Shown here piece by piece: positions 1 to 64,000 of a stretch of 64,000 nt of DNA. Each line of letters begins with the position of its first letter. The stretch's first letter is position 1. The translations under genes and the position numbers were made by a program. Location of the stretch: contig NZ_SWDV01000018.1 of the NCBI RefSeq assembly GCF_005877905.1, positions 62,001 through 126,000 on the forward strand. The letters run 5' to 3'. Under the pieces are notes generated by a model. The model saw only the letters and a program-made list of their open reading frames with translations, did not search any database and was not told the origin of the DNA. The stretch is from Pseudomonas nicosulfuronedens (lineage in GTDB: Bacteria; Pseudomonadota; Gammaproteobacteria; Pseudomonadales; Pseudomonadaceae).

Positions 1-90
1 TACCGCTTCAGCCGACCGCTGACCGGCGGCTACTACTGGTGCCCGCCGCGCAAGGATGGGTTGCTGGATTTGAGTGCATTGCTGGGCTGA
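1..90 (+). CDS. C-terminal end of a probable Dyp-type (dye-decolourising) heme peroxidase, partial
   Basis: Only the last 29 codons are present; the frame is open from the first base and stops at TGA 88-90. The tail contains FSRPLTGGYYWCPP, which resembles the C-terminal strand of bacterial Dyp-type peroxidases (a phenylalanine-serine, then T-G-x-Y-Y/F, then aromatic/proline pattern). Such enzymes are heme peroxidases that oxidise dyes and phenolics with hydrogen peroxide. A rho-independent terminator follows 17 bp after the stop. The identification rests on one short motif, so it is tentative; the rest of the gene lies before the window. Confidence 0.45.
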   Translation, partial: YRFSRPLTGGYYWCPPRKDGLLDLSALLG

Positions 91-107
91 TCCTTTGCCG
101 CACCTCG

Positions 108-134
108 AAAGCCCCGCCAGCGTGCGGGCTTTTT
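108..134 (+). terminator. Rho-independent terminator after the partial peroxidase gene
   Basis: AAAGCCC (108-114) pairs with GGGCTTT (126-132), with extra G-C pairs inside the stem, and a T-run follows. It lies directly after the stop codon at 90. Confidence 0.75.
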
Positions 135-167
135 GGGGGCAGGCTAGTGTGCGGGCATTTGGCGATG

Positions 168-308
168 CCCTCTCCCTAACCCTCTCCCTGAAGGGAGAGG
201 GGACTGTCCCGAGCGGACGGAACATTCCGTGCTCGCCGGCTGACTCCGCAATATCACTACACACCAAACGGCTCCCTCTCCCTTCAGGGAGAGGGCTGGG
301 GAGAGGGG
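168..308. repeat. Inverted pair of CCCTCTCCC-type palindromic repeats
   Basis: Two related palindromic units, 168-202 and 274-308, each contain a CCCTCTCCCT...AGGGAGAGGG hairpin plus a second CCCTCTCC or GGAGAGGG half on one side. They face each other about 70 bp apart, an arrangement like a REP doublet. A similar pair sits at 48640-48760. Apart from this pair and the terminator, the 91-433 gap holds only the leader and ribosome-binding site of the cupin gene. Confidence 0.75.
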
Positions 309-433
309 CCGGAGAAGGCGCGCGCTGCGCTTGTTGTCAATGGCACCCCGATCTTCCGCGGAATTGGCTGTTGGTCCGCCACCTCGCGAGGCGTAGCGTG
401 AATCCCACGACCTGACCACCCGAGGATTCCACC

Positions 434-853
434 ATGCTCGCATCCACGTCCCTGAAGTTCCTGTTCGCCGGCCTCGGCCTGGCCCTGAGCCTGCCCGTTT
501 TCGCCCATGGCGACGGTGCCAATGCCGAGAAGATCGAAGTCCAGCAGGAGCAGAAACTCCCTGACGCCGCTGGCAAGAAAGGCCTGATGATCACGGTTTC
601 CTACGAGCCCGGGCAGGCCTCCGGCGCCCATGTGCACAGTGGCTCGGTGTTCGCCTACGTGCTCGAAGGTGCAGTGATCTCCCAGTTGGAAGGGCAGAAG
701 CCGGTGACCTACCAGGCCGGCCAGTCCTGGTACGAGGCACCGAACACACCACACCTGGTGTCGCGTAATGCCAGCAACCAGAAGCCGGCCAAGCTGCTGG
801 TGTGGATGCTGCTGGACGAGAAAGCCCCGGTGCTGACGCCGCTGAAACAGTGA
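434..853 (+). CDS. Secreted small cupin-domain protein
   Basis: A 139-residue protein with an N-terminal signal peptide (hydrophobic stretch about residues 8-24, cleavage probably after VFA-HG), so a periplasmic location is expected. The rest is a single cupin barrel. Cupin motif 1 is seen as GAHVHSGSVFAYVLEGAV (two His and a conserved glycine) and motif 2 as WYEAPNTPHLVSRN. These motifs usually hold a divalent metal. GAGGA lies 9 bases before the ATG. Flanking terminators on both sides suggest a single-gene unit. The substrate is unknown; the family ranges from storage proteins to dioxygenases and isomerases. Confidence 0.8.
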   Translation: MLASTSLKFLFAGLGLALSLPVFAHGDGANAEKIEVQQEQKLPDAAGKKGLMITVSYEPGQASGAHVHSGSVFAYVLEGAVISQLEGQKPVTYQAGQSWYEAPNTPHLVSRNASNQKPAKLLVWMLLDEKAPVLTPLKQ

Positions 854-864
854 GCGCAATGAAG

Positions 865-890
865 AACCCCGCCAATTGGTGGGGTTGTTC
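865..890 (+). terminator. Terminator-like hairpin after the cupin gene
   Basis: AACCCC (865-870) pairs with GGGGTT (881-886), with CCAATTGG between them also self-complementary. The following T-run is weak (TTGTTC). It lies 12 bp after the cupin stop. Confidence 0.5.
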
Positions 891-985
891 GTAGCGGGAC
901 AGGTGTTATGCCGGCCTTTTGTCGTCCGTCACGCTGGCATCGGCGGATAACCTGTTCCAGGTTATGCGCCCTGCGCGAGTCGATC

Positions 986-2332
986 TCACGCCTGTGTGCC
1001 CGGCACCTTGCGGGGGGCCATGAAGAACATCCAGGCCAGCGCGAGGAAGTACATGGTCGGGATGATGGTGAAGAGGATCGCGTAGTTGTTGTGGGTGACG
1101 GTGAGGATGTAGCCGACGACCTGGGTCATGAACATGCCGCCAATCGCCGCGAACATGCCGCCAAACCCGAAGACCGTGCTCATCAGGTGCTTGGGCGTGT
1201 AGTCCATCACCAGGCTCCAGATGTTCGCCGTCCAGGCCTGGTGCGCACCCACGCCCAGGGCGATGGCGGCCACGGCGATCCACAGGCCGCTGGCCTTGGC
1301 GGCGAAGATCACGCCGATGATGGCGCAGGCGCAGATGAACATCGACAGCAGGCGTGCGTGGATGGAGTTCATGCCGCGGCCAATCAGCCACGACGACAGG
1401 ATGCCGCCGCCGATGCTGCCGAAGTCGGCGGTCAACCAGATCAGCATCAGCGGGATGCCCATCTGGGTGACGCTGATGCCCAGGCCGTACTGCTGGTTGA
1501 GGAAGGGCGGCAGCCAGTAGAGGTAGAACCAGAACACCGGGGCGGTCAGCGAATAGGCCAGGGCGAAGGCCCAGGTGCCGCGCATGCGCAGTACGGCGGA
1601 GAAGGGCACACGTTCGGCGGGCGGCTCGTCGGCTTCCTGGATGTAGTCCAGTTCACTCTGCTTCACCGTCGGGTGCTCTTCGGGGTTGAAGTACTTCAGG
1701 CTCCACAGCACCACCCAGACGAAGCCCAGCGCGCTCATGCACAGGAACGCCGCCTGCCAGCCCCAGACCGAGAGGATCAGCGGCAGCAGGGCGGGCGTAA
1801 CCATGGCTCCGACGTTGGTGCCAGCGTTGAAGATGCCGGTCGCCACCGCGCGTTCACCGGCCGGGAACCACAGGCGCGTGGTCTTCACGCAGGCCGGGTA
1901 GTTGGCCGCCTCGGTCAGGCCGAGGATAAAGCGGCAGACCATGAAGCCGGCTGCCGAAGTAGCGAGGCCATGGGCGCCGGTGGCGAAGCTCCACAGCAGC
2001 ACGGCGAAGAAGAACGCGCGCTTCACGCCGATGCGGTCGATCAGCCGGCCCTGCAGCACAAAGCCGATGGCGTAGCCTACCTGGAACCAGAAGTTGATGT
2101 TGGCGTAGTCCATGGCCGTCCAGGCCATCTTCTCGGCGAGGATCGGCTGCATCACGCCCAGGGCGGCGCGGTCGATGTAGTTCAGGGTAGTGGCGAAGAA
2201 CACCAGGGCGAGCATGCCCCAGCGCACCTTGCCGACGGCCATGGCGCCACGCACCTTGCCGAAGAAGGAGGAACCGTGCGGAGCGACGGCGGCGAGGGGA
2301 GCGGATTGCGTATGGATCATGATCGGGGCCAT
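986..2332 (-). CDS. MFS transporter of the anion:cation symporter type, probably quinate/shikimate/dehydroshikimate uptake
   Basis: A 448-residue polytopic membrane protein with about 12 hydrophobic segments. The first part (LNYIDRAALGVMQPILAEKM, then GRLIDRIGVKRAFF) is typical of the hexuronate/glucarate/aromatic-acid carriers of the major facilitator superfamily. A loop at about residues 205-235 (NPEEHPTVKQSELDYIQEAD) separates the two six-helix halves, as is usual in this family. It is transcribed away from quiC, in the same arrangement as in P. aeruginosa, so an aromatic or alicyclic acid such as quinate, shikimate or dehydroshikimate is the likely cargo (inference from context). Two nearby starts are possible (2332 and MIHTQ at 2320); neither has a strong ribosome-binding site. 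Confidence 0.85.
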   Translation of the reverse strand: MAPIMIHTQSAPLAAVAPHGSSFFGKVRGAMAVGKVRWGMLALVFFATTLNYIDRAALGVMQPILAEKMAWTAMDYANINFWFQVGYAIGFVLQGRLIDRIGVKRAFFFAVLLWSFATGAHGLATSAAGFMVCRFILGLTEAANYPACVKTTRLWFPAGERAVATGIFNAGTNVGAMVTPALLPLILSVWGWQAAFLCMSALGFVWVVLWSLKYFNPEEHPTVKQSELDYIQEADEPPAERVPFSAVLRMRGTWAFALAYSLTAPVFWFYLYWLPPFLNQQYGLGISVTQMGIPLMLIWLTADFGSIGGGILSSWLIGRGMNSIHARLLSMFICACAIIGVIFAAKASGLWIAVAAIALGVGAHQAWTANIWSLVMDYTPKHLMSTVFGFGGMFAAIGGMFMTQVVGYILTVTHNNYAILFTIIPTMYFLALAWMFFMAPRKVPGTQA

Positions 2333-2740
2333 CCGTTATCGGGCTGACGCGCAGCCTCAGGAATTATTGTCGTGCCGCAGGCGTTCCCCGTGCTCCACCG
2401 CCGATCGGCGTGGACTTGAGGAGGGGCATGCGGTGGCTGGCGAAAATCAGTGGGCGCGATGGCGGCCGAGCAGGCTGCATAACCCTGGCATCAGGCGGGC
2501 CAGGACGGTTTGCGGATGAGGGATGGAAGCAGCGAGGCGAGGGTGGGGGATGTACATGAGCATTTACCCGTTCTTGAAATTGTTATGGATGACACGCAGG
2601 CCATCTCGCAGCGGCTGTCGTTGTTCCAGGGATTGAGGCAGGTCCCCGGGCAGCCGGATTGCGTCGACGTGGCTAAATCTTGAGCAGCGACCGGAGGAGC
2701 GTCAATTCGATAAACGGCCTTTGGTTCGGTAATCGAACAC
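2333..2740. other. Long leader region between the divergent MFS and quiC genes
   Basis: No gene is supported here. The reading frames present are short and lack ribosome-binding sites. The stretch becomes distinctly richer in A and T from about 2690 towards the operator at 2741, as expected for a promoter region. Confidence 0.5.
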
Positions 2741-2767
2741 AAAACTAACCAGTTAGTACACTTTAAA
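2741..2767 (+). promoter_or_regulatory. Operator and probable promoter of quiC
   Basis: ACTAACCAGTTAGT (2744-2757) is an inverted repeat with 6-bp arms around CA. It runs directly into a plausible -10 element TACACT (2757-2762). The 21-bp stretch 2741-2761 matches the minus strand upstream of aroQ (6948-6968) at 16 positions, including the run TAACCA and the run GTACA. The TetR-family gene at 4868 lies in the same cluster, so it is the natural candidate to bind both (inference). Confidence 0.65.
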
Positions 2768-2856
2768 TTGCTGCCGGCCTGGACCGCCAGAATAATCAGA
2801 CGCAGCCGGAGACCGATTCCAACAAGCCCCTCACCCCGCCCGGCAGGAGTCCAGAG

Positions 2857-4767
2857 ATGCAACGTTCGATCGCTACCGTTTCCTTGAGCGGAACCCTGCC
2901 GGACAAACTCGAAGCCATCGCTGCCGCCGGTTTCGACGGCGTGGAAATCTTCGAGAACGATCTCCTCTACTACGGCGGCAGCCCGCGCGACGTACGCCGG
3001 CTATGCGCGGATCTGGGGCTGGCGATCACCCTGTTCCAGCCGTTCCGCGACTTCGAGGGCTGCCGCCGCGACCGCCTGCCGCGCAACCTCGACCGCCTGG
3101 AACGCAAGTTCGACCTGATGCAGGAGCTGGGCACCGACCTGGTGCTGATGTGCAGCAACGTCGCCGCCGACTCCCTGGGCGAGCGCGACTTCCTCCTCGA
3201 GGATCTCGGCCTTGCTGCCGAGCGCGCCGGTGCCCGTGGCCTGCGCGTGGGGTACGAGGCGCTGGCCTGGGGGCGCCACGTGAACACCTGGCAGCAAGTC
3301 TGGGACCTGGTGCGGGAAGTGAACCACCCGGCGCTGGGGGTGATCCTCGACAGCTTCCATACCCTCTCGCTGAAGGGCGACCCGGCCGGCATCGCGCAGA
3401 TTCCGGGGGAGAAGATCTTCTTCGTGCAGATGGCCGACGCGCCGATCCTGGCCATGGACGTACTGGAGTGGAGCCGGCACTTTCGCAACTTCCCCGGGCA
3501 GGGCGAGTTCGACCTGCCGGGCTTCCTCGCGCCGATCCTGAAGAGCGGCTATCGCGGTCCGTTGTCGCTGGAAATCTTCAATGACGGCTTCCGCGCTGCG
3601 CCGCCGCGCGCCAACGCCGCCGACGGCCTGCGTTCGCTGCTGTACCTGGAGGAGAAAACCCGCGAGCGTCTGCTCGACCAAGGCGCCCCGCAGGAACAGC
3701 TTGGCTGCCTGTTCGCACCGCCGCCGGCCAGCCAGCTCGACGGCGTCGAGTTCCTTGAGTTCGCTGTCGACGAAGCGCTTGGCGCACGCCTGGGCAACTG
3801 GCTGGAGCGCCTGGGCTTCGCCCGTGCGGGCGAACACCGCTCCAAGGCAGTGAGCCTGCTGCGTCAGGGCGACATCAACATCGTACTGAATGCCGAGCCA
3901 TATTCCTTCGGCCACAGCTTCTTCGAAGCCCACGGCCCGTCGCTGTGCGCCACCGCCTTGCGTGTGCGTGACGCCGCCAGTGCGCTGGAGCGTGCGCAGG
4001 ACTACAAGGGACAACCGTATCGCGGGCTGGTCGGCCCCAACGAGCGGGAGATTCCCGCCGTGCGTGCTCCGGACGGTAGCCTGATCTACCTGGTCGAAGC
4101 GCGTGCCGCCGGGAAGACCATCTATGACGTCGACTTCCGTCTCGATCCCGAGGCCCAGCCCAGCGGCCAGCTGCAGCGCATCGACCACATGGCCATGGCG
4201 CTGCCGGCGGATGGGCTGGACAGCTGGGTGTTGTTCTACAAGGGCCTGTTCGACTTCGAGGCCGACGACGAAGTGGTGCTGCCCGACCCTTACGGTCTGG
4301 TGAAGAGCCGCGCCCTGCGCAGCGCCAACGGCAGCGTGCGGCTGCCGCTGAACATCTCGGAGAACCGCAACACGGCGATTTCCCATGCGTTGTCCAGTTA
4401 TCGCGGCTCCGGCGTCCACCACATCGCCTTCGCCTGCGAGGACATCTTCGCCGAAGTCGCGCGGGCCAAGGATGCCGGCGTGCCACTGCTGGAAATCCCG
4501 CTCAATTACTACGACGACCTTGCGGCGCGCTTCGACTTCGATGACGAGTTCCTCAGCGAGTTGGCGTACTTCAACGTGCTCTACGACCGGGACGCCAACG
4601 GCGGCGAGCTGTTCCATGTGTACACCGAGCCGTTCGAGGAGCGCTTCTTCTTCGAAATCATCCAGCGTCGTGGCGGCTATGCGGGTTACGGCGCGGCCAA
4701 CGTCGCCGTGCGCCTGGCGGCCATGGCCCAGGCGCGCAACGGCACCACGCGTCGACCGAAGGTCTGA
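2857..4767 (+). CDS. quiC: 3-dehydroshikimate dehydratase fused to a 4-hydroxyphenylpyruvate dioxygenase-like domain
   Basis: The 636-residue product converts 3-dehydroshikimate to protocatechuate, the committing step of quinate/shikimate catabolism. Residues 1 to about 280 form a sugar-phosphate-isomerase-like TIM barrel. The metal-binding set known for the Pseudomonas enzyme is present: Glu134, Asp165, Gln191 and Glu239, with His168 nearby. The C-terminal half (about 290-636) is a vicinal-oxygen-chelate module like 4-hydroxyphenylpyruvate dioxygenase, with an apparently intact 2-His-1-Glu set (His444, His522, Glu600 in FFFEIIQR). The length equals that of the fused P. aeruginosa form. A ribosome-binding site (AGGAG) precedes ATG 2857. 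The catalytic role of the second domain is unsettled. Confidence 0.95.
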   Translation: MQRSIATVSLSGTLPDKLEAIAAAGFDGVEIFENDLLYYGGSPRDVRRLCADLGLAITLFQPFRDFEGCRRDRLPRNLDRLERKFDLMQELGTDLVLMCSNVAADSLGERDFLLEDLGLAAERAGARGLRVGYEALAWGRHVNTWQQVWDLVREVNHPALGVILDSFHTLSLKGDPAGIAQIPGEKIFFVQMADAPILAMDVLEWSRHFRNFPGQGEFDLPGFLAPILKSGYRGPLSLEIFNDGFRAAPPRANAADGLRSLLYLEEKTRERLLDQGAPQEQLGCLFAPPPASQLDGVEFLEFAVDEALGARLGNWLERLGFARAGEHRSKAVSLLRQGDINIVLNAEPYSFGHSFFEAHGPSLCATALRVRDAASALERAQDYKGQPYRGLVGPNEREIPAVRAPDGSLIYLVEARAAGKTIYDVDFRLDPEAQPSGQLQRIDHMAMALPADGLDSWVLFYKGLFDFEADDEVVLPDPYGLVKSRALRSANGSVRLPLNISENRNTAISHALSSYRGSGVHHIAFACEDIFAEVARAKDAGVPLLEIPLNYYDDLAARFDFDDEFLSELAYFNVLYDRDANGGELFHVYTEPFEERFFFEIIQRRGGYAGYGAANVAVRLAAMAQARNGTTRRPKV

Positions 4768-4778
4768 GCCGCTGCGCT

Positions 4779-4808
4779 TTGCCTGAAAGGCGTAGGGGCG
4801 CGCATAAT
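4779..4808 (+). promoter_or_regulatory. Possible promoter for the TetR-family regulator gene
   Basis: TTGCCT (4779-4784) and CATAAT (4803-4808) are separated by 18 bp, between the quiC stop and the regulator start. No operator-like repeat is seen here, so the regulator may be expressed on its own as well as by read-through from quiC. Confidence 0.35.
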
Positions 4809-4867
4809 CCGCGCACCTCTTCACCATGAAGCAGTCGCCCCTGGCGCCTGCCTGACGATGCAAAGCC

Positions 4868-5533
4868 ATGACCGACAGCGCCACCCAGCCGACTCCTGCT
4901 GAAACTGCCCGCCGGGGCCGCAAGAACAACCCGGAGAAGACCCGCGAGGACATCCTCCAGGCGGCCATCGTCGAGTTCGTCCAGCAGGGGCTGTCCGGGG
5001 CGCGAGTGGATGCCATCGCCGAGCGCATGAACACCTCGAAGCGGATGATCTACTACTACTTCGGCAGCAAGGAGCAGCTCTACCAGGCGGTGCTGGAGAA
5101 ACTCTACGGCGACATTCGCGGCACCGAGCAGACCCTGCACCTGGCCGAGCTGGAGCCGCTGGAAGCCATGCGCCGGCTGGTGGACTTCACCTTCGACCAC
5201 CACGACCGCAACGTCGACTTCGTGCGTATCGTCAGCATCGAGAACATCCACTACGGCCAGTTCGCCTCCGGCTCCGAGGCGATCCGTTCGATGAACAGCA
5301 ACATCCTGCGTACCATCGAGGACATCCTCGTGCGCGGCGCCGCCAGCGGCGCGTTCCGCGATGGCCTGCAGGCCATCGACGTGCACATGCTGATCAGCGG
5401 GTTCTGTTTCTATCGGGTGTCCAACCGCCATACCGTCGGCTCGCTGTTCCAGGTCGAGCTGGAGGACCCGGCGATCAAGGCGCGGCACAAGGAGATGATC
5501 ATCGAGGCGGTTTTACGGTACGTGCAGCCGTAA
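4868..5533 (+). CDS. TetR-family transcriptional regulator of the quinate/shikimate genes
   Basis: A 221-residue regulator with a basic N-terminal arm (ARRGRKNNPEKTRE) and a TetR helix-turn-helix at about residues 22-70. The recognition helix region is DAIAERMNTSKRMIYYYFGS, with the family's characteristic YYYF-x-SKE. The remainder is a helical ligand-binding and dimerisation domain that also fits the AcrR/C-terminal-TetR group. It lies 100 bp after quiC on the same strand, and the dehydrogenase/aroQ operon converges on it. Operator-like repeats at 2744-2757 and 6951-6969 make it the likely repressor of both units, released by a quinate-pathway intermediate (inference). The Shine-Dalgarno sequence is weak. 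Confidence 0.85.
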   Translation: MTDSATQPTPAETARRGRKNNPEKTREDILQAAIVEFVQQGLSGARVDAIAERMNTSKRMIYYYFGSKEQLYQAVLEKLYGDIRGTEQTLHLAELEPLEAMRRLVDFTFDHHDRNVDFVRIVSIENIHYGQFASGSEAIRSMNSNILRTIEDILVRGAASGAFRDGLQAIDVHMLISGFCFYRVSNRHTVGSLFQVELEDPAIKARHKEMIIEAVLRYVQP

Positions 5534-5560
5534 CCGGATTCGGATCTGGAGCGAAGGTTG

Positions 5561-5583
5561 TTCGCGAGCAAGCTCGCTCCTAC
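5561..5583 (-). repeat. REP-like palindrome
   Basis: A single copy of the TTCGCGAGCAAGCTCGCTCC type unit, lying between the convergent stops of the TetR gene and the dehydrogenase gene. It may act as a bidirectional transcription end. Confidence 0.8.
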
Positions 5584-5596
5584 GCTCTTTGTAAAC

Positions 5597-6445
5597 TCAC
5601 ATCTTGGCGAAATGCGCCAACATGCGTTCCGCATCCGCCGGCACGCCGCTGAACAGCTCGAACGCCTTCACCGCCTGGAACACCGCCATGTTGCCGCCAT
5701 CCAGCGTGCGGCAGCCGAGGCGGCGGGCATGCCTCAGCAGCTCGGTCTCCAGCGGGAAGTAGATGATCTCGGCTACCCACAGGCCCGAGTGCAGCAACTC
5801 CAGCGGCAGGGGCGCGCCGGGGAGCTTGGCCATGCCCACGGGCGTGGTGTTGACCAGCCCGTCCGCTTCGGTGACTGCGCCGGCCAGGTCGTGACCGACC
5901 CGCGCGCGCTGTCCGCCGAAATGCGCGTTGAGGTTGTCCACCAGCGCCTGGGCGCGGGCCGAGTCCACTTCGAAGATCGTCAGTTGCCGCACACCTTCGC
6001 TGAGCAGCGCATGGGCCACGGCGGCACCCGCACCGCCGGCGCCCAGTTGCACCACGCGCTCGCGCGCTGCATCGCCGAGGTTGCGCCGAAAGCCTTCGGC
6101 AAAGCCCAGGCAGTCGGTGTTGTGGCCGATCCGCTTGCCCTCGCGTAGTACCACGGTATTCACCGCGCCGATGCCGCGCGCCTCGTCGGACAGCTCGTGC
6201 AGCAGCGGAATCACCGCCTGCTTGCAGGGGAAGGTGATGTTCAGCCCGGTGTAGCCCATGCGTTCAGCGGCGGCGAGCAGGTCGGGCAGGGCGCCGGCAT
6301 CCACGCCCAGGCTGTCCAGGTCGATGAGCCGATAGAGATAGCGCAGCCCCTGGGCGTCGCCTTCGCGCTCATGCAGGGCCGGGGTGCGCGAAGCCTGGAT
6401 GCCGGCGCCGATCAGGCCGGCCAGCACGGTGCGGTAGTCGTTCAT
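5597..6445 (-). CDS. Shikimate dehydrogenase family protein, probably an NAD-linked quinate/shikimate dehydrogenase
   Basis: A 282-residue AroE-fold enzyme. The substrate-binding N-terminal motif reads S-R-T-P (Ser19, Thr21), not the S-x-S-P of biosynthetic AroE; the S-x-T form is reported for quinate dehydrogenases such as the Corynebacterium enzyme. The catalytic pair is present in NITFPCKQ (Lys) and NTDCLGF (Asp). The Rossmann motif LGAGGAG is followed by IFEVDSARA, with acidic residues where NADP enzymes carry N-R-T, pointing to NAD. The position next to quiC and aroQ supports catabolism of quinate or shikimate rather than synthesis. The ATG at 6445 is preferred over an upstream GTG because AAGGGG lies at good spacing, inside the end of aroQ. 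Confidence 0.85.
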   Translation of the reverse strand: MNDYRTVLAGLIGAGIQASRTPALHEREGDAQGLRYLYRLIDLDSLGVDAGALPDLLAAAERMGYTGLNITFPCKQAVIPLLHELSDEARGIGAVNTVVLREGKRIGHNTDCLGFAEGFRRNLGDAARERVVQLGAGGAGAAVAHALLSEGVRQLTIFEVDSARAQALVDNLNAHFGGQRARVGHDLAGAVTEADGLVNTTPVGMAKLPGAPLPLELLHSGLWVAEIIYFPLETELLRHARRLGCRTLDGGNMAVFQAVKAFELFSGVPADAERMLAHFAKM

Positions 6446-6450
6446 GGAGC

Positions 6451-6891
6451 TCACCCCTTGAGCAGCTTGGCGAAGTGCTGGAGGCCCGCGCGGTAACCGT
6501 CGCTGCCCAGTCCGGCAATGACGCCCACGGCAATGGCGGAGATGAACGAGTGGTGCCGGAACTCCTCGCGCTTGTGCACGTTGGACAGGTGCACTTCGAT
6601 CACCGGCAACTCCACGGCGGCCAGCGCATCGCGAATCGCCACCGACGTGTGGGTCCAGGCGGCGGGGTTGATCAGTATCCCGGCGCAGCGGCCACGCGCC
6701 TGGTGGATCCAGTCGATCAGCTGGCCTTCGTGGTTGGTCTGCTTAAACTCGATTTCCAGACCCAGTTCGGTGGCGGTGCGCTGGCAAAGCGCGGCAATGT
6801 CGTCGAGGGTTTCGTGGCCGTACGTAGCCGGTTCGCGGGTGCCGAGCAGGTTTAGGTTTGGCCCGTTGAGCACGAGCAGGGTTTGCGGCAT
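6451..6891 (-). CDS. aroQ: Type II 3-dehydroquinate dehydratase (catabolic paralogue)
   Basis: A 146-residue type II dehydroquinase that interconverts 3-dehydroquinate and 3-dehydroshikimate. The start [20 protein letters not shown] is the family signature. Catalytic Tyr24 and Arg19 sit in the flexible loop, with Asn75, His81 and His101 ([14 protein letters not shown]) in the active site. The length is normal. The ATG at 6891 is used because homology begins there; the frame stays open further upstream but without homology. It precedes the dehydrogenase gene by 5 bp and shares its ribosome-binding region, so the two are translated as one operon. An operator-like repeat lies about 60 bp upstream. 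Confidence 0.93.
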
Positions 6892-6947
6892 GGAATTTGG
6901 CTCCGTTGTTCTTGTATGGCCTATGGGGCAGGCCTGTGGAGTCAAAA

Positions 6948-6971
6948 TGTACCAAATGGTTAATTTGGTCA
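6948..6971 (-). promoter_or_regulatory. Operator and probable promoter of the aroQ-dehydrogenase operon
   Basis: ACCAAAT (6951-6957) and ATTTGGT (6963-6969) form a perfect 7-bp inverted repeat with a 5-bp centre. On the minus strand a -35-like TTGACC begins the element and GTACATTTT ends it, so the repeat lies between -35 and -10. The minus-strand sequence matches the quiC operator at 16 of 21 positions. Confidence 0.65.
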
Positions 6972-7140
6972 ATGTTGATGGAGATTGGCAAGGTGTGCCG
7001 GTAAATACAGCGATCTTGGAGCTAAGCATGAAGAAAATCGGCGATCCGGTGGTTTTCCTTCCAAGGTCTCGAAAATAACCAAGCTCACTTGCTGGGCGGT
7101 GATCGACCAGACGTAGCGGGTACGACGTAACGGCAGACCT

Positions 7141-7225
7141 GTAGGAGCGAGCTTGCTCGCGAACGATCTCCGCAGTGGGACAACGGGTTCGCGAGCAAGG
7201 ACTGGGCGTCCCCCTCGGTCCTACG
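7141..7225. repeat. REP-like pair with one variant member
   Basis: A standard unit GTAGGAGCGAGCTTGCTCGC is at 7141-7164. An inverted unit at about 7188-7225 begins TTCGCGAGCAAG but then carries GACTGGGCGTCCCCCTCGGT before CCTAC. The same long variant recurs at 25952-25989. Confidence 0.8.
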
Positions 7226-7239
7226 AAAAGCCGGCCGGC

Positions 7240-7266
7240 AAAAAAAGACCCGCCAATCGGCGGGTC
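7240..7266 (-). terminator. Rho-independent terminator of the bkd-lpdV operon
   Basis: Read on the minus strand, GACCCGCC and GGCGGGTC form an 8-bp stem with a 4-base loop (7247-7266), followed by seven T. It lies 33 bp after the lpdV stop. Confidence 0.85.
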
Positions 7267-7298
7267 AGGAGGGGGAAGCCCGTTGGAGAGAGCCGGCT

Positions 7299-8705
7299 TC
7301 AGACGTGCAAGGCATGCCCCAGCGCGCGCAGCGCAGCTTCCTGCACCGCTTCGCCGAGGGTCGGGTGGGCGTGGATGGTGCCGGCGATGTCTTCCAGGCA
7401 GGCAGCCATTTCCAGCGACTGTACGAACGCCGTGGACAGCTCCGAGACAGCTTTGCCCACGGCCTGCCAGCCAAGGATCAGGTGGTTGTCCTTGCGGGCC
7501 ACCACACGGACGAATCCGTCACTGGATTCCAGGGTCATCGCACGGCCGTTGGCGGCAAACGGGAAGCTCGCGGTCAGCACTTCATGGCCGGTGGCCTGGG
7601 CCTGTTCCGGCGACAGCCCGACCACCACCACTTCCGGATCGGTGAAGCACACGGCTGGAATGGCCGTGGGGGTGAAGGCGCGACGCTTGCCGGCGATGAT
7701 CTCCGCGACCATCTCACCCTGGGCCATGGCGCGGTGGGCCAGCATCGGCTCGCCGGCGATGTCGCCGATCGCCCACACGTCACGCATGGAGGTGCGGCAC
7801 TGGTCGTCGATCTGCACGGCACGGCCGTTCATGTCCAGGCGCAGGGTGTCGAGGTTCCAGCCGGCGGTGTTGGGGTGGCGGCCGACCGCGACCAGCACCT
7901 GATCGGTTTCAATCACACGTTGCGAGCCGGCGCCGTCCTGCACGCGCAGGCCTTTGCCGTCCGGCTCCAGGCCCATCACGCTGTGGCCCAGGTACAGCTC
8001 GATGCCCAGCTTGCGCAGAGAATGGGCTACCGGCTTGGTCAGCTCCTCGTCATAGGTTGGCAGGATGCGTGGCTGCGCTTCCACCACTGTCACCTCCACG
8101 CCCAGCTTGCGGTACGCGGTGCCCAGTTCCAGGCCGATGTAGCCGCCACCAACCACTGCCAGGCGCTTGGGCAGCGTCTTCGGTGCCAAGGCTTCGGTGG
8201 AGGAGATGACATTGCCGCCCACCGGCAGGAACGCTAGCTCCACGGACTTCGAGCCGGCCGCCAGCAGCAGGTGTTCGGTGTGGATGTGCTGGGTGCCGCC
8301 TTCGGCGAGATCGACCTCGACGGTCTTGCCGTCGACGATCTTCGCCCAACCGTTGACCACGGTGACGCCGTGCTTCTTCAGCAGTGCGGCGACGCCGGTG
8401 GTCAGGCGGTCGACGATGCCGTCCTTCCATTCCACGGTGCGCTGGATGTCGATGCTCGGCGCCTGCACGCTGATGCCCAGCGGCGACTTGCCGGCGAACT
8501 CGCGGGCTTTCAGGTATTCCTCGGCGGCGTGGATCAGTGCCTTGGACGGGATGCAGCCAATGTTCAGGCAGGTGCCGCCCAGGGCAGCACCTTCCACCAG
8601 CACGGTGCGGATGCCCAGCTGGCCGGCGCGGATCGCCGCGACGTAGCCGCCGGGGCCGCCGCCGATCACCAGCAGGGTGGTTTCGAGAGTCTGGTTCTGC
8701 TTCAC
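7299..8705 (-). CDS. lpdV: Dihydrolipoyl dehydrogenase E3 of the branched-chain keto-acid complex
   Basis: The 468-residue flavoprotein reoxidises the lipoyl group of the E2 subunit with NAD. Seen in order: the FAD site [17 protein letters not shown], the redox disulfide GGTCLNIGC (Cys46, Cys51), the NAD-binding [12 protein letters not shown], and the C-terminal His447/Glu452 pair (HPTLGE). It resembles LpdV of P. putida closely in sequence and length. The start is GTG at 8705, 12 bp after the bkdB stop. As last gene of the operon it is followed by a strong terminator. Confidence 0.95.
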
Positions 8706-8717
8706 GAGTCGGCTCCG

Positions 8718-10001
8718 TCAGTCGATGAACAGGGTGGCGGGATGTTCGAGCAGGGCTCGCACGGCCTGGATGAAGGCCGCGGCATCCATGCCGTCGACCA
8801 CCCGGTGATCGAAGGACGAGGACAGGTTCATCATCTTGCGCACGACGATCTGCCCGTTGATCACCATGGGGCGCTCGACCATGCGGTTGACCCCGACGAT
8901 GGCGACTTCCGGGTAATTGATCACCGGCGTGCTGACGATGCCGCCCAGGGCGCCGAGGCTGCTGAGGGTGATGGTCGAGCCGGACAGCTCCTCGCGGCTG
9001 GCCTTGCCGTGGCGGGCGGCCTCGGCGAGGCGTGCCACCTCCGCGGAGTTGCCCCACAGGTCGCGGGATTCGGCGTTGCGCAGCACCGGCACCATCAGGC
9101 CGTTGTCGCTCTGGGTGGCGACACCCAGGTGCACGGCACCGTAGCGGGTGATCACGTCGGCGTCGTCGTCATAGCGCGCATTGAGTTGCGGGAAGTCACG
9201 CAGGGCAACGACCATGGCGCGAGCGATGAAGGGCAGCAGGGTGAGCTTGCCGCGCGCTGCGCTGTGCTTGGCGTTGAGGTGGACGCGCAGGTCTTCCAGG
9301 TCGGTGACGTCGATTTCCTCGACGTAGCTGAAGTGCGGAATGCGCCGCTTGGCCTCGGCCATCTTCTGCGCGATCTTGCGGCGCAGGCCGATCACCGGGA
9401 TCTGGTGCTCATCGTGGCGTGCGGTGTAGCCCGAAGCGATGGTGGCGCCGCCATGCTCCAGGAAGTGTTCCAGGTCCTCGCGCAGGATGCGTCCGGCCGG
9501 GCCGCTGCCCTGGACGAACTGCAATTCAACGCCCAGGTCGCGGGCGCGTTGACGCACCGCCGGCGAGGCCAGTGGTTTCTCGCCCGGCGCGCGACGGGGA
9601 GCCGGCGACGGAGCGGGGCGTGCGGCCGGGGCGACTGGCTTGCTCTCCACGCGCGGTGCTGGCTTGGGCGCATCGACGACCGGGGCCGGCTTGGCTTCCG
9701 GCTGGGCCGGGGCTTCCTCTTGGGCCTTGGGTTGCGCGGCTTCCTTGTGGTTGCCGTGGCCTTCCACTTCCAGGCGGATCAGCTCGCCGCCTACGGCCAT
9801 CACCTGGCCCGGCACGCCGCCCAGGGCGATGATCTTGCCCGATACCGGCGAGGGGATTTCCACCGTGGCCTTGTCGGTCATGACTTCGGCGAGCAGTTGG
9901 TCCTCATGGACCTCGTCGCCGACCTGGACGTGCCACTCCACCAGCTCGACCTCGGCGATGCCTTCGCCGATGTCCGGCATCTTGATGACGTGAGTGCCCA
10001 T
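8718..10001 (-). CDS. bkdB: Lipoamide acyltransferase E2 of the branched-chain keto-acid dehydrogenase complex
   Basis: The 427-residue core subunit transfers the branched acyl group to CoA. The lipoyl domain (about 1-80) carries Lys44 in VMTDKATVEIPS. An Ala/Pro-rich linker (about 85-145) is followed by a peripheral-subunit-binding domain (about 148-186, starting ASPAVRQRARDLGV), a second linker, and a chloramphenicol-acetyltransferase-like catalytic domain ending with His399 and Asp403 in FDHRVVDGMD. One lipoyl domain is the normal arrangement in Pseudomonas. It abuts bkdA2 with no gap. Confidence 0.95.
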   Translation of the reverse strand: MGTHVIKMPDIGEGIAEVELVEWHVQVGDEVHEDQLLAEVMTDKATVEIPSPVSGKIIALGGVPGQVMAVGGELIRLEVEGHGNHKEAAQPKAQEEAPAQPEAKPAPVVDAPKPAPRVESKPVAPAARPAPSPAPRRAPGEKPLASPAVRQRARDLGVELQFVQGSGPAGRILREDLEHFLEHGGATIASGYTARHDEHQIPVIGLRRKIAQKMAEAKRRIPHFSYVEEIDVTDLEDLRVHLNAKHSAARGKLTLLPFIARAMVVALRDFPQLNARYDDDADVITRYGAVHLGVATQSDNGLMVPVLRNAESRDLWGNSAEVARLAEAARHGKASREELSGSTITLSSLGALGGIVSTPVINYPEVAIVGVNRMVERPMVINGQIVVRKMMNLSSSFDHRVVDGMDAAAFIQAVRALLEHPATLFID

Positions 10002-12555
<2,554 letters not shown>

Positions 12556-13017
12556 ATGGCTGATCTCGACCGCACCGACCTGAAAATCCTCCGCGCCCTG
12601 GCCGACGATGGCCGCCTCTCGTGGCGCGATCTGGCGCAGAACATCGGCCTGTCGCTGACCCCGACCTTGCGCCGGGTACGCCGCCTGGAAGAGGAACACT
12701 ACATCCAGGGGTATTTCGCCCGGCTCGACGAGGAGCGCCTTTCCGGTGGCATGAGCGTGTTCGTCTCGGTGTCCCTGGAGAAGCAGACCGGCGACTACCT
12801 CGCCCGGTTCGAAGAACGCATCGTCCAGGCGCCGCAGGTGATGAGTTGCTTCCAGATGACCGGCGACGCCGACTACATGCTGCGGGTGGTGGTGAAGGAC
12901 CTGTCGGCGTACCAGCTGTTCCTCACCAACACCCTGACGCAGATTCCCGGCGTGGCAGGGATCAAGTCGGCGTTCGCCCTGAAGTCGGTGATGCTGCGCT
13001 CGGCGCCACCGATCTGA
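12556..13017 (+). CDS. bkdR: Lrp/AsnC-family activator of the bkd operon
   Basis: A 153-residue Lrp-family regulator. The N-terminal winged helix-turn-helix (LDRTDLKILRALADDGRLSW, then DLAQNIGLSLTPTLRRVRRL) spans about residues 3-60. The C-terminal RAM ligand-binding domain runs from about 65 to 145. In P. putida the orthologue senses branched-chain amino acids and activates the bkd operon. The divergent placement from bkdA1 supports the same role. The ribosome-binding site is weak, as reported for some autoregulated Lrp genes. Confidence 0.93.
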   Translation: MADLDRTDLKILRALADDGRLSWRDLAQNIGLSLTPTLRRVRRLEEEHYIQGYFARLDEERLSGGMSVFVSVSLEKQTGDYLARFEERIVQAPQVMSCFQMTGDADYMLRVVVKDLSAYQLFLTNTLTQIPGVAGIKSAFALKSVMLRSAPPI

Positions 13018-13031
13018 GAGACGAGTGCTGT

Positions 13032-13213
13032 GTAGGAGCGAGCTTGCTCGCGAACCTGCGGCTCGGTGTGGCGCCGACCCGATCGCGGATGAATCCGCTC
13101 CTACAGCAGCCGGCCCGTCCCGCCCAGGCGTAGGAGCGGACTTCGTCCGCGATGGCTTACCGCAGGCACTGAAACATCGGCAGAGTGCGGTTCGCGAGCA
13201 AGCTCGCTCCTAC
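13032..13213. repeat. Cluster of four REP-like palindromes
   Basis: Four units fill the gap between bkdR and the convergent regulator gene: 13032-13055 (plus, AGCGAGCTTGCTCGC type), 13082-13104 (minus, CGGATGAATCCG type), 13130-13151 (plus, CGGACTTCGTCCG type) and 13189-13213 (minus, first type). Two sequence subtypes are thus mixed: outer GCGAGC units enclose inner GCGGA units. Confidence 0.8.
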
Positions 13214-13223
13214 AAAAAACAGA

Positions 13224-14186
13224 TCAACCGTCGCGGCGGAATTGCTCCCGATACTGCGTCGGCGTCACCCCAAGGCGTTGGGTGAACACCAGCCGCATGC
13301 GTGCCGCGCTACCGAAGCCGCAGCGCCAGGCGACCACTTTCAAGGCGAGATCACCGCCTTCGAGCAGCCCTCGCGCGGCGTCGATGCGGGCGCGCTGGAC
13401 GAACTCGGCCGGCGTTACGCCCGCCTCGCGGACAAACACACGGGCGAAGCTGCGCGGGCTCATCGCCACCTCGGTGGCCAGTTGCGGCACGCCCAGCGGC
13501 TGGTCGAGGTTCTCCTGCACATAGCGCTGGATGCGCGCCACCGGCGAGCCTTCATCGGCCGGCGCCTGCAGGAAGGGGCTGAACTGCGATTGCCCGCCCT
13601 GACGCTGTGCCACCACCAGCAGCCGTTTCGCGACCGACAGCGCCACCGCTGCGCCGTGGTCCTCGGCGACCAAGGCCAACGCCAGGTCGATGCCGGCGGT
13701 CACGCCCGCCGACGTCACCAGCGCTCCATCGCGGACATGGATGCGATCCGGCTCGACCTGTGCCTGCGGGAACAATTCCGCCAACCGACGCGCATCGCTC
13801 CAGTGGGTGGTCACGCGCTTGCCGTCGAGCAGTCCGGCATGTCCGAGCAGGAAGGCACCGGTGCAGATCGAGCCGTAGCGCGGCGCCAGGGCGCAAGCGC
13901 TGCGCAACCAGTCGAGCAGCTCGGATGCAGGCGACTCTTCCGGCAAGGTCGGCCCACCCGGCACCAGCAGGATATCGGCGGCGCTGTGGCCCTGTTCGAG
14001 GTTGAAATCGGCACCGAGCAGCTGCCCGTTGGATGCGCGCAAAGGCAACGGTGGCGCAGCGAGGGTAATTACCTGGTAACCCTGGCCGGCGGGCACGAAG
14101 GCATTGGCCTCGGCGAACACGTCCAGCGGCCCGGAAACATCCAGCGCCTGCACGCCGGGGAACAGCAGCATGGCTACGCGTTTCAT
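13224..14186 (-). CDS. GlxA-type regulator: DJ-1/PfpI domain plus AraC helix-turn-helix
   Basis: A 320-residue regulator. Residues 1 to about 170 form a class I glutamine-amidotransferase-like domain (KRVAMLLFPGVQALDVSGPL, then GSICTGAFLLGHAGLLDG with the nucleophile-elbow Cys, then THW). Residues about 210-318 carry two AraC helix-turn-helix motifs (PLGVPQLATEVAMSPRSFAR and LKVVAWRCGFGSAARMRLVF). GlxA-type regulators often control catabolism of carnitine, glycine betaine, arginine or similar nitrogen compounds, but nothing next to this gene names its target. The ATG at 14186 is chosen because GAGAGG precedes it. Confidence 0.88.
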   Translation of the reverse strand: MKRVAMLLFPGVQALDVSGPLDVFAEANAFVPAGQGYQVITLAAPPLPLRASNGQLLGADFNLEQGHSAADILLVPGGPTLPEESPASELLDWLRSACALAPRYGSICTGAFLLGHAGLLDGKRVTTHWSDARRLAELFPQAQVEPDRIHVRDGALVTSAGVTAGIDLALALVAEDHGAAVALSVAKRLLVVAQRQGGQSQFSPFLQAPADEGSPVARIQRYVQENLDQPLGVPQLATEVAMSPRSFARVFVREAGVTPAEFVQRARIDAARGLLEGGDLALKVVAWRCGFGSAARMRLVFTQRLGVTPTQYREQFRRDG

Positions 14187-14446
14187 GGCCCCTCTCGATC
14201 TGACAGAAGGCATCCATTCTTGCGGTGGAGTGGTCTGGCTGCAAACGCTTTAAGAGTGCGAATGCAGCCAATCAGCTGACAGTGCGCGTGACAATAGTCG
14301 CCGTAGCGTCGATGAACAGAGCGATTGTTACGGGATCAGTAGAAATGCATTGTCGAAGTCGCGCTGTGTAGGAACGGTCCCATCGGCTAAATTCATGGCA
14401 GTGGGCCACGATCGACGCGACCCGCGTGATCCCTGAGGTTCCTGCC

Positions 14447-14689
14447 ATGAAATCCCGCCTTTGCGCACTCTTCGCCATTCCCGCCTTGCTGCTGTCCTTC
14501 AGCGCTTTCGCCGACAACGCAGCCGTGTACCACTACGGCATGCCGCTGGACGTGGCCAAGGTGCTGAGCATCTCCCAACCCAACGAACGCTGCGAAGTCA
14601 GCCAGGCCACCATGGTCTACCTGGACTCCCAGGGCCAGCAGCACACCGTCAAGTACCTGCGCCAGACCCCGCGCTGCAGCGACATCTGA
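14447..14689 (+). CDS. Small secreted DUF2790-type protein
   Basis: An 80-residue protein with a clear signal peptide (MKSRLCALFAIPALLLSFSAFA) and a short mature domain that carries the DUF2790 pattern: YHYGMPLDVAKVLSI near the start, then CEVSQATMVYLDSQGQ and a final Cys. Pseudomonads encode several of these small periplasmic proteins; their function is unknown, and some are induced by metal stress. The mature part has two Cys (in NERCEVS and TPRCSD) that could form a disulfide. GAGG precedes the ATG. Its stop lies 1 bp from the stop of the convergent chemoreceptor gene. Confidence 0.8.
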   Translation: MKSRLCALFAIPALLLSFSAFADNAAVYHYGMPLDVAKVLSISQPNERCEVSQATMVYLDSQGQQHTVKYLRQTPRCSDI

Positions 14690-14690
14690 T

Positions 14691-16814
14691 TCAGGCGCGG
14701 AACTGCTCCACCAATCCCTGCTGCCGGCTGGCCAGGTCGTTCAGTGAGCGACTGGCGCTGGCGGCTTGCTGCGCCTGATCGGAAATGGTCTGGGTGACGT
14801 CGCGGATGCCGGCGATGTTGCGATTGATCTCCTCGGCGACGCTGCTCTGTTCCTCTGCCGCGCTGGCGATCTGCAGGTTCATCTCGCTGATCAGGTTCAC
14901 CGCCTCGCCGATCCGGCGCAGGGCGTCGATGGCCTGGCGCGCCTGATCGACGTTGCCCTGGGCCTGGGCGAAGCTGCCCTGCATCGCGCTGGTCACTGAG
15001 TGGCCGCGAGCCTGCAGGTTCTCGATCACCTGGCGAATCTCCTCCACGGACTCCTGGGTGCGCCGGGCCAGCCCGCGTACTTCGTCCGCCACGACGGCGA
15101 AACCGCGGCCGGCATCGCCAGCGCGCGCCGCTTCGATGGCGGCGTTGAGCGCCAGCAGGTTGGTCTGCGCGGCGATGCCACAAATGACTTCGAGGATGGA
15201 GCCGATCTGCTCGTTGCTCGCCGCCAGTTGCTGCAACTCAGCCATTGCCTGGTTCATCCCGGTCGCCAGCAGGTCGATGCCGCTGTTGGTGGCGTCGAGG
15301 GTGCGGAAGCCATCGTCACAGGCCTGTTCCGCCGTACGCGCGGCTTCTGCGGCGCGCGCGGCACTGCGCGCCGAATCCTGGGCGGTGGCGGACATCTCCT
15401 GGAGCGCCGTGGCGACCATGTCGATCTCGCGGAACTGCTGCTGCATGCCGTCGCTGGTCTGCCGGGCGATCTGTGCCGAGCGATCAGCGGTGGAGTGCGC
15501 CTCGCGGGTCGCCGATTGCACGGCGGCGATGCTCGGTTGCAGCTTGTCGAGGAAGCGGTTGAAGGCGGTGGCCAGGCGGCCCAGTTCGTCGCGGCGCGGG
15601 TAGTCGAGCCGGCGGGTGAGGTCGCCTTCGCCATCGGCGATGTCCTCGAGCATGCGCGCCAGGCGCAGGATCGGCCGGCTGATGCCCAGTGCGGTCAGTG
15701 CCACCAGCAGCATGCCGAGCAGCCCGGCGGCGATGCCGACGCCAGTCTCCAGTGCGGTACTTTTCCAGCGCAGATCATCCAGCGTGCCCTTTAGACGTTC
15801 CGCCGGGGCGAGCATCACCGCGCGCGGCACACTGAGCAGGATGCCCCAGGGGGCGGCGTCCGGCACCGGCGCCAGGCTGTGCAGCACGCTGATGGATTCG
15901 CCGTCGTCGCTGGACTGCGAGCGCCCGGCGGCGATCTCGGCGAGGAGGGCCTTGTCGTCGAACCTCTGCCCCAGTTTCGAGGCATCGCCGCTGTCGCTGG
16001 CAACCAGGCCGTTGGGGCTGAGGATGCGGATGCGGCCCTGACCGTCGAACAGGCTGCGGCTGCCCTCTGCGCTGCTTTGCTGAAGCGCCGCCAGATCGAT
16101 GTCGAAGCCCACGGCGGCGATTGCCTTGCCGTTCTCCAGCAGCGGCAGGGTGACGCTGGTGACCAGCCGGCGCTGGCCTGAGGCGTCGTCGAAGTAGGGA
16201 TCGAGCACGCAGGGGCGGGCGTGCCCGGTGGAGCAGGTGAAGAAGGCGTTGTAGGGCTGACCACTGGGGCCGGGCGTGGTGTCGCCGAGCACTTGCTCGG
16301 TGCCGATCACCCGCTGGGTCTCCTTGCCGTTCTGCAGCAGGTAGAGGGCGAAGCGGCCAGTTTCATTGCTGCCCAGGTCTTCGCGGGCAGTGAACTGGCC
16401 GTCGGCGGCATCCAGCGCATCGGGCTGGAACACCAGGAACAGGCCGAGCAGCTCCGGGTGGGCGCCGAGGGTATCGGCCATCGAGTGATTGAGCGCGGTG
16501 CGCAGCGCAGTGGGGTCGAGGACGCCCTGGCGCTGTTGTGCGCGCAGGGTCTGCACCGTGCGCAGCAGTCCTTCACCGAGCAGCAGGTTGTTCTGCAGGC
16601 GCTCGCGGATCAGCAGGGCCTGCACCTGGCCCTGGGTTTCCAGGTTGTGCTGCGCGGCAACGGCGAAGAGTTCGCCGCTGTCGTGCTGGATGGTACGGCT
16701 GTCCTGCCGCGCCTGGTACAGCGAAAGGCCGATCAGGACGCTGGAGACCAGCAGCAGGCAGAGGCCCGCCAGCCAGGTGATGCGGCCCTGGATCGAAGTC
16801 AGGAGGCTGGGCAT
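14691..16814 (-). CDS. Methyl-accepting chemotaxis protein with a dCache-like periplasmic sensor
   Basis: A 707-residue chemoreceptor. It has an N-terminal membrane segment (about 12-32), a large periplasmic region (about 33-365) consistent with a double-Cache fold ([20 protein letters not shown], then AAVGFDIDL), a second membrane segment (about 366-388, ending in GISRPILRL), a HAMP domain (about 385-440) and a long cytoplasmic signalling hairpin. The invariant tip [20 protein letters not shown] is present. I do not see the R-x-W-Y signature of amino-acid-binding dCache sensors. The gene follows the porin gene by 32 bp and is probably cotranscribed with it. The ATG at 16814 has AAGAAGAG upstream. 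Confidence 0.9.
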
Positions 16815-16846
16815 GGCGGGCTCTTCTTTCTGCTGGGTGAGGGGGC

Positions 16847-18184
16847 TTAGAAGGTGGTGGAGAACATCAGCTGGCTGTACAGGTTGCTGTTGTCGTTGCC
16901 GATCTGGGTGCCGCCTTCGGCCGCGCTCTTCTTCGGCTGGTACAGGCCCACCAGCGGGATGATCATCAGGTGCTCGTTGATCGCCCATTCGGCGTAGAGG
17001 TCCAGCTCGCGGCCGTCGGTGTTGCCCAGGTCGGTGTCCAGGGTGTGGAAGTCGAAGTACTGCGCGCCGATGGAAAGGTTCTCCAGCGGGGTGACCTTGG
17101 CGCCGACGTTGTGCACGCGGGTATTGCTGTTGAACGGACCGGAGTAGTTGCCCGCCACTTCGCCCTGGAACCAGGTCCCGAAGCCACGGCTGAAGCCGTA
17201 GAAGAGCGTGTCGTAGCCTTCGGAGAAGCGGCTGAAGCGGTAGCTGACGTAGGGTTTCCAGGCGATGTCGGAGAAGGTCCAACCGGCTTCGAGGTACCAG
17301 GCGTTCTCGCTGTCGTCGCTGTACTGGGCATTGTCCTTGTCCTGCCAGGCGTATTCGCCGGAGAGGAACAGGTTTTCCACGCCGGCGTTGCCAGTGCCGC
17401 GCAGGCTGTAGGTCTTCATGTCCTTGCGGTCGAGCTGGATGGGCGAGGCGTAGCGCTCGTCAACGTCGGTGACGTCGATGTAGGTCAGGCCGAAGGTGGC
17501 TTCTGGGGCGACGTGCTCGAGGGTGGTAACGTACAGCTCGGAGTTGGCCTGGGCGCGGTTGTCCGACTTCAGGCGCATCAGGTCGCCGCGCCAGCCTTCC
17601 TTGCCGCCGATGCGCAGCACGGCGGTCTCGTCGAAAGCGCGGCGGCCGGCGAGGTAATAGGCACCGCCACGGTTGTATTCACCGTCGGCCAGGCCCTTGC
17701 CCATGTTCAGCGCGTCGCCGTCGATCAGGAAGCCGTCGCCGACCACGACGTTCTGGCGGCCGGCGGAGAGGTCGATGCCGTCCTCACCCAGCATCGGGAA
17801 CAGGTTGCCCGAGCGCCAGCCGGCGTAGGCGTCCTCGATCTTGGTGGTGCGTTCGGAGCCGTCGGTGAAGCCGGCGGCGTCGCCGTCGCCCCAGGTGCCG
17901 GAACTGATCAGGTTGAAGGCACCGTAGGCGGTACCCGCACCGCCCAGCTTCTGGTCGCCGCTCAGGCCGTACTTGATGAAACCTTCCTGCCAGGAGGACG
18001 AGCCTTCATCCAGCGTGCCAGTCATGTTGTAGCGCTCCTGGCTGTGGAACAGCCCGAAGGTCGCCGAGAGATCGGCGTTCAGGTGCGTGTCGTCGGTGGC
18101 GTACAGCTCGTAGGCGCTGGCGGAGCTGGCCCCGGCGATGAGCAGGGCGAGCAGGGTGGGGCGCAGCACGGCGGCGTGGGTCAT
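16847..18184 (-). CDS. Outer-membrane beta-barrel porin, alginate-export-family-like
   Basis: A 445-residue protein with a signal peptide ([20 protein letters not shown]). The mature part consists of alternating amphipathic strands and ends in Phe (SQLMFSTTF), the usual outer-membrane insertion signal. Segments such as [20 protein letters not shown] and [20 protein letters not shown] resemble porins assigned to the alginate-export domain family, which in many pseudomonads act as general or substrate-specific channels with no link to alginate. No alginate genes are nearby. It precedes the chemoreceptor gene and lies downstream of the AraC/kinase/lyase/permease genes on the same strand. The substrate is not known. 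Confidence 0.7.
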
Positions 18185-18320
18185 GGCGAAGGCATCCGTT
18201 GTTCTTGTCGGTTGGAGGGGATGGGTCTTCTGCCGATGCTAAGTAAGGGCTGGCGTTGTGCCGTTGCGTGTGTCTGCCAAGTGATTGGGTGTGGTTGCCA
18301 GATCCGGTGGTGTGCCTTTT

Positions 18321-18398
18321 GTAGGAGCGAGCTTGCTCGCGAACCCGCTTGACGCGGGAACTGCCGGTGGATCTGTTCGCGAGCAAGCTTGCTCCTAC
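18321..18398. repeat. REP-like inverted pair
   Basis: A plus unit (18321-18344) and a minus unit (18375-18398) of the AGCGAGCTTGCTCGC type face each other between the porin start and the AraC stop. Confidence 0.85.
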
Positions 18399-18411
18399 GA
18401 AGAGCAGAAGC

Positions 18412-19359
18412 TCAGCGCATGCGCGAGAGCAGCGACGGCTGCTCCGCATACAACCGCTTGTACAAGGCCGAGAAATGGCTGGAACTGGCGAAGCCCAGGT
18501 CCAGCGCCAGGCTGGTGATGCTCTGCTGCGGCTCCTGCTTGAGCCGGCGGCGCGCCTCGGCCAGGCGCAGGCTGAGAAAGAACTGCTGCGGCGTGCTCTG
18601 GCAGATCTGCCGGAAGCAGTACTGCAGGGTGCGCTGGCTGGTGTTCAGGCTCTGGCTCAGTTCCAGCAACGACAGTGGCTCGGAAAGGTCCGCCTGCATG
18701 CGCTCGATGGCTGCCAGCACCAGCCGGCGATGCTGCTGCAATGAGCGTGGCGCGCCCTCGCGGTCAGTGCCGGGAAGGATTTCCTCCAGCGCCTGCAGCA
18801 CGTGGCTCAGCACCAGGGCGACGGCGTGCCCGGCCTGTTGCGGATCGTCCACCCGCCACGGTTCGGCCTCGAAGACGGCGAGGGCGCCACAGAGACTGCG
18901 GCGCAGATCGCCGGCCCCCGTCGGTGAAAGTTGCAGGCGCCGTTGCTGCAGCGCGCGCTCGAACAACTCGCGCTCTTCGGTGCCGAGCAGGCGTTCCAGC
19001 TGCGGCTGGCTGAAGGTCAGGCCGAGCATGTGGATTTCCCCGGCGGCGCAGATTTCCAGCTCGCGGCCGCCTTCGAGCACCAGCAGGGTGTCGTCATGCA
19101 GGGACTGGCCGTTGAAGCGCGAATCGGCACTGGCACGCAGGGGAATACCGATCACCAGGTGTCCGGCCGGTGGCGCCATGTTCTCGTGCAGGTGCAGGTT
19201 GGAGTGTTCGTAGATCAGCGAGGCACCGGGCAGCTGCACATGCAGCAGCTCCGCCTGCAGGCGGCCATGGCCGAGCTGGGTGTAGTCCTGGCTCCAGCCG
19301 GCGAGGGCGCAGGCCAGTTCATCGGAGTCGGTTGCCTGGTGGCGGGCTATGCCGGTCAT
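18412..19359 (-). CDS. AraC-family regulator, probable regulator of the adjacent amino-alcohol genes
   Basis: A 315-residue regulator with an N-terminal sensory region (about 1-200) and a C-terminal AraC domain (about 212-315). The two helix-turn-helix units read SLLELSQSLNTSQRTLQYCF and ITSLALDLGFASSSHFSALY. The N-terminal half, with PAGHLVIGIPLRASADSRFN and LEGGRELEICAAGEIHMLGL, resembles EutR-like and related amine-catabolism regulators. It lies 92 bp behind the kinase gene on the same strand, separated from it by a strong 13-bp hairpin. A role as regulator of the permease-lyase-kinase operon is inferred from position. Confidence 0.85.
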   Translation of the reverse strand: MTGIARHQATDSDELACALAGWSQDYTQLGHGRLQAELLHVQLPGASLIYEHSNLHLHENMAPPAGHLVIGIPLRASADSRFNGQSLHDDTLLVLEGGRELEICAAGEIHMLGLTFSQPQLERLLGTEERELFERALQQRRLQLSPTGAGDLRRSLCGALAVFEAEPWRVDDPQQAGHAVALVLSHVLQALEEILPGTDREGAPRSLQQHRRLVLAAIERMQADLSEPLSLLELSQSLNTSQRTLQYCFRQICQSTPQQFFLSLRLAEARRRLKQEPQQSITSLALDLGFASSSHFSALYKRLYAEQPSLLSRMR

Positions 19360-19398
19360 GGCGGTTCACCTCGGTGGTGCGCCGAGTATCGGTCAGTG

Positions 19399-19428
19399 CT
19401 GGCGTGCAGGCTTGTGCCTGCACGCCAG
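19399..19428 (-). terminator. Perfect 13-bp hairpin between the kinase and AraC genes
   Basis: CTGGCGTGCAGGC (19399-19411) and GCCTGCACGCCAG (19416-19428) are perfectly complementary with a TTGT loop. No T-run follows on the minus strand, so it may be an attenuating or RNA-stabilising hairpin rather than a full terminator. Confidence 0.5.
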
Positions 19429-19451
19429 GGTGTTGCGGCGCTCTGCCAGTT

Positions 19452-20471
19452 TCAGCGGTCGGCGAGGTAGGCGGCGGCCAGTGTACAGGCGCGTTCGATC
19501 AGCATGGGGGCCAGTTCCCGTGCGGTTTCGCTGTTGCGCCGGGTGTGCACCCAGCCCAGGTAGGTCGTGCCGCGCAGCGCGAGGAACAGTGGCAGGGCGG
19601 CCCGGTCGGCGGCGGACAGCGGTTTGACCGAGTCGTAGCCGGCCAGCAGCGCCGCCTGGATCTGCGCCAGGCGCGGATCGTCCAGGCAGAAGTACAGCGC
19701 GGTGGCCAACTCGAACATGTGCCAGCCGAAGCCAGCATCGTCGAAGTCGATCAGCTGCAGTTCGCCGCCTTCGAGCAACAGGTTCTCCGGCACCAGGTCG
19801 GCGTGGATCATGCCGAAGTTGCCCAGGCTGCGGCCGTAACGGCGCAGGTCGAGGCGGGCTTCCTGGCGCGCGCGCTGGAGCAGTTCGCGTTGCTCGTCGC
19901 TGAGCAGGTCCAGCTCCCAGAAGCGTCCCCAGAACGGATTGGCGCCGATCAGACCTTCCTCATCCCAGGCGTGCCGGGTGAATTCGTTGGGTTGGCGCCA
20001 CTGGGCCGAATTCAGGTGGATGCGCGCGGCGACGGCGCCGGCCTGGTGGAACAGCGCCTCGATGTCGCCATCGGCGCTCAGGCCCTGTTCGGCGGAGCCC
20101 AGGGTGCTGCCGCCAAGCCAGCCGAGCATGTCGACGAAGCGCGGCTCCGCCAGTGCGGTGCTGCGTACCTCGGCCAGGTGTTCGCCGCTGCGGGTGCGGA
20201 TGATGCTGGGCACGCCGATGCCGCCGGCGGCCAGTTGCTCCATCCAGGTCAGCTCGGAACGCAGCGCCGCCTCGCTGTGGTAGCCGCCGCGGTGCACGCG
20301 CAGGGCGCTACGGGTGCCGTCGCTGCGGGTGGCGCAGAACACCGCGTTCTCGCGGTACTTGAGCAGTTCCAGGCCGACGAAGTCGCCGTCCCAGTGGTGC
20401 AGGGCGTCCAGCGCCAGGTCGCGCAGGCAGGCGATCTGCTGGTCATGGTCGAGCAAAGAGAAGTCAGTCAT
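19452..20471 (-). CDS. APH-fold small-molecule kinase, probable amino-alcohol kinase
   Basis: A 339-residue kinase of the aminoglycoside phosphotransferase fold. The catalytic loop is MIHADLVPENLL (His-x-Asp) and the metal-binding segment is LQLIDFDDAGFGWHMFELAT. This family includes hydroxylysine kinase, choline/ethanolamine kinases and homoserine kinase II. The immediate upstream partner is a PLP enzyme of the phospho-lyase group and the next an amine permease. Phosphorylation of ethanolamine, 1-aminopropan-2-ol or 5-hydroxylysine is therefore the likely reaction (inference). ATG 20471 has GAAGGAAA upstream and starts 11 bp after the lyase stop. Confidence 0.8.
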   Translation of the reverse strand: MTDFSLLDHDQQIACLRDLALDALHHWDGDFVGLELLKYRENAVFCATRSDGTRSALRVHRGGYHSEAALRSELTWMEQLAAGGIGVPSIIRTRSGEHLAEVRSTALAEPRFVDMLGWLGGSTLGSAEQGLSADGDIEALFHQAGAVAARIHLNSAQWRQPNEFTRHAWDEEGLIGANPFWGRFWELDLLSDEQRELLQRARQEARLDLRRYGRSLGNFGMIHADLVPENLLLEGGELQLIDFDDAGFGWHMFELATALYFCLDDPRLAQIQAALLAGYDSVKPLSAADRAALPLFLALRGTTYLGWVHTRRNSETARELAPMLIERACTLAAAYLADR

Positions 20472-20482
20472 GCCGGTTTCCT

Positions 20483-21757
20483 TCAAAGCTCGCCCAGGAC
20501 CTGGTCCAGGGTGTGGATGAACAGCTCGCCGTGTTCGCCCTGGAAGGGCAGTGGCGGGCGAATCTTGAGGATGTTGTCGTCGCCGCCGATCTTGCTGATC
20601 AACACGCCGCGCTGGCGCATCGCGTTGACGATGCGCCGTGCCTCCGGGCCTGCCGGCTCGCGGCTGGTGCGGTCGCGCACCAGTTCCACGGCGAAGAACA
20701 GGCCCTGGCCGCGCACGTCGCCGATGATCGAGTGGCGCTCGGCGAGTCGATGCAGTTCGGCGCTGAGGCGAGCTCCCTGGCGCCGGGCGTTGCCTTGCAG
20801 GTCCTCTTCGGCGATCACGTCGAGCACCGCCTGGCCGACGGCCGCGGCCACGGGCGAGCCGCCGAAGGTGTTGAAGTACAGGTTGGCGCGGCCGAAGGAT
20901 TCGACGCGCTCGCGGCTGGTCACCAGACCGGCCAGGGGGAAACCGTTGCCCATGGGCTTGCCGAGGGTGACGATGTCCGGCACCAGCGGGTGTGACTGGT
21001 GGCCCCACAGGTGATCACCGGTGCGGGCGAAGCCCGATTGCACCTCGTCGGCGATCAGCAGGCCGCCGGCCTCGCGCACCAGCTTGGCGACGCGCTCCAG
21101 GTAGCCGGCCGGCAGGCGCGGGATGCCTTCGTTGGCGAACAGCGTGTCGATCAACATGGCCGCGAGGCCTACGCCGGCCGCCTGCAGCTCGGCAATGGCT
21201 TCGGCGACCTTGGCGACATAGCGGTCGGCGACCTGCTCGGGCGTGCCGTCCGCGTGGTACAGGCAGGGGATAGGCACGGCCCGCGCATGGGCCGAGAACG
21301 GCTCCGAACTGGGCAGCGCGGTGGTCACCGCCGCTAGCGTGGTGGTGTTGCCGTGGTAGTTGTAGTCGCTGACGATGATGCCCTTGTTGCCGGTGGCGAA
21401 GCGCGCCATGCGCAGGGCCAGTTCGTTGGCCTCGCTGCCGGTGCAGGTGAACATCAGGCTGTCCAGCGGGTCGGCGAAGGTCGCGGTGAGGCTTTCGGCG
21501 TAGCGCACCACGCGTTCATTGAGGTAGCGGGTGTGGATGTTCAGCGTCGCCGCCTGTTCGGCCATGGCGGCTACCACTCTGGGGTGGCAGTGACCGACGC
21601 AGGGCACGTTGTTGTAGCAGTCCAGGTAGCGCTTGCCGGCGGCGTCGATGAGCCAGACGCCTTCGCCTTGCACCAGTTCCAGCGGCTCGTCATAGAACAG
21701 CGGCGAAGCATCGCCCATGACCTGGTGGCGGCGTTGCAGCAGGGTTGCTTCAGACAT
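20483..21757 (-). CDS. Class III aminotransferase-fold PLP enzyme, probable amino-alcohol-phosphate phospho-lyase
   Basis: A 424-residue fold-type I PLP enzyme. The N-terminal segment YLDCYNNVPCVGHCHPRVV closely matches the signature of animal ethanolamine-phosphate and phosphohydroxylysine phospho-lyases (Y-L-D-C-x-N-N-V-x-x-V-G-H-C-H-P). The PLP aspartate lies in ADEVQSGFARTG and the Schiff-base lysine in VTLGKPMGNGFPLAG. Such enzymes (EC 4.2.3.2 type) remove phosphate and ammonia from O-phospho-amino-alcohols to give aldehydes. Pairing with a kinase and an amine permease fits this better than a transaminase role. ATG 21757 is preferred to ATG 21766 because GGAG is spaced for it. The start overlaps the permease end by 8 bp. 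Confidence 0.8.
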   Translation of the reverse strand: MSEATLLQRRHQVMGDASPLFYDEPLELVQGEGVWLIDAAGKRYLDCYNNVPCVGHCHPRVVAAMAEQAATLNIHTRYLNERVVRYAESLTATFADPLDSLMFTCTGSEANELALRMARFATGNKGIIVSDYNYHGNTTTLAAVTTALPSSEPFSAHARAVPIPCLYHADGTPEQVADRYVAKVAEAIAELQAAGVGLAAMLIDTLFANEGIPRLPAGYLERVAKLVREAGGLLIADEVQSGFARTGDHLWGHQSHPLVPDIVTLGKPMGNGFPLAGLVTSRERVESFGRANLYFNTFGGSPVAAAVGQAVLDVIAEEDLQGNARRQGARLSAELHRLAERHSIIGDVRGQGLFFAVELVRDRTSREPAGPEARRIVNAMRQRGVLISKIGGDDNILKIRPPLPFQGEHGELFIHTLDQVLGEL

Positions 21758-23069
21758 TCTCGGCATTCTCCAGGGGCTTGCCGGCGCGGCTCGCGGCGCG
21801 CAGCAGGTAGTTGAGGATCAGTGCGACGACCACCAGGGCCAGGGCGCTGAGCATCGCCACTTCCAGCTGGAAGCAGGCAGCGATCACCACCAGCGTCAGC
21901 AGCATGCCGACGCTGGCCACGGCCGGGCCGCCGCGCAGGCGGAAGGGGCGCACCAGGCCGGGCTGGGTGCGGTGCAGGCGCAGGTAGGCGGCGAACAGCA
22001 CCAGGTGGCAGCTGCCCAGCAGCAGGACGATGCACAGCAGGAGTTTTTCCGGCGGCACCAGGGTGAGCGGCAGGCCGATCACGGTCAGCACCAGCAGGGC
22101 CACGTAGGGCGAGCCACGACGGTTGGTGCGGGCGAGAGCGGCGGGGAAGAAGCCGTCGCGGGCCAGGGCGAACAGTTGGCGGGAGGCGGAGAACACCACC
22201 GAGAAGAAGGTCGCCAGCAGGCCGCACACGGCGCCGGAGCCGACCAGCAAGGGCAGCCAGTCGCGCTCGCCGTAGAGTCCGCCGTGGGTCATGGCGGCGT
22301 ACAGCGGATCACCCGCGTTGCCGACCACTTCCACGCCGGCAGCGCCCGGCGCGCTGATTACCACGGTCAGGGCGGTCAGCAGCAGGGTGCCGACGGCGGC
22401 GATGATCCCGCGCGGCATGCTGCGGCCCGGTTCGGCGGCTTCCTCGGCAGCGGAGGCGACCTGCTCCAGGCAGATGAACATCCAGATGGCGAAGGGGACG
22501 CAGGCGAACACGCCGGAGACGCTCACGCCCGGCAGTGCGCTGCCGGATGTAGCCAGCAGATTCTCCCAGTGCACGTGGGGCAGCATGGCGCCGCCGAAGG
22601 CGAGCAGTGCGATGGCTGCCACCGCGCCGGCCAGCAGGGTCAGCCCGAGAGCCTCGCCCACGCCGATGATGTGGATGCCGATGATCACCGCGAACAGGCC
22701 GATGCGTACCGGCCAGCCGCCGAAGCCGAACACCGATTCCATGTAGGCGGCGAGGAAGTTGGCGGCCGCGCCGGTGCCGATGGTCAAAGCCAGTGCACAG
22801 GCGGCACCGACCAGGTAGCCGACGAAGGGTCCGAAGGCCAGCTGTGCGTAGGCGAACACGCCGCCAGCGTGGGGCCGGGCGGTGGAGAGTTCGCACACGC
22901 ACAGTGCCAGGCCGCCGCAGAGCACGGCCATCAGCAGGGTGGCGACGAGCATGTTGGCCCAGCCGCTACTGGCCAGGCCGTAGTTCCAGCCGGAGAACTG
23001 CCCGGCGATGACCAGTGAAATGCCGAGCCCGGCGATCTGGGGCCAGCGGAGTACGCCTTGTTTGAGCAT
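21750..23069 (-). CDS. APC-family amine permease, ethanolamine-permease-like
   Basis: A 439-residue membrane protein with about 12 hydrophobic segments. The first (QIAGLGISLVIAGQFSGWNY) is the conserved amine-binding region of the amino acid-polyamine-organocation superfamily. Features such as ELSTARPHAGGVFAYAQLAF and SASRQLFALARDGFFP match the ethanolamine permease subgroup found in Pseudomonas. It is the first gene of the permease-lyase-kinase set, with AAGGGA before the ATG, and its end overlaps the lyase start. Uptake of an amino alcohol is inferred from family and context. Confidence 0.85.
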   Translation of the reverse strand: MLKQGVLRWPQIAGLGISLVIAGQFSGWNYGLASSGWANMLVATLLMAVLCGGLALCVCELSTARPHAGGVFAYAQLAFGPFVGYLVGAACALALTIGTGAAANFLAAYMESVFGFGGWPVRIGLFAVIIGIHIIGVGEALGLTLLAGAVAAIALLAFGGAMLPHVHWENLLATSGSALPGVSVSGVFACVPFAIWMFICLEQVASAAEEAAEPGRSMPRGIIAAVGTLLLTALTVVISAPGAAGVEVVGNAGDPLYAAMTHGGLYGERDWLPLLVGSGAVCGLLATFFSVVFSASRQLFALARDGFFPAALARTNRRGSPYVALLVLTVIGLPLTLVPPEKLLLCIVLLLGSCHLVLFAAYLRLHRTQPGLVRPFRLRGGPAVASVGMLLTLVVIAACFQLEVAMLSALALVVVALILNYLLRAASRAGKPLENAENV

Positions 23070-23370
23070 GGTGGTTGTCCCTTGCCTTTGATTGATCGAA
23101 GTAGTGAGCGGCAGTCAGCCGCGTGCGCCTGGGCGCAGCGGGCAAGGGAGATGGCCGGCGGATGCCGACGGTTGAATGCGTGGAGTCATGGGGCGGCCCT
23201 TCTTGTTGTTTTATGGGGTGGTGCACGCGCCCGCCGTCAGGAGCAGCGGGCAGGGAGAAGGTACGGAGGGCGCGGGGTGGGGCGATATCAGAAATGCGCA
23301 AAGACGCAAGGTGGGGTTTTCCGCGGGAGAAGGCAGAGGGGGCCAGGCGGCTCCGATGGGGCGGAAACTG
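23070..23370. other. Leader region upstream of the permease gene
   Basis: No gene is supported. The region between the permease start and the REP pair presumably holds the promoter of the amino-alcohol operon. I could not identify a clear -35/-10 pair or operator in it. Confidence 0.4.
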
Positions 23371-23450
23371 GTAGGAGCGAGCTTGCTCGCGAACAGCATG
23401 CGTAGGATGCGTCAGGGGTGAGGCAGGTTCGCGAGCAAGATCGCTCCTAC
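23371..23450. repeat. REP-like inverted pair
   Basis: A plus unit (23371-23394) and a minus unit (23427-23450, with AGATCGC in place of AGCTCGC) face each other about 30 bp apart, between the paaZ terminator and the permease leader. Confidence 0.85.
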
Positions 23451-23534
23451 GAAGAGCCGATCGTGCCAGGACCGCAACGCGCATGACGCGCCAGCGTTAT
23501 CCGCCCTACGCGCTACAGGGTGTGGTGCAGGCAT

Positions 23535-23558
23535 AAAAAAACCGGCCCGAAGGCCGGT
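23535..23558 (-). terminator. Rho-independent terminator of paaZ
   Basis: ACCGGCC (23541-23547) pairs with GGCCGGT (23552-23558). On the minus strand the stem is followed by a T-run (A at 23535-23541). It is 35 bp after the paaZ stop. Confidence 0.85.
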
Positions 23559-23592
23559 CGAGAATGACACTGGAGTTGCAGCGATCAGCGCA

Positions 23593-25644
23593 TCACGCGC
23601 GCTTGAGCACCAGGGTCAGAATGTCGTAGCTGGCGACCAGTTCACCCAGCTGGTTGGTGACTTCCACGTCCCAGGCCACCACGCCCTGCGGTTCGCCCTT
23701 GGGGCTCTTCTTGCCCTGGTCGATCTTGCGCTTGCAGGTCAGGCGGGCCTGGATGGTGTCGCCGATGCCCACCGGGTTGATGAAGCGCAGGGTGTCCAGG
23801 CCGTAGTTGGCCAGCACCGGGCCGACGCCGGGGGAGACGAACAGGCCGGCCGCCGCCGAGAGCACGAAGTAGCCGTGGGCGATACGCTTGCCGAACTGCG
23901 AGTCCTTCGCCGCCAGCTCGTCGAAGTGCATGTAGAAGTGGTCGCCCGACAGGCAGCCGAAGTTCACCAGGTCGGCCTCGGTGACGGTACGGCGATGGGT
24001 CAGCAGCGATTCGCCGATCTTCAGATCGTCGAAGTAGCGGCGGAACGGGTGCACCTCGGTCTCGTACACCTTGGCGCCGCGCACGTATTCGCCGGTGACG
24101 GCCATCAACATGCTCGGCGAGCCCTGCACGGCGGTACGTTGCAGGTAGTGCTTCACTGCGCGCAGGCCACCCAGCTCTTCACCACCGCCGGCGCGACCGG
24201 GGCCGCCGTGCTTGAGCACCGGCAGCGGCGAGCCGTGGCCGGTGGATTCGGCGGCGGATTCGCGGTCGAGGATATGCAGGCGACCGTGCAGTGCGCCCAT
24301 GACCGGAACGACTTTCGCGGCGACCTGCGGGTCGCGGGTGATCAGGCTGGCCACCAGGCTGCCCTTGCCGCGTGCGGCCAGGGCCACTGCCTCGTCGATG
24401 TCGTCGTAGGTCATCAGGGTGGTCACCGGGCCGAAGGCCTCGATGTCGTGGGCACCGCCTTCGGCGTGCGGATCACGGCTGCGCAGCAGGGTCGGGGCGA
24501 AGAACGCGCCTTCGGCCACGCCGTCGCCGCGTGGAGCGAAACCGTCCTTCGCGCCGAAGAGCAGATCGCTGGACTTCAGCAGGGCTTCCACGCGCTCGGC
24601 GACGTCGGCCTGCTGCGCGTGGGAGGCCAGGGCGCCCATCTTCACGCCTTCCACCGATGGGTCACCGACCACGACCTTGGCCAGGCGCTCACGCAGGCGT
24701 TCGGCGACGGCGTCGACGTGCTTGGCGGGGACGATGGCGCGGCGGATGGCGGTGCATTTCTGCCCGGCCTTGACGGTCATCTCACGGGCTACTTCCTTGA
24801 CGAAGAGGTCGAATTCTTCATCGTCCGGGGTGACGTCCGGGGCAAGGATGGCGCAGTTGAGCGAATCGGCCTCGGCGTTGAACGGCACCGAGTTGCGGAT
24901 CAGGTTGGCGTTCACGCGCAGCTTGGCGGCGGTGTCGGCGGAGCCGGTGAAGGTCACCACGTCCTGGCCTTGCAGACGGTCCAGCAGGTCGCCGGTGCCA
25001 CCGATGATCAGCTGCAGGCTGCCAGCCGGGAGCAGGCCGGACTCGTGCATCACGCGCACGGCGGCTTCAGTGATGTAGCTGGTGGCAGTGGCCGGTTTGA
25101 CGATGCAGGGCATGCCGGCGAGGAAGCTCGGCGCGAACTTCTCCAGCATCCCCCAGATGGGGAAGTTGAAGGCGTTGATGTGCACGGCGATACCGCCGCG
25201 CGGCACCAGGATGTGGCTGCCGGCGAACTTGCCGGTCTTGCCCAGCGGCATGGCCGGGCCTTCGTGGACGACGTTGCCCGAGGGCAGCTCGCGGCCGCCG
25301 ACGCCGGCGTAGGCGAACAGCGTACCGGCGCCGCCTTCGATGTCGATCCAGCTGTCGGCGCGAGTGGCGCCGCTGTGGCGGGAAATCTCGTAGAGCTGTT
25401 CCTTGCGCTCGGTGAGGTACAGCGCCAGGGCCTTCAGGCGTTGGGCGCGCTGCTGGAAGTCCATGGACATCAGTTCTTTCAGGCCCTGCTCGCGGGCATG
25501 GGCGACGGCTTCGGCGAAATCCAGTGCCTCTTCGTGGGTGCGTGCCACGGTCTGGCCGTTGAGCGCGCTTCGCAGCGCCTGGGCGCCGTGCTGGCCGACC
25601 CAGCGGCCGCCGATGAAACTTTGCAGGATTGGCTCTTGGGCCAT
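23593..25644 (-). CDS. paaZ: Bifunctional oxepin-CoA hydrolase / 3-oxo-5,6-dehydrosuberyl-CoA semialdehyde dehydrogenase
   Basis: A 683-residue fusion that opens the oxepin ring and oxidises the resulting aldehyde in the phenylacetate pathway. Residues 1 to about 515 are an aldehyde dehydrogenase domain with the catalytic Cys297 in VKAGQKCTAIRRA. Residues about 530-683 are a MaoC-like (R)-hydratase domain with the hydratase motif CLSGDHFYMHFDELAAKDS and GKRIAHGYF. Both halves appear intact. It is separated from paaE by a 354-bp gap filled with repeats, so it may have its own promoter. Confidence 0.95.
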   Translation of the reverse strand: MAQEPILQSFIGGRWVGQHGAQALRSALNGQTVARTHEEALDFAEAVAHAREQGLKELMSMDFQQRAQRLKALALYLTERKEQLYEISRHSGATRADSWIDIEGGAGTLFAYAGVGGRELPSGNVVHEGPAMPLGKTGKFAGSHILVPRGGIAVHINAFNFPIWGMLEKFAPSFLAGMPCIVKPATATSYITEAAVRVMHESGLLPAGSLQLIIGGTGDLLDRLQGQDVVTFTGSADTAAKLRVNANLIRNSVPFNAEADSLNCAILAPDVTPDDEEFDLFVKEVAREMTVKAGQKCTAIRRAIVPAKHVDAVAERLRERLAKVVVGDPSVEGVKMGALASHAQQADVAERVEALLKSSDLLFGAKDGFAPRGDGVAEGAFFAPTLLRSRDPHAEGGAHDIEAFGPVTTLMTYDDIDEAVALAARGKGSLVASLITRDPQVAAKVVPVMGALHGRLHILDRESAAESTGHGSPLPVLKHGGPGRAGGGEELGGLRAVKHYLQRTAVQGSPSMLMAVTGEYVRGAKVYETEVHPFRRYFDDLKIGESLLTHRRTVTEADLVNFGCLSGDHFYMHFDELAAKDSQFGKRIAHGYFVLSAAAGLFVSPGVGPVLANYGLDTLRFINPVGIGDTIQARLTCKRKIDQGKKSPKGEPQGVVAWDVEVTNQLGELVASYDILTLVLKRA

Positions 25645-25998
25645 GGTTGTCTTCCTCCGGATCGCTACGCAAGGGTGCCGGCTGGTGCCGGTGACCGCCG
25701 CGCCGGGTGGGCGTCGGCGGCGCTTAATTAATTGGCGGGACTAAGCCGCCGGAAAAGGTCCGCCAGGGTCCTTGTGGGGCGCTGGCGGTGGAGCTGAATC
25801 GTTGTCGCAGAAGGCGAGCCTGCTCGACGCCGGCCTTGCCGGCGGTTCGCGGACAAGGTCCGCTCCTACGCAAAGCGCGCCGGGACCACCCTGTAGGAGC
25901 GGACTTTGTCCGCGAATCCTTCTGCGCATGCCGGGGCTGCGGCAGAGTGCGGTTCGCGAGCAAGGACTAGGCGTCCCCCTCGGTCCTGCAGGAACGGC
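25645..25998. repeat. Repeat-rich gap between paaZ and paaE with three REP-like units
   Basis: Units lie at 25845-25869 (minus, CGGACAAGGTCCG type), 25893-25916 (plus, same type) and 25952-25989 (minus, long variant with GACTAGGCGTCCCCCTCGGT before CCTGC). The first two form an inverted pair; the third repeats the unusual unit of 7188-7225. The part next to paaZ (25645-25840) shows no gene and presumably contains its promoter. Confidence 0.8.
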
Positions 25999-27075
25999 TC
26001 AGAGCTGGTCGAAATCGAGTACGACGTTGTCGCTGACCGGATACGCCTGGCAGCTCAGCACGTAGCCGGCCGCCACTTCGTAATCCTCCAGGGCGAAGTT
26101 GCTGTCCATTTCCACTTCTCCGGAAACCACCTTGCACTTGCAGGTCGAGCACACGCCGGCCTTGCAGGAGTAGGGCAGTTCGGCGCCCTGGGCATTGCCG
26201 GCGTCGAGCACGCTGACGCTGTTGCGGGCCAGTTCGAAGGACAGCTCGCGGCCATCGCTGATCACGGTGATCCGGCTCTTCGCGCTGTCGACTGCGGCGG
26301 CGGCCTGGCGGGCTTCGCGCTTGCTCTCGCTGCCGGCGGCGGCGAACAGTTCGAAGTGGATGCGCTCGGCCGGCATGCCATTGCCCTTGAGCTGGTCGCG
26401 CACGGTCTCGGTCATTGCCTGCGGGCCGCAGATGAAGGCAGCGTCCAGGCTCTTCACGTCGAGCCAGCGGCTGAACAGCTGGCCGCACTTGTCGGCGTCG
26501 ATGCGGCCGTTGTAGAGGTCGACGTCCTGCTGTTCGCGGCTGAACACGAAGATCAGGTTGAGGCGCTGCAGGTAGCGGTTCTTCAGGTCTTCGAGCTGTT
26601 CGCGGAACATCGCGGCGTTGCTGGAGCGGTTGCCGTAGAGCAGGGTGACGCGGCTGTTCGGCTCGGTTTCCAGGGTGGTCTTGACGATCGACAGGATCGG
26701 CGTGATGCCGCTGCCGGCGGCGACCGCCAGGTAGTTGCCGTGGCGTGCCGGGTCCAGTGCGACGTTGAAGTGGCCGGCTGGCGGCATGACTTCCAGGCTG
26801 GCGCCGACCTTCAGCGACTCGTTGGCGTAGGCAGAAAAACGCCCGCCCGGCACGCGCTTGATCGCCACGCGCAGCTCGCCATCATTCACGCCGCTGCAGA
26901 TGGAGTAGGAGCGGCGCACTTCCTCGCCGTCGAGCTGGGTGCGCATGACCAGGTGCTGGCCGTGCTGGAAGCGGAAGCTGTCGGCCAGGTCCGTCGGGAC
27001 GTCGAAGGCGATGGACACGGCGTCGCGGGTTTCGGCGCGTACTTCCTTGATTTTCAGGCTGTGGAACTTGCTCAT
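25999..27075 (-). CDS. paaE: Phenylacetyl-CoA 1,2-epoxidase, reductase subunit
   Basis: A 358-residue oxidoreductase that passes electrons from NADPH to the PaaA diiron centre. The N-terminal half is a ferredoxin-reductase-type FAD domain (RRSYSICSG) and NAD(P) domain (AAGSGITPILSIVKTTL). The C-terminal part is a plant-type 2Fe-2S ferredoxin domain with Cys304, Cys309, Cys312 and Cys342. GGAGAAG precedes ATG 27075, which lies 25 bp after the paaD stop. A longer open frame upstream is not used. Confidence 0.95.
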   Translation of the reverse strand: MSKFHSLKIKEVRAETRDAVSIAFDVPTDLADSFRFQHGQHLVMRTQLDGEEVRRSYSICSGVNDGELRVAIKRVPGGRFSAYANESLKVGASLEVMPPAGHFNVALDPARHGNYLAVAAGSGITPILSIVKTTLETEPNSRVTLLYGNRSSNAAMFREQLEDLKNRYLQRLNLIFVFSREQQDVDLYNGRIDADKCGQLFSRWLDVKSLDAAFICGPQAMTETVRDQLKGNGMPAERIHFELFAAAGSESKREARQAAAAVDSAKSRITVISDGRELSFELARNSVSVLDAGNAQGAELPYSCKAGVCSTCKCKVVSGEVEMDSNFALEDYEVAAGYVLSCQAYPVSDNVVLDFDQL

Positions 27076-27100
27076 TGTTCTTCTCCGGCGGCGTTGCCGC

Positions 27101-27634
27101 TCAGATGCACTTGAAGTAGTCGAACGGCTCGCGGCAGTCGACACAGCGGTACAGCGCCTTGCAGGCGGTCGAGCCGAACTCGCTGAGCAGCTCGGTGTGC
27201 GCGCTGCCGCACTGTGGGCAGCACACTTCCGGGCTTTCACCGAGCAGGCTGCGCTTGCTGGTGCTGCCGGACGGCGGTGCGATGCCGTAGACGCGCAGCG
27301 CTTCGCGGCCGCTGTCGCTGATCCAGTCGGTGGTCCACGCCGGGTTCAGCCGGCGCTCCAGTTGCGGCGCGGCGAAGCCGGCGTGCTCCAGGGCGTGCTG
27401 GATGTCCTGCTCGATGACCTCGGTGGCCGGGCAACCGGAGTACGTCGGGGTGACTACCACGTGCAGATGCCCGTCCTGCCAGTCGAGGCCGCGGACGATG
27501 CCGAGGTCGACCACGCTGACCACCGGCACTTCCGGGTCCATCACCGCGCCGAGCACGTGCCAGGCGCGGCTGAGGTCGTCAGCCGTGCCGGCACGGGCGC
27601 CGCGATCGCTGGTAATCAGCTCACCAGGTCGCAT
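27101..27634 (-). CDS. paaD: Phenylacetate degradation protein PaaD (MIP18-like, with zinc-ribbon tail)
   Basis: A 177-residue protein needed for a working epoxidase, probably in iron-sulfur or diiron assembly. A DUF59/MIP18-like domain (VMDPEVPVVSVVDLGIVRGL, then PTYSGCPATEVIEQDI) covers about residues 20-110. The tail has two CxxC pairs (CCPQCGSAH and YRCVDCREPF) plus a final Cys that suggest a zinc site. ATG 27634 overlaps the end of paaC by 14 bp and has only a weak ribosome-binding site, consistent with coupled translation. Confidence 0.92.
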   Translation of the reverse strand: MRPGELITSDRGARAGTADDLSRAWHVLGAVMDPEVPVVSVVDLGIVRGLDWQDGHLHVVVTPTYSGCPATEVIEQDIQHALEHAGFAAPQLERRLNPAWTTDWISDSGREALRVYGIAPPSGSTSKRSLLGESPEVCCPQCGSAHTELLSEFGSTACKALYRCVDCREPFDYFKCI

Positions 27635-28382
27635 CGGGGTAGGCCCGTTGGAGGAACTGCATCTCGGCCAGCAGAATGCCCAGGTGCTCGGTATGCAGGC
27701 CACGGCGGCCGCTGAGGTAGAAGTTCACCGCCGGTTCGGGCACCGGCAGGGTCGCGGCGGCGAAGATGTCGGCGACCTTGGACTTCCAGGCGGCGGCCAG
27801 CTCGGTCGGGTTCGGTGCGATCCCGGCTTCGAACAGGCGCTGCTCGATGTCGTCTGCGTTGCAGAGTTCGACGGTAAAACGCCACACCTGCGGAATCGCC
27901 GCGAGCATGCGCGCATGGCTTTGCTCGGTGCCATCGCCCAGGCGCTGCATCCATTCGCCGGAGCGACGCAGGTGGTAGGTGACTTCCTTCAGGCCCTTGG
28001 CGGCGATGGCGGCGATGCGCTCGTCGCTGGAGCTGCTCAGGGCGTGCAGTACATGGAAGTGCCAGGTGTCATAGAGGAACTGCTTGGTGATGGTCACGGC
28101 GAAGTCGCCGTTGGGCTGCTCGACCAGCAACAGGTTGCGGAAGGCCCGCTCATCGCGGCGGAAGGCCAGGGCATCGGCGTCGCGGCCGTCGTCCAGCAGT
28201 TCCACGGCGTATTCGTACCAGTTGCGTGCCTGGCCCACGAGGTCGAGGCCGACGTTCATCAGCGCCAGTTCTTCTTCCAGCGCCGGGGCGTGGCCGCACC
28301 ATTCGCAAAGGCGCTGGCCCTGAATCAGGGCGCTGTCGGCGAGGCGCAGCAGGTATTCGATCTTGTCGTTGTTCGGGTTCAT
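27621..28382 (-). CDS. paaC: Phenylacetyl-CoA 1,2-epoxidase, structural subunit PaaC
   Basis: A 253-residue ferritin-like partner of PaaA. It has the fold of the catalytic subunit but acts as the structural half of the oxygenase core. Segments LADSALIQGQRLCEWCGHAP, LGLVGQARNWYEYAVELLDD-like helices and TWHFHVLHALS are characteristic. It lies 10 bp after paaB. Confidence 0.93.
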   Translation of the reverse strand: MNPNNDKIEYLLRLADSALIQGQRLCEWCGHAPALEEELALMNVGLDLVGQARNWYEYAVELLDDGRDADALAFRRDERAFRNLLLVEQPNGDFAVTITKQFLYDTWHFHVLHALSSSSDERIAAIAAKGLKEVTYHLRRSGEWMQRLGDGTEQSHARMLAAIPQVWRFTVELCNADDIEQRLFEAGIAPNPTELAAAWKSKVADIFAAATLPVPEPAVNFYLSGRRGLHTEHLGILLAEMQFLQRAYPDATW

Positions 28383-28392
28383 CGCACGCGTC

Positions 28393-28674
28393 TCACATGT
28401 GGCCGACTTCGGGCGGCAGCTCGTAGAAGCTGGCGTGGCGGTAGACCTTGTCCTGCGACGGATCGAACAGCGGATCCTTTTCGTCGGGGGAGGAGGCGGT
28501 GATCAGCGCGGAGGGCACGACCCACAGGCTCACGCCTTCGTTGCGGCGGGTGTACAGCTCGCGGGCGTTCTCGATGGCCATGGCGGCGTCGGCGGCGTGG
28601 ACGCTGCCGACGTGCTTGTGGTTCAGGCCGTGTTTGCTACGCACGAATACTTCGAACAAAGTCCACTCGGACAT
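28393..28674 (-). CDS. paaB: Phenylacetyl-CoA 1,2-epoxidase subunit PaaB
   Basis: A 93-residue subunit that bridges the PaaAC units. The start MSEWTLFEVFVRSKHGLNHK and the middle VGSVHAADAAMAIENARELY are the family signature, and the length is normal. The ATG at 28674 has GAGAGAAAAG upstream and lies 20 bp after the paaA stop. Confidence 0.95.
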   Translation of the reverse strand: MSEWTLFEVFVRSKHGLNHKHVGSVHAADAAMAIENARELYTRRNEGVSLWVVPSALITASSPDEKDPLFDPSQDKVYRHASFYELPPEVGHM

Positions 28675-28694
28675 GACTTTTCTCTCCTCGCGGC

Positions 28695-29687
28695 TCAGGC
28701 GGCGTCTTTTTTCTGTTGTTGTTTGCGGGCATAGGCGACCGCAGCTTCGCGGACCCAGGCGCCGTCTTCGATGGCTTTGCGGCGGGTAGCGACGCGCTCG
28801 GTGTTGCACGGGCCGTTGCCCTTGAGCACTTCGTAGAACTCTTCCCACTGGATGTCGCCGAAGTCGTAGTGGCCGCGCTCCTCGTTCCACTTCAGGTCCG
28901 GGTCCGGGGCGGTGCAGCCGAGCAGTTCGAGCTGCGGCACGGTCTGGTCGACGAAGCGCTGGCGCAGCTCGTCGTTGCTTTGCCGCTTGATCTTCCAGGC
29001 CATGGACTGGGCGCTGTTGGGGGAGTCGGCGTCGCTGGGACCGAACATCATCAGGGCCGGCCACCAGAGGCGGTTGATGGCGTCCTGGACCATGTCCTTC
29101 TGCGCCTGGTTGCCGTGGCGCATCATGGTCAGGAGGATTTCGTAGCCCTGGCGCTGGTGGAAACTCTCTTCCTTGCAGATGCGGATCATCGCGCGCGAGT
29201 ACGGGCCGTAGGAGGTGCGCTGCAGCACCACCTGGTTGACGATCGCCGCGCCATCCACCAGCCAGCCCACCGCGCCCATGTCGGCCCAGTTCAGCGTCGG
29301 GTAGTTGAAGATGCTCGAGTACTTGGCCTTGCCGCTGTGCAGCTTGGCGATCTCGGCGTCACGGTCGGCGCCCAGGGTTTCCATGGCGCTGTAGAGGTAG
29401 AGGCCGTGGCCAGCCTCGTCCTGGATCTTCGCCATCAGCTGCAGTTTGCGCTTGAGGGTCGGGGCGCGGGTCACCCAGTTGCCCTCGGGCAGCATGCCGA
29501 CGATCTCGGAGTGGGCGTGCTGGGAAATCTGCCGGATCAGCGTCTGCCGGTAGGCGTCGGGCATCCAGTTCTTTGCCTCGATCTTCACCTCGGCATCGAT
29601 CTTTTCCTGGAAGGCACGTTCCTCGGGGGACATCTCCTCCAGCGCCTTGATGCGCTTCACGCCGGTCTCAACCAGTTGTGCGTACAT
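28695..29687 (-). CDS. paaA: Phenylacetyl-CoA 1,2-epoxidase catalytic subunit PaaA
   Basis: The 330-residue diiron subunit that epoxidises the ring of phenylacetyl-CoA. The two helix motifs with iron ligands are visible: [19 protein letters not shown] and [19 protein letters not shown] precedes the ATG at 29687. It is the first gene of paaABCDE, and its leader carries a perfect inverted GATACAGAA repeat. Confidence 0.96.
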
Positions 29688-30015
29688 GCTGTGTCTCCAG
29701 CCTTTTGTCTTGTTCGTGGGACGGCCTTGGCCATGGCGGTATTTTTAAATGATACAGAAATGAATGTCTAACACTAAATGATGTGTCGTAATTGGATTCT
29801 GTATCGCTTTAGCAGTTTTTGGCGTTGTTGTGGGCGCAAGAGGGAGCGCGTTTCATGGATTTAAATACATGAAAATCGCTGATTGTGCGGGTATTTGATG
29901 GCGTTATGAGGCGTAACCGTTTGCGTGCTGTGCGCACTGCCCATGCCTTGGAAATACGATGAAGCGATACGAAAATTTATTCTTATGAGTGAATCGTATG
30001 CGGATGTTAGGGGTT
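29688..30015 (-). promoter_or_regulatory. paaA control region with an inverted GATACAGAA repeat
   Basis: GATACAGAA (29751-29759) and TTCTGTATC (29797-29805) form a perfect 9-bp inverted repeat with arms 46 bp apart, centred about 90 bp before the paaA ATG. The interval is strongly AT-rich, unlike the neighbouring genes. A further box GCGATACGAAAA begins at 29965. The same GATACA core precedes paaF and paaY, so these are candidate PaaX operators (inference). Confidence 0.6.
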
Positions 30016-30093
30016 GTAGGAGCGAGCTTGCTCGCGAACCCACCCAGCGCCGGAGCTGCCGGGAAAATCGTTCGAGAGCAAGCTCGCTCCTAC
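30016..30093. repeat. REP-like inverted pair
   Basis: A plus unit (30016-30039) and a minus unit (30070-30093, with TTCGAGAGC in place of TTCGCGAGC) between the DUF1428 stop and the paaA leader. Confidence 0.85.
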
Positions 30094-30124
30094 AAAGGGC
30101 CGTGCGAGTTGGCAGGGGCCGGCA

Positions 30125-30478
30125 TCAGGCCTGGACGATCACCTGGAAGCCGCCAAAGATCATGCGCTGGCCGTCGAAAGGCATGTCGTTGAAGTCGGTC
30201 TTCATTCGCGCATCCTCCATGAACTTCTTCATCCCTTCGTCGCGCGCGGCCTTGCTGGGCCAGGTGATCCAGGAGAACACCACGATTTCGCCCTCCTTGA
30301 GCTTCACTGCCATGGGGAAGGAGGTCACCTTGCCCTCGGGTACGTCATCGCCCCAGCACTCGACGACGCTCAGGGCGCCATGCTCCTTGAACAGCGCCGC
30401 CGCCTTGCGTGCAACTTCGATGTAGCGCTCGCGGCTGGCGGTGGGTACGGGTACGAGGAAGCCATCGACATAGTTCAT
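30125..30478 (-). CDS. DUF1428 family protein inside the paa cluster
   Basis: A 117-residue soluble protein of the DUF1428 (ferredoxin-like alpha/beta barrel) family. It starts MNYVDGFLVPVPTASRERYI, continues with ECWGDDVPEGKVTSFPMAVK, and ends with MKTDFNDMPFDGQRMIFGGF, all typical family blocks. The function is unknown. It sits between paaK and paaA on the same strand but is insulated on both sides by inverted REP pairs, so cotranscription with paa genes is doubtful. AGGAGATG precedes the start. Confidence 0.88.
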   Translation of the reverse strand: MNYVDGFLVPVPTASRERYIEVARKAAALFKEHGALSVVECWGDDVPEGKVTSFPMAVKLKEGEIVVFSWITWPSKAARDEGMKKFMEDARMKTDFNDMPFDGQRMIFGGFQVIVQA

Positions 30479-30773
30479 CGTTCATCTCCTGGGTGTGGCG
30501 GACGGCGGGTGCCGCCTGCCTTTGAGGAATAGTCGAAGGGCGGGGTGACGGATCGACAGGGAAGGGCGGTGGGGCGACAGGTGGTCGTCGAATCGCCTGG
30601 CGGCGAATCGGGGCGGGCGCGATGCACTGTGCCCGGCTTTCGGAATCGTGTCATCCGCGATGGATTTCGCGGACAAGGTCCGCTCCTACAGGTTGGCTGC
30701 GGAGCTGCTTTCGTAGGAGCGGATCTTATCCGCGAATCGCCGGCAAGGCCGGCGTTTAGAGGGCGGGAAAAGA
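30479..30773. repeat. Gap between the DUF1428 gene and paaK with an inverted REP-like pair
   Basis: Units at 30666-30689 (minus) and 30713-30737 (plus), both of the GCGGA subtype, face outward from each other. No gene is supported in 30479-30665. Confidence 0.8.
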
Positions 30774-30797
30774 AAAGCCCCGCCGAGGCGGGGCTTT
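30774..30797 (-). terminator. Rho-independent terminator of the paaFGHIJK operon
   Basis: AAAGCCCCGCC (30774-30784) and GGCGGGGCTTT (30787-30797) form a perfect 11-bp stem. On the minus strand it is followed by T-rich sequence. It lies 18 bp after the paaK stop. Confidence 0.88.
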
Positions 30798-30814
30798 CTG
30801 ACGACGCCGACCGA

Positions 30815-32134
<1,320 letters not shown>

Positions 32135-32308
32135 GGGTTCACTCGATTTGTTCTTGTACGCCAGCCCCGGTGAGGGCTGCGAGTGTCATGGGAGCAGGAT
32201 AGCGCCCCCGTTCGCGGAAGGATTCGAACCCCTGCCAGAGACTTTGCTCTGCCTGCCAGTCGTTGCACGGAGGCGACTGGCGGTGCGGGGTTCGATCCGG
32301 CCGATGGA

Positions 32309-33519
<1,211 letters not shown>

Positions 33520-33523
<4 letters not shown>

Positions 33524-33960
33524 TCGGAGGTCTCCTGCGCCAGCACGGTGCCGCGCACTTTGTAGGATTTGCCGTGGAACAGGGCGATCAGCTGGCCCTG
33601 GGAATTCTCGATGCGTACGTCGTAGTTGCCGGTGCGGCCGCTGCGGCTCTGCTCGCAGGCGCTGGCGATCAGCTCGTCGCCCTCGCGGGCCGGTGCCACG
33701 TAGTCGATGCTGCAGCCGATGGCGACGGTGGCGTCGTTGTAGCTGTTGCAGGCAAAGGCGAAGGCCGAGTCGGCGAGGGCGAACAGGTAGCCGCCGTGGC
33801 AGGTGCCGTGGCCCTGGATCATGTCCTCGCGTACGCGCATCGACAGCTTGGCGCTGCCCGGGCCGGCATCCAGCAACTGGATGCCCATGCGCCGGGTGGC
33901 CTGGTCGCGCTCGTACATCGCCTCGGCGCAGGCGCGGGCGAGTTGGGTGGCGTCAGTCAT
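33520..33960 (-). CDS. paaI: Hydroxyphenylacetyl-CoA thioesterase
   Basis: A 146-residue hot-dog-fold thioesterase that is thought to release CoA trapped in dead-end phenylacetyl-CoA derivatives. The family motif [20 protein letters not shown] is present with the catalytic Asp. ATG 33960 has GGGAGAG upstream and overlaps the end of paaH by 8 bp; it also overlaps paaJ at its other end, so the three genes are translationally coupled. Confidence 0.93.
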
Positions 33961-35470
33961 GGAAAGCTCTCCCTTCCGCGTGCAGGCGGCGCAGCAGCAG
34001 GGACGGGCGGTAGCGGTCCTCGCCATAGGCGGCCTGCAGGTTGTCGAGCACGCGCAGCACGTTACCGATGCCGATCTGCCCGGCCCAGGCCAACGGGCCT
34101 TGCGGGTAGTTCACGCCAGCACGCATGGCGAGGTCGATGTCACTGGCGCTGCCGACGCCTTGCAGCACGGCATCGGCGCCCTCGTTGGCGAGCATCGCGA
34201 CGGTGCGCAGCACGGCGAGGCCGGGGCTGTCGCTCAGGCGACTGGCGGCGATGCCGGCCTTGGCCAGCAGGGCGACGGCCTGGTCCAGTGCGTCGGGCGT
34301 GGTATCGGCCGAGCAGGAAATGCCCAGGCGCGAGGCCTTGGTGTAATCCAGTGCCAGGTCGATCAGCACCAGGTTGCGCAGGCCGTCTTCCTTGGCGCGC
34401 TGGCTGGCGAGGCGGCCGTCGGAGAGGGCGATCACTGCATCGCCGACGCGTAGCAGGCCAGTGCCGGCGCGCTGGGTGATCTCGATGCCCGCATCCTTGA
34501 ATCGCTGAACCAGCGGTTGGGCGACGCCCAGATCGCCCTCCAGTACGCAGGTGCTGATGTTCGTGGTGCTGCTCAGGTTGGCCGGCTGCGGGCGCTCGGC
34601 ATCTTCCGCGTAGTCGTAGAAGCCTCGGCCGCTCTTGCGGCCGAGTCGGCCGGCATCCACCAGTTCCTTCTGGATCAGCGAAGGCTGGAAGCGGAAGTCG
34701 CCGTAATAGGCCGCGAACACCGAGCAGGTGACGGCGTAGTTGACGTCGTGGCCGATCAGGTCGGTCAGCTCGAAGGCGCCCATGCGGAAGCCGCCGGCGT
34801 CGCGCATCAGCGCATCCAGCGTGGCGCAATCGGCAGCGCCTTCCTGCAGCAGGCGCAAGCTTTCGGCGTAGAAGGGGCGCGCTACGCGGTTGACGATGAA
34901 GCCGGGTGTGGACTTGGTATGAACCGGCTTCTTGCCCCAGGCCAGCGAGGTGGCGTAGAGGCTGTCGGACAGCGCCGGATCGGTGGCCAGGCCGGAGACG
35001 ACTTCTACCAGCGCCATCAGCGGCGCCGGGTTGAAGAAGTGCATGCCAACCACCTGTTGCGGACGCTTGAGACCGGCCGCCAGGCTGGTGATGGACAACG
35101 AGGAGGTATTGCTGGCGAGAACGCAGTCTTCGCCACACAGCGCTTCCAGTTGCTGAAACAGGCCGCGCTTGACCTCCAGGTTCTCGACGATGGCTTCGAT
35201 GACCAGCTTCGAATCGGCGAGCGCCTCGATGGCCTCCACCGGCTGCAGGCGCGCGACGATGGCGCTGCGATCTTCGGCGCCCAGTTTGCCTTTCTCCACC
35301 AGCCGGCCAAGCTGGCGGTCGATGCCATCGATGGCCTGGGCAGCGGCGCCGGGGCGGTTGTCGTAGAGTTTTACCGGGTGGCCGGCCTGGGCGGCGACCT
35401 GGGCAATGCCCGCGCCCATGGCGCCGGCGCCGATCACCGCGACTTTCGCGTCTTTAGACAGTGCGCTCAT
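33953..35470 (-). CDS. paaH: 3-hydroxyadipyl-CoA dehydrogenase
   Basis: A 505-residue NAD-dependent 3-hydroxyacyl-CoA dehydrogenase. The Rossmann motif VIGAGAMGAGIAQVAAQAGH is at about residues 11-30. SNTSSLSIT and GMHFFNPAPLMALVEVV follow. A first C-terminal domain (about 190-290) and a second one (about 410-505) are both present, the usual PaaH length. It starts 3 bp after the paaG stop. Confidence 0.94.
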   Translation of the reverse strand: MSALSKDAKVAVIGAGAMGAGIAQVAAQAGHPVKLYDNRPGAAAQAIDGIDRQLGRLVEKGKLGAEDRSAIVARLQPVEAIEALADSKLVIEAIVENLEVKRGLFQQLEALCGEDCVLASNTSSLSITSLAAGLKRPQQVVGMHFFNPAPLMALVEVVSGLATDPALSDSLYATSLAWGKKPVHTKSTPGFIVNRVARPFYAESLRLLQEGAADCATLDALMRDAGGFRMGAFELTDLIGHDVNYAVTCSVFAAYYGDFRFQPSLIQKELVDAGRLGRKSGRGFYDYAEDAERPQPANLSSTTNISTCVLEGDLGVAQPLVQRFKDAGIEITQRAGTGLLRVGDAVIALSDGRLASQRAKEDGLRNLVLIDLALDYTKASRLGISCSADTTPDALDQAVALLAKAGIAASRLSDSPGLAVLRTVAMLANEGADAVLQGVGSASDIDLAMRAGVNYPQGPLAWAGQIGIGNVLRVLDNLQAAYGEDRYRPSLLLRRLHAEGRAFHD

Positions 35471-35473
35471 CGA

Positions 35474-36265
35474 TCAGCGGCCCTTGAAGCTGGGGGTGCG
35501 TTTTTCCATGAAGGCGGATACGCCCTCGCGGTAGTCCTCGCTGCGCCCGGCCAGGCGCTGCAGGTCGCGCTCCAGCTCCAGCTGTTCGTCGAAGCTGTTG
35601 TTCAGGCTGGCGTTGAGGCTGCGCTTGATCAGCGCCAGGCCATAGGTCGGCTGGGTGGCGAGATGACGGGCGAGCTTGAGCGCTTCCTCGCGCAGGCTGG
35701 CGTCGTCCACCACCTGGTAGATCAGCCCCCATTGCTCGGCCTGCTCGGCGGTCAGGCGATTACCCAGCAGGGCGAGCGCCTTGGCGCGGGCCATGCCGAC
35801 CAGGCGCGGCAGGGTCCAGGTGCCGCCGGAGTCGGGGATCAGGCCGATCTTGCAGAAGGCCTGGATGAAGCTGGCCGAGCGCGCCGCCAGCACCAGGTCG
35901 CAGGCCAGCGGAATGTTCGCGCCAGCGCCAGCGGCCACGCCGTTCACCGCGCAGATGACCGGGAGCGGCAGGTCGCGCAGGGTGCGGATCAGCGGGTTGT
36001 AGAACTGCTCGATGGACTGGCCCAGGTCGGGCGCCTCGGCACCCGGCGCGACATTGCGGTCGGACAGGTCCTGGCCTGCACAGAAACCGCGACCTTCGCC
36101 GGTCAGCAGCAAGACACGGGTCTCGGGGTTCTGCCGGACCTGCTTGAGCGCCTCGCGTACTTCGCCGTGCATGGCGGTGTTGAAGCTGTTCAGCTGCTCG
36201 GGGCGATTCAGGCTGAGGAGGGCGACGCCGTCCTCGATGGAAAACAGGATGTGCTCGAAGTTCAT
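35474..36265 (-). CDS. paaG: 2-(1,2-epoxy-1,2-dihydrophenyl)acetyl-CoA isomerase
   Basis: A 263-residue crotonase-fold enzyme that turns the epoxide into oxepin-CoA. GRGFCAGQDLSDRNV (oxyanion hole), NGVAAGAGANIPLACDLVLA and KIGLIPDSGGTWTLPRLVG with the catalytic Asp (in place of the hydratase Glu) identify the PaaG type. The start lies 72 bp from the paaF stop, and the gene is in the same operon. Confidence 0.94.
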   Translation of the reverse strand: MNFEHILFSIEDGVALLSLNRPEQLNSFNTAMHGEVREALKQVRQNPETRVLLLTGEGRGFCAGQDLSDRNVAPGAEAPDLGQSIEQFYNPLIRTLRDLPLPVICAVNGVAAGAGANIPLACDLVLAARSASFIQAFCKIGLIPDSGGTWTLPRLVGMARAKALALLGNRLTAEQAEQWGLIYQVVDDASLREEALKLARHLATQPTYGLALIKRSLNASLNNSFDEQLELERDLQRLAGRSEDYREGVSAFMEKRTPSFKGR

Positions 36266-36337
36266 GGGCGGACTCGCTCCATCAAAGGGCAGGCTTTTGC
36301 CAGAAAAGAAAGGGGGGTGCGCTCAGCGGTCCCGGCT

Positions 36338-37111
36338 CTACTGGCCAAGGAAGGCCGGCTTGCGCTTTTCCTGGAAGGCGCGGATGCCTTCGTCGCGGTC
36401 GGCGGTGCCGGCCAGCAGGGTGAAGGCGTGGCGTTCGAAGCGCAGGCCGCTGGCCAGATCGGTGTCCTGGGCCTTGAGCAGCGCTTCCTTGGCCAGGCGC
36501 ACGGCCAGTGGCGCCTTGGCGGCGATGCTCCTGGCGACCTGCAGGGCGCGCTCGACAGTGAATTCGGGTTGGGTGACTTCGCTGACCAAACCGGCGCGCT
36601 GGGCGTGGCGCGCATCGATGGCTTCGCCGGTGAGTACCATCTGCATCGCCAGCGGCTTGCCCACGGCGCGCAGCAGGCGTTGGGTGCCGCCTGCGCCCGG
36701 CATGATGCCGAGATTGATTTCCGGCTGGCCGAAGCGGGCGTCTTCCCCGGCGATCAGGATGTCAGCGTGCATCGCCAGCTCGCAGCCGCCACCCAGGGCA
36801 AAGCCGTTGACGGCGGCGATCAGCGGTTTGGAGAAGGCAGCGATGCGCTGCCAGTAGCCGACGCGCGGATCGTTGAGGATGCCGACCAGGTCGCGCTCGG
36901 CCATTTCCTTGATGTCGGCGCCGGCAGCGAACGCCTTGCGGCTTCCGGTCAGCACCACGGCGCGGGTTTCGACGTCCTGTTCGGCGGCGTCCAGTTCACT
37001 GGCCAGTTCGCCGAGCAGTTCGGTGTTCAGGGCGTTCAGCGCCTCGGGGCGCTGCAATGTAATCAGGCGGACGCCTGCTTCAGGCATCTGAACGGCAAGG
37101 GTGCGAGGCAT
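36338..37111 (-). CDS. paaF: 2,3-dehydroadipyl-CoA hydratase
   Basis: A 257-residue crotonase-fold hydratase. Both catalytic Glu regions are present: NGFALGGGCELAMHADILIA and FGQPEINLGIMPGAGGTQRL. ATG 37111 is chosen over an upstream frame extension because GAGGA precedes it and homology begins there. It is the first gene of paaFGHIJK and is divergent from paaY across a region with GATACA boxes. Confidence 0.94.
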   Translation of the reverse strand: MPRTLAVQMPEAGVRLITLQRPEALNALNTELLGELASELDAAEQDVETRAVVLTGSRKAFAAGADIKEMAERDLVGILNDPRVGYWQRIAAFSKPLIAAVNGFALGGGCELAMHADILIAGEDARFGQPEINLGIMPGAGGTQRLLRAVGKPLAMQMVLTGEAIDARHAQRAGLVSEVTQPEFTVERALQVARSIAAKAPLAVRLAKEALLKAQDTDLASGLRFERHAFTLLAGTADRDEGIRAFQEKRKPAFLGQ

Positions 37112-37487
37112 GACATCGTCCTCAGGCTGCACGCGCGGCTGCATGGCCGGCTGTATTGGAATTATGGGAGGCAGGCGTTGCCCGACTCCGGCCTTCCCGC
37201 AGTATAGGCCTAAAGCGATACAAGAAAACAACTACGAAAGTTTAATCGCGTGTCTAAAATGTTTCTGGCGGTGCCACAGGGCAGGTATCAAAGGTGGCTG
37301 ATGACGGTCTTGAGTACAGCGTATTTGCTGGTTTTATAAGGCTTTTTGTTGTTCTTTCGTGGTTGGTCAGAAGTGATACATCAGTTTTAGACTGGAGGTA
37401 CTCGCTTTGATGTGATACAAGATTTTCAAAAGAACAAATCGCTTTGTGCGGTGATGCCGAAGGCCGGCAGCGCCGCAGGAGAACCCG
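37112..37487. promoter_or_regulatory. Divergent paaF/paaY control region with three GATACA boxes
   Basis: An AT-rich 376-bp region. AAAGCGATACAAGAAAA lies at 37212-37228, about 105 bp before the paaF ATG. GTGATACATCAG (37373-37384) and GTGATACAAGATTTTC (37412-37427) lie 70-115 bp before the paaY ATG. All three share GATACA with the inverted repeat before paaA. PaaX is the obvious candidate to bind them. No gene is supported here. Confidence 0.6.
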
Positions 37488-38099
37488 ATGCCCTGCTATA
37501 GCCTCGAAGGCGTGCGCCCGGTCGTTCACCCGACCGCATATGTCCATCCCACTGCCGTGTTGATCGGCGACGTCATCGTCGGCCCCGGTTGCTATATCGG
37601 TCCGCTGGCGGCGCTGCGGGGCGACTTCGGGCGGATCGTTCTCGAAGAAGGCGCGAACCTTCAGGACACGTGTGTCATGCACGGGTTCCCGGACAGCGAC
37701 ACCGTGGTGGAGCGCAACGGCCACATCGGCCATGGCGCGGTCCTGCATGGTTGCCGCATTGGCGAGGACGCCCTGGTAGGCATGAACGCCGTGGTGATGG
37801 ATTATGCGCAGATCGGCCCGCGCTCCATCGTTTCAGCCGCGGCCTTCGTCAAGGCCAGGTTCGAGTGCGCTCCGCAAAGCCTGGTGATGGGCGCGCCGGC
37901 CAGCGTCAAGCGTAGCCTCAGCGATGAGGAAATCGCCTGGAAGCGCCGTGGAACCGAGGAATACCAGTCCCTGGCCAAGCGCTGCATCGAAAGCCTGGTG
38001 GAATGCCAGCCGCTGACGGAAGTAGAGGAAGAACGCCCGCGCCTGGGCGACTCCGGTTTCCGGCCCAAGGCAGAGGCTGGGGCAGGGAAGGACGCATGA
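37488..38099 (+). CDS. paaY: Left-handed beta-helix hexapeptide-repeat thioesterase PaaY
   Basis: A 203-residue trimeric hexapeptide-repeat protein of the gamma-carbonic-anhydrase group. Repeats run through about residues 10-150 ([20 protein letters not shown], then [20 protein letters not shown], then [14 protein letters not shown]) with the metal-binding His residues. In the phenylacetate pathway it helps hydrolyse inhibitory CoA thioesters. AGGAG precedes ATG 37488. The stop overlaps an alternative paaX start. Confidence 0.93.
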
Positions 38100-38176
38100 G
38101 TACTGGGGTTCGCTCCAATGGCCAGGCGGTGCGGCGGGCAGGTATAGTCGCCGCTCCTTCGCCTGCGCAACGTGCC

Positions 38177-39100
38177 ATGACCGCTCTAGCACCGCTGAAT
38201 CAGCTGATCAATCGCTTCCAGGAACAGACGCCGATCCGCGCCAGCTCGCTGATCATCACCCTCTATGGCGATGCCATCGAACCCCATGGCGGTACCGTCT
38301 GGCTGGGCAGCCTGATCAACTTGCTGGAGCCGTTCGGCATCAACGAGCGGCTGATCCGCACCTCGATCTTCCGCCTGACCAAGGAAGACTGGCTGACCGC
38401 CGAGAAGGTCGGCCGGCGCAGCTACTACAGCCTGACCGGCACCGGCCGGCGGCGGTTCGAGAAGGCCTTCAAGCGCGTGTACAGCTCCAGCCTGCCGGCC
38501 TGGGATGGCTCCTGGACGCTGGTGATGCTCTCGCAGATCGCCGCCGACAAGCGCAAGCAGGTCCGCGAGGAGCTGGAATGGCAAGGCTTCGGCGCAATCT
38601 CGCCGACCGTGATGGCCTGCCCGCGCGCCGACCGCAGCGACGTGATGGCGACCCTGCAGGACCTGGATGTGGCCGACGACTGCATCGTCTTCGAAACCCG
38701 CGCCCAGGACGTGCTGGCCTCCCGGGCCATGCGCATGCAGGTACGCGAGAGCTGGAAGATCGACGAACTCGGCGAGCACTACAGCGAATTCATCCAGCTG
38801 TTCCGCCCGCTCTGGCAAGCGCTGCGCGAGCAGGACCAGCTGCGCCCGGAAGACTGCTTCCTGGCGCGCACCTTGTTGATCCACGAATACCGCCGGCTGC
38901 TCCTGCGTGACCCACAATTGCCCGACGAACTGTTGCCGGGCGATTGGGAAGGGCGCGCGGCACGGCAGCTGTGCCGCAATATCTACCGACTGATCCACGC
39001 CAAGGCCGAGGACTGGCTGAACCGCAACCTGGAGACCGCTGACGGCCCGTTACCGGATGTCGGCGAAAGCTTCTACAAGCGCTTCGGCGGATTGAACTGA
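38177..39100 (+). CDS. paaX: Phenylacetate catabolism repressor PaaX
   Basis: A 307-residue GntR-like repressor that responds to phenylacetyl-CoA in E. coli. The N-terminal winged helix (TPIRASSLIITLYGDAIEPH, then LEPFGINERLIRTSIFRLTK) spans about residues 15-85, with PaaX-type middle (AWDGSWTLVMLSQIA) and C-terminal domains. The start at 38177 follows family homology but lacks a ribosome-binding site. An in-frame ATG at 38097 has GGGAAGGA upstream and overlaps the paaY stop, which would add 26 residues. The gene ends the paaY-paaX unit. Confidence 0.93.
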   Translation: MTALAPLNQLINRFQEQTPIRASSLIITLYGDAIEPHGGTVWLGSLINLLEPFGINERLIRTSIFRLTKEDWLTAEKVGRRSYYSLTGTGRRRFEKAFKRVYSSSLPAWDGSWTLVMLSQIAADKRKQVREELEWQGFGAISPTVMACPRADRSDVMATLQDLDVADDCIVFETRAQDVLASRAMRMQVRESWKIDELGEHYSEFIQLFRPLWQALREQDQLRPEDCFLARTLLIHEYRRLLLRDPQLPDELLPGDWEGRAARQLCRNIYRLIHAKAEDWLNRNLETADGPLPDVGESFYKRFGGLN

Positions 39101-39263
39101 CAGGAGTTGGCGTGAAAAATGCCTCCCGCTCTGCAGCGCTGCGGTTGCAGGGTGGGGACACCGGCGTGAGTCTTCCTGAGAAGATGAGCGACGGACGATG
39201 ACGACAGGCCCATGAGGCCGTCGCTGAATAACAACAAACAATGCGTGTGAGGCTTTGCAGGTC

Positions 39264-40181
39264 ATGAATTCTTCATCGACATTGAGGGATGACGCTTTCG
39301 AGGCGTGGCTGGGACAGGTCAACCGGGCGTGCGGTCGTTTCGATGCGCGCACCCTCGGCCCCCAGTTCCATGGACGGTTGCGCGAGTACCAGGGCGGTGC
39401 GATCAAGCTTTCCGTGGTCGACATGGCTCAGGTGCACCTGTACCGGACCAGCAAGGAAGTCGGCTCCAGCGCGGGCGGGCACTACTATGCGGTGTTCCAG
39501 CTCGAAGGGCGCTCGCGCCTCGAGCAGGGCGACAACCGCGTGGAGCTGTCGCGCGGCGACATCAGCCTGATCGATGCCAGCCGGCCCAGCGACATGACGT
39601 ACCTGGAGGAGTCCCGGCAGCTTTCGCTGATCCTGCCGCGCCAGGTGATCGAGCGCGGCCTGCGCATGTCGGAAGTCACCTGCGCGTCGAAGATCCCGGC
39701 CAGTTCGCCGATCGCCGTGCTCGCCAACCGCCTGATCGTCGAGACCAGCCAGCAGGAGAGCCTCGGCATGCTGGAAAGCGAGGCGACTCTGGACGCCCTG
39801 GTGACGCTGCTGCGCCCGGCGCTGGCCAGCCAGGACGCCGAACAGGACAACCATGAACGCATGTTCCGCAAGGCCACGGCTTTCATCGACCAGCACATCG
39901 GCGCCGAAGAACTTTGCCCCGAGCTGATCGCTCGCGAAGTGGGCATCTCGGTGCGCGGCCTGTATCGCATGTTCGCCAAGAAGGGTCTGGTGGTGGCGCA
40001 GTACATCAAGAACCGCCGCCTGGACTTCTGCGCCGAGACCCTGCGCAACGCCCAGTTCGAGCAGAAGCTGTCGGCGCTGGGCTATGCCTGGGGATTCTCC
40101 GACTCGAGCTACTTCTCCACGGCGTTCAAAGGGCGCTTTGGTGTTTCTCCGGGCGAGTATCGCAAGCGCTACGCCAACTGA
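39264..40181 (+). CDS. feaR: AraC-family activator of phenylethylamine/phenylacetaldehyde genes
   Basis: A 305-residue AraC regulator. The N-terminal sensory half includes LSVVDMAQVHLYRTSKEVG and DISLIDASRPSDMTY; the C-terminal DNA-binding half ends with GYAWGFSDSSYFSTAFKGRF, GVSPGEYRKRY. These features match FeaR, the activator of amine oxidase and phenylacetaldehyde dehydrogenase genes. It lies upstream of feaB on the same strand, which supports the assignment. The ATG at 39264 is favoured over an in-frame TTG three codons earlier. Confidence 0.85.
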   Translation: MNSSSTLRDDAFEAWLGQVNRACGRFDARTLGPQFHGRLREYQGGAIKLSVVDMAQVHLYRTSKEVGSSAGGHYYAVFQLEGRSRLEQGDNRVELSRGDISLIDASRPSDMTYLEESRQLSLILPRQVIERGLRMSEVTCASKIPASSPIAVLANRLIVETSQQESLGMLESEATLDALVTLLRPALASQDAEQDNHERMFRKATAFIDQHIGAEELCPELIAREVGISVRGLYRMFAKKGLVVAQYIKNRRLDFCAETLRNAQFEQKLSALGYAWGFSDSSYFSTAFKGRFGVSPGEYRKRYAN

Positions 40182-40508
40182 TTCATGTGGTGCGAGCGGT
40201 ATCCACGGGAATGATGGGTATCGCTGCGCTCCACGCCATCCTACGTTGATGCCCGCCTGCACCATTGCCCTCGACTGACGCCTTCGTAGGATGGGTGGAG
40301 CGCAGCGATACCCATGCTGCCGGGGTGCACCCGTACCGTACCCGCGAACGCTTTCGCACAATGATCCTCGTCACCTGAGCGCCATCCTGGCACTCCCGCC
40401 AATACGACTGGCACAGAGGAAAAGACCCCGCCCAGCGCCGCTGGCAACAATCACTTTCGATGACGCGCGCCTTCTCGGCCGCACGCTGTACTCGAAGGTG
40501 ATATCCCG
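40182..40508. repeat. Gap with an inverted pair of GTAGGATGGGTGGAGCGCAG-type repeats
   Basis: A minus unit (40213-40244) and a plus unit (40286-40315) of a repeat running GTAGGATGGGTGGAGCGCAG and on through CGATACCCAT lie between feaR and the cytochrome gene. A second inverted pair flanks the other side of the cytochrome-feaB pair at 42567-42647. The remaining part (40320-40508) should contain the cytochrome/feaB promoter; no clear element could be assigned. Confidence 0.75.
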
Positions 40509-40913
40509 ATGTCCCGCAACAAGTTCCGATTCGGCGCCCTTGGCCTGCTGCTGGCCGGCGCGCTGCTGCAGCCGATCCTGGCGTTCGCCGGCGACTGCCC
40601 GGCAACCGATGCCCAGCAGGGCGAATCCGTGTTCGCCCGCGACTGCTCGATCTGCCACACCGCCAAGGCCGACGGCCCCGGCATGATGGGCCCCAACCTG
40701 CATGGCGTGGTCGGTCGCATGGCCGGCTCGCTCGCTGGCTTCAGCTATTCCCAGGCGATGAAGGGCAAGGGCGCGGCCTGGTCCCGCGACAGCCTCGACG
40801 CCTTCGTCAGCCAACCCCAGGCCGCCGTGCCCGGTACCTACATGCCCTTCGCAGGCCTGGCCGACGCGGCCGAGCGGCGGGCGCTCACCTGCTGGCTGAG
40901 CCAGCAGCACTGA
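40509..40913 (+). CDS. Periplasmic class I cytochrome c next to feaB
   Basis: A 134-residue protein with a signal peptide (LGLLLAGALLQPILAFA, cleavage about residue 27). The heme site is CSICHT (Cys46, Cys49, His50) and the likely axial Met is Met112 in GTYMPFAGL. It is related to the cytochrome c550/cytochrome c2 class. It lies 16 bp before feaB, so it is probably expressed with it. It could accept electrons from a periplasmic amine dehydrogenase that makes phenylacetaldehyde, but no such enzyme is encoded in this window. Confidence 0.88.
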   Translation: MSRNKFRFGALGLLLAGALLQPILAFAGDCPATDAQQGESVFARDCSICHTAKADGPGMMGPNLHGVVGRMAGSLAGFSYSQAMKGKGAAWSRDSLDAFVSQPQAAVPGTYMPFAGLADAAERRALTCWLSQQH

Positions 40914-40929
40914 TCCCTCAGGAGAGACC

Positions 40930-42420
40930 ATGAACGTCACTGAAATCCTGCCCAAGGTCGCTGACTTCCTGCAGCGCAAGCATGGCTGCTTCATCGACGG
41001 CGCCTGGGTGGTGCCCGAGGGGGCCCGCACCGACGTGCTCAACCCGGCCACCGGTAAAGCCATCTCCAGCGTTGCCGACATCGATACCGACCTGCTCGAC
41101 CGCGCGGTGAAATCCGCCCAGGCTTCGTTCAAGTCCCGGGTCTGGGCCGACCTGCGCCCGGCCGACCGCGAGCGCATCCTGCTGCGCTTCGCCGATCTGG
41201 TGGAAGCCAACGGCGAAGAGCTGGCCCAGCTGGAAACCCTCAGCCAGGGCAAGTCGATCAACATCTCGCGCATGCTGGATGTGGGCGCCACCGTCGAGTT
41301 CATGCGCTACATGGCCGGTTGGGCGACCAAGATCGAAGGGCAGTCGCTGAACGTCTCCATCCCGCTGCCGCCCGGCGCCAAGTTCACCGCCTATACCCGC
41401 CGCGAGCCGGTAGGTGTGGTGGCCGGCATCGTGCCGTGGAACTTCCCGCTGATGATCGCCGTGTGGAAGCTGATCCCGGCACTGGCCACCGGCAACAGCG
41501 TGGTGATCAAGCCCGCCTCGGAAACCCCGCTGACTGCCCTGCGCCTGGCCGAACTGGCCTTCGAAGCCGGCGTGCCGGCCGGCGTGTTCAACCTGGTGAC
41601 CGGCGACGGCCCGCGTATCGGTGGCGGCCTGGCCAGCCACAAGCTGATCAACAAGGTGTCCTTCACCGGCTCCACGGCGGTGGGTCGCAGCGTCGGTCTG
41701 GCCGCCGTGCAGAACATGACCCGCTTTGCCCTGGAACTGGGCGGCAAGAACCCGATGATCGTGCTGGCGGATGCCAATATCGACAATGCCGTGCAGGGCG
41801 CGCTGCTGGGCGGCCTGCTGAACAACGGCCAGGTCTGCGCTGCGGCTTCGCGCTTCTACGTGCACCGTTCGCGCTATGACGAGTTCGTCGAAAAGCTGGC
41901 CGCCGCAGTAGCTGGCATGAGCCTGGGCGAGGGCATGGATCCGAGCGCGCAGATCAACCCGCTGGTATCCGCCAAGCAGCAGCGCAGCGTGCTGGAACAC
42001 ATCGCCCGAGCCGGCGAACAGGGCGCGCGTATCGTCTGCGGTGGCGAGCAGATCGCTGGTAACGGTTTCTACGTACAGCCCACCGTGCTGGCCGACGTGA
42101 CCATGCAGATGGCCGTGGCCCGCGACGAAGTGTTCGGCCCGGTGCTGGCGGTGCTGCCGTTCGACGACGAAGACCAGGCCATCGAGATGGCCAACGACAG
42201 CGAGTACGGCCTGGGTGCGAGCCTGTGGACCAACGACCTGTCCAAGGCCATGAACCTGGTGCCGCGCATCGAGTCCGGCACCGTATGGGTCAACGCCCAC
42301 GTGCTGCTCGATCCGAGCATGCCCTTCGGCGGCGTCAAGCAGTCGGGCATGGGCCGTGAATTCGGCCGCGCCGTGGTCGAGGCTTATACCGAAATCAAGT
42401 CGGTGTGCATCGCGCACTGA
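40930..42420 (+). CDS. feaB: Phenylacetaldehyde dehydrogenase
   Basis: A 496-residue NAD-dependent aldehyde dehydrogenase. Catalytic Cys303 lies in NNGQVCAAASRFY and Glu269 in LELGGKNPM; the cofactor segment FTGSTAVGRS is present. Downstream of feaR and near the paa genes, oxidation of phenylacetaldehyde to phenylacetate is the likely role, and the sequence fits the FeaB/PadA type. AGGAGAGACC lies directly before the ATG. A strong terminator follows. Confidence 0.9.
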   Translation: MNVTEILPKVADFLQRKHGCFIDGAWVVPEGARTDVLNPATGKAISSVADIDTDLLDRAVKSAQASFKSRVWADLRPADRERILLRFADLVEANGEELAQLETLSQGKSINISRMLDVGATVEFMRYMAGWATKIEGQSLNVSIPLPPGAKFTAYTRREPVGVVAGIVPWNFPLMIAVWKLIPALATGNSVVIKPASETPLTALRLAELAFEAGVPAGVFNLVTGDGPRIGGGLASHKLINKVSFTGSTAVGRSVGLAAVQNMTRFALELGGKNPMIVLADANIDNAVQGALLGGLLNNGQVCAAASRFYVHRSRYDEFVEKLAAAVAGMSLGEGMDPSAQINPLVSAKQQRSVLEHIARAGEQGARIVCGGEQIAGNGFYVQPTVLADVTMQMAVARDEVFGPVLAVLPFDDEDQAIEMANDSEYGLGASLWTNDLSKAMNLVPRIESGTVWVNAHVLLDPSMPFGGVKQSGMGREFGRAVVEAYTEIKSVCIAH

Positions 42421-42452
42421 TTGATAGTGAGAGCAACACCCTCGTTTAGCAG

Positions 42453-42476
42453 CGGGCCTTCGGGCCCGTTTTTTTT
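42453..42476 (+). terminator. Rho-independent terminator of feaB
   Basis: CGGGCC-TTCG-GGCCCG (42453-42468) is a 6-bp stem with a stable TTCG tetraloop, followed by eight T. Confidence 0.9.
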
Positions 42477-42502
42477 GCGCGCCATTCAGGTGTGGCAAAC
42501 CT

Positions 42503-42528
42503 GTAGGAGCGAGCTTGCTCGCTCCTAC
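42503..42528. repeat. Perfectly palindromic REP-like unit
   Basis: GTAGGAGCGAG and CTCGCTCCTAC form a perfect 11-bp hairpin around CTTG. Compared with other copies, this unit looks like a plus and a minus unit fused with the spacer lost. Confidence 0.8.
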
Positions 42529-42566
42529 GAAGAGCCAGTTCACGGCGGAGATCGGGATGGCGATTC

Positions 42567-42647
42567 GTAGGATGGATGGAGCGCAGTGATACCCATGCTG
42601 ATGGCGCGGGGCGTTGATGGGTATCGCTTCGCTCCACGCCATCCTGC
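42567..42647. repeat. Second inverted pair of GTAGGATGG...CGATACCCAT repeats
   Basis: A plus unit (42567-42596) and a minus unit (42616-42647) of the same family as 40213-40315. They lie between the feaB terminator and the fahA stop. Confidence 0.75.
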
Positions 42648-42676
42648 GTGGAGTGCCGGGCGCGGCGGTAAGCCTG

Positions 42677-43981
42677 TCAGTGGGCGGGCAGAATCCGCCC
42701 ACGGCACTCGCCGAAGCCGATGGAGGCATGCCCCTCACGGCGGCAGCGGGCGCGCAGGATGATCTCGTCGCCGTCTTCGAGGAAGCGGCGTTCCTCGCCG
42801 TTGCCCAGCACCAGCGCTTGTTTACCTCCGCCAGTGAGCTCCAGCAGGCTGCCGAAGCTGTCCGGGGTTTCCCCGGAGAGGGTACCGGAACCGAACAGAT
42901 CACCCGGTTGCAGGCGGCAGCCGTTGACGCTGTGGTGCGCGACCATCTGTGCGACGGTCCAGTACATGTTCAGCGTGTTGCTCAGGGCGATGCGCTCCGC
43001 CGGCTGGTGCTCGCGGCGCATGCGGGCGGTGTGCAGCAGGACTTCCAGTTCGATGTCCAGCGCGCCGCGGTGCTGGTCGCCCTGGTCGTAGAGGTACGGC
43101 AGCGGCTGCGGATCGCCTTCCGGACGGGCCGGCTGGGCGACGCGGAACGGTTCCAGCGCCTCGGCGGTGACCACCCAGGGTGACACCGTGGTGGCAAAGC
43201 TCTTGGACAGGAACGGCCCCAGCGGCTGGTACTCCCAGGCCTGTATGTCGCGTGCGGACCAGTCATTGAGCAGGCAGAAGCCGGCGATATGACCGGACGC
43301 GGCGTTGATCGGGATGGCCTTGCCCTGGTCGTTGCCCTGGCCGATCCAGATGCCCAGCTCCAGCTCCAGGTCCATCCGCGCGCAGGGGCCGAACACCGGC
43401 GCCTCCGCGCCAGCGGGCAGGGTCTGGCCGTTGGGGCGGCGCACTTCGGTGCCGGAGGGCACAACGGTGGACGCGCGACCGTGGTAGCCGATGGGCACGT
43501 ACTTGTAGTTGGGCAACAGAGGGTTGTCCGGGCGGAACAGCTTGCCGACGTTCTGCGCATGGTGGATGCCGACATAGAAGTCGGTGTAGTCGCCGATCTT
43601 GGCCGGCAGGTGCATGCGGCACGCGGCCTGCGGCTTGAGCAGCGCAGCGCCCAGGTGTTCCATGCGCTTCTGTTCGCCGCAGCCTTCGCTGAGCAGGTGG
43701 ATCAAGGCGTCACGCAGGGTACGGCGGGCCGTGCCGCCCAGGGCGAAGAATGCGTTCAGGCTGTCGCCGCTGGCCACCAGCGCGGCCTGGTGGGCAGCAC
43801 CGTGGAAGAGGCCGGTTTCGCAGGCGGTCTTGAGGTCGAAGATGTAGTCGCCGATGGCAACGCCGCCACGGGGCGAGTCGCCGGGTGGGCTGAATACCCC
43901 CAGCGGCAGGTTCTGCAGGGGGAAATCCGGGTGGCCGTTGGCCGATTCGATCCAGCTTTGGGTGTTCTGGGCGGTGCTCAT
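42677..43981 (-). CDS. fahA: Fumarylacetoacetase
   Basis: A 434-residue hydrolase that cleaves fumarylacetoacetate to fumarate and acetoacetate, the last step of tyrosine/homogentisate catabolism. The N-terminal domain (about 15-130) and the C-terminal catalytic domain (with DFYVGIHHAQNVGKLFRP and DLELELGIWIGQGN for metal and catalysis) are complete. AGGAG precedes ATG 43981, 1 bp after the hmgA stop. No maleylacetoacetate isomerase gene follows. Confidence 0.95.
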   Translation of the reverse strand: MSTAQNTQSWIESANGHPDFPLQNLPLGVFSPPGDSPRGGVAIGDYIFDLKTACETGLFHGAAHQAALVASGDSLNAFFALGGTARRTLRDALIHLLSEGCGEQKRMEHLGAALLKPQAACRMHLPAKIGDYTDFYVGIHHAQNVGKLFRPDNPLLPNYKYVPIGYHGRASTVVPSGTEVRRPNGQTLPAGAEAPVFGPCARMDLELELGIWIGQGNDQGKAIPINAASGHIAGFCLLNDWSARDIQAWEYQPLGPFLSKSFATTVSPWVVTAEALEPFRVAQPARPEGDPQPLPYLYDQGDQHRGALDIELEVLLHTARMRREHQPAERIALSNTLNMYWTVAQMVAHHSVNGCRLQPGDLFGSGTLSGETPDSFGSLLELTGGGKQALVLGNGEERRFLEDGDEIILRARCRREGHASIGFGECRGRILPAH

Positions 43982-43982
43982 G

Positions 43983-45275
43983 TTACTGCTCCTGGGAAGG
44001 GTCGAAGGTCTTCTGCATGCCGCTCCAGCAGCTGTCATAGTCACCCTGCAGCTGCGGGCAGTCGAGGGCGAATCGGCTGGGGCGCAGCACGCGGCCGGTC
44101 TCGAACATGAAGGCCATGGTCTTGTCGATCTTGTGGGGTTTGAGGTCGGCGGCGATCGCCTGCACGGTGGTGGCGTTGTCCGGGCCGTGGGCGCTCATGC
44201 AGTTGTGCAGCGAGGCGCCGCCGGGGACGAAGCCGTCGGCCTTGGCGTCGTACACGCCCTGGATCAGGCCCATGAACTCGTTCATCAGGTTGCGGTGGAA
44301 CCACGGCGGGCGGAAGGTGCTCTCGGCCACCATCCAGCGCGGCGGGAAGATCACGAAGTCCATGTTGGCCATGCCGTGGGTGTCGCTGGGCGAAGTCAGC
44401 ACGGTGAAGATGGACGGGTCCGGGTGGTCGTAGCTGATCGACCCGATGGTGTTGAAGCGGCGCAGGTCGTATTTGTAGGGCACGTTGTTACCGTGCCAGG
44501 CGACCACGTCCAGCGGCGAGTGATCGAGCTGGGTGGCCCAGAGTTCGCCGAGGAACTTCTGTACCAGCTGTACCGGGCCTTCGACGTCTTCGAAGTGCGC
44601 CACTGGGGTGAGGAAGTCGCGCGCGTTGGCCAGACCATTGCTGCCGATGGGGCCCAGGTCGGGGAGGCGCAGGGCGGCGCCGTGGTTTTCCGCCACATAG
44701 CCGGCGGCCTCGGCTTCCAGCAGTTCGACGCGCAAGCGCATGCCGCGCGGGATCACGGCGATCTCCAGTGGCTCCAGCTCCAGCACGCCCAGTTCGGTGA
44801 CCAGGCGCAGGCGGCCGGCCTGGGGCACGATCAGCAGCTCGCCATCAGCGTTGAAGAACACCCGGCGCATGGAGAGATTGGCGCGGTAGGCATACAGGCT
44901 GACGCCGCTGCAGGCCTCTGCCTCAGCATTGGCGGCCATGCATAGCAGGCCGTCGACGAAGTCGGTAGGCTCCTCGGGCGTCACGAAGCTGTTCCAGCGC
45001 AAGCGGTTGGGCGTGACCGGGCCGAGGGCGGTGCCGGTGATCTGCCGCTCCAGGCGTTCGAAGCGCGGGTGCGCGGCGGACGGCCGGATGCGGTACATCC
45101 AGGTGCGCCGGGCCTCGCTGCGTGGGACGGTGAAGGCAGTGCCGGAGAATTGCTCGGCGTAGAGCCCGAACGGCACCTGCTGCGGCGAGTTCATGCCCAC
45201 GGGCAGTGCACCCGGCAGGGCCTCGCTGGCGAATTCGTTGCCGAACCCGGACTGGTAGGCAGGGGAGGCGGTCAT
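43983..45275 (-). CDS. hmgA: Homogentisate 1,2-dioxygenase
   Basis: A 430-residue non-heme iron dioxygenase that opens the ring of homogentisate. Iron ligands are expected in [16 protein letters not shown] (His and Glu, about residues 326-333) and [11 protein letters not shown] (His, about 361). The start [19 protein letters not shown] is diagnostic. It is the first gene of hmgA-fahA, and its promoter carries the 19-bp palindrome of the hmgR operator. Confidence 0.96.
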
Positions 45276-45293
45276 GGTGGTTTCACTCTTTTT

Positions 45294-45322
45294 ATCGTAA
45301 TTGAATTACGATTAACGTAATT
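45294..45322 (-). promoter_or_regulatory. HmgR operator between hmgA and hmgR
   Basis: ATCGTAATTGAATTACGAT (45294-45312) is a perfect 19-bp palindrome with a G centre. A third half-site CGTAATT follows at 45316-45322. It lies 19 bp before the hmgA ATG and about 60 bp before hmgR. The IclR repressor HmgR of P. putida is known to act at a palindrome of this type in this gene interval. Confidence 0.8.
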
Positions 45323-45374
45323 TCGTGTCGACGGCCCGTCAAGTCCGTCTGGGAGTTCCTTTAAGTTGAAGACC

Positions 45375-46106
45375 ATGAACGACACCGAAGACACCGTCCC
45401 GACGAAGGGCGCGAAGGTGCAGTCCGCCGAGGTGGGCACGCAGATCCTCAAGGCCCTGGCGGACCTTGCACCGAGCACCTCGCTCAAGCATCTGGGCGAG
45501 TACCTGGACATGCCGGCGGCCAAGGTCCACCGCTACCTGCAGGCGCTGATCGCCAGCGGTTTCGCCGAGCAGGACCCGCTGACCAACCATTACGGCCTGG
45601 GGCGTGAGGCGCTGTACGTCGGCCTGGCCGCAATCCGCCGGCTGGATGTGGTGAAGGTCGCCAGCCCGGCGCTGGCCGATCTGCGCGATGCGCTGGGACA
45701 GACCTGCTTCCTCGCCATCTGGGGCAGCCACGGGCCCACCGTAGTGCAGGTCGAGCCGGCCCAGGGCATGGTCACGCTGGTAACGCAGGTCGGCTCGGTG
45801 CTGCCGCTGCACGGTTCGTCCACCGGGTTGGTGTTCGCGGCATTCAAGACCGGGCTGGAGGAGGGCGCGGACCAGTCAGTGCTGGAGAGCATTCGCAGCG
45901 AAGGACTGCATGCGATCCACGGTTTGCTGATGCCGGGGGTGAACGCGTTGTCGGTGCCGCTGTTCAAGACCGGCCGCGAACTGGCCGGGGTGATTACCGT
46001 GGTGGGTTCGCAGGCGAGCTTTGCCGCTGAAGCGCAAGGGGAGGCGGCGCGGACATTGTTGGAAGCCGCTCGGGAGATCAGCTTGCGGATGGGGGGCGAA
46101 TACTAA
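45375..46106 (+). CDS. hmgR: IclR-family repressor of the homogentisate genes
   Basis: A 243-residue IclR regulator. The N-terminal winged helix-turn-helix (ILKALADLAPSTSLKHLGEY, then DMPAAKVHRYLQALIASGFA) spans about residues 15-75. The effector domain follows (GVNALSVPLFKTGRELAGVI). It is divergent from hmgA across the palindromic operator, as in P. putida, where homogentisate is the inducer. ATG 45375 is used; an in-frame TTG lies three codons earlier. Confidence 0.9.
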   Translation: MNDTEDTVPTKGAKVQSAEVGTQILKALADLAPSTSLKHLGEYLDMPAAKVHRYLQALIASGFAEQDPLTNHYGLGREALYVGLAAIRRLDVVKVASPALADLRDALGQTCFLAIWGSHGPTVVQVEPAQGMVTLVTQVGSVLPLHGSSTGLVFAAFKTGLEEGADQSVLESIRSEGLHAIHGLLMPGVNALSVPLFKTGRELAGVITVVGSQASFAAEAQGEAARTLLEAAREISLRMGGEY

Positions 46107-46129
46107 TCGCCTACTGCCCGGAGCTTTCT

Positions 46130-46208
46130 GTAGGAGCGAGCTTGCTCGCGAATGGCCTGACAGCGGAGTGACCGGGAGGTGCGGGTTCGCGAGCAAGCTC
46201 GCTCCTAC
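46130..46208. repeat. REP-like inverted pair
   Basis: A plus unit (46130-46152) and a minus unit (46185-46208) between the convergent stops of hmgR and dhcR. Confidence 0.85.
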
Positions 46209-46217
46209 AGGTAAACC

Positions 46218-47120
46218 TCACTCCTGCTCCATCCCCGCCCAATCCGTCCCCTTCACCAGCACATCGCTCAGCGCCTGCGCGGCGCTGGACAGCTGGTGCT
46301 CCGCCAGGCAGAACAGACCTACGCGGCGCTCGATGCGCGGTTCGTCGAGCGCTACGCAGCGCGCGCCCAGTTCTTCCATCTGCTGCCGGCACAGGCGCGG
46401 CACCGCACTGACGCCGAGTCCTTCGGCCACCATCCGGCCCACCGTCACCAACTGGTGGCTTTCGAACGCCACCGGCAGTCGACCGTGCCGTGACGCCAAC
46501 TGGTCTTCCAGCAACAAGCGCACGGCTGACGGGCGCTGCAGGGTGATGAAGTGATCTTCCAGCAACTGCTCCCAGGTAATTCGCGCCTCATTCGCCAGCG
46601 GTGAATCCGCCGGCAGCACCGCGACGAAACGGTCGGTATAGAAGGGAGTGAAGATCAGCCCGTCCAGGCTGTCCGGCTCCAGGGCGATGCCCAGTTCCAC
46701 CCGGCGATTGCGGACCATCTCCAGCACCTGTTCGTTGATCACGTCGTGCACCGCCACGTTCACCTTCGGGTGGCGGTCGCGGAAGGTGCGCAGCACGGCG
46801 GGCAGCAGGTTGCCGGCGAAGGAGGGCATGGCGGCGATGGAGACCTTGCCCAGTTGCAGGGTGAAGTGCTGATGCATCACTTCCTCGGCATTGTCCCAGT
46901 CCGCCAGCAGGCGGCGGGCCAGCGGCAGCAGTGTTTCGCCCTCGGGCGTGAGCGCCACGCTGCGGGTGGTGCGCACCAGCAGCTGGCCGCCCAGGGATTC
47001 CTCCAGGCTCTTGATCGCCAGGCTCAGTGCCGGTTGCGACAGGTGCAGGCGCTCGCAGGCCTGGGCAAAGCTCAGGCTCTGGGCAACGGCGAGGAAGGCG
47101 CGCAGCTGCTTCACGGTCAT
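46218..47120 (-). CDS. dhcR: LysR-family regulator of the dhcAB-atoB genes
   Basis: A 300-residue LysR protein. The N-terminal helix-turn-helix (MTVKQLRAFLAVAQSLSFAQ, then ERLHLSQPALSLAIKSLEES) covers residues 1-60; the effector domain runs from about 90. It is divergent from dhcA, in the same arrangement as DhcR in P. aeruginosa, where it activates dhcAB during carnitine catabolism. Confidence 0.88.
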   Translation of the reverse strand: MTVKQLRAFLAVAQSLSFAQACERLHLSQPALSLAIKSLEESLGGQLLVRTTRSVALTPEGETLLPLARRLLADWDNAEEVMHQHFTLQLGKVSIAAMPSFAGNLLPAVLRTFRDRHPKVNVAVHDVINEQVLEMVRNRRVELGIALEPDSLDGLIFTPFYTDRFVAVLPADSPLANEARITWEQLLEDHFITLQRPSAVRLLLEDQLASRHGRLPVAFESHQLVTVGRMVAEGLGVSAVPRLCRQQMEELGARCVALDEPRIERRVGLFCLAEHQLSSAAQALSDVLVKGTDWAGMEQE

Positions 47121-47243
47121 TTATAAGATCGCCAAATCAATCGATTGGAAAAACAAACTTAACAAATCAGTCTCCGCCGGTGAAGCTGCATTCGCTCTCT
47201 GACCGATGGGTCGGACATTCCAAATACAAGAGGCAGCAGCAAC
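47121..47243. promoter_or_regulatory. dhcR/dhcA divergent control region
   Basis: An AT-rich 123-bp interval. CAATCGATTG (47138-47147) is a 10-bp palindrome next to the dhcR start and is a candidate LysR-type recognition element. Confidence 0.45.
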
Positions 47244-47942
47244 ATGGCAGGACTCGACAAGCGTGTAGGCAGTTACGAGGAAGCCCTTGCCGGGCTCACC
47301 GACGACATGACGGTACTGGCGGGCGGTTTCGGCATCTGCGGCATCCCGGAAAACCTCATCGCGCAGATCCGCAAGCTGGGCGTGAAGGGCCTGACCGTGG
47401 TCTCCAACAACTGCGGCATCGATGGCTTCGGCCTCGGCGTGCTGCTGGAGGACCGCCAGATCCGCAAGATGATCGCTTCCTACGTTGGCGAGAACGCGCT
47501 GTTCGAGCAGCAGCTGCTGTCCGGTGAACTGGAGGTCGAGCTGACCCCGCAGGGTACCCTGGCGGAAAAACTCCGTGCCGGCGGCGCCGGCATCCCGGCC
47601 TTCTTCACCGCCACCGGCTACGGCACCCCGGTCGCCGACGGCAAGGAAGTGCGCGAGTTCGACGGCCGCCACTACGTCATGGAGCGCGCCATCACCGGCG
47701 ACTTCGCCATCGTCAAGGGCTGGAAGGCCGACCATTACGGCAACGTCATCTATCGCCACACCGCGCAGAACTTCAACCCGGTAGTCGCCACCGCGGGCCG
47801 CATCACCGTCGTCGAGGTGGAGGAGATCGTCGAGCCGGGCGAGTTGGACCCGACCCAGATCCATACGCCCGGCATCTACGTCGACCGCATCATCCAGGGA
47901 ACCTTCGAGAAGCGCATCGAAAAGCGCACCGTTCGTTCCTGA
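47244..47942 (+). CDS. dhcA: 3-ketoacid (dehydrocarnitine/acetoacetate) CoA-transferase subunit A
   Basis: A 232-residue CoA-transferase alpha subunit. The CoA-binding [13 protein letters not shown] and [17 protein letters not shown] blocks are present. With DhcB it transfers CoA to a keto acid: dehydrocarnitine in P. aeruginosa, and acetoacetate in related enzymes. Gene order dhcR-dhcA-dhcB-atoB-atoE is conserved with P. aeruginosa. Nearby hmgA-fahA yields acetoacetate, so a role in tyrosine carbon use is also plausible. Confidence 0.88.
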
Positions 47943-47968
47943 GCCCACCGGACAAGAGAGACAAGAAG

Positions 47969-48625
47969 ATGGCATTGACCCGCGAACAGATGGCTCAGCG
48001 CGTGGCGCGCGAGCTGCAGGACGGCTTCTACGTGAACCTGGGCATCGGCATCCCGACCCTGGTCGCCAACTACGTGCCTGAGGGCATGGAAGTGATGCTG
48101 CAATCGGAAAACGGCCTGCTCGGCATGGGCGCGTTCCCCACCGAGGACAGCGTCGACGCCGACATGATCAACGCCGGCAAGCAGACTGTGACCGCCGTGA
48201 AGGGCGCGTCGATTTTCTCCTCTGCCGAATCCTTCGCGATGATCCGCGGCGGCCACGTCGACCTTACCGTGCTCGGCGCCTTCGAGGTGGACGTACAGGG
48301 CAACATCGCTTCCTGGATGATCCCCGGCAAGTTGGTGAAAGGCATGGGCGGCGCCATGGACCTGGTGGCTGGCGCGGACAACATCATCGTGACCATGACC
48401 CACGCCTCCAAGGACGGCGAGTCCAAGCTGCTGGAGCGCTGCTCGCTGCCGCTGACCGGTGCCGGCTGCATCCGCAAGGTGCTGACGGACCTGGCCTACC
48501 TCGAGATCGAGGACGGCGCCTTCATCCTGCGCGAGACCGCGCCGGGCGTGAGCGTCGCCGAGATTGCCGAGAAGACCGCCGGCCGCCTGATCGTGCCGGA
48601 CGATGTGAAGGAAATGACCTTCTGA
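47969..48625 (+). CDS. dhcB: 3-ketoacid (dehydrocarnitine/acetoacetate) CoA-transferase subunit B
   Basis: A 218-residue CoA-transferase beta subunit. The catalytic Glu47 is in QSENGLLGMG, the family's active-site motif. GLY-rich YVNLGIGIPTLVANYVPEG precedes it. GAGAGACAAGAAG lies before the ATG. The gap of 26 bp to dhcA supports one operon. Confidence 0.9.
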   Translation: MALTREQMAQRVARELQDGFYVNLGIGIPTLVANYVPEGMEVMLQSENGLLGMGAFPTEDSVDADMINAGKQTVTAVKGASIFSSAESFAMIRGGHVDLTVLGAFEVDVQGNIASWMIPGKLVKGMGGAMDLVAGADNIIVTMTHASKDGESKLLERCSLPLTGAGCIRKVLTDLAYLEIEDGAFILRETAPGVSVAEIAEKTAGRLIVPDDVKEMTF

Positions 48626-48639
48626 GTGATTCCGCGATT

Positions 48640-48760
48640 CCCTCTCCCCAACCCTCTCCCTGAAGGGAGAGGGGGTGACACGGTGCCGGGATTGGCACGG
48701 GAGTCAGCCTGACGCGAACAGCCCCCTCTCCCGCTTGCGGGAGAGGGCGGGGGGAGAGGG
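48640..48760. repeat. Inverted pair of CCCTCTCCC-type palindromes inside the dhcB-atoB gap
   Basis: Units at 48640-48674 and 48724-48760 match those at 168-308 in sequence and arrangement. They occupy nearly the whole space between dhcB and atoB. Confidence 0.75.
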
Positions 48761-48787
48761 CAGCCCAAGCCTTCCGGAGAGAAATTC

Positions 48788-49969
48788 ATGCAAGACGTAG
48801 TCATCGTTGCCGCCACCCGCACCGCCATCGGCGCCTTCCAGGGCAGCCTGGCGAATGTTCCCGCCCATGAACTGGGCAGCCTGGTCATCCGCTCGCTGCT
48901 CGAGCGCAGCGGCGTGAAGCCGGAGCAGATCGACGAAGTCATCCTCGGCCAGGTGCTCACCGCCAGTGCCGGGCAGAACCCCGCGCGCCAGGCCGCCATC
49001 GGCGCCGGCCTGCCGGTGGAAGTGCCGGCGATGACCCTCAACAAGCTCTGCGGCTCCGGCCTGAAGGCGCTGTTCCTCGGCGTCCAGGCGATCCGCTGTG
49101 GCGATGCCGACGCCATCATCGCCGGTGGCCAGGAGAGCATGAGCCTCGCGCCTTACGTGCTGCCCAAGGCGCGTACCGGCCTGCGCATGGGCCATGCCGA
49201 GCTGCAGGACACCCTGCTGCGCGACGGCCTGATCGATGCCTTCAACGACTACCACATGGGCATCACCGCCGAGAACCTGGCAGAAAAGTTCGGCATCAGC
49301 CGCGAAGCGCAGGACGCCTTCGCCGCGCAGTCCCAGCTCAAAGCCGCGTCGGCCATCGAAGCTGGCCGCTTCAAGGACGAGATTACCCCGGTGCTGATTC
49401 CCCAGCGCAAGGGTGAGCCGCTGTCCTTCGACACCGATGAGCAACCGCGCGCTGGCACTACCGCGGAGTCCCTGGGCAAGCTCAAGCCTGCCTTCAAGAA
49501 GGACGGCACCGTCACTGCCGGCAACGCCTCCACCCTCAACGATGGCGCAGCGGCGGTATTGCTGATGAGCGCCGAGCGCGCGAAGCGTCTGAACCTGCCG
49601 GTTCTGGCGCGCATCCAAGCCTATGCCAGCAGCGGCGTAGACCCTTCGATCATGGGTATCGCCCCGGTGACCGCGACCCGCAGCTGCCTGGAAAAGGCCG
49701 GCTGGAGTCTCGACGAAGTCGAGCTGATCGAGGCCAACGAAGCCTTTGCCGCTCAGGCCCTGTCGGTCGGCAAGGAGCTGGGCTGGAACGCCGAGAAGGT
49801 CAACGTCAACGGCGGCGCCGTCGCCCTTGGCCACCCGATCGGTGCTTCCGGCGCTCGCGTGTTGGTGACGCTGCTCCACGAAATGCTCCGCCGCGATGCG
49901 AAGAAGGGCCTGGCGACCCTGTGCATCGGCGGTGGCCAGGGTGTCGCCATGGCCCTCGTCCGGGACTGA
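48788..49969 (+). CDS. atoB: Acetyl-CoA acetyltransferase
   Basis: A 393-residue thiolase that splits acetoacetyl-CoA into two acetyl-CoA. Catalytic Cys88 lies in [13 protein letters not shown], His349 in [13 protein letters not shown] and Cys379 in [20 protein letters not shown] precedes the ATG. The context next to the CoA-transferase fits degradation of acetoacetate. Confidence 0.93.
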
Positions 49970-50114
49970 GGCGCGCGACTAACGACCTATTGGCGAGCGC
50001 CGGGCGGCTTGTAGCAATGCTGCTCCGGCAGGTGGGATGGGAGGTGGGCACACCGACAGACGACATCCCGCCGCGGTTTTCGGCGTCCCCCGGTGCCGGC
50101 AAACCCTTGCGTCA

Positions 50115-50146
50115 CCGCTCGGCCCCACGCAGGCCGGGCGGTTTTT
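50115..50146 (+). terminator. Rho-independent terminator between atoB and atoE
   Basis: CCGCTCGGCC (50115-50124) pairs with GGCCGGGCGG (50132-50141), with one G-T pair, followed by five T. It implies that atoE has its own promoter or is only partly read from atoB. Confidence 0.75.
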
Positions 50147-50223
50147 CTGTTTCTGAATACCGCACCATTGCCACAACGAGCTCATCCGAATTGAGCCATG
50201 ACAAGAACAATGAGGTAGACCTT

Positions 50224-51663
50224 ATGAATTCCCACGTGCACACCCCCGGTACTGCTGTGCAGGACAGCCGTTCCGCGCGCTTCGCCATGGCCTGTTCCAA
50301 CTGGGCCGAACGCTGGTTCCCCGACTCCTGGGTCTTCGCCGCACTCGCGGTGCTGATCGTCACGGTCGCCGCGCTGGCCATCGGCGCGCCGGCCACCGAA
50401 ACCGCCAAGGCCTTCGGTGACGGCTTCTGGAGCCTGATTCCCTTCACCATGCAGATGGCCTTCGTGGTCATTGGCGGCTACGTGGTTGCCAGCTCCGGCC
50501 CGGCTTCCCGACTCATCGACCTGTTCGCCCGCGTGCCGAAGAATGGCCGTTCGGCAGTTGCCTGGGTCGCGGTCATTTCCATGGTCGCCTCGCTGCTCAA
50601 CTGGGGCCTGTCCCTGGTGTTCGGCGGCCTGCTGGTACGCGCCCTGGCGCGCCGCGAAGACCTGAAGATGGACTACCGCGCCGCCGGAGCCGCCGCTTAC
50701 CTGGGCCTGGGCGCCGTGTGGGCGCTGGGCCTGTCGTCGTCGGCCGCGCAGTTGCAGGCCAACCCCGCCAGCCTGCCGCCGTCGATCCTGGCGATCACCG
50801 GCGTCATCCCGTTCACCGAGACCATTTTCCTCTGGCAGTCCGGTGTGATGCTGCTGGCCCTGGTGCTGGTGTCGCTGGTCATCGCCTACATGACCGCGCC
50901 CGGCGCGACCAGTGCCCGTGACGCCAAGGCTTGCGGCGTGGACGTCAGCTTCACTCCGCCCAGCGCACCGAGGGCGACCCGCCCCGGCGAATGGCTGGAA
51001 CACAGCCCGCTGCTTATCCTGATGCTGGTGGCGCTGGCCGCTGGCTGGCTGTTCCACGAGTTCAGCACCAAGCCGGCGATCACCGCGATCTCCGGGCTGA
51101 ACACCTACAACCTGCTGTTCATCATGGTGGGCGCGCTGCTGCACTGGCGTCCGCGCAACTTCCTCGATGCCGTGGCCCGTGCCGTGCCGACCACCACCGG
51201 GGTACTGATCCAGTTCCCGCTGTACGGCTCCATCGCAGCGATCCTGACCACCGTGAAGGGCGGTGACGGTTCCACCATCGCTCACCACATCTCCACTTTC
51301 TTCGTGCAGATCGCCTCCCACGATACCTATGCGCTGCTGATGGGCGTGTACTCGGCGGTGCTGGGCTTCTTCATTCCTTCCGGTGGCGGCAAGTGGATCA
51401 TCGAGGCGCCCTACGTGATGCAGGTGGCCAACGAGCTGCAATACCACCTGGGTTGGGCGGTGCAGATTTACAACGCCGCCGAGGCGCTGCCGAACCTGAT
51501 CAACCCGTTCTACATGCTGCCGCTGCTGGGTGTGCTGGGCCTGAAGGCGCGCGACCTGATCGGCTTCAGCTTCGTCCAGCTGCTCGTCCACGTACCCCTG
51601 GTGCTGTTCCTGCTCTGGGCGCTGGGCACCACCCTGCAGTACCTGCCGCCAGTCCAGCCGTAA
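50224..51663 (+). CDS. atoE: Short-chain fatty acid transporter AtoE
   Basis: A 479-residue membrane protein of the short-chain fatty acid transporter family. Many hydrophobic segments are seen, with RWFPDSWVFAALAVLIVTVA, VISMVASLLNWGLSLVFGGL and FFIPSGGGKWIIEAPYVM as family blocks. It probably imports acetoacetate or butyrate for the preceding enzymes. ATG 50224 has GAGG 9 bases upstream; the longer open frame before it is not used. A clear terminator follows. Confidence 0.92.
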   Translation: MNSHVHTPGTAVQDSRSARFAMACSNWAERWFPDSWVFAALAVLIVTVAALAIGAPATETAKAFGDGFWSLIPFTMQMAFVVIGGYVVASSGPASRLIDLFARVPKNGRSAVAWVAVISMVASLLNWGLSLVFGGLLVRALARREDLKMDYRAAGAAAYLGLGAVWALGLSSSAAQLQANPASLPPSILAITGVIPFTETIFLWQSGVMLLALVLVSLVIAYMTAPGATSARDAKACGVDVSFTPPSAPRATRPGEWLEHSPLLILMLVALAAGWLFHEFSTKPAITAISGLNTYNLLFIMVGALLHWRPRNFLDAVARAVPTTTGVLIQFPLYGSIAAILTTVKGGDGSTIAHHISTFFVQIASHDTYALLMGVYSAVLGFFIPSGGGKWIIEAPYVMQVANELQYHLGWAVQIYNAAEALPNLINPFYMLPLLGVLGLKARDLIGFSFVQLLVHVPLVLFLLWALGTTLQYLPPVQP

Positions 51664-51689
51664 CCACGCATTCGGCACCGATGGCAGCG

Positions 51690-51721
51690 AGCCCGGATAT
51701 CGCAGGATATCCGGGCTTTTT
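51690..51721 (+). terminator. Rho-independent terminator after atoE
   Basis: AGCCCGGATAT (51690-51700) pairs with ATATCCGGGCT (51707-51717), followed by a T-run. It lies 27 bp after atoE and just before the convergent LysR gene. Confidence 0.88.
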
Positions 51722-51726
51722 CAGGC

Positions 51727-52647
51727 TCAGCCCCGGCTGATCTCCACCGGCCCCAGCACCCGTGCATCCAGATGCTCGCCGCTGAGCTGGGCGGCATCCT
51801 GGTCAAAGACCTCGCGCAACCAGTCGCTGACTGCCTGGAAGCGTCCGATACGGCCGGCATCGCGATGGCTGAGCAGCCAGATTTCACGAGCGACCACCGG
51901 CCCGGAGAGCCGCACCAGCCCCTCGCGATCGCCGAGGATGCAGGGCAGCAGCGCCATGCCCAGGCCGCTCTGGCAGGCGTGGATCAGCGTCGTCACGCTG
52001 CTCGCGCGCAGGGCCAGGTTTGCCTTGGGAGCGAAGCCACGCACCCAGGCCATCTCCGGGGTATCGTCGAGCTCCTCGCCATAGCCGAGCCAGGCCTGCT
52101 GTGGCCAGAGTTCCACCGGCACGCGGGAGAAGGAGGTCGCGGCGTACACCGCAAAACCGATGTCGGCCACCTTGCGCATGACCAGTGCGGCGTCCTCCGC
52201 CGGGCGCGCCAGGCGCAGGGCGAAGTCGGCCTCGCGGCGGGTGAAGGACAGCGAACGGTTCGCCGGAATCAGTTGCAGCTGCAGGGCCGGGTACGTTCGC
52301 GCCAGGTGGGGCATGTGCTGCACCAGCCAGTGGCTGAAGAGGAAATCCACCGCCGTGATGCGCACGCTGCCGCTGATGGCGCTGGCTTCGTCGCGGGTCT
52401 CCAGCAACATGCTCTGCACATCGCCGAGAATGCGCTCGGCATGGCTGAGGAAGGCCTCGCCGGCATCGGTGGCCTTGTAGCCGGCGTTGTCGCGGATGAA
52501 CAGGCGCGTCTGCAGCGCGGTCTCAGCTGCCACCAGACGCCGGCTCATGGTCGAGGGATCGACGCCCAGCGCGCGGCCGGCGGCGCTCATGCTGCCGTGG
52601 CGGGCGAGGGCGAGCAGGATCGGGATATCGTTCCAGTCGAAGTTCAT
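51727..52647 (-). CDS. LysR-family regulator
   Basis: A 306-residue LysR protein. The N-terminal helix-turn-helix (WNDIPILLALARHGSMSAAG, then LGVDPSTMSRRLVAAETAL) is at residues 5-60, and the effector domain contains RREADFALRLARPAEDAALV. The next gene upstream is an isochorismatase-fold hydrolase 8 bp away on the same strand, so the two form one unit. The target is not known. Confidence 0.88.
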   Translation of the reverse strand: MNFDWNDIPILLALARHGSMSAAGRALGVDPSTMSRRLVAAETALQTRLFIRDNAGYKATDAGEAFLSHAERILGDVQSMLLETRDEASAISGSVRITAVDFLFSHWLVQHMPHLARTYPALQLQLIPANRSLSFTRREADFALRLARPAEDAALVMRKVADIGFAVYAATSFSRVPVELWPQQAWLGYGEELDDTPEMAWVRGFAPKANLALRASSVTTLIHACQSGLGMALLPCILGDREGLVRLSGPVVAREIWLLSHRDAGRIGRFQAVSDWLREVFDQDAAQLSGEHLDARVLGPVEISRG

Positions 52648-52655
52648 GGTGCCTC

Positions 52656-53183
52656 TCAGAAGCGCACGTCGGCAGCCGCGACAACCTTGGCGCGCGGACC
52701 GAAGCTGCTGATGCTGCCCAGCACGGCGTTGTGGTGCGCGCTGATCTGCGCGGCGCTGAGCACGACGTTATCGACGGTGGAGTGGGCATCGCCCACCAGT
52801 GTCACGCCGTAACCCTGGGCCAGGGCGCGGCGGGTGGTGGTGTCGACGCAATAATCGCTCTGCAGGCCGCAGATCACCAGGTGATCGATGCCGCGCGATT
52901 GCAGCAGGTCGGTAAGCTCGGTGCGCAGGAAGGAATCCGGGGTGGTCTTGCGCACCTTGAGGTCCGTGCTGTCGGTGAGCAGGCGCGGTTCCAGCTGCCA
53001 GCCGGCGCTGCCATACTGCAGGTCGTCGTCCTCGTGCTGCACCAGCACCACCGGCACGCCGGCCTCTCGCGCCGCGCGACTCATGCCGTTGATGCGCTGC
53101 AGCACGTTGTCGATGTCGAAACAGGCGTAGTCGCCGGTACACAGGTCGGACTGGACGTCGATGATCAGCAGGGCGGTGCTCAT
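52656..53183 (-). CDS. Cysteine hydrolase of the isochorismatase fold
   Basis: A 175-residue isochorismatase-like amidohydrolase. The catalytic triad is Asp9 (ALLIIDVQ), Lys79 (LKVRKTTPDSF) and Cys112 (CGLQSDYCVDTT). Members hydrolyse nicotinamide, ureidoacrylate, biuret and similar amides; the substrate here is unknown. GGAG lies about 10 bases before ATG 53183. It is followed by the LysR gene, and its promoter is divergent from pqqF. Confidence 0.87.
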   Translation of the reverse strand: MSTALLIIDVQSDLCTGDYACFDIDNVLQRINGMSRAAREAGVPVVLVQHEDDDLQYGSAGWQLEPRLLTDSTDLKVRKTTPDSFLRTELTDLLQSRGIDHLVICGLQSDYCVDTTTRRALAQGYGVTLVGDAHSTVDNVVLSAAQISAHHNAVLGSISSFGPRAKVVAAADVRF

Positions 53184-53348
53184 GACCAGCGTGCTCCTTT
53201 CAAGGGAAAACCGTGGGTGGAGTGGAGGCGGAAATGGTAGCGGGCATGCCGCCATAGGCCAATGCCGGGCTGCGCTTGCTGCCAAAGCCGTATTTCCCTT
53301 TGCCGCGCCTTCGGCGATGGTGACAGCCTTGAACCGGACCGGATGCCG

Positions 53349-55640
53349 ATGAACAGCCTTCCCGCCAAGTCCCTGACCTTCGCCAACGGCCTGCGCGCCA
53401 CCGTCATCCACGCCCCCGGTGCCAGCCGCGCCGCCGCGCTATTGCGGATCGCCCGTGGCAGCCACGATGAGCCGGAAGCCTTCCCCGGCCTTGCCCACTT
53501 CATCGAGCACCTGCTGTTCCTTTGCGGCGAGCGCTTCGTCGAAGGTGAACGCCTCATGCCCTGGGTGCAGGCACGAGGCGGACGGGTGAATGCCAGCACC
53601 CGCGCGCGACAGACCGATTACTTCTTCGAGGTGCCGGCCGACGCCCTGAGTGACGGGCTGGCACGGTTGGTGGACATGCTGGCGCGGCCGGTGCTGGACG
53701 AGGCCGTACAGGTCGCCGAACGTGAAGTGCTGGAGGCCGAGTTCCTCGCCCGCGGCCGCGACCCTGACACCCTGATCGATGCCGCCCTGGCGCTGGCGGT
53801 GGCGCCGGGGCACCCGCTGGGGCGCTTCGTGGCCGGCCGCCGCGACAGCCTCAAGGTGGAAAGCGCCGAGTTCCAGAAGGCGCTGCGTGACTTCATCCGC
53901 TCCTGCCAGGTTGGCGGGGCGCTGGAGATCTGGCTGCAGGGGCCGCAGTCGCTGGAAGAACTGGCGGCATTGGCCGAGCGCGAAGCCGCGGTGTTCTCGT
54001 CTGGCGCGTTGGCCGACTCCGCCAGCGACGAGTCCCTCCTGCCGTTGGCCGGTCACGAACTGAAGCTGCGCCTGACCGGCGCGCCGCGACTGGTCCTGGC
54101 CTTCGCACTGGAGGGTGTGGTGGGCGAGGGGCGCGCGTTGCTGGAGCAGTTACAGGGCTGGTTGGCCGACGAGGCGCCCGGATCGTTGCTGGCCTGCCTG
54201 GGACAGAACGGACTGGCCGACACTGCTCGTGTGCGCCTGAGTCGCTTCGCCAACGGCCAGGCCATGCTGCGTTTCGATTTCGAACTGGCCGAAGCCTCCA
54301 CCGCCGATCTGGTGGAGTCGGCCTTCCGCTCCTGGCTGGAGGCGCTGCGCAAGTTGCCGGCGGATGTTCTCGCCGCCGCACCTGTCGATAAGCCAACCGG
54401 CGTTCTGGAGCAGCTGCAGCGCCGCGCGGGAAGTGCTACTCCAGTGGTATGGCTCGACCAACTGGTGACGTCGCGGCTGATCCGCCTGCTTGCCTGTGAG
54501 TCGGTCATCGGCGAGTCGCTGACCTCGGCCGGTTTCGCCCTCGATGTCACGCGTAGCCCGCAGCGCAGTATCGAGCCGCTGCGTGGCGAGCCGTGGACCT
54601 TCACACCGACGCAAGCAGTCACGCAAGCAGAGCCCGCGGCCCTTTACCTGCGCTGGCGTTTTGCGCAGGCACCGGGCCGGATCGCATTCCTTTGCGCCCG
54701 CCAGGCGCTGCGCCCCTTGGCTGGCGCGGCGCGTCACGAGGGCGCTAGCCTGCGCCTGGAGGCCATGGAAAGTGACTGGACGCTGATGCTGTCGGGGGCG
54801 AAGAACCACCTTGCCGAGCTGGCCGAGGGTGCGATTCAGGCTCTTCAGCATCCCGCTGCCGCGGTGCTGGGGCAGGGGGAGCGTCTGTTCGCTGCCGAAC
54901 GCCGCCGCCGCGAAGGGGAAATGCCGATCCGCCAGTTGCTCGATCTGCTGCCCCAGGTGCTGGCCGGAGACGGTGACGCTTCACCGGACTGGTCCGCCGC
55001 CCATTGGGACGACCTGGTCATGGGCCTCGAGCTGCCGGACACCCTGGCCGGCTACACGACCACCAGCGCGTTGCCGCCGCGAGATGGCCCAGCCGGCCGG
55101 CATCGCCAGGTGCTGGAGCTGCCGGGCGAGGCGGCGCTGTTGCTGTTCTGCCCGCTGGGGTCCCGCTCGGCGGCGGACGAAGCCGCCTGGCGCTTGCTGG
55201 CCCGCGTGCTGGAACCGGCCTTCTTCCACTGGCTGCGCGGCGAGCGGCAGCTGGCCTATGCGCTGTACTGCGGTTTCCGTCAGGTGGGTATGCGCCGCGG
55301 CATCCTCTTCGCCGTGCAGTCGCCCTTGCTGTCGGCCGTAGAGCTGCTGGCCGAGGTCGACAGCTTCCTCTATCGCCAGGGTGAAGCCCTGCTGCGCATC
55401 GACCCGCAACGTGTCGACAGCCTGCGTGCTCCGCTGGCCACCGAACTGGCACGTGCGCCGAGCGATTTCGCCGAGCGCCTGCAGCAGGCCTGGAGCGACC
55501 AGGTGGTCGGTGTCGGGCCGTTGCACCGCGAGGCCATGGTCCAGGCGCTCGGCAATCTCTGCGCCACCGAGCTGCGCGCCGCACATTCGGCGCTGAGCTC
55601 CGCCCAGGGCGGTCACTGGCTGCTGCTCAGCCGCTCCTGA
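53349..55640 (+). CDS. pqqF: Zinc peptidase PqqF of PQQ biosynthesis
   Basis: A 763-residue M16-family metallopeptidase that helps trim the PqqA precursor or its products. The inverted zinc motif is His50-Phe-Ile-Glu53-His54, and a third ligand Glu131 sits exactly 76 residues after His54, as in the M16 pattern. A second, inactive-type M16 domain follows (about 430-760). The gene stands alone; pqqABCDE are not in this window. ATG 53349 is used; ATG 53343 is also possible. Confidence 0.9.
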   Translation: MNSLPAKSLTFANGLRATVIHAPGASRAAALLRIARGSHDEPEAFPGLAHFIEHLLFLCGERFVEGERLMPWVQARGGRVNASTRARQTDYFFEVPADALSDGLARLVDMLARPVLDEAVQVAEREVLEAEFLARGRDPDTLIDAALALAVAPGHPLGRFVAGRRDSLKVESAEFQKALRDFIRSCQVGGALEIWLQGPQSLEELAALAEREAAVFSSGALADSASDESLLPLAGHELKLRLTGAPRLVLAFALEGVVGEGRALLEQLQGWLADEAPGSLLACLGQNGLADTARVRLSRFANGQAMLRFDFELAEASTADLVESAFRSWLEALRKLPADVLAAAPVDKPTGVLEQLQRRAGSATPVVWLDQLVTSRLIRLLACESVIGESLTSAGFALDVTRSPQRSIEPLRGEPWTFTPTQAVTQAEPAALYLRWRFAQAPGRIAFLCARQALRPLAGAARHEGASLRLEAMESDWTLMLSGAKNHLAELAEGAIQALQHPAAAVLGQGERLFAAERRRREGEMPIRQLLDLLPQVLAGDGDASPDWSAAHWDDLVMGLELPDTLAGYTTTSALPPRDGPAGRHRQVLELPGEAALLLFCPLGSRSAADEAAWRLLARVLEPAFFHWLRGERQLAYALYCGFRQVGMRRGILFAVQSPLLSAVELLAEVDSFLYRQGEALLRIDPQRVDSLRAPLATELARAPSDFAERLQQAWSDQVVGVGPLHREAMVQALGNLCATELRAAHSALSSAQGGHWLLLSRS

Positions 55641-55930
55641 CTCTCCTCCTTCCGGCTGAGGGTACTGTCCGCAAGGCGGTGCCCAGGGCGACTTTTGCCT
55701 TACGCCTGGCGGCTTGGCCCAAGGTAGCTGGCCGGCGGTCGCGAGTACCCGCGACCATCGCCGCGCACCCCAGGTAGCGGTAGTCGCAGAGCCTTGCGCC
55801 GTGCTCCCGCAAGACGCTCTCAAGACCTGTGCATCCAGCGCCAAAGCAGCGTATGGCGTGGCTTGCGGCGTTTCGATAATCGCCTCCGACACGACTGACT
55901 CGCAGTCGATCCATCCACCCGGAGAGCGCC

Positions 55931-57133
55931 ATGAACAAGAACAAGATCGCCGTCCGCCGCCAGCTGCTGCCGCTGGCACTGGCCACCCTGGCCCTGTCTT
56001 CAGTGTCGAGCGGGGCTCGCGCCGACATCATGCTGTACGACAAGGACGACACCACCTTTTCCACCGACGGCTACTTCAACGCCTTCTATGTGAACAGCGA
56101 CGTCGACCGTAACGGCGACACCTACGACCGCCGCCAGTCGCGGGTGAAAATGGGCTTCCTGCCCAACTACATCGGCTTCAACTTCGGCAAGAAGATCGAC
56201 GACCTGACCCTCACCGGACGCTCCTCGTTCTGGGTGACCATCAACGACAGCGAGCAGGACGGCACCGACACCGCCATCGACGTCCGCCAGTTCTACGGCA
56301 ACGTCGCTGGCGACTGGGGCGAGGTGCTGATCGGCAAGGACTTCGGGCTGTTCTCGCGTTCGAACATCTTCCTCGACGAACTGCTCGCCGGCTTCGGCAA
56401 CGCCAGCGATACCCTCGGCCTGGTGGACGGCAAGGGCGTGTCCTTCGGCAACATCGGCACCGGCTACCCGTACCCGTTCCCGACCTCGCAGATCACCTAC
56501 CGCAACAACAACCTGGTGGACGGCCTGCGCGTCGCCGTCGGCATCATGGATCCGATCGACACCAACCAGATCGACAAGGACGCCAGCGACGGCCTCGACG
56601 ACAAGGCCTACCAGGACAACCCCCGCTACGAGAGCGAGATCAGCTACCAGTTCGACCTCGGCGGCGCGCAGATCTACAGCTGGGTCAACGGCGCCTACCA
56701 GACCTCGAAGAACACCAACGACGAAGTCGACAGCGTGACCTCCAAGGGCCTCGGGTACGGCATCCAGGCGAAGATGGGCGGCTTCTCGCTGACCGGTTCC
56801 GGCTTCACCGCCAAGGGCATCAACCCGTTCTTCACCAACAACGCCGGCGAAGCCGCGCTGCGTGAAGTAGACAGCCGTGGCGTACTGCTGCAGGGCTCTT
56901 ACAGCTGGGGCAAGAACCGCGTGGCGCTGTCCACTGGCGAGACCCGCGACGACGGCAACGGCCTGGGCAGCGCGGCGGACTATTCCACCCAGGGCATCGC
57001 CTATTTCCGCACCATCAACGACAACCTGAAGCTGGTGGCCGAGTACAACGTCTACGAGATCGACGGCCGCAAAGGCTCCACGGTCAGCGAGGACACCGAC
57101 ACCTTCGCGGTAGGTGCCGTCCTCAACTGGTAA
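55931..57133 (+). CDS. Gram-negative porin-type outer-membrane protein
   Basis: A 400-residue porin with a signal peptide (LLPLALATLALSSVSSGARA, cleavage near residue 31). The mature start DIMLYDKDDTTFSTDGYFNA, the internal KDFGLFSRSNIFLDE, and the C-terminal FAVGAVLNW ending in an aromatic residue are typical of porin-4-type barrels. Cargo is unknown. GGAGAGCGCC lies before the ATG. The 290-bp gap before it contains no gene I can support. The gene interrupts the pqqF-membrane-protein-nosP order known from P. aeruginosa. Confidence 0.85.
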   Translation: MNKNKIAVRRQLLPLALATLALSSVSSGARADIMLYDKDDTTFSTDGYFNAFYVNSDVDRNGDTYDRRQSRVKMGFLPNYIGFNFGKKIDDLTLTGRSSFWVTINDSEQDGTDTAIDVRQFYGNVAGDWGEVLIGKDFGLFSRSNIFLDELLAGFGNASDTLGLVDGKGVSFGNIGTGYPYPFPTSQITYRNNNLVDGLRVAVGIMDPIDTNQIDKDASDGLDDKAYQDNPRYESEISYQFDLGGAQIYSWVNGAYQTSKNTNDEVDSVTSKGLGYGIQAKMGGFSLTGSGFTAKGINPFFTNNAGEAALREVDSRGVLLQGSYSWGKNRVALSTGETRDDGNGLGSAADYSTQGIAYFRTINDNLKLVAEYNVYEIDGRKGSTVSEDTDTFAVGAVLNW

Positions 57134-57159
57134 GTCCCCAACTCCTTTGGCTCCATTTC

Positions 57160-57193
57160 GGCGGGTCGGCACTGCGTGTCGCCCGCCTTTTTC
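57160..57193 (+). terminator. Rho-independent terminator of the porin gene
   Basis: GGCGGG (57160-57165) pairs with CCCGCC (57182-57187), with extra pairs inside, followed by six T (57187-57193). It lies 27 bp after the porin stop. Confidence 0.8.
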
Positions 57194-57215
57194 TTCATCT
57201 CATGGAAGGTTTGTC

Positions 57216-57608
57216 ATGATCGGATTGTGGAGCGCGCACGCGCAGAGTTACCTGCTGGTTCTGTCCCTCGCCACCACCCTGGTGTTCGCCTTGCCCATCT
57301 TCCTGGTGCCGCTGCTGTGGGCGCGGGTCATGCAGTGGACGCTGCCGGAGCACACCGATCTGGCGGTGTATTTCGGGCGCTGCCTGGGGGCGTTCATACT
57401 CATCGTCGAAGCACTCATGCTGTGCGCGGCGCTGACCGGCGAGGCGCTGGTGACCACTTTCGAAGTACTGGCGGCGGTGGCGGGGTTCATGGTGGTGGTG
57501 CACATCTACGGCGCGCTGCGGCGCATCCAGCCGTGGACGGAGACGCTGGAGACCGGGTTCTACGCAGGGATGCTGGTGCTGACGCTGCTGTTCTGGCCGG
57601 TTGTCTGA
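57216..57608 (+). CDS. Small membrane protein of unknown function
   Basis: A 130-residue protein with about four membrane segments (LLVLSLATTLVFALPIFLVP, FILIVEALMLCAALTG, VLAAVAGFMVVVHIYGAL, GFYAGMLVLTLLFWPVV). I recognise no catalytic motif. GGAAGG lies 7 bases before ATG 57216. In P. aeruginosa a hypothetical membrane gene occupies the same place between pqqF and nosP. Confidence 0.75.
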   Translation: MIGLWSAHAQSYLLVLSLATTLVFALPIFLVPLLWARVMQWTLPEHTDLAVYFGRCLGAFILIVEALMLCAALTGEALVTTFEVLAAVAGFMVVVHIYGALRRIQPWTETLETGFYAGMLVLTLLFWPVV

Positions 57609-57634
57609 TGCGGACCTGATGGCGTATCAGCGCC

Positions 57635-57774
57635 GTAGGAGCGGACCTTGTCCGCGAAACCCATCGCGGCGGAAGCTGCGCGGACAGGTTGATTCCGGTG
57701 TGTGGCCAGCCTGTTGGAGCGAGCTTGCTCGCGAACCCGCTTGCCGACGGATCGCGGAGAAGCTCCGCTCCTAC
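57635..57774. repeat. Three REP-like units of mixed subtype
   Basis: Units at 57635-57658 (plus, GCGGA subtype), 57713-57736 (plus, GCGAGC subtype, with GTTGGAG) and 57751-57774 (minus, CGGAGAAGCTCCG subtype) fill the gap before nosP. Confidence 0.8.
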
Positions 57775-57882
57775 AAGGTATCCCGCTACTTTCGGATAGA
57801 CCCGCCGCGACCCAAGTAGCATGGGGCGCGCCCTGGCTGCTTCGTAGAATGCCCACGTCGATATCCTGACTGGGCGTACGCC

Positions 57883-59040
57883 ATGCACGAAACACAAGGA
57901 GTCGTTCGCGGCATGTCCAACGCCCGCGACGTCGAGGCGGTCGCCCAGGACCTGGCGCGCCAGCTGATCCACCCCAACCTCGGCTTTGTGCTGTTCTTCT
58001 GTTCGGCCGAGTACGACCTGCCGGCACTGGCCGCCGCGCTGGAGCAGTACTTCGGCGGCATCGACCTGGCCGGCTGCACCACCGCCGGGGAGATCACCCC
58101 GCAGGGCTACGGCCGTGGCTGCGTCACCGCCGTGGGCTTCGACCTGCGCAACTTCGCCATCTCCTGCGCGCTGGTGGACGAGATGGAGCGCTTCAGCCTG
58201 ATCGACGCGCAGCAGATGGTCGAGTCGCTGGTGGCGGACTGCCGCAGCGCCGGCCTGGCGCCGATCAAGGACCACAGTTTCGCCCTGACCCTGCTCGACG
58301 GACTTTCCAGCCGCGAGGAGGTGGTGCTCGCCGCGCTCAGCGCCGCGCTGGGCGCCATTCCGCATTTCGGCGGCTCGGCCGGTGACGACAACCACCTGAC
58401 CCACACCCACGTCTACTACCAGGGGCAGTTCCACACGGGCGCGGCGGTAGTGGTGCTGTTCAACACCTGGCTGGACTTCGAGGTGTTCACCACCCACCAC
58501 GTGTTGCCCAGCGAGGAGAAGCTGGTGGTCACCCGCGCCGACAGCGACAGCCGCCGCGTGCTGGAGCTCAACGCCGAGCCGGCCGCGCTGGAGTTCGCCC
58601 GGCTGGTCGGGGTGCCGCTGGAACAGCTGGACTTCTCGCTGTTCCCGGCACATCCGCTGGCTGTTCGGGTGCGCGACCAGTACTACGTACGCTCGATCCA
58701 GCAGATCAACGACGACCTCAGCCTGACCTTCTACTGCGCGGTGGAGAACGGCATCGTCCTCACCGCCATGAGCACCGGCCCGCTGTTGCCGGGGCTCCAG
58801 GCGCAGTTCCAGCGCCTGCACGAACGCCTCGGCCCGCCATTGCTGACCATCGGCTGCGACTGCTTCCTGCGGCGTCTGGAGCTGGAGGTGGCCGGCGATA
58901 CCGAGCCCACCGCCGAGTTTCTCCGCAGCCAGCAGGTGATCGGCTTCAACACCTACGGGGAACAATTCAATGGCATGCATATCAACCAGACCTTCACCGG
59001 TGTCGCCATTGGCCGTCCTCGGGGCAACGCCGGATGCTGA
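57883..59040 (+). CDS. nosP: Nitric-oxide-sensing FIST-domain protein NosP
   Basis: A 385-residue cytoplasmic protein of the FIST family (N-terminal FIST domain about 30-220, C-terminal FIST_C about 220-370). GCTTAGEITPQGYGRGCVTA and SAGDDNHLTHTHVYYQGQFH are typical blocks. In P. aeruginosa NosP binds nitric oxide through heme and controls the adjacent kinase NahK. The frame overlaps nahK by about 70 bp, which supports a joint role. A second ATG at 57913 has AAGGAG upstream and could be the true start. Confidence 0.9.
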   Translation: MHETQGVVRGMSNARDVEAVAQDLARQLIHPNLGFVLFFCSAEYDLPALAAALEQYFGGIDLAGCTTAGEITPQGYGRGCVTAVGFDLRNFAISCALVDEMERFSLIDAQQMVESLVADCRSAGLAPIKDHSFALTLLDGLSSREEVVLAALSAALGAIPHFGGSAGDDNHLTHTHVYYQGQFHTGAAVVVLFNTWLDFEVFTTHHVLPSEEKLVVTRADSDSRRVLELNAEPAALEFARLVGVPLEQLDFSLFPAHPLAVRVRDQYYVRSIQQINDDLSLTFYCAVENGIVLTAMSTGPLLPGLQAQFQRLHERLGPPLLTIGCDCFLRRLELEVAGDTEPTAEFLRSQQVIGFNTYGEQFNGMHINQTFTGVAIGRPRGNAGC

Positions 59041-61597
59041 GCTGCGCGCGCGCATCGATGAGCTGGAGCGCGACAACCGCAAGCTGCAGCGAATCAATGC
59101 GGCGCTGATCGAGCGGGTCGAGTCGGCTACCTCGCGGGGCGACAACGCCTACGGTGCCTTCCAGCATTCGGTGGTGCTGGCCGAGCAGGTGCGCGAACGC
59201 ACCGATGCGCTGAGCGAGGCAATGGTCGAGCTGAAATCCAGCAACCAGCTGCTCAGCGATGCCCGCCTGCGCGCCGAGACCGCGCACCAGCACCTGCTGG
59301 ACGCCATCGAGAGCATCTCCGATGCCTTCGTGCTGTTCGACCCGCAGCAGCGCATCGTCCTGTACAACGAGCGCTTCCGTGCGTTCTGGGCGCAGACCCG
59401 CGCCCGTGTCGGTGCAGGAACGCGGCTCGCCGAAGTGCGCCGGCTGGCACAGAGCAGCGGGCTGATCGTCGAGGAGCAGCGCAGCAGCGACGACGAACAC
59501 ACCCTCTATCGCTTGCGCAACGACCGCTGGGTGCGCGTCACCGAGCGGCCAACCCGCGACGGTGGCCTGGTCGTGCTCTACAGCGACATCACCGAGATCA
59601 AGCAGAATGAAATGGCCCGCCGCGAACAGGCGGTGGCGCAGAAGTCGCACTTGCTGCAGCGCGCCGTGGACAACCTGTCCCAGGGCGTCGCCATGGTCGG
59701 CGCCGATGGCGCGCTGGAGCTGTGGAACCGGCGCTTCCTGGAACTTTGCGGGCTGGCGCCTATTGGCGCGCACCGGCCCTTCGCCGAGGTCATGGCCGAC
59801 AGCGAACTGCCGCTGCTGACCCCGCGTAGCCGCCCGCGCAAGGGGGAGGCGGAGGGCGTGATCGAGCAACGGCTGTTCGACGGGCGCATGCTGGAAATCC
59901 GCACCCACGCGCTGCCCACCGGCGGCTTCGTCAACACCTTCACCGATATCACCGAGCGCTATCGCCATGCCGAGGCGCTGCGCGAGAGCGAGCGCTGGAT
60001 TCGCCTGATCACCGACCAGGTGCCGGCACTGATCGCCTACCTGACTGCCGACCTCGACTACGACTTCACCAACAAGGTCTACGAGGAGTGGTACCGCTGG
60101 CCCAGTGGTTCGATGCTCGGACGCAACCTGCGCGAGGTGCACAGCGCCGAACACTGCCAGCGCCTGGAACCGTACTTCGAACGCGCGCTGTCGGGCGAGA
60201 GTGTGACCTTCGAGATCGCCGAGACCAACCTGGCCGGGCAGGAGCGCTACATGCAGCGCTCCTACGTGCCCAACCGCCAGGCCGACGGCACCGTGAGCGG
60301 GCTGTTCGTGCTGATCCGCGATATCACCGAACGCCGCCGCACCGCCGAGGCGCTGCACCAGGCCTACCAGAACCTCGAGCAGCGGGTGCGTGAGCGCACC
60401 GCCGAGCTGACCAGCCTGAACGACCAGCTCAAGCGCGAGATCGACGAGCGCAGCCAGGTCGAGGGCCGCCTGCGCGAAGCCAAGCGCGAGGCCGAGCAGG
60501 CCAACCTGTCGAAGACCAAGTTCCTCGCCGCCGTCAGCCACGACCTGCTGCAGCCGCTGAACGCCGCGCGCCTGTTTACCAGCGCGCTCCAGGAGCGCAG
60601 TGACGAGGCGCTGGTACGCAACATCAGCCAGTCGCTGGAGGACGTGGAGACCCTGCTCGGCACCCTGGTGGACATCTCCAAGCTGGATGCCGGGGTGATC
60701 AAGCCGGACATTGCCTCGTTCGATGTCAGCGAGCTGCTCGGCAACCTCGCCGCCGAGTACCGCCAGGTAGCGGCCAGCGAGGGACTGGCGCTGGACTTCG
60801 TGCCTTGCGGCGCACAGGTGCGCAGCGATATCCAGCTGCTGGCGCGGATCCTGCGCAACCTGCTGACCAATGCCATTCGCTATACGCCTTCCGGCCGTGT
60901 GCTGCTGGGTTGCCGGCGACGTCGGCACAGCCTGTGGGTCGAGGTCTGGGATACTGGCGTGGGCATTGCCGCCGACAAGCTGGGCGAGATATTCCAGGAG
61001 TTCAAGCGCGGCGATGTGCAGCGTTTCCACCAGGATCGCGGCCTGGGCCTGGGCCTGGCCATCGTCGAGAAGATCGCGCGCATGCTCGGCCATCGCATCC
61101 AGGTGGAGTCGGTACCGGGCAAGGGCTCGTGCTTCGCCATCGAAGTCCCGCTGGCGCGCCGCGTGGCGCGCACTGCACCGGAACCGGAGCGGACCACCGA
61201 CGGCCTGCTGGAGCGCCTGCGTGGCTCCCGCGTGTGGGTGTTGGACAACGACGCCTCGATCTGCGCCGGCATGCGCACGCTGCTGGAAGCCTGGGGCTGC
61301 CAGGTGGTGACGGCGTTGTCGGAAGAGGACCTGGCGCGCCAGGTGGACAATTTCCACGCCGAGTCAGACCTGCTGATCGTCGACTACCACCTCGACGACG
61401 GGTTGAACGGCGTCGATGCGGTGGCCTCGATCAACGCGCGCCGTGGCACGCCGCTACCAGCGTTGATGATCACCGCCAACTACAGCAACGAGCTCAAGCA
61501 ACAGGTTCGCGAGCTGGGGCACACCCTGATGCACAAGCCGGTGCGGCCGATGAAGCTGAAGACGGCGCTGTGCCATCTGATCGATAACGCTCGCTAG
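58970..61597 (+). CDS. nahK: Hybrid sensor histidine kinase NahK/ErcS'-type
   Basis: A cytoplasmic hybrid kinase of 875 residues. A coiled coil (about 20-95) is followed by three PAS-type regions (about 108-205, 227-340, 339-455), a second coiled coil (465-510), a HisKA domain with His524 in VSHDLLQPLNA, a HATPase (NLLTNAIRYTP, DTGVGI, GLGLGLAIVEK) and a C-terminal receiver domain with phospho-acceptor Asp805 in LLIVDYHLDD. The start at 58970 lacks a ribosome-binding site and overlaps nosP; a GTG at 59000 is an alternative. NahK in P. aeruginosa feeds HptB signalling and the PQQ-ethanol regulon. Confidence 0.9.
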   Translation: MACISTRPSPVSPLAVLGATPDAELRARIDELERDNRKLQRINAALIERVESATSRGDNAYGAFQHSVVLAEQVRERTDALSEAMVELKSSNQLLSDARLRAETAHQHLLDAIESISDAFVLFDPQQRIVLYNERFRAFWAQTRARVGAGTRLAEVRRLAQSSGLIVEEQRSSDDEHTLYRLRNDRWVRVTERPTRDGGLVVLYSDITEIKQNEMARREQAVAQKSHLLQRAVDNLSQGVAMVGADGALELWNRRFLELCGLAPIGAHRPFAEVMADSELPLLTPRSRPRKGEAEGVIEQRLFDGRMLEIRTHALPTGGFVNTFTDITERYRHAEALRESERWIRLITDQVPALIAYLTADLDYDFTNKVYEEWYRWPSGSMLGRNLREVHSAEHCQRLEPYFERALSGESVTFEIAETNLAGQERYMQRSYVPNRQADGTVSGLFVLIRDITERRRTAEALHQAYQNLEQRVRERTAELTSLNDQLKREIDERSQVEGRLREAKREAEQANLSKTKFLAAVSHDLLQPLNAARLFTSALQERSDEALVRNISQSLEDVETLLGTLVDISKLDAGVIKPDIASFDVSELLGNLAAEYRQVAASEGLALDFVPCGAQVRSDIQLLARILRNLLTNAIRYTPSGRVLLGCRRRRHSLWVEVWDTGVGIAADKLGEIFQEFKRGDVQRFHQDRGLGLGLAIVEKIARMLGHRIQVESVPGKGSCFAIEVPLARRVARTAPEPERTTDGLLERLRGSRVWVLDNDASICAGMRTLLEAWGCQVVTALSEEDLARQVDNFHAESDLLIVDYHLDDGLNGVDAVASINARRGTPLPALMITANYSNELKQQVRELGHTLMHKPVRPMKLKTALCHLIDNAR

Positions 61598-61643
61598 CGG
61601 CTCCGGCCCCGGGTTAATCGAGGCAGACTGCAGCGTCTCTCCT

Positions 61644-61783
61644 GCAGGAGCGCGCCATGCCCGCGATCGCGCGCGTGGCGCGCTCCTACAGGGATACTCC
61701 GTCGCCAGATGGACCTGTAGGAGCGAGCTTGCTCGCGAACGATGTTTCCGCGTTGGGCGGTTCGCGAGCAAGCTCGCTCCTAC
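61644..61783. repeat. Three REP-like units, one expanded
   Basis: A long GC-rich unit at 61644-61689 (GCAGGAGCGCGCC...GGCGCGCTCCTAC), a plus unit at 61717-61740 and a minus unit at 61760-61783 lie between the convergent nahK and EamA genes. The last two form an inverted pair. Confidence 0.8.
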
Positions 61784-61796
61784 GAAAAGCTCTCGT

Positions 61797-62657
61797 TCAG
61801 GCACGCTGGGCGGCGGGCGCACGCACCTTGGCCAGCAGGATCAGCGCGATTCCACCCAGCACTGCCAGTGACACCAGCGCCAGGCGCAGGCTGATCGCTT
61901 CGCCCAGCAGCGCGGCGCCGGAAAGGGCCGCCAGGACCGGGACGCTCAGTTGCACCGAGGCGCCCTGGATGGCCGACAGGCCCGGTAGCGCGCTGTACCA
62001 GATCGCATAGCCGATCCCCGAGGCGACTGCGCCGGAGAGCACGGCATAGACGATGCCCAGCGTGTCGATGCGCAGGTCGGCGTGGAAGAACACCGCCAGC
62101 AACGCCGCAAAGGCAATGGCGCGCACGAAATTGCCCGTCGTGATCGCCAGCGGATCGCTGCCCTTGCGCCCGAGCAGCGAGTACAGCCCCCAGGCCACGC
62201 CGGACAGCAGCATCAGCAGCGCACCCGCGAGCGGTGGAGCGCTGGCGCTGGGCAGCAGCTGGACCAGCAGCCCACCCAGGGCCAGCAGGAAGCCCACCAG
62301 CGCCTGCCCGCGCAGGCTTTCTCCGCGCAGCAGCCCGACCAGGATCATGGTCACCTGCACCGCGCCGAACAGCAGCAGGGCGCCGGTACCGGCATCCAGT
62401 TGTACGTAGGCGTAAGAGAAGGCTGCGGCGTAGACGAACAGCGCCGCCGCCGCGCGCCAGTTACCGCCTTCGCTGGCGACCCGGTGGCGCAGTTGCAGCA
62501 GCAGGGCGAGCACCAGGGCGCCCGAGAAGATACGGATGCCGGTGAAGCTCACCGCGTCGATGCTGGTGGCCTTCAGGGCCAGGCGGCAGAGGATGGAGTT
62601 GCCGGCGAAGGCGATCATCGCCAGGCCGGTGAGGCTCAGGGTGCGGGTGGAGGGCAT
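61797..62657 (-). CDS. EamA-family (DMT) transporter
   Basis: A 286-residue membrane protein with ten predicted hydrophobic segments in two EamA repeats (about 5-140 and 145-280). The start LSLTGLAMIAFAGNSILCRL and the segment LLSGVAWGLYSLLGRKGSDP are typical. Substrate unknown; related carriers export amino acids or metabolites. It lies downstream of erbR on the same strand, 55 bp away. Confidence 0.88.
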   Translation of the reverse strand: MPSTRTLSLTGLAMIAFAGNSILCRLALKATSIDAVSFTGIRIFSGALVLALLLQLRHRVASEGGNWRAAAALFVYAAAFSYAYVQLDAGTGALLLFGAVQVTMILVGLLRGESLRGQALVGFLLALGGLLVQLLPSASAPPLAGALLMLLSGVAWGLYSLLGRKGSDPLAITTGNFVRAIAFAALLAVFFHADLRIDTLGIVYAVLSGAVASGIGYAIWYSALPGLSAIQGASVQLSVPVLAALSGAALLGEAISLRLALVSLAVLGGIALILLAKVRAPAAQRA

Positions 62658-62712
62658 CGAGTGGTTCCCGGTAGCGGTCGCAACGGCACTTTATGAATCG
62701 GCGGGCCTCGCT

Positions 62713-63378
62713 TCAACGACGAAGGTAGGCGGCGAAGTCGATATCGCCCGCGCAGAGGATGGCCTGCACGCGGTTATGCACCTTCAGCTTGCGCAGGATC
62801 GCGGAGACGTGGGCCTTCACGGTAGTTTCTGCGATCTCCAGGTTGTAGGCGATCTGCTTGTTCGACTCGCCCTTGGTCATCCGCTCCAGCACCAGCAACT
62901 GCTTGCGGGTCAGCGCCTGCAGCAGTTCCGGCGGGATGCTGTGATCCTCCTGGCCACTGCGGCGTGGCGAGGATTTCTGCGTGCGGATGATGTCCGACGG
63001 CAGGTAGACGTTGCCGTTGAGGATCTGCTCGATGGCCTCGGTCATCTGCACGCGCGGCGACGACTTGGTGATAAAGCCCACCGCGCCGTAGGTGATAGCT
63101 TGCAGCACCACCTGCTTGTCCTGCTCGGCGGAGACGATCACCACCGGTATGGTCGGTGCCTCGTTGCGCAGACTCATCAGGCCGTTCAGGCCATGCATGC
63201 CGGGCATGTTCAGGTCGAGCAGGATGAGGTCGAGATCGTCGTGTTCCTGGGTCAGGTCCAGGGCGCTGTCGAGGTCGGCGGTCTCCATCACTTCGCTGCC
63301 GGGGAAGCCGTCGGCGATGACGTTGTGGATGGCCTCGCGGAACAGCGGGTGATCGTCGGCGATCAGGATCTTGTACAT
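62713..63378 (-). CDS. erbR: LuxR/NarL-type response regulator of PQQ-dependent alcohol oxidation
   Basis: A 221-residue response regulator. The receiver domain (1 to about 120) has the acidic pair Asp8-Asp9, phospho-acceptor Asp55 in [12 protein letters not shown], and Lys in GFITKSS. The C-terminal LuxR helix-turn-helix ([20 protein letters not shown], then [19 protein letters not shown]) is at about 153-215. The placement next to nahK and pqqF matches ErbR (also called AgmR), the regulator of ethanol and glycerol oxidation genes in Pseudomonas. Confidence 0.87.
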
Positions 63379-63458
63379 GGCCTACACCTCGTTGTTGTCG
63401 TTATGGGTGGCGAGCGGCTTGCGGTCGCAGGCTACTACAGGTGTCACGGAAGCAAGTG

Positions 63459-64000
63459 TCACGGAAACGGTTGCGGTTGGGCGTCCTGCAGGGGCAGTCC
63501 TGCCTGTTCCCAAGCATCGATACCATCACGGTACCAGTAGAGGCTGGCATAGCCCAGCGCATGCGCGCGGCGGATGGCATTCCAGCTCATCCAGCAGTCG
63601 GAACGGCAGTAGAACACCAGCGGGCGTTTGGCATCGCCCTCCGTGAGGCGGGAGAGATTCTGCTCCAGGTAGGCCTGCCACTGCGGCTCCAGGGTGCCGG
63701 TGCCGACGTTGGCCAGCCACAGGCTGCCGGGCAGGTTGCGGTGCTTTTCGTCCTCGACGAATTGGCCGTTGAGAAAGGTGCGACGGTAGACGTCTACCAG
63801 CCGAGTCTGCGGCTCGCGCTTGAGCAGCACCTGCAGGGCGCGGGTGTCGAGGGTGGTGGCGTGGTCGGTGGAAGGCGGCGTGGGGCTGCGGTACTGGGCC
63901 TGGCGGTAGCCGTCGGCGGAAAACAGTGGTGCTTCCTCGGCCTGCGCGGTCGGCAGCGCGAGGGCAAGGCTGAGCAGGCACGCGGCGAGGCAGCCGCTCA
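63459..64000 (-). CDS. PQQ-dependent catabolism-associated CxxxCW (rhodanese-like) protein, reaching the window edge
   Basis: On the minus strand the frame is open from the window edge. The first codon seems to be split by the edge (a TG remains at 64000-63999), after which a signal peptide follows (CLAACLLSLALALPTAQA). The mature protein has a rhodanese-like fold and ends with FYCRSDCWMSWNAIRRAHAL, the Cys-x3-Cys-Trp motif typical of proteins encoded near PQQ-dependent dehydrogenases. It is probably periplasmic and about 181 residues long. Its role may be in redox or cofactor handling for PQQ enzymes (inference). It is followed by erbR 80 bp later. Confidence 0.82.
   Translation of the reverse strand, partial: SGCLAACLLSLALALPTAQAEEAPLFSADGYRQAQYRSPTPPSTDHATTLDTRALQVLLKREPQTRLVDVYRRTFLNGQFVEDEKHRNLPGSLWLANVGTGTLEPQWQAYLEQNLSRLTEGDAKRPLVFYCRSDCWMSWNAIRRAHALGYASLYWYRDGIDAWEQAGLPLQDAQPQPFP

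What the first reader, a model, noticed from the sequence alone, without database searches (positions are those of the whole stretch)
14691..23069. One-strand module for an amino alcohol: permease, phospho-lyase, kinase, AraC regulator, porin and chemoreceptor
Six genes follow one another on the minus strand. The PLP enzyme carries the N-N-V-x-x-V-G-H-C-H-P signature of ethanolamine-phosphate/phosphohydroxylysine phospho-lyases, and the kinase is APH-fold like hydroxylysine kinase. The permease resembles ethanolamine permeases. A kinase plus phospho-lyase route for 1-aminopropan-2-ol and ethanolamine has been described biochemically in Pseudomonas, but the genes are rarely assigned. A porin and a chemoreceptor follow on the same strand, which would extend the module to sensing and outer-membrane passage. 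The first four genes are strongly linked; joining the porin and receptor is inference.
Basis: partly seen in the sequence, partly recalled or inferred. Interest (0 to 1): 0.7.

Follow-up and report, generated by a model that had tools for sequence, protein, structure and literature searches.

The report
Pseudomonas pathway for an aromatic amino-alcohol
A six-gene bacterial module looks built to sense, import and break down an aromatic amino-alcohol (most likely 2-phenylethanolamine) by phosphorylating it and then removing phosphate and ammonia to make phenylacetaldehyde, rather than to use ethanolamine as first thought.

Summary
The six minus-strand genes at 14691-23069 are real: permease, PLP phospho-lyase, APH-fold kinase, EutR-like AraC regulator, outer-membrane barrel and chemoreceptor. 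The kinase/phospho-lyase reading holds; the proposed substrate (ethanolamine, 1-aminopropan-2-ol) probably does not. Evidence for an aromatic amino alcohol giving phenylacetaldehyde: (1) the module lies beside a paa (phenylacetate) cluster, FeaR and a FeaB-like dehydrogenase; (2) in one draw of 398 Pseudomonadaceae, 28 of 28 genomes with the lyase have paaA, against 58 of 370 without; (3) three actinobacterial proteins fuse the lyase to a phenylacetaldehyde dehydrogenase above the curated cut-off; (4) 25 of 36 close loci have a paa, FeaB, FeaR or amine dehydrogenase gene nearby; (5) the genome has three EutB genes and two better ethanolamine permeases elsewhere; (6) the receptor keeps TlpQ's amine-binding residues but lacks its second acid. 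Against: adjacency is patchy (11 of those 28), a marine subclade lacks paaA (0 of 10), two distant relatives checked sit by aldehyde dehydrogenases of another type, and nothing was assayed. Best substrate: 2-phenylethanolamine. New variant of a known kind.

The parts
21750..23069 (-). APC-family permease, related to ethanolamine permeases; proposed importer of the amino alcohol
   Evidence: Pfam AA_permease_2 97.5 bits; TIGR00908 318.9 bits, below its 381.75 cut-off; present in 36 of 36 orthologous loci
20483..21757 (-). PLP phospho-lyase (class-III transaminase fold); ATG at 21766 also possible
   Evidence: phmmer best hits 5g4i 456 bits and 6tor 340 bits; NNVPCVGHCHP, K267; tree
19452..20471 (-). 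APH-fold small-molecule kinase; proposed amino-alcohol kinase
   Evidence: Pfam APH 78.5 bits; best solved relative 6ef6 170.7 bits; present in 36 of 36 orthologous loci
18412..19359 (-). AraC-family regulator, nearest curated model EutR (below cut-off)
   Evidence: HTH_18; NF007522 EutR 101.8 bits, cut-off 319
16847..18184 (-). Outer-membrane beta-barrel (porin-like)
   Evidence: Sub-threshold Alginate_exp; low-confidence barrel model, pLDDT 58; AlgE and porin folds nearest
14691..16814 (-). Chemoreceptor with TlpQ/McpU-type double-Cache sensor
   Evidence: MCPsignal, HAMP; sensor matches TlpQ 6fu4 and McpU 6f9g; amine residues conserved
23540..23559 (-). Terminator-like hairpin between paaZ and the permease gene
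   Evidence: count in the region not above shuffles
23593..25644 (-). paaZ, the gene next to the module in the flanking phenylacetate cluster (context)
   Evidence: TIGR02278 990.6 bits, cut-off 562.8
25999..37111 (-). paaE, paaC, paaA, paaK, 3-oxoadipyl-CoA thiolase, paaH, paaG, paaF (context)
   Evidence: these eight pass curated NCBIfam cut-offs; a further frame at 27101-27649 (presumed paaD) matched no model at E 1e-60, and paaB was not scanned
38003..39100 (+). paaX repressor (context; the real start is probably later, the match begins at residue 82)
   Evidence: TIGR02277 329.2 bits, cut-off 264.55
39255..40181 (+). FeaR-type AraC regulator of aromatic amine use (context)
   Evidence: NF007243 370.9 bits, cut-off 199
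40930..42420 (+). FeaB/StyD-like aldehyde dehydrogenase, proposed next enzyme (context)
   Evidence: best NCBIfam model is phenylacetaldehyde dehydrogenase StyD, 670.2 bits, below its 850 cut-off

Best explanation
The module catabolises an aromatic beta-amino alcohol, most likely 2-phenylethanolamine (2-amino-1-phenylethanol). The barrel and permease bring it in and the TlpQ-like receptor steers toward it. The kinase phosphorylates the benzylic hydroxyl with ATP. The PLP lyase then eliminates phosphate and releases ammonia, giving phenylacetaldehyde. The FeaB-like dehydrogenase oxidises this to phenylacetate, which enters the adjacent paa pathway. Shown: gene identities by homology, context, co-occurrence, the fusions, receptor residues. 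Inferred: substrate, order of steps, transport roles, regulation.
For: Flanking paa cluster, FeaR and FeaB-like gene. In one draw of 398 Pseudomonadaceae, 28 have the lyase and 86 have paaA: all 28 of 28 versus 58 of 370, hypergeometric p 4e-21. Fusion of phospho-lyase to a phenylacetaldehyde dehydrogenase in three genomes, all three above the 800-bit cut-off: 882.5, 858.2, 876.4, one inside a paa cluster. FeaB, FeaR, paa or amine dehydrogenase genes by the lyase in 25 of 36 close loci and 10 of 39 more distant ones, against 0 of 8 other lyase loci of the same genus at 51-55% identity. TTQ amine dehydrogenase lies between paaZ and the permease in two sister genomes. paaA in 9 of 9 genomes of the actinobacterial clade and 10 of 11 of the Woeseia-type clade. 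Own genome has three EutB and two over-cut-off ethanolamine permeases, both beside EutB. Receptor keeps Y158, Y208, D210, D239 of TlpQ in 19 of 19 aligned sequences (18 of 26 loci with a sensor hit, plus the window) and lacks an acid at E170 in 19 of 19 (residue roles from passages of PMC6234866). HpaD over cut-off in 9 of 29 module genomes, not in this one.
Against: No assay. Adjacency is patchy: 8 of 14 in-genus genomes have paaZ near; in the 28-genome sample 11 have a paa, fea or amine dehydrogenase gene in the stretch held; 7 of 8 loci of another genus-level group have none in about 20 kb. A SAR86-type subclade has kinase and lyase but paaA in 0 of 10 genomes, most of them small, probably incomplete assemblies. 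The aldehyde dehydrogenases beside a Woeseiaceae and a Mycolicibacterium lyase match the aminobutyraldehyde dehydrogenase model best (376 against 344 bits, 313 against 294). The nearest solved kinase, 6ef6, is one I recall as (S)-1-amino-2-propanol kinase, and permease and regulator resemble ethanolamine ones. The window FeaB is below the StyD cut-off. The co-occurrence p-value ignores phylogeny (three genera). The E170 column depends on alignment (Val or Gln).
Confidence: 0.7

Rival explanations
1. Aliphatic route: the module uses 1-aminopropan-2-ol or ethanolamine through the phosphate to propionaldehyde or acetaldehyde; neighbouring paa genes are coincidental.
For: Kinase resembles 6ef6, recalled as (S)-1-amino-2-propanol kinase; permease and AraC resemble ethanolamine permease and EutR; lyase related to ethanolamine-phosphate phospho-lyase 6tor; patchy adjacency to aromatic genes.
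Against: 28 of 28 co-occurrence with paaA; fusion to phenylacetaldehyde dehydrogenase; ethanolamine genes elsewhere in the genome; permease and regulator below curated cut-offs.
Confidence: 0.14
2. The aromatic ring is hydroxylated (octopamine, noradrenaline) and the aldehyde is 4-hydroxy- or 3,4-dihydroxyphenylacetaldehyde.
For: FeaR and aromatic amine dehydrogenase systems also serve tyramine-type amines (established knowledge); hmgA- and fah-like genes lie near FeaB in the window (recognised from sequence, not scanned).
Against: paaA, part of the route for unsubstituted phenylacetyl-CoA, in all 28 module genomes; HpaD over cut-off in only 9 of 29 and absent here. Homogentisate routes from 4-hydroxyphenylacetate were not tested.
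Confidence: 0.08
3. The substrate is an indolic analogue (2-amino-1-indol-3-yl-ethanol) giving indole-3-acetaldehyde.
For: In P. fluorescens-type loci such as L090 the module lies near a Rieske dioxygenase, HpaC-like reductase and amidase cluster that recalls iac genes for indoleacetate.
Against: I saw no such cluster beside the module in the window (frames; no dedicated search); the fused dehydrogenases are phenylacetaldehyde-type; co-occurrence is with paaA.
Confidence: 0.04
4. The enzymes are a broad-range amino-alcohol scavenging pair whose products are drained by whichever aldehyde dehydrogenase the host has.
For: Context varies among lineages, two relatives have another type of aldehyde dehydrogenase, and SAR86-type relatives lack paaA.
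Against: Strict paaA co-occurrence in the Pseudomonadaceae sample and fusion with one kind of dehydrogenase.
Confidence: 0.04

Closest known systems
Phospho-lyase of PDB 5g4i/5g4j (recalled as A1RDF1 of Arthrobacter) and ethanolamine-phosphate phospho-lyase 6tor (recalled as the human enzyme)
   Same: Same enzyme family; 456 and 340 bits to the window protein; same chemistry inferred
   Different: 6tor falls outside the 59-row clade that holds the window protein; 5g4i lies in its actinobacterial branch, so its natural substrate may also be aromatic (inference)
6ef6 kinase, recalled as (S)-1-amino-2-propanol kinase of the M. smegmatis aminoacetone microcompartment
   Same: APH-fold kinase, 170.7 bits over residues 19-337; paired with a phospho-lyase there too (recalled)
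   Different: Window context is paa/fea; microcompartment genes were not looked for
FeaB/FeaR and TTQ aromatic amine dehydrogenase route for phenylethylamine
   Same: Same proposed aldehyde product and downstream path to phenylacetate
   Different: Amine dehydrogenase oxidises the amine directly; the module would use ATP and a lyase on beta-hydroxylated amines
TlpQ and McpU biogenic-amine chemoreceptors
   Same: Sensor fold and amine-binding residues; TlpQ binds 2-phenylethylamine and tyramine (passages of PMC10653921)
   Different: Acidic residue at E170 missing in 19 of 19 module receptors aligned

Membership tests
PLP phospho-lyase (ETNPPL / 5g4i type) | Sequence closer to phospho-lyases than to class-III transaminases | tested here: met
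   456 and 340 bits to phospho-lyases; next is dialkylglycine decarboxylase 192 bits
PLP phospho-lyase (ETNPPL / 5g4i type) | Phylogenetic placement away from true transaminases | tested here: inconclusive
   Tree of 71 rows held no transaminase outgroup
PLP phospho-lyase (ETNPPL / 5g4i type) | Activity on an O-phospho amino alcohol | not testable with these tools
   needs enzyme assay
(S)-1-amino-2-propanol kinase (6ef6) | Nearly full-length homology with kinase motifs | tested here: met
   170.7 bits over residues 19-337; IHADL and IDFDD
(S)-1-amino-2-propanol kinase (6ef6) | Substrate 1-amino-2-propanol | not testable with these tools
   needs enzyme assay
Ethanolamine permease TIGR00908 | Score above curated cut-off 381.75 | tested here: not met
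   318.9 bits; two other genes of the genome score 630.6 and 612.1
EutR regulator NF007522 | Score above curated cut-off 319 | tested here: not met
   101.8 bits
TlpQ/McpU amine chemoreceptor | Homologous sensor with amine-binding Tyr158, Tyr208, Asp210, Asp239 | tested here: met
   6fu4 237 bits; all four residues in 19 of 19
TlpQ/McpU amine chemoreceptor | Acidic residue at Glu170 for the second nitrogen | tested here: not met
   Val in the multiple alignment in 19 of 19; Gln in pairwise alignments of the window receptor
FeaR regulator NF007243 (window 39255-40181) | Score above curated cut-off 199 | tested here: met
   370.9 bits
Phenylacetaldehyde dehydrogenase StyD NF045735 (window 40930-42420) | Score above curated cut-off 850 | tested here: not met
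   670.2 bits, still the best of the models listed
Phenylacetaldehyde dehydrogenase StyD NF045736 (actinobacterial fusions) | Score above curated cut-off 800 | tested here: met
   882.5, 858.2, 876.4 bits for 3 of 3 fusions
Aminoacetone-type bacterial microcompartment | Shell protein genes beside kinase and lyase | not tested
   no shell-protein scan was run

The most novel reading that the evidence does not exclude
A dedicated catabolic route for beta-hydroxylated aromatic amines, in Pseudomonadota and Actinomycetota, in which an ATP-dependent kinase and a PLP phospho-lyase turn 2-phenylethanolamine into phenylacetaldehyde. Some actinobacteria have made lyase and aldehyde dehydrogenase one protein, and in Pseudomonas the route carries its own regulator, transporters and a TlpQ-derived chemoreceptor re-tuned to monoamines. 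The crystallised 5g4i phospho-lyase would be one of these enzymes.
Probability: 0.55. Interest if true: 0.72.

Novelty: new variant of a known kind. Interest (0 to 1): 0.62.

Why it matters
It assigns a specific, testable substrate to a kinase/phospho-lyase pair whose family names (aminotransferase, aminoglycoside phosphotransferase) mislead. If right, bacteria deal with beta-hydroxy aromatic amines by phosphorylation and elimination rather than by oxidising the amine, and the aldehyde joins the known phenylacetate route. It would link a chemoreceptor family for biogenic amines to a matching catabolic operon and give a natural role to a solved phospho-lyase structure. The fusion proteins offer a one-protein assay.

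Tried and rejected
Plain ethanolamine was rejected because of the EutB genes and better ethanolamine permeases elsewhere in the genome. A homoprotocatechuate route was made less likely by HpaD in only 9 of 29 module genomes. Co-transcription with paa is doubted because of the hairpin after paaZ, though such sites were not enriched, and because 6 of 14 in-genus genomes lack paa adjacency. The consensus promoter scan found nothing. The barrel model was too poor (pLDDT 58) to say what it passes. The Woeseia-type dehydrogenase chains match methylamine dehydrogenase models; only the Pseudomonas heavy chain of L083 was compared with solved aromatic amine dehydrogenase, which it matches better than methylamine dehydrogenase (170 against 146 bits). 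Literature: ten searches; among the papers listed I saw none on a phenylethanolamine kinase/phospho-lyase route. Several searches held far more papers than they listed (538 and 902), and only open-licence PMC papers are held. I saw those listings, plus passages of PMC6620236, PMC10653921 and PMC6234866.
Full report
WHAT IS THERE. Six genes lie on the minus strand at 14691-23069: APC permease (21750-23069), class-III PLP enzyme (20483-21757), APH-fold kinase (19452-20471), AraC regulator (18412-19359), outer-membrane barrel (16847-18184) and chemoreceptor (14691-16814). Permease and lyase genes overlap by 8 bp and the kinase follows 11 bp later; the AraC gene follows after 92 bp; barrel and receptor are 32 bp apart after a 227 bp gap. 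The window lies in G000, a 6.68 Mb genome; the named lyase relatives nearest to it include P. nitroreducens (95%) and P. citronellolis (89%), so it is a Pseudomonas of that group.

THE ENZYMES. The PLP enzyme's best solved relatives are phospho-lyases 5g4i (456 bits) and 6tor (340 bits); the next is dialkylglycine decarboxylase at 192 bits. It carries NNVPCVGHCHP and K267. The kinase's best solved relative is 6ef6 (170.7 bits), named only 'aminoglycoside phosphotransferase' in the output; that it is the (S)-1-amino-2-propanol kinase of Mycobacterium smegmatis is my recall. So a kinase plus phospho-lyase route for an amino alcohol is well supported as chemistry; the substrate is the question.

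WHY NOT ETHANOLAMINE. The genome has three EutB genes (681-734 bits, cut-off 25) and two ethanolamine permeases over the cut-off (630.6 and 612.1 bits), each beside an EutB gene; the module permease is third at 319 bits, under the cut-off of 381.75. The AraC protein is nearest EutR but at 101.8 bits against a cut-off of 319. The module thus looks like a relative of ethanolamine systems turned to a substituted ethanolamine.

CONTEXT IN THE WINDOW. Immediately upstream is paaZ (990.6 bits, cut-off 562.8), then paaE, paaC, paaA, paaK, 3-oxoadipyl-CoA thiolase, paaH, paaG, paaF and the repressor paaX: 9 of 10 frames scanned pass curated cut-offs, and the tenth, a presumed paaD, matched no model at E 1e-60. 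Then come FeaR (370.9 bits, cut-off 199) and an aldehyde dehydrogenase whose best model is phenylacetaldehyde dehydrogenase StyD (670.2 bits, cut-off 850, so not formally a member). A phospho-lyase acting on O-phospho-phenylethanolamine would release phenylacetaldehyde, the substrate that this island is built to use.

CO-OCCURRENCE. In one draw of 398 Pseudomonadaceae genomes (same handles in both searches) the lyase (E at most 1e-155) is in 28 and paaA (E at most 1e-100) in 86. All 28 of 28 have paaA, against 58 of 370 of the rest (hypergeometric p 4e-21, not corrected for phylogeny; the 28 fall in three genera as 14, 7 and 7). Within the window's own genus, 15 of 25 genomes have the lyase gene (one copy, G024, is broken) and all 15 have paaA, against 6 of 10 without (p 0.017). 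In more distant relatives (clades) paaA is in 9 of 9 genomes of the actinobacterial clade, 10 of 11 of the Woeseia-type clade (the eleventh, a metagenome bin, has paaK on the same locus as the lyase), 1 of 1 Burkholderiales (L082), 1 of 1 of L108, but in 0 of 10 of a SAR86-type subclade and in 2 of 7 genomes whose lyase falls outside the larger clade. The SAR86-type subclade is unexplained: small, probably incomplete genomes, or another substrate. HpaD, for the homoprotocatechuate route, passes its cut-off in 9 of 29 module genomes and not in this one.

NEIGHBOURHOODS. Of 75 named loci, 36 are close orthologues (69% identity or more): kinase and permease in 36 of 36, barrel in 29, receptor in 26, and at least one of FeaB, FeaR, paa or amine dehydrogenase in 25; 10 of the 39 more distant loci have one (several loci are truncated). 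In P. akapageensis (L083) FeaB and FeaR are divergent from permease-lyase-kinase-barrel-receptor, with TTQ amine dehydrogenase chains beside them; the heavy chain is nearer aromatic than methylamine dehydrogenase. In two sister genomes (L050, L054) such chains lie between paaZ and the permease. In the Woeseia-type clade 6 of 11 loci pair lyase and kinase with such chains, but there they are named only as methylamine dehydrogenase and the aldehyde dehydrogenase of L105 matches the aminobutyraldehyde model best (376 against 344 bits for StyD); the same holds for a partial frame of L131 in Mycolicibacterium (313 against 294). As a control, 8 other lyase loci of the same genus (51-55% identity, one of them in the window's genome, one (L068) inside the larger clade of the tree) show no such gene. 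Also against the reading, only 8 of 14 in-genus genomes have paaZ near the module, 11 of the 28 sampled genomes have a paa, fea or amine dehydrogenase gene in the stretch held (two contigs are under 5 kb), and in another genus-level group 7 of 8 loci have none of the queried aromatic genes in about 20 kb and none of the 8 has barrel or receptor. The core is therefore permease-lyase-kinase, with barrel, receptor and regulators as frequent accessories.

FUSION. In Streptomyces torulosus (L118), Geodermatophilus tzadiensis (L123/L182) and a third genome (G618, L166) the phospho-lyase is fused, over the full query length and without stops, to an aldehyde dehydrogenase. All three dehydrogenase domains pass the curated cut-off (800) for phenylacetaldehyde dehydrogenase: 882.5, 876.4 and 858.2 bits. 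The S. torulosus copy sits among paa genes; in G. tzadiensis paaA is on the same contig about 17 kb away; in G618 it is on another contig. The fusion is rare: 2 of 249 genomes of the Streptomyces family, S. torulosus included. In a quick tree (SH-aLRT support only, some long branches) the Pseudomonas/Burkholderiales clade (97) is sister to this actinobacterial clade (94), which also holds 5g4i, and these with the Woeseia and SAR86-type branches form a 59-row clade (98) apart from 6tor and the window genome's own paralogue.

RECEPTOR. The sensor is a double-Cache domain whose best solved relatives are TlpQ and McpU (237 bits for 6fu4 and 195 for 6f9g; model pLDDT 84.8; Foldseek top hits 6fu4, 9kp3, 6f9g). 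In TlpQ, Tyr208, Asp210 and Asp239 bind the primary amine, Tyr158 works through a water, and Glu170 with Asp210 binds the imidazole nitrogens (passages of PMC6234866). Tyr158, Tyr208, Asp210 and Asp239 are kept in 19 of 19 module receptors aligned, while Glu170 is replaced by Val in 19 of 19 (pairwise alignments of the window receptor put Gln there). This suits a monoamine with a neutral or aromatic tail. TlpQ itself binds 2-phenylethylamine and tyramine (passages of PMC10653921).

MECHANISM. Proposed order, all inferred from the above: barrel and permease import; kinase makes O-phospho-2-phenylethanolamine; lyase gives phenylacetaldehyde, ammonia and phosphate; FeaB-like dehydrogenase gives phenylacetate; PaaK and the paa pathway complete it. 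Chemistry class: near certain. Aromatic product: about 0.8. 2-phenylethanolamine in particular: about 0.7.

NOVELTY. Kinase plus phospho-lyase routes are known in kind; I saw no aromatic one feeding phenylacetaldehyde among the papers listed by ten searches of the open-licence library, which list only part of what they match and leave subscription journals unseen. I class it as a new variant of a known kind.

Noticed in passing
G000:C4:233752-235005 (L063:7986-9308): The genome holds a second phospho-lyase (55% identical) directly after a frame that looks like an APH kinase and near a frame that looks like a substrate-binding protein (both recognised by eye, not scanned). A lyase at 51-56% identity is in 22 of 25 genomes of the genus. 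It probably serves a different amino alcohol.
   Followed up: partly
G003:C33 (L068:4998-10079): A divergent AraC-permease-kinase-lyase set (27, 42, 33 and 52% identical) in a genome of the same genus that lacks the window's lyase.
   Followed up: no
L120, L122, L124, L126-L129, L132, L133, L139: SAR86-type and other marine gammaproteobacteria carry the kinase-lyase pair without paaA (0 of 10 genomes); substrate unknown.
   Followed up: partly
L090:13249-21267: In P. fluorescens-type loci such as L090 a Rieske dioxygenase cluster with HpaC-like reductase, amidase and FeaR lies near the module; it recalls iac genes for indoleacetate breakdown.
   Followed up: partly
G024:C1:2810331-2811591: The lyase gene of this relative is in two pieces with a stop inside, while kinase, permease and the other neighbours are present.
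   Followed up: no
window 18185-18411 and 23070-23592: REP-like palindromes (GAGCAAGCTTGCTCGCGAA type) sit in the two larger gaps that bound the permease-lyase-kinase-AraC block (read).
   Followed up: no
window 2857-4767: A 636-codon frame that looks like a sugar-isomerase-type domain fused to a glyoxalase-type domain (dehydroshikimate dehydratase-like, recalled), near TetR, shikimate dehydrogenase-like and MFS frames: possibly a quinate/shikimate cluster.
   Followed up: no
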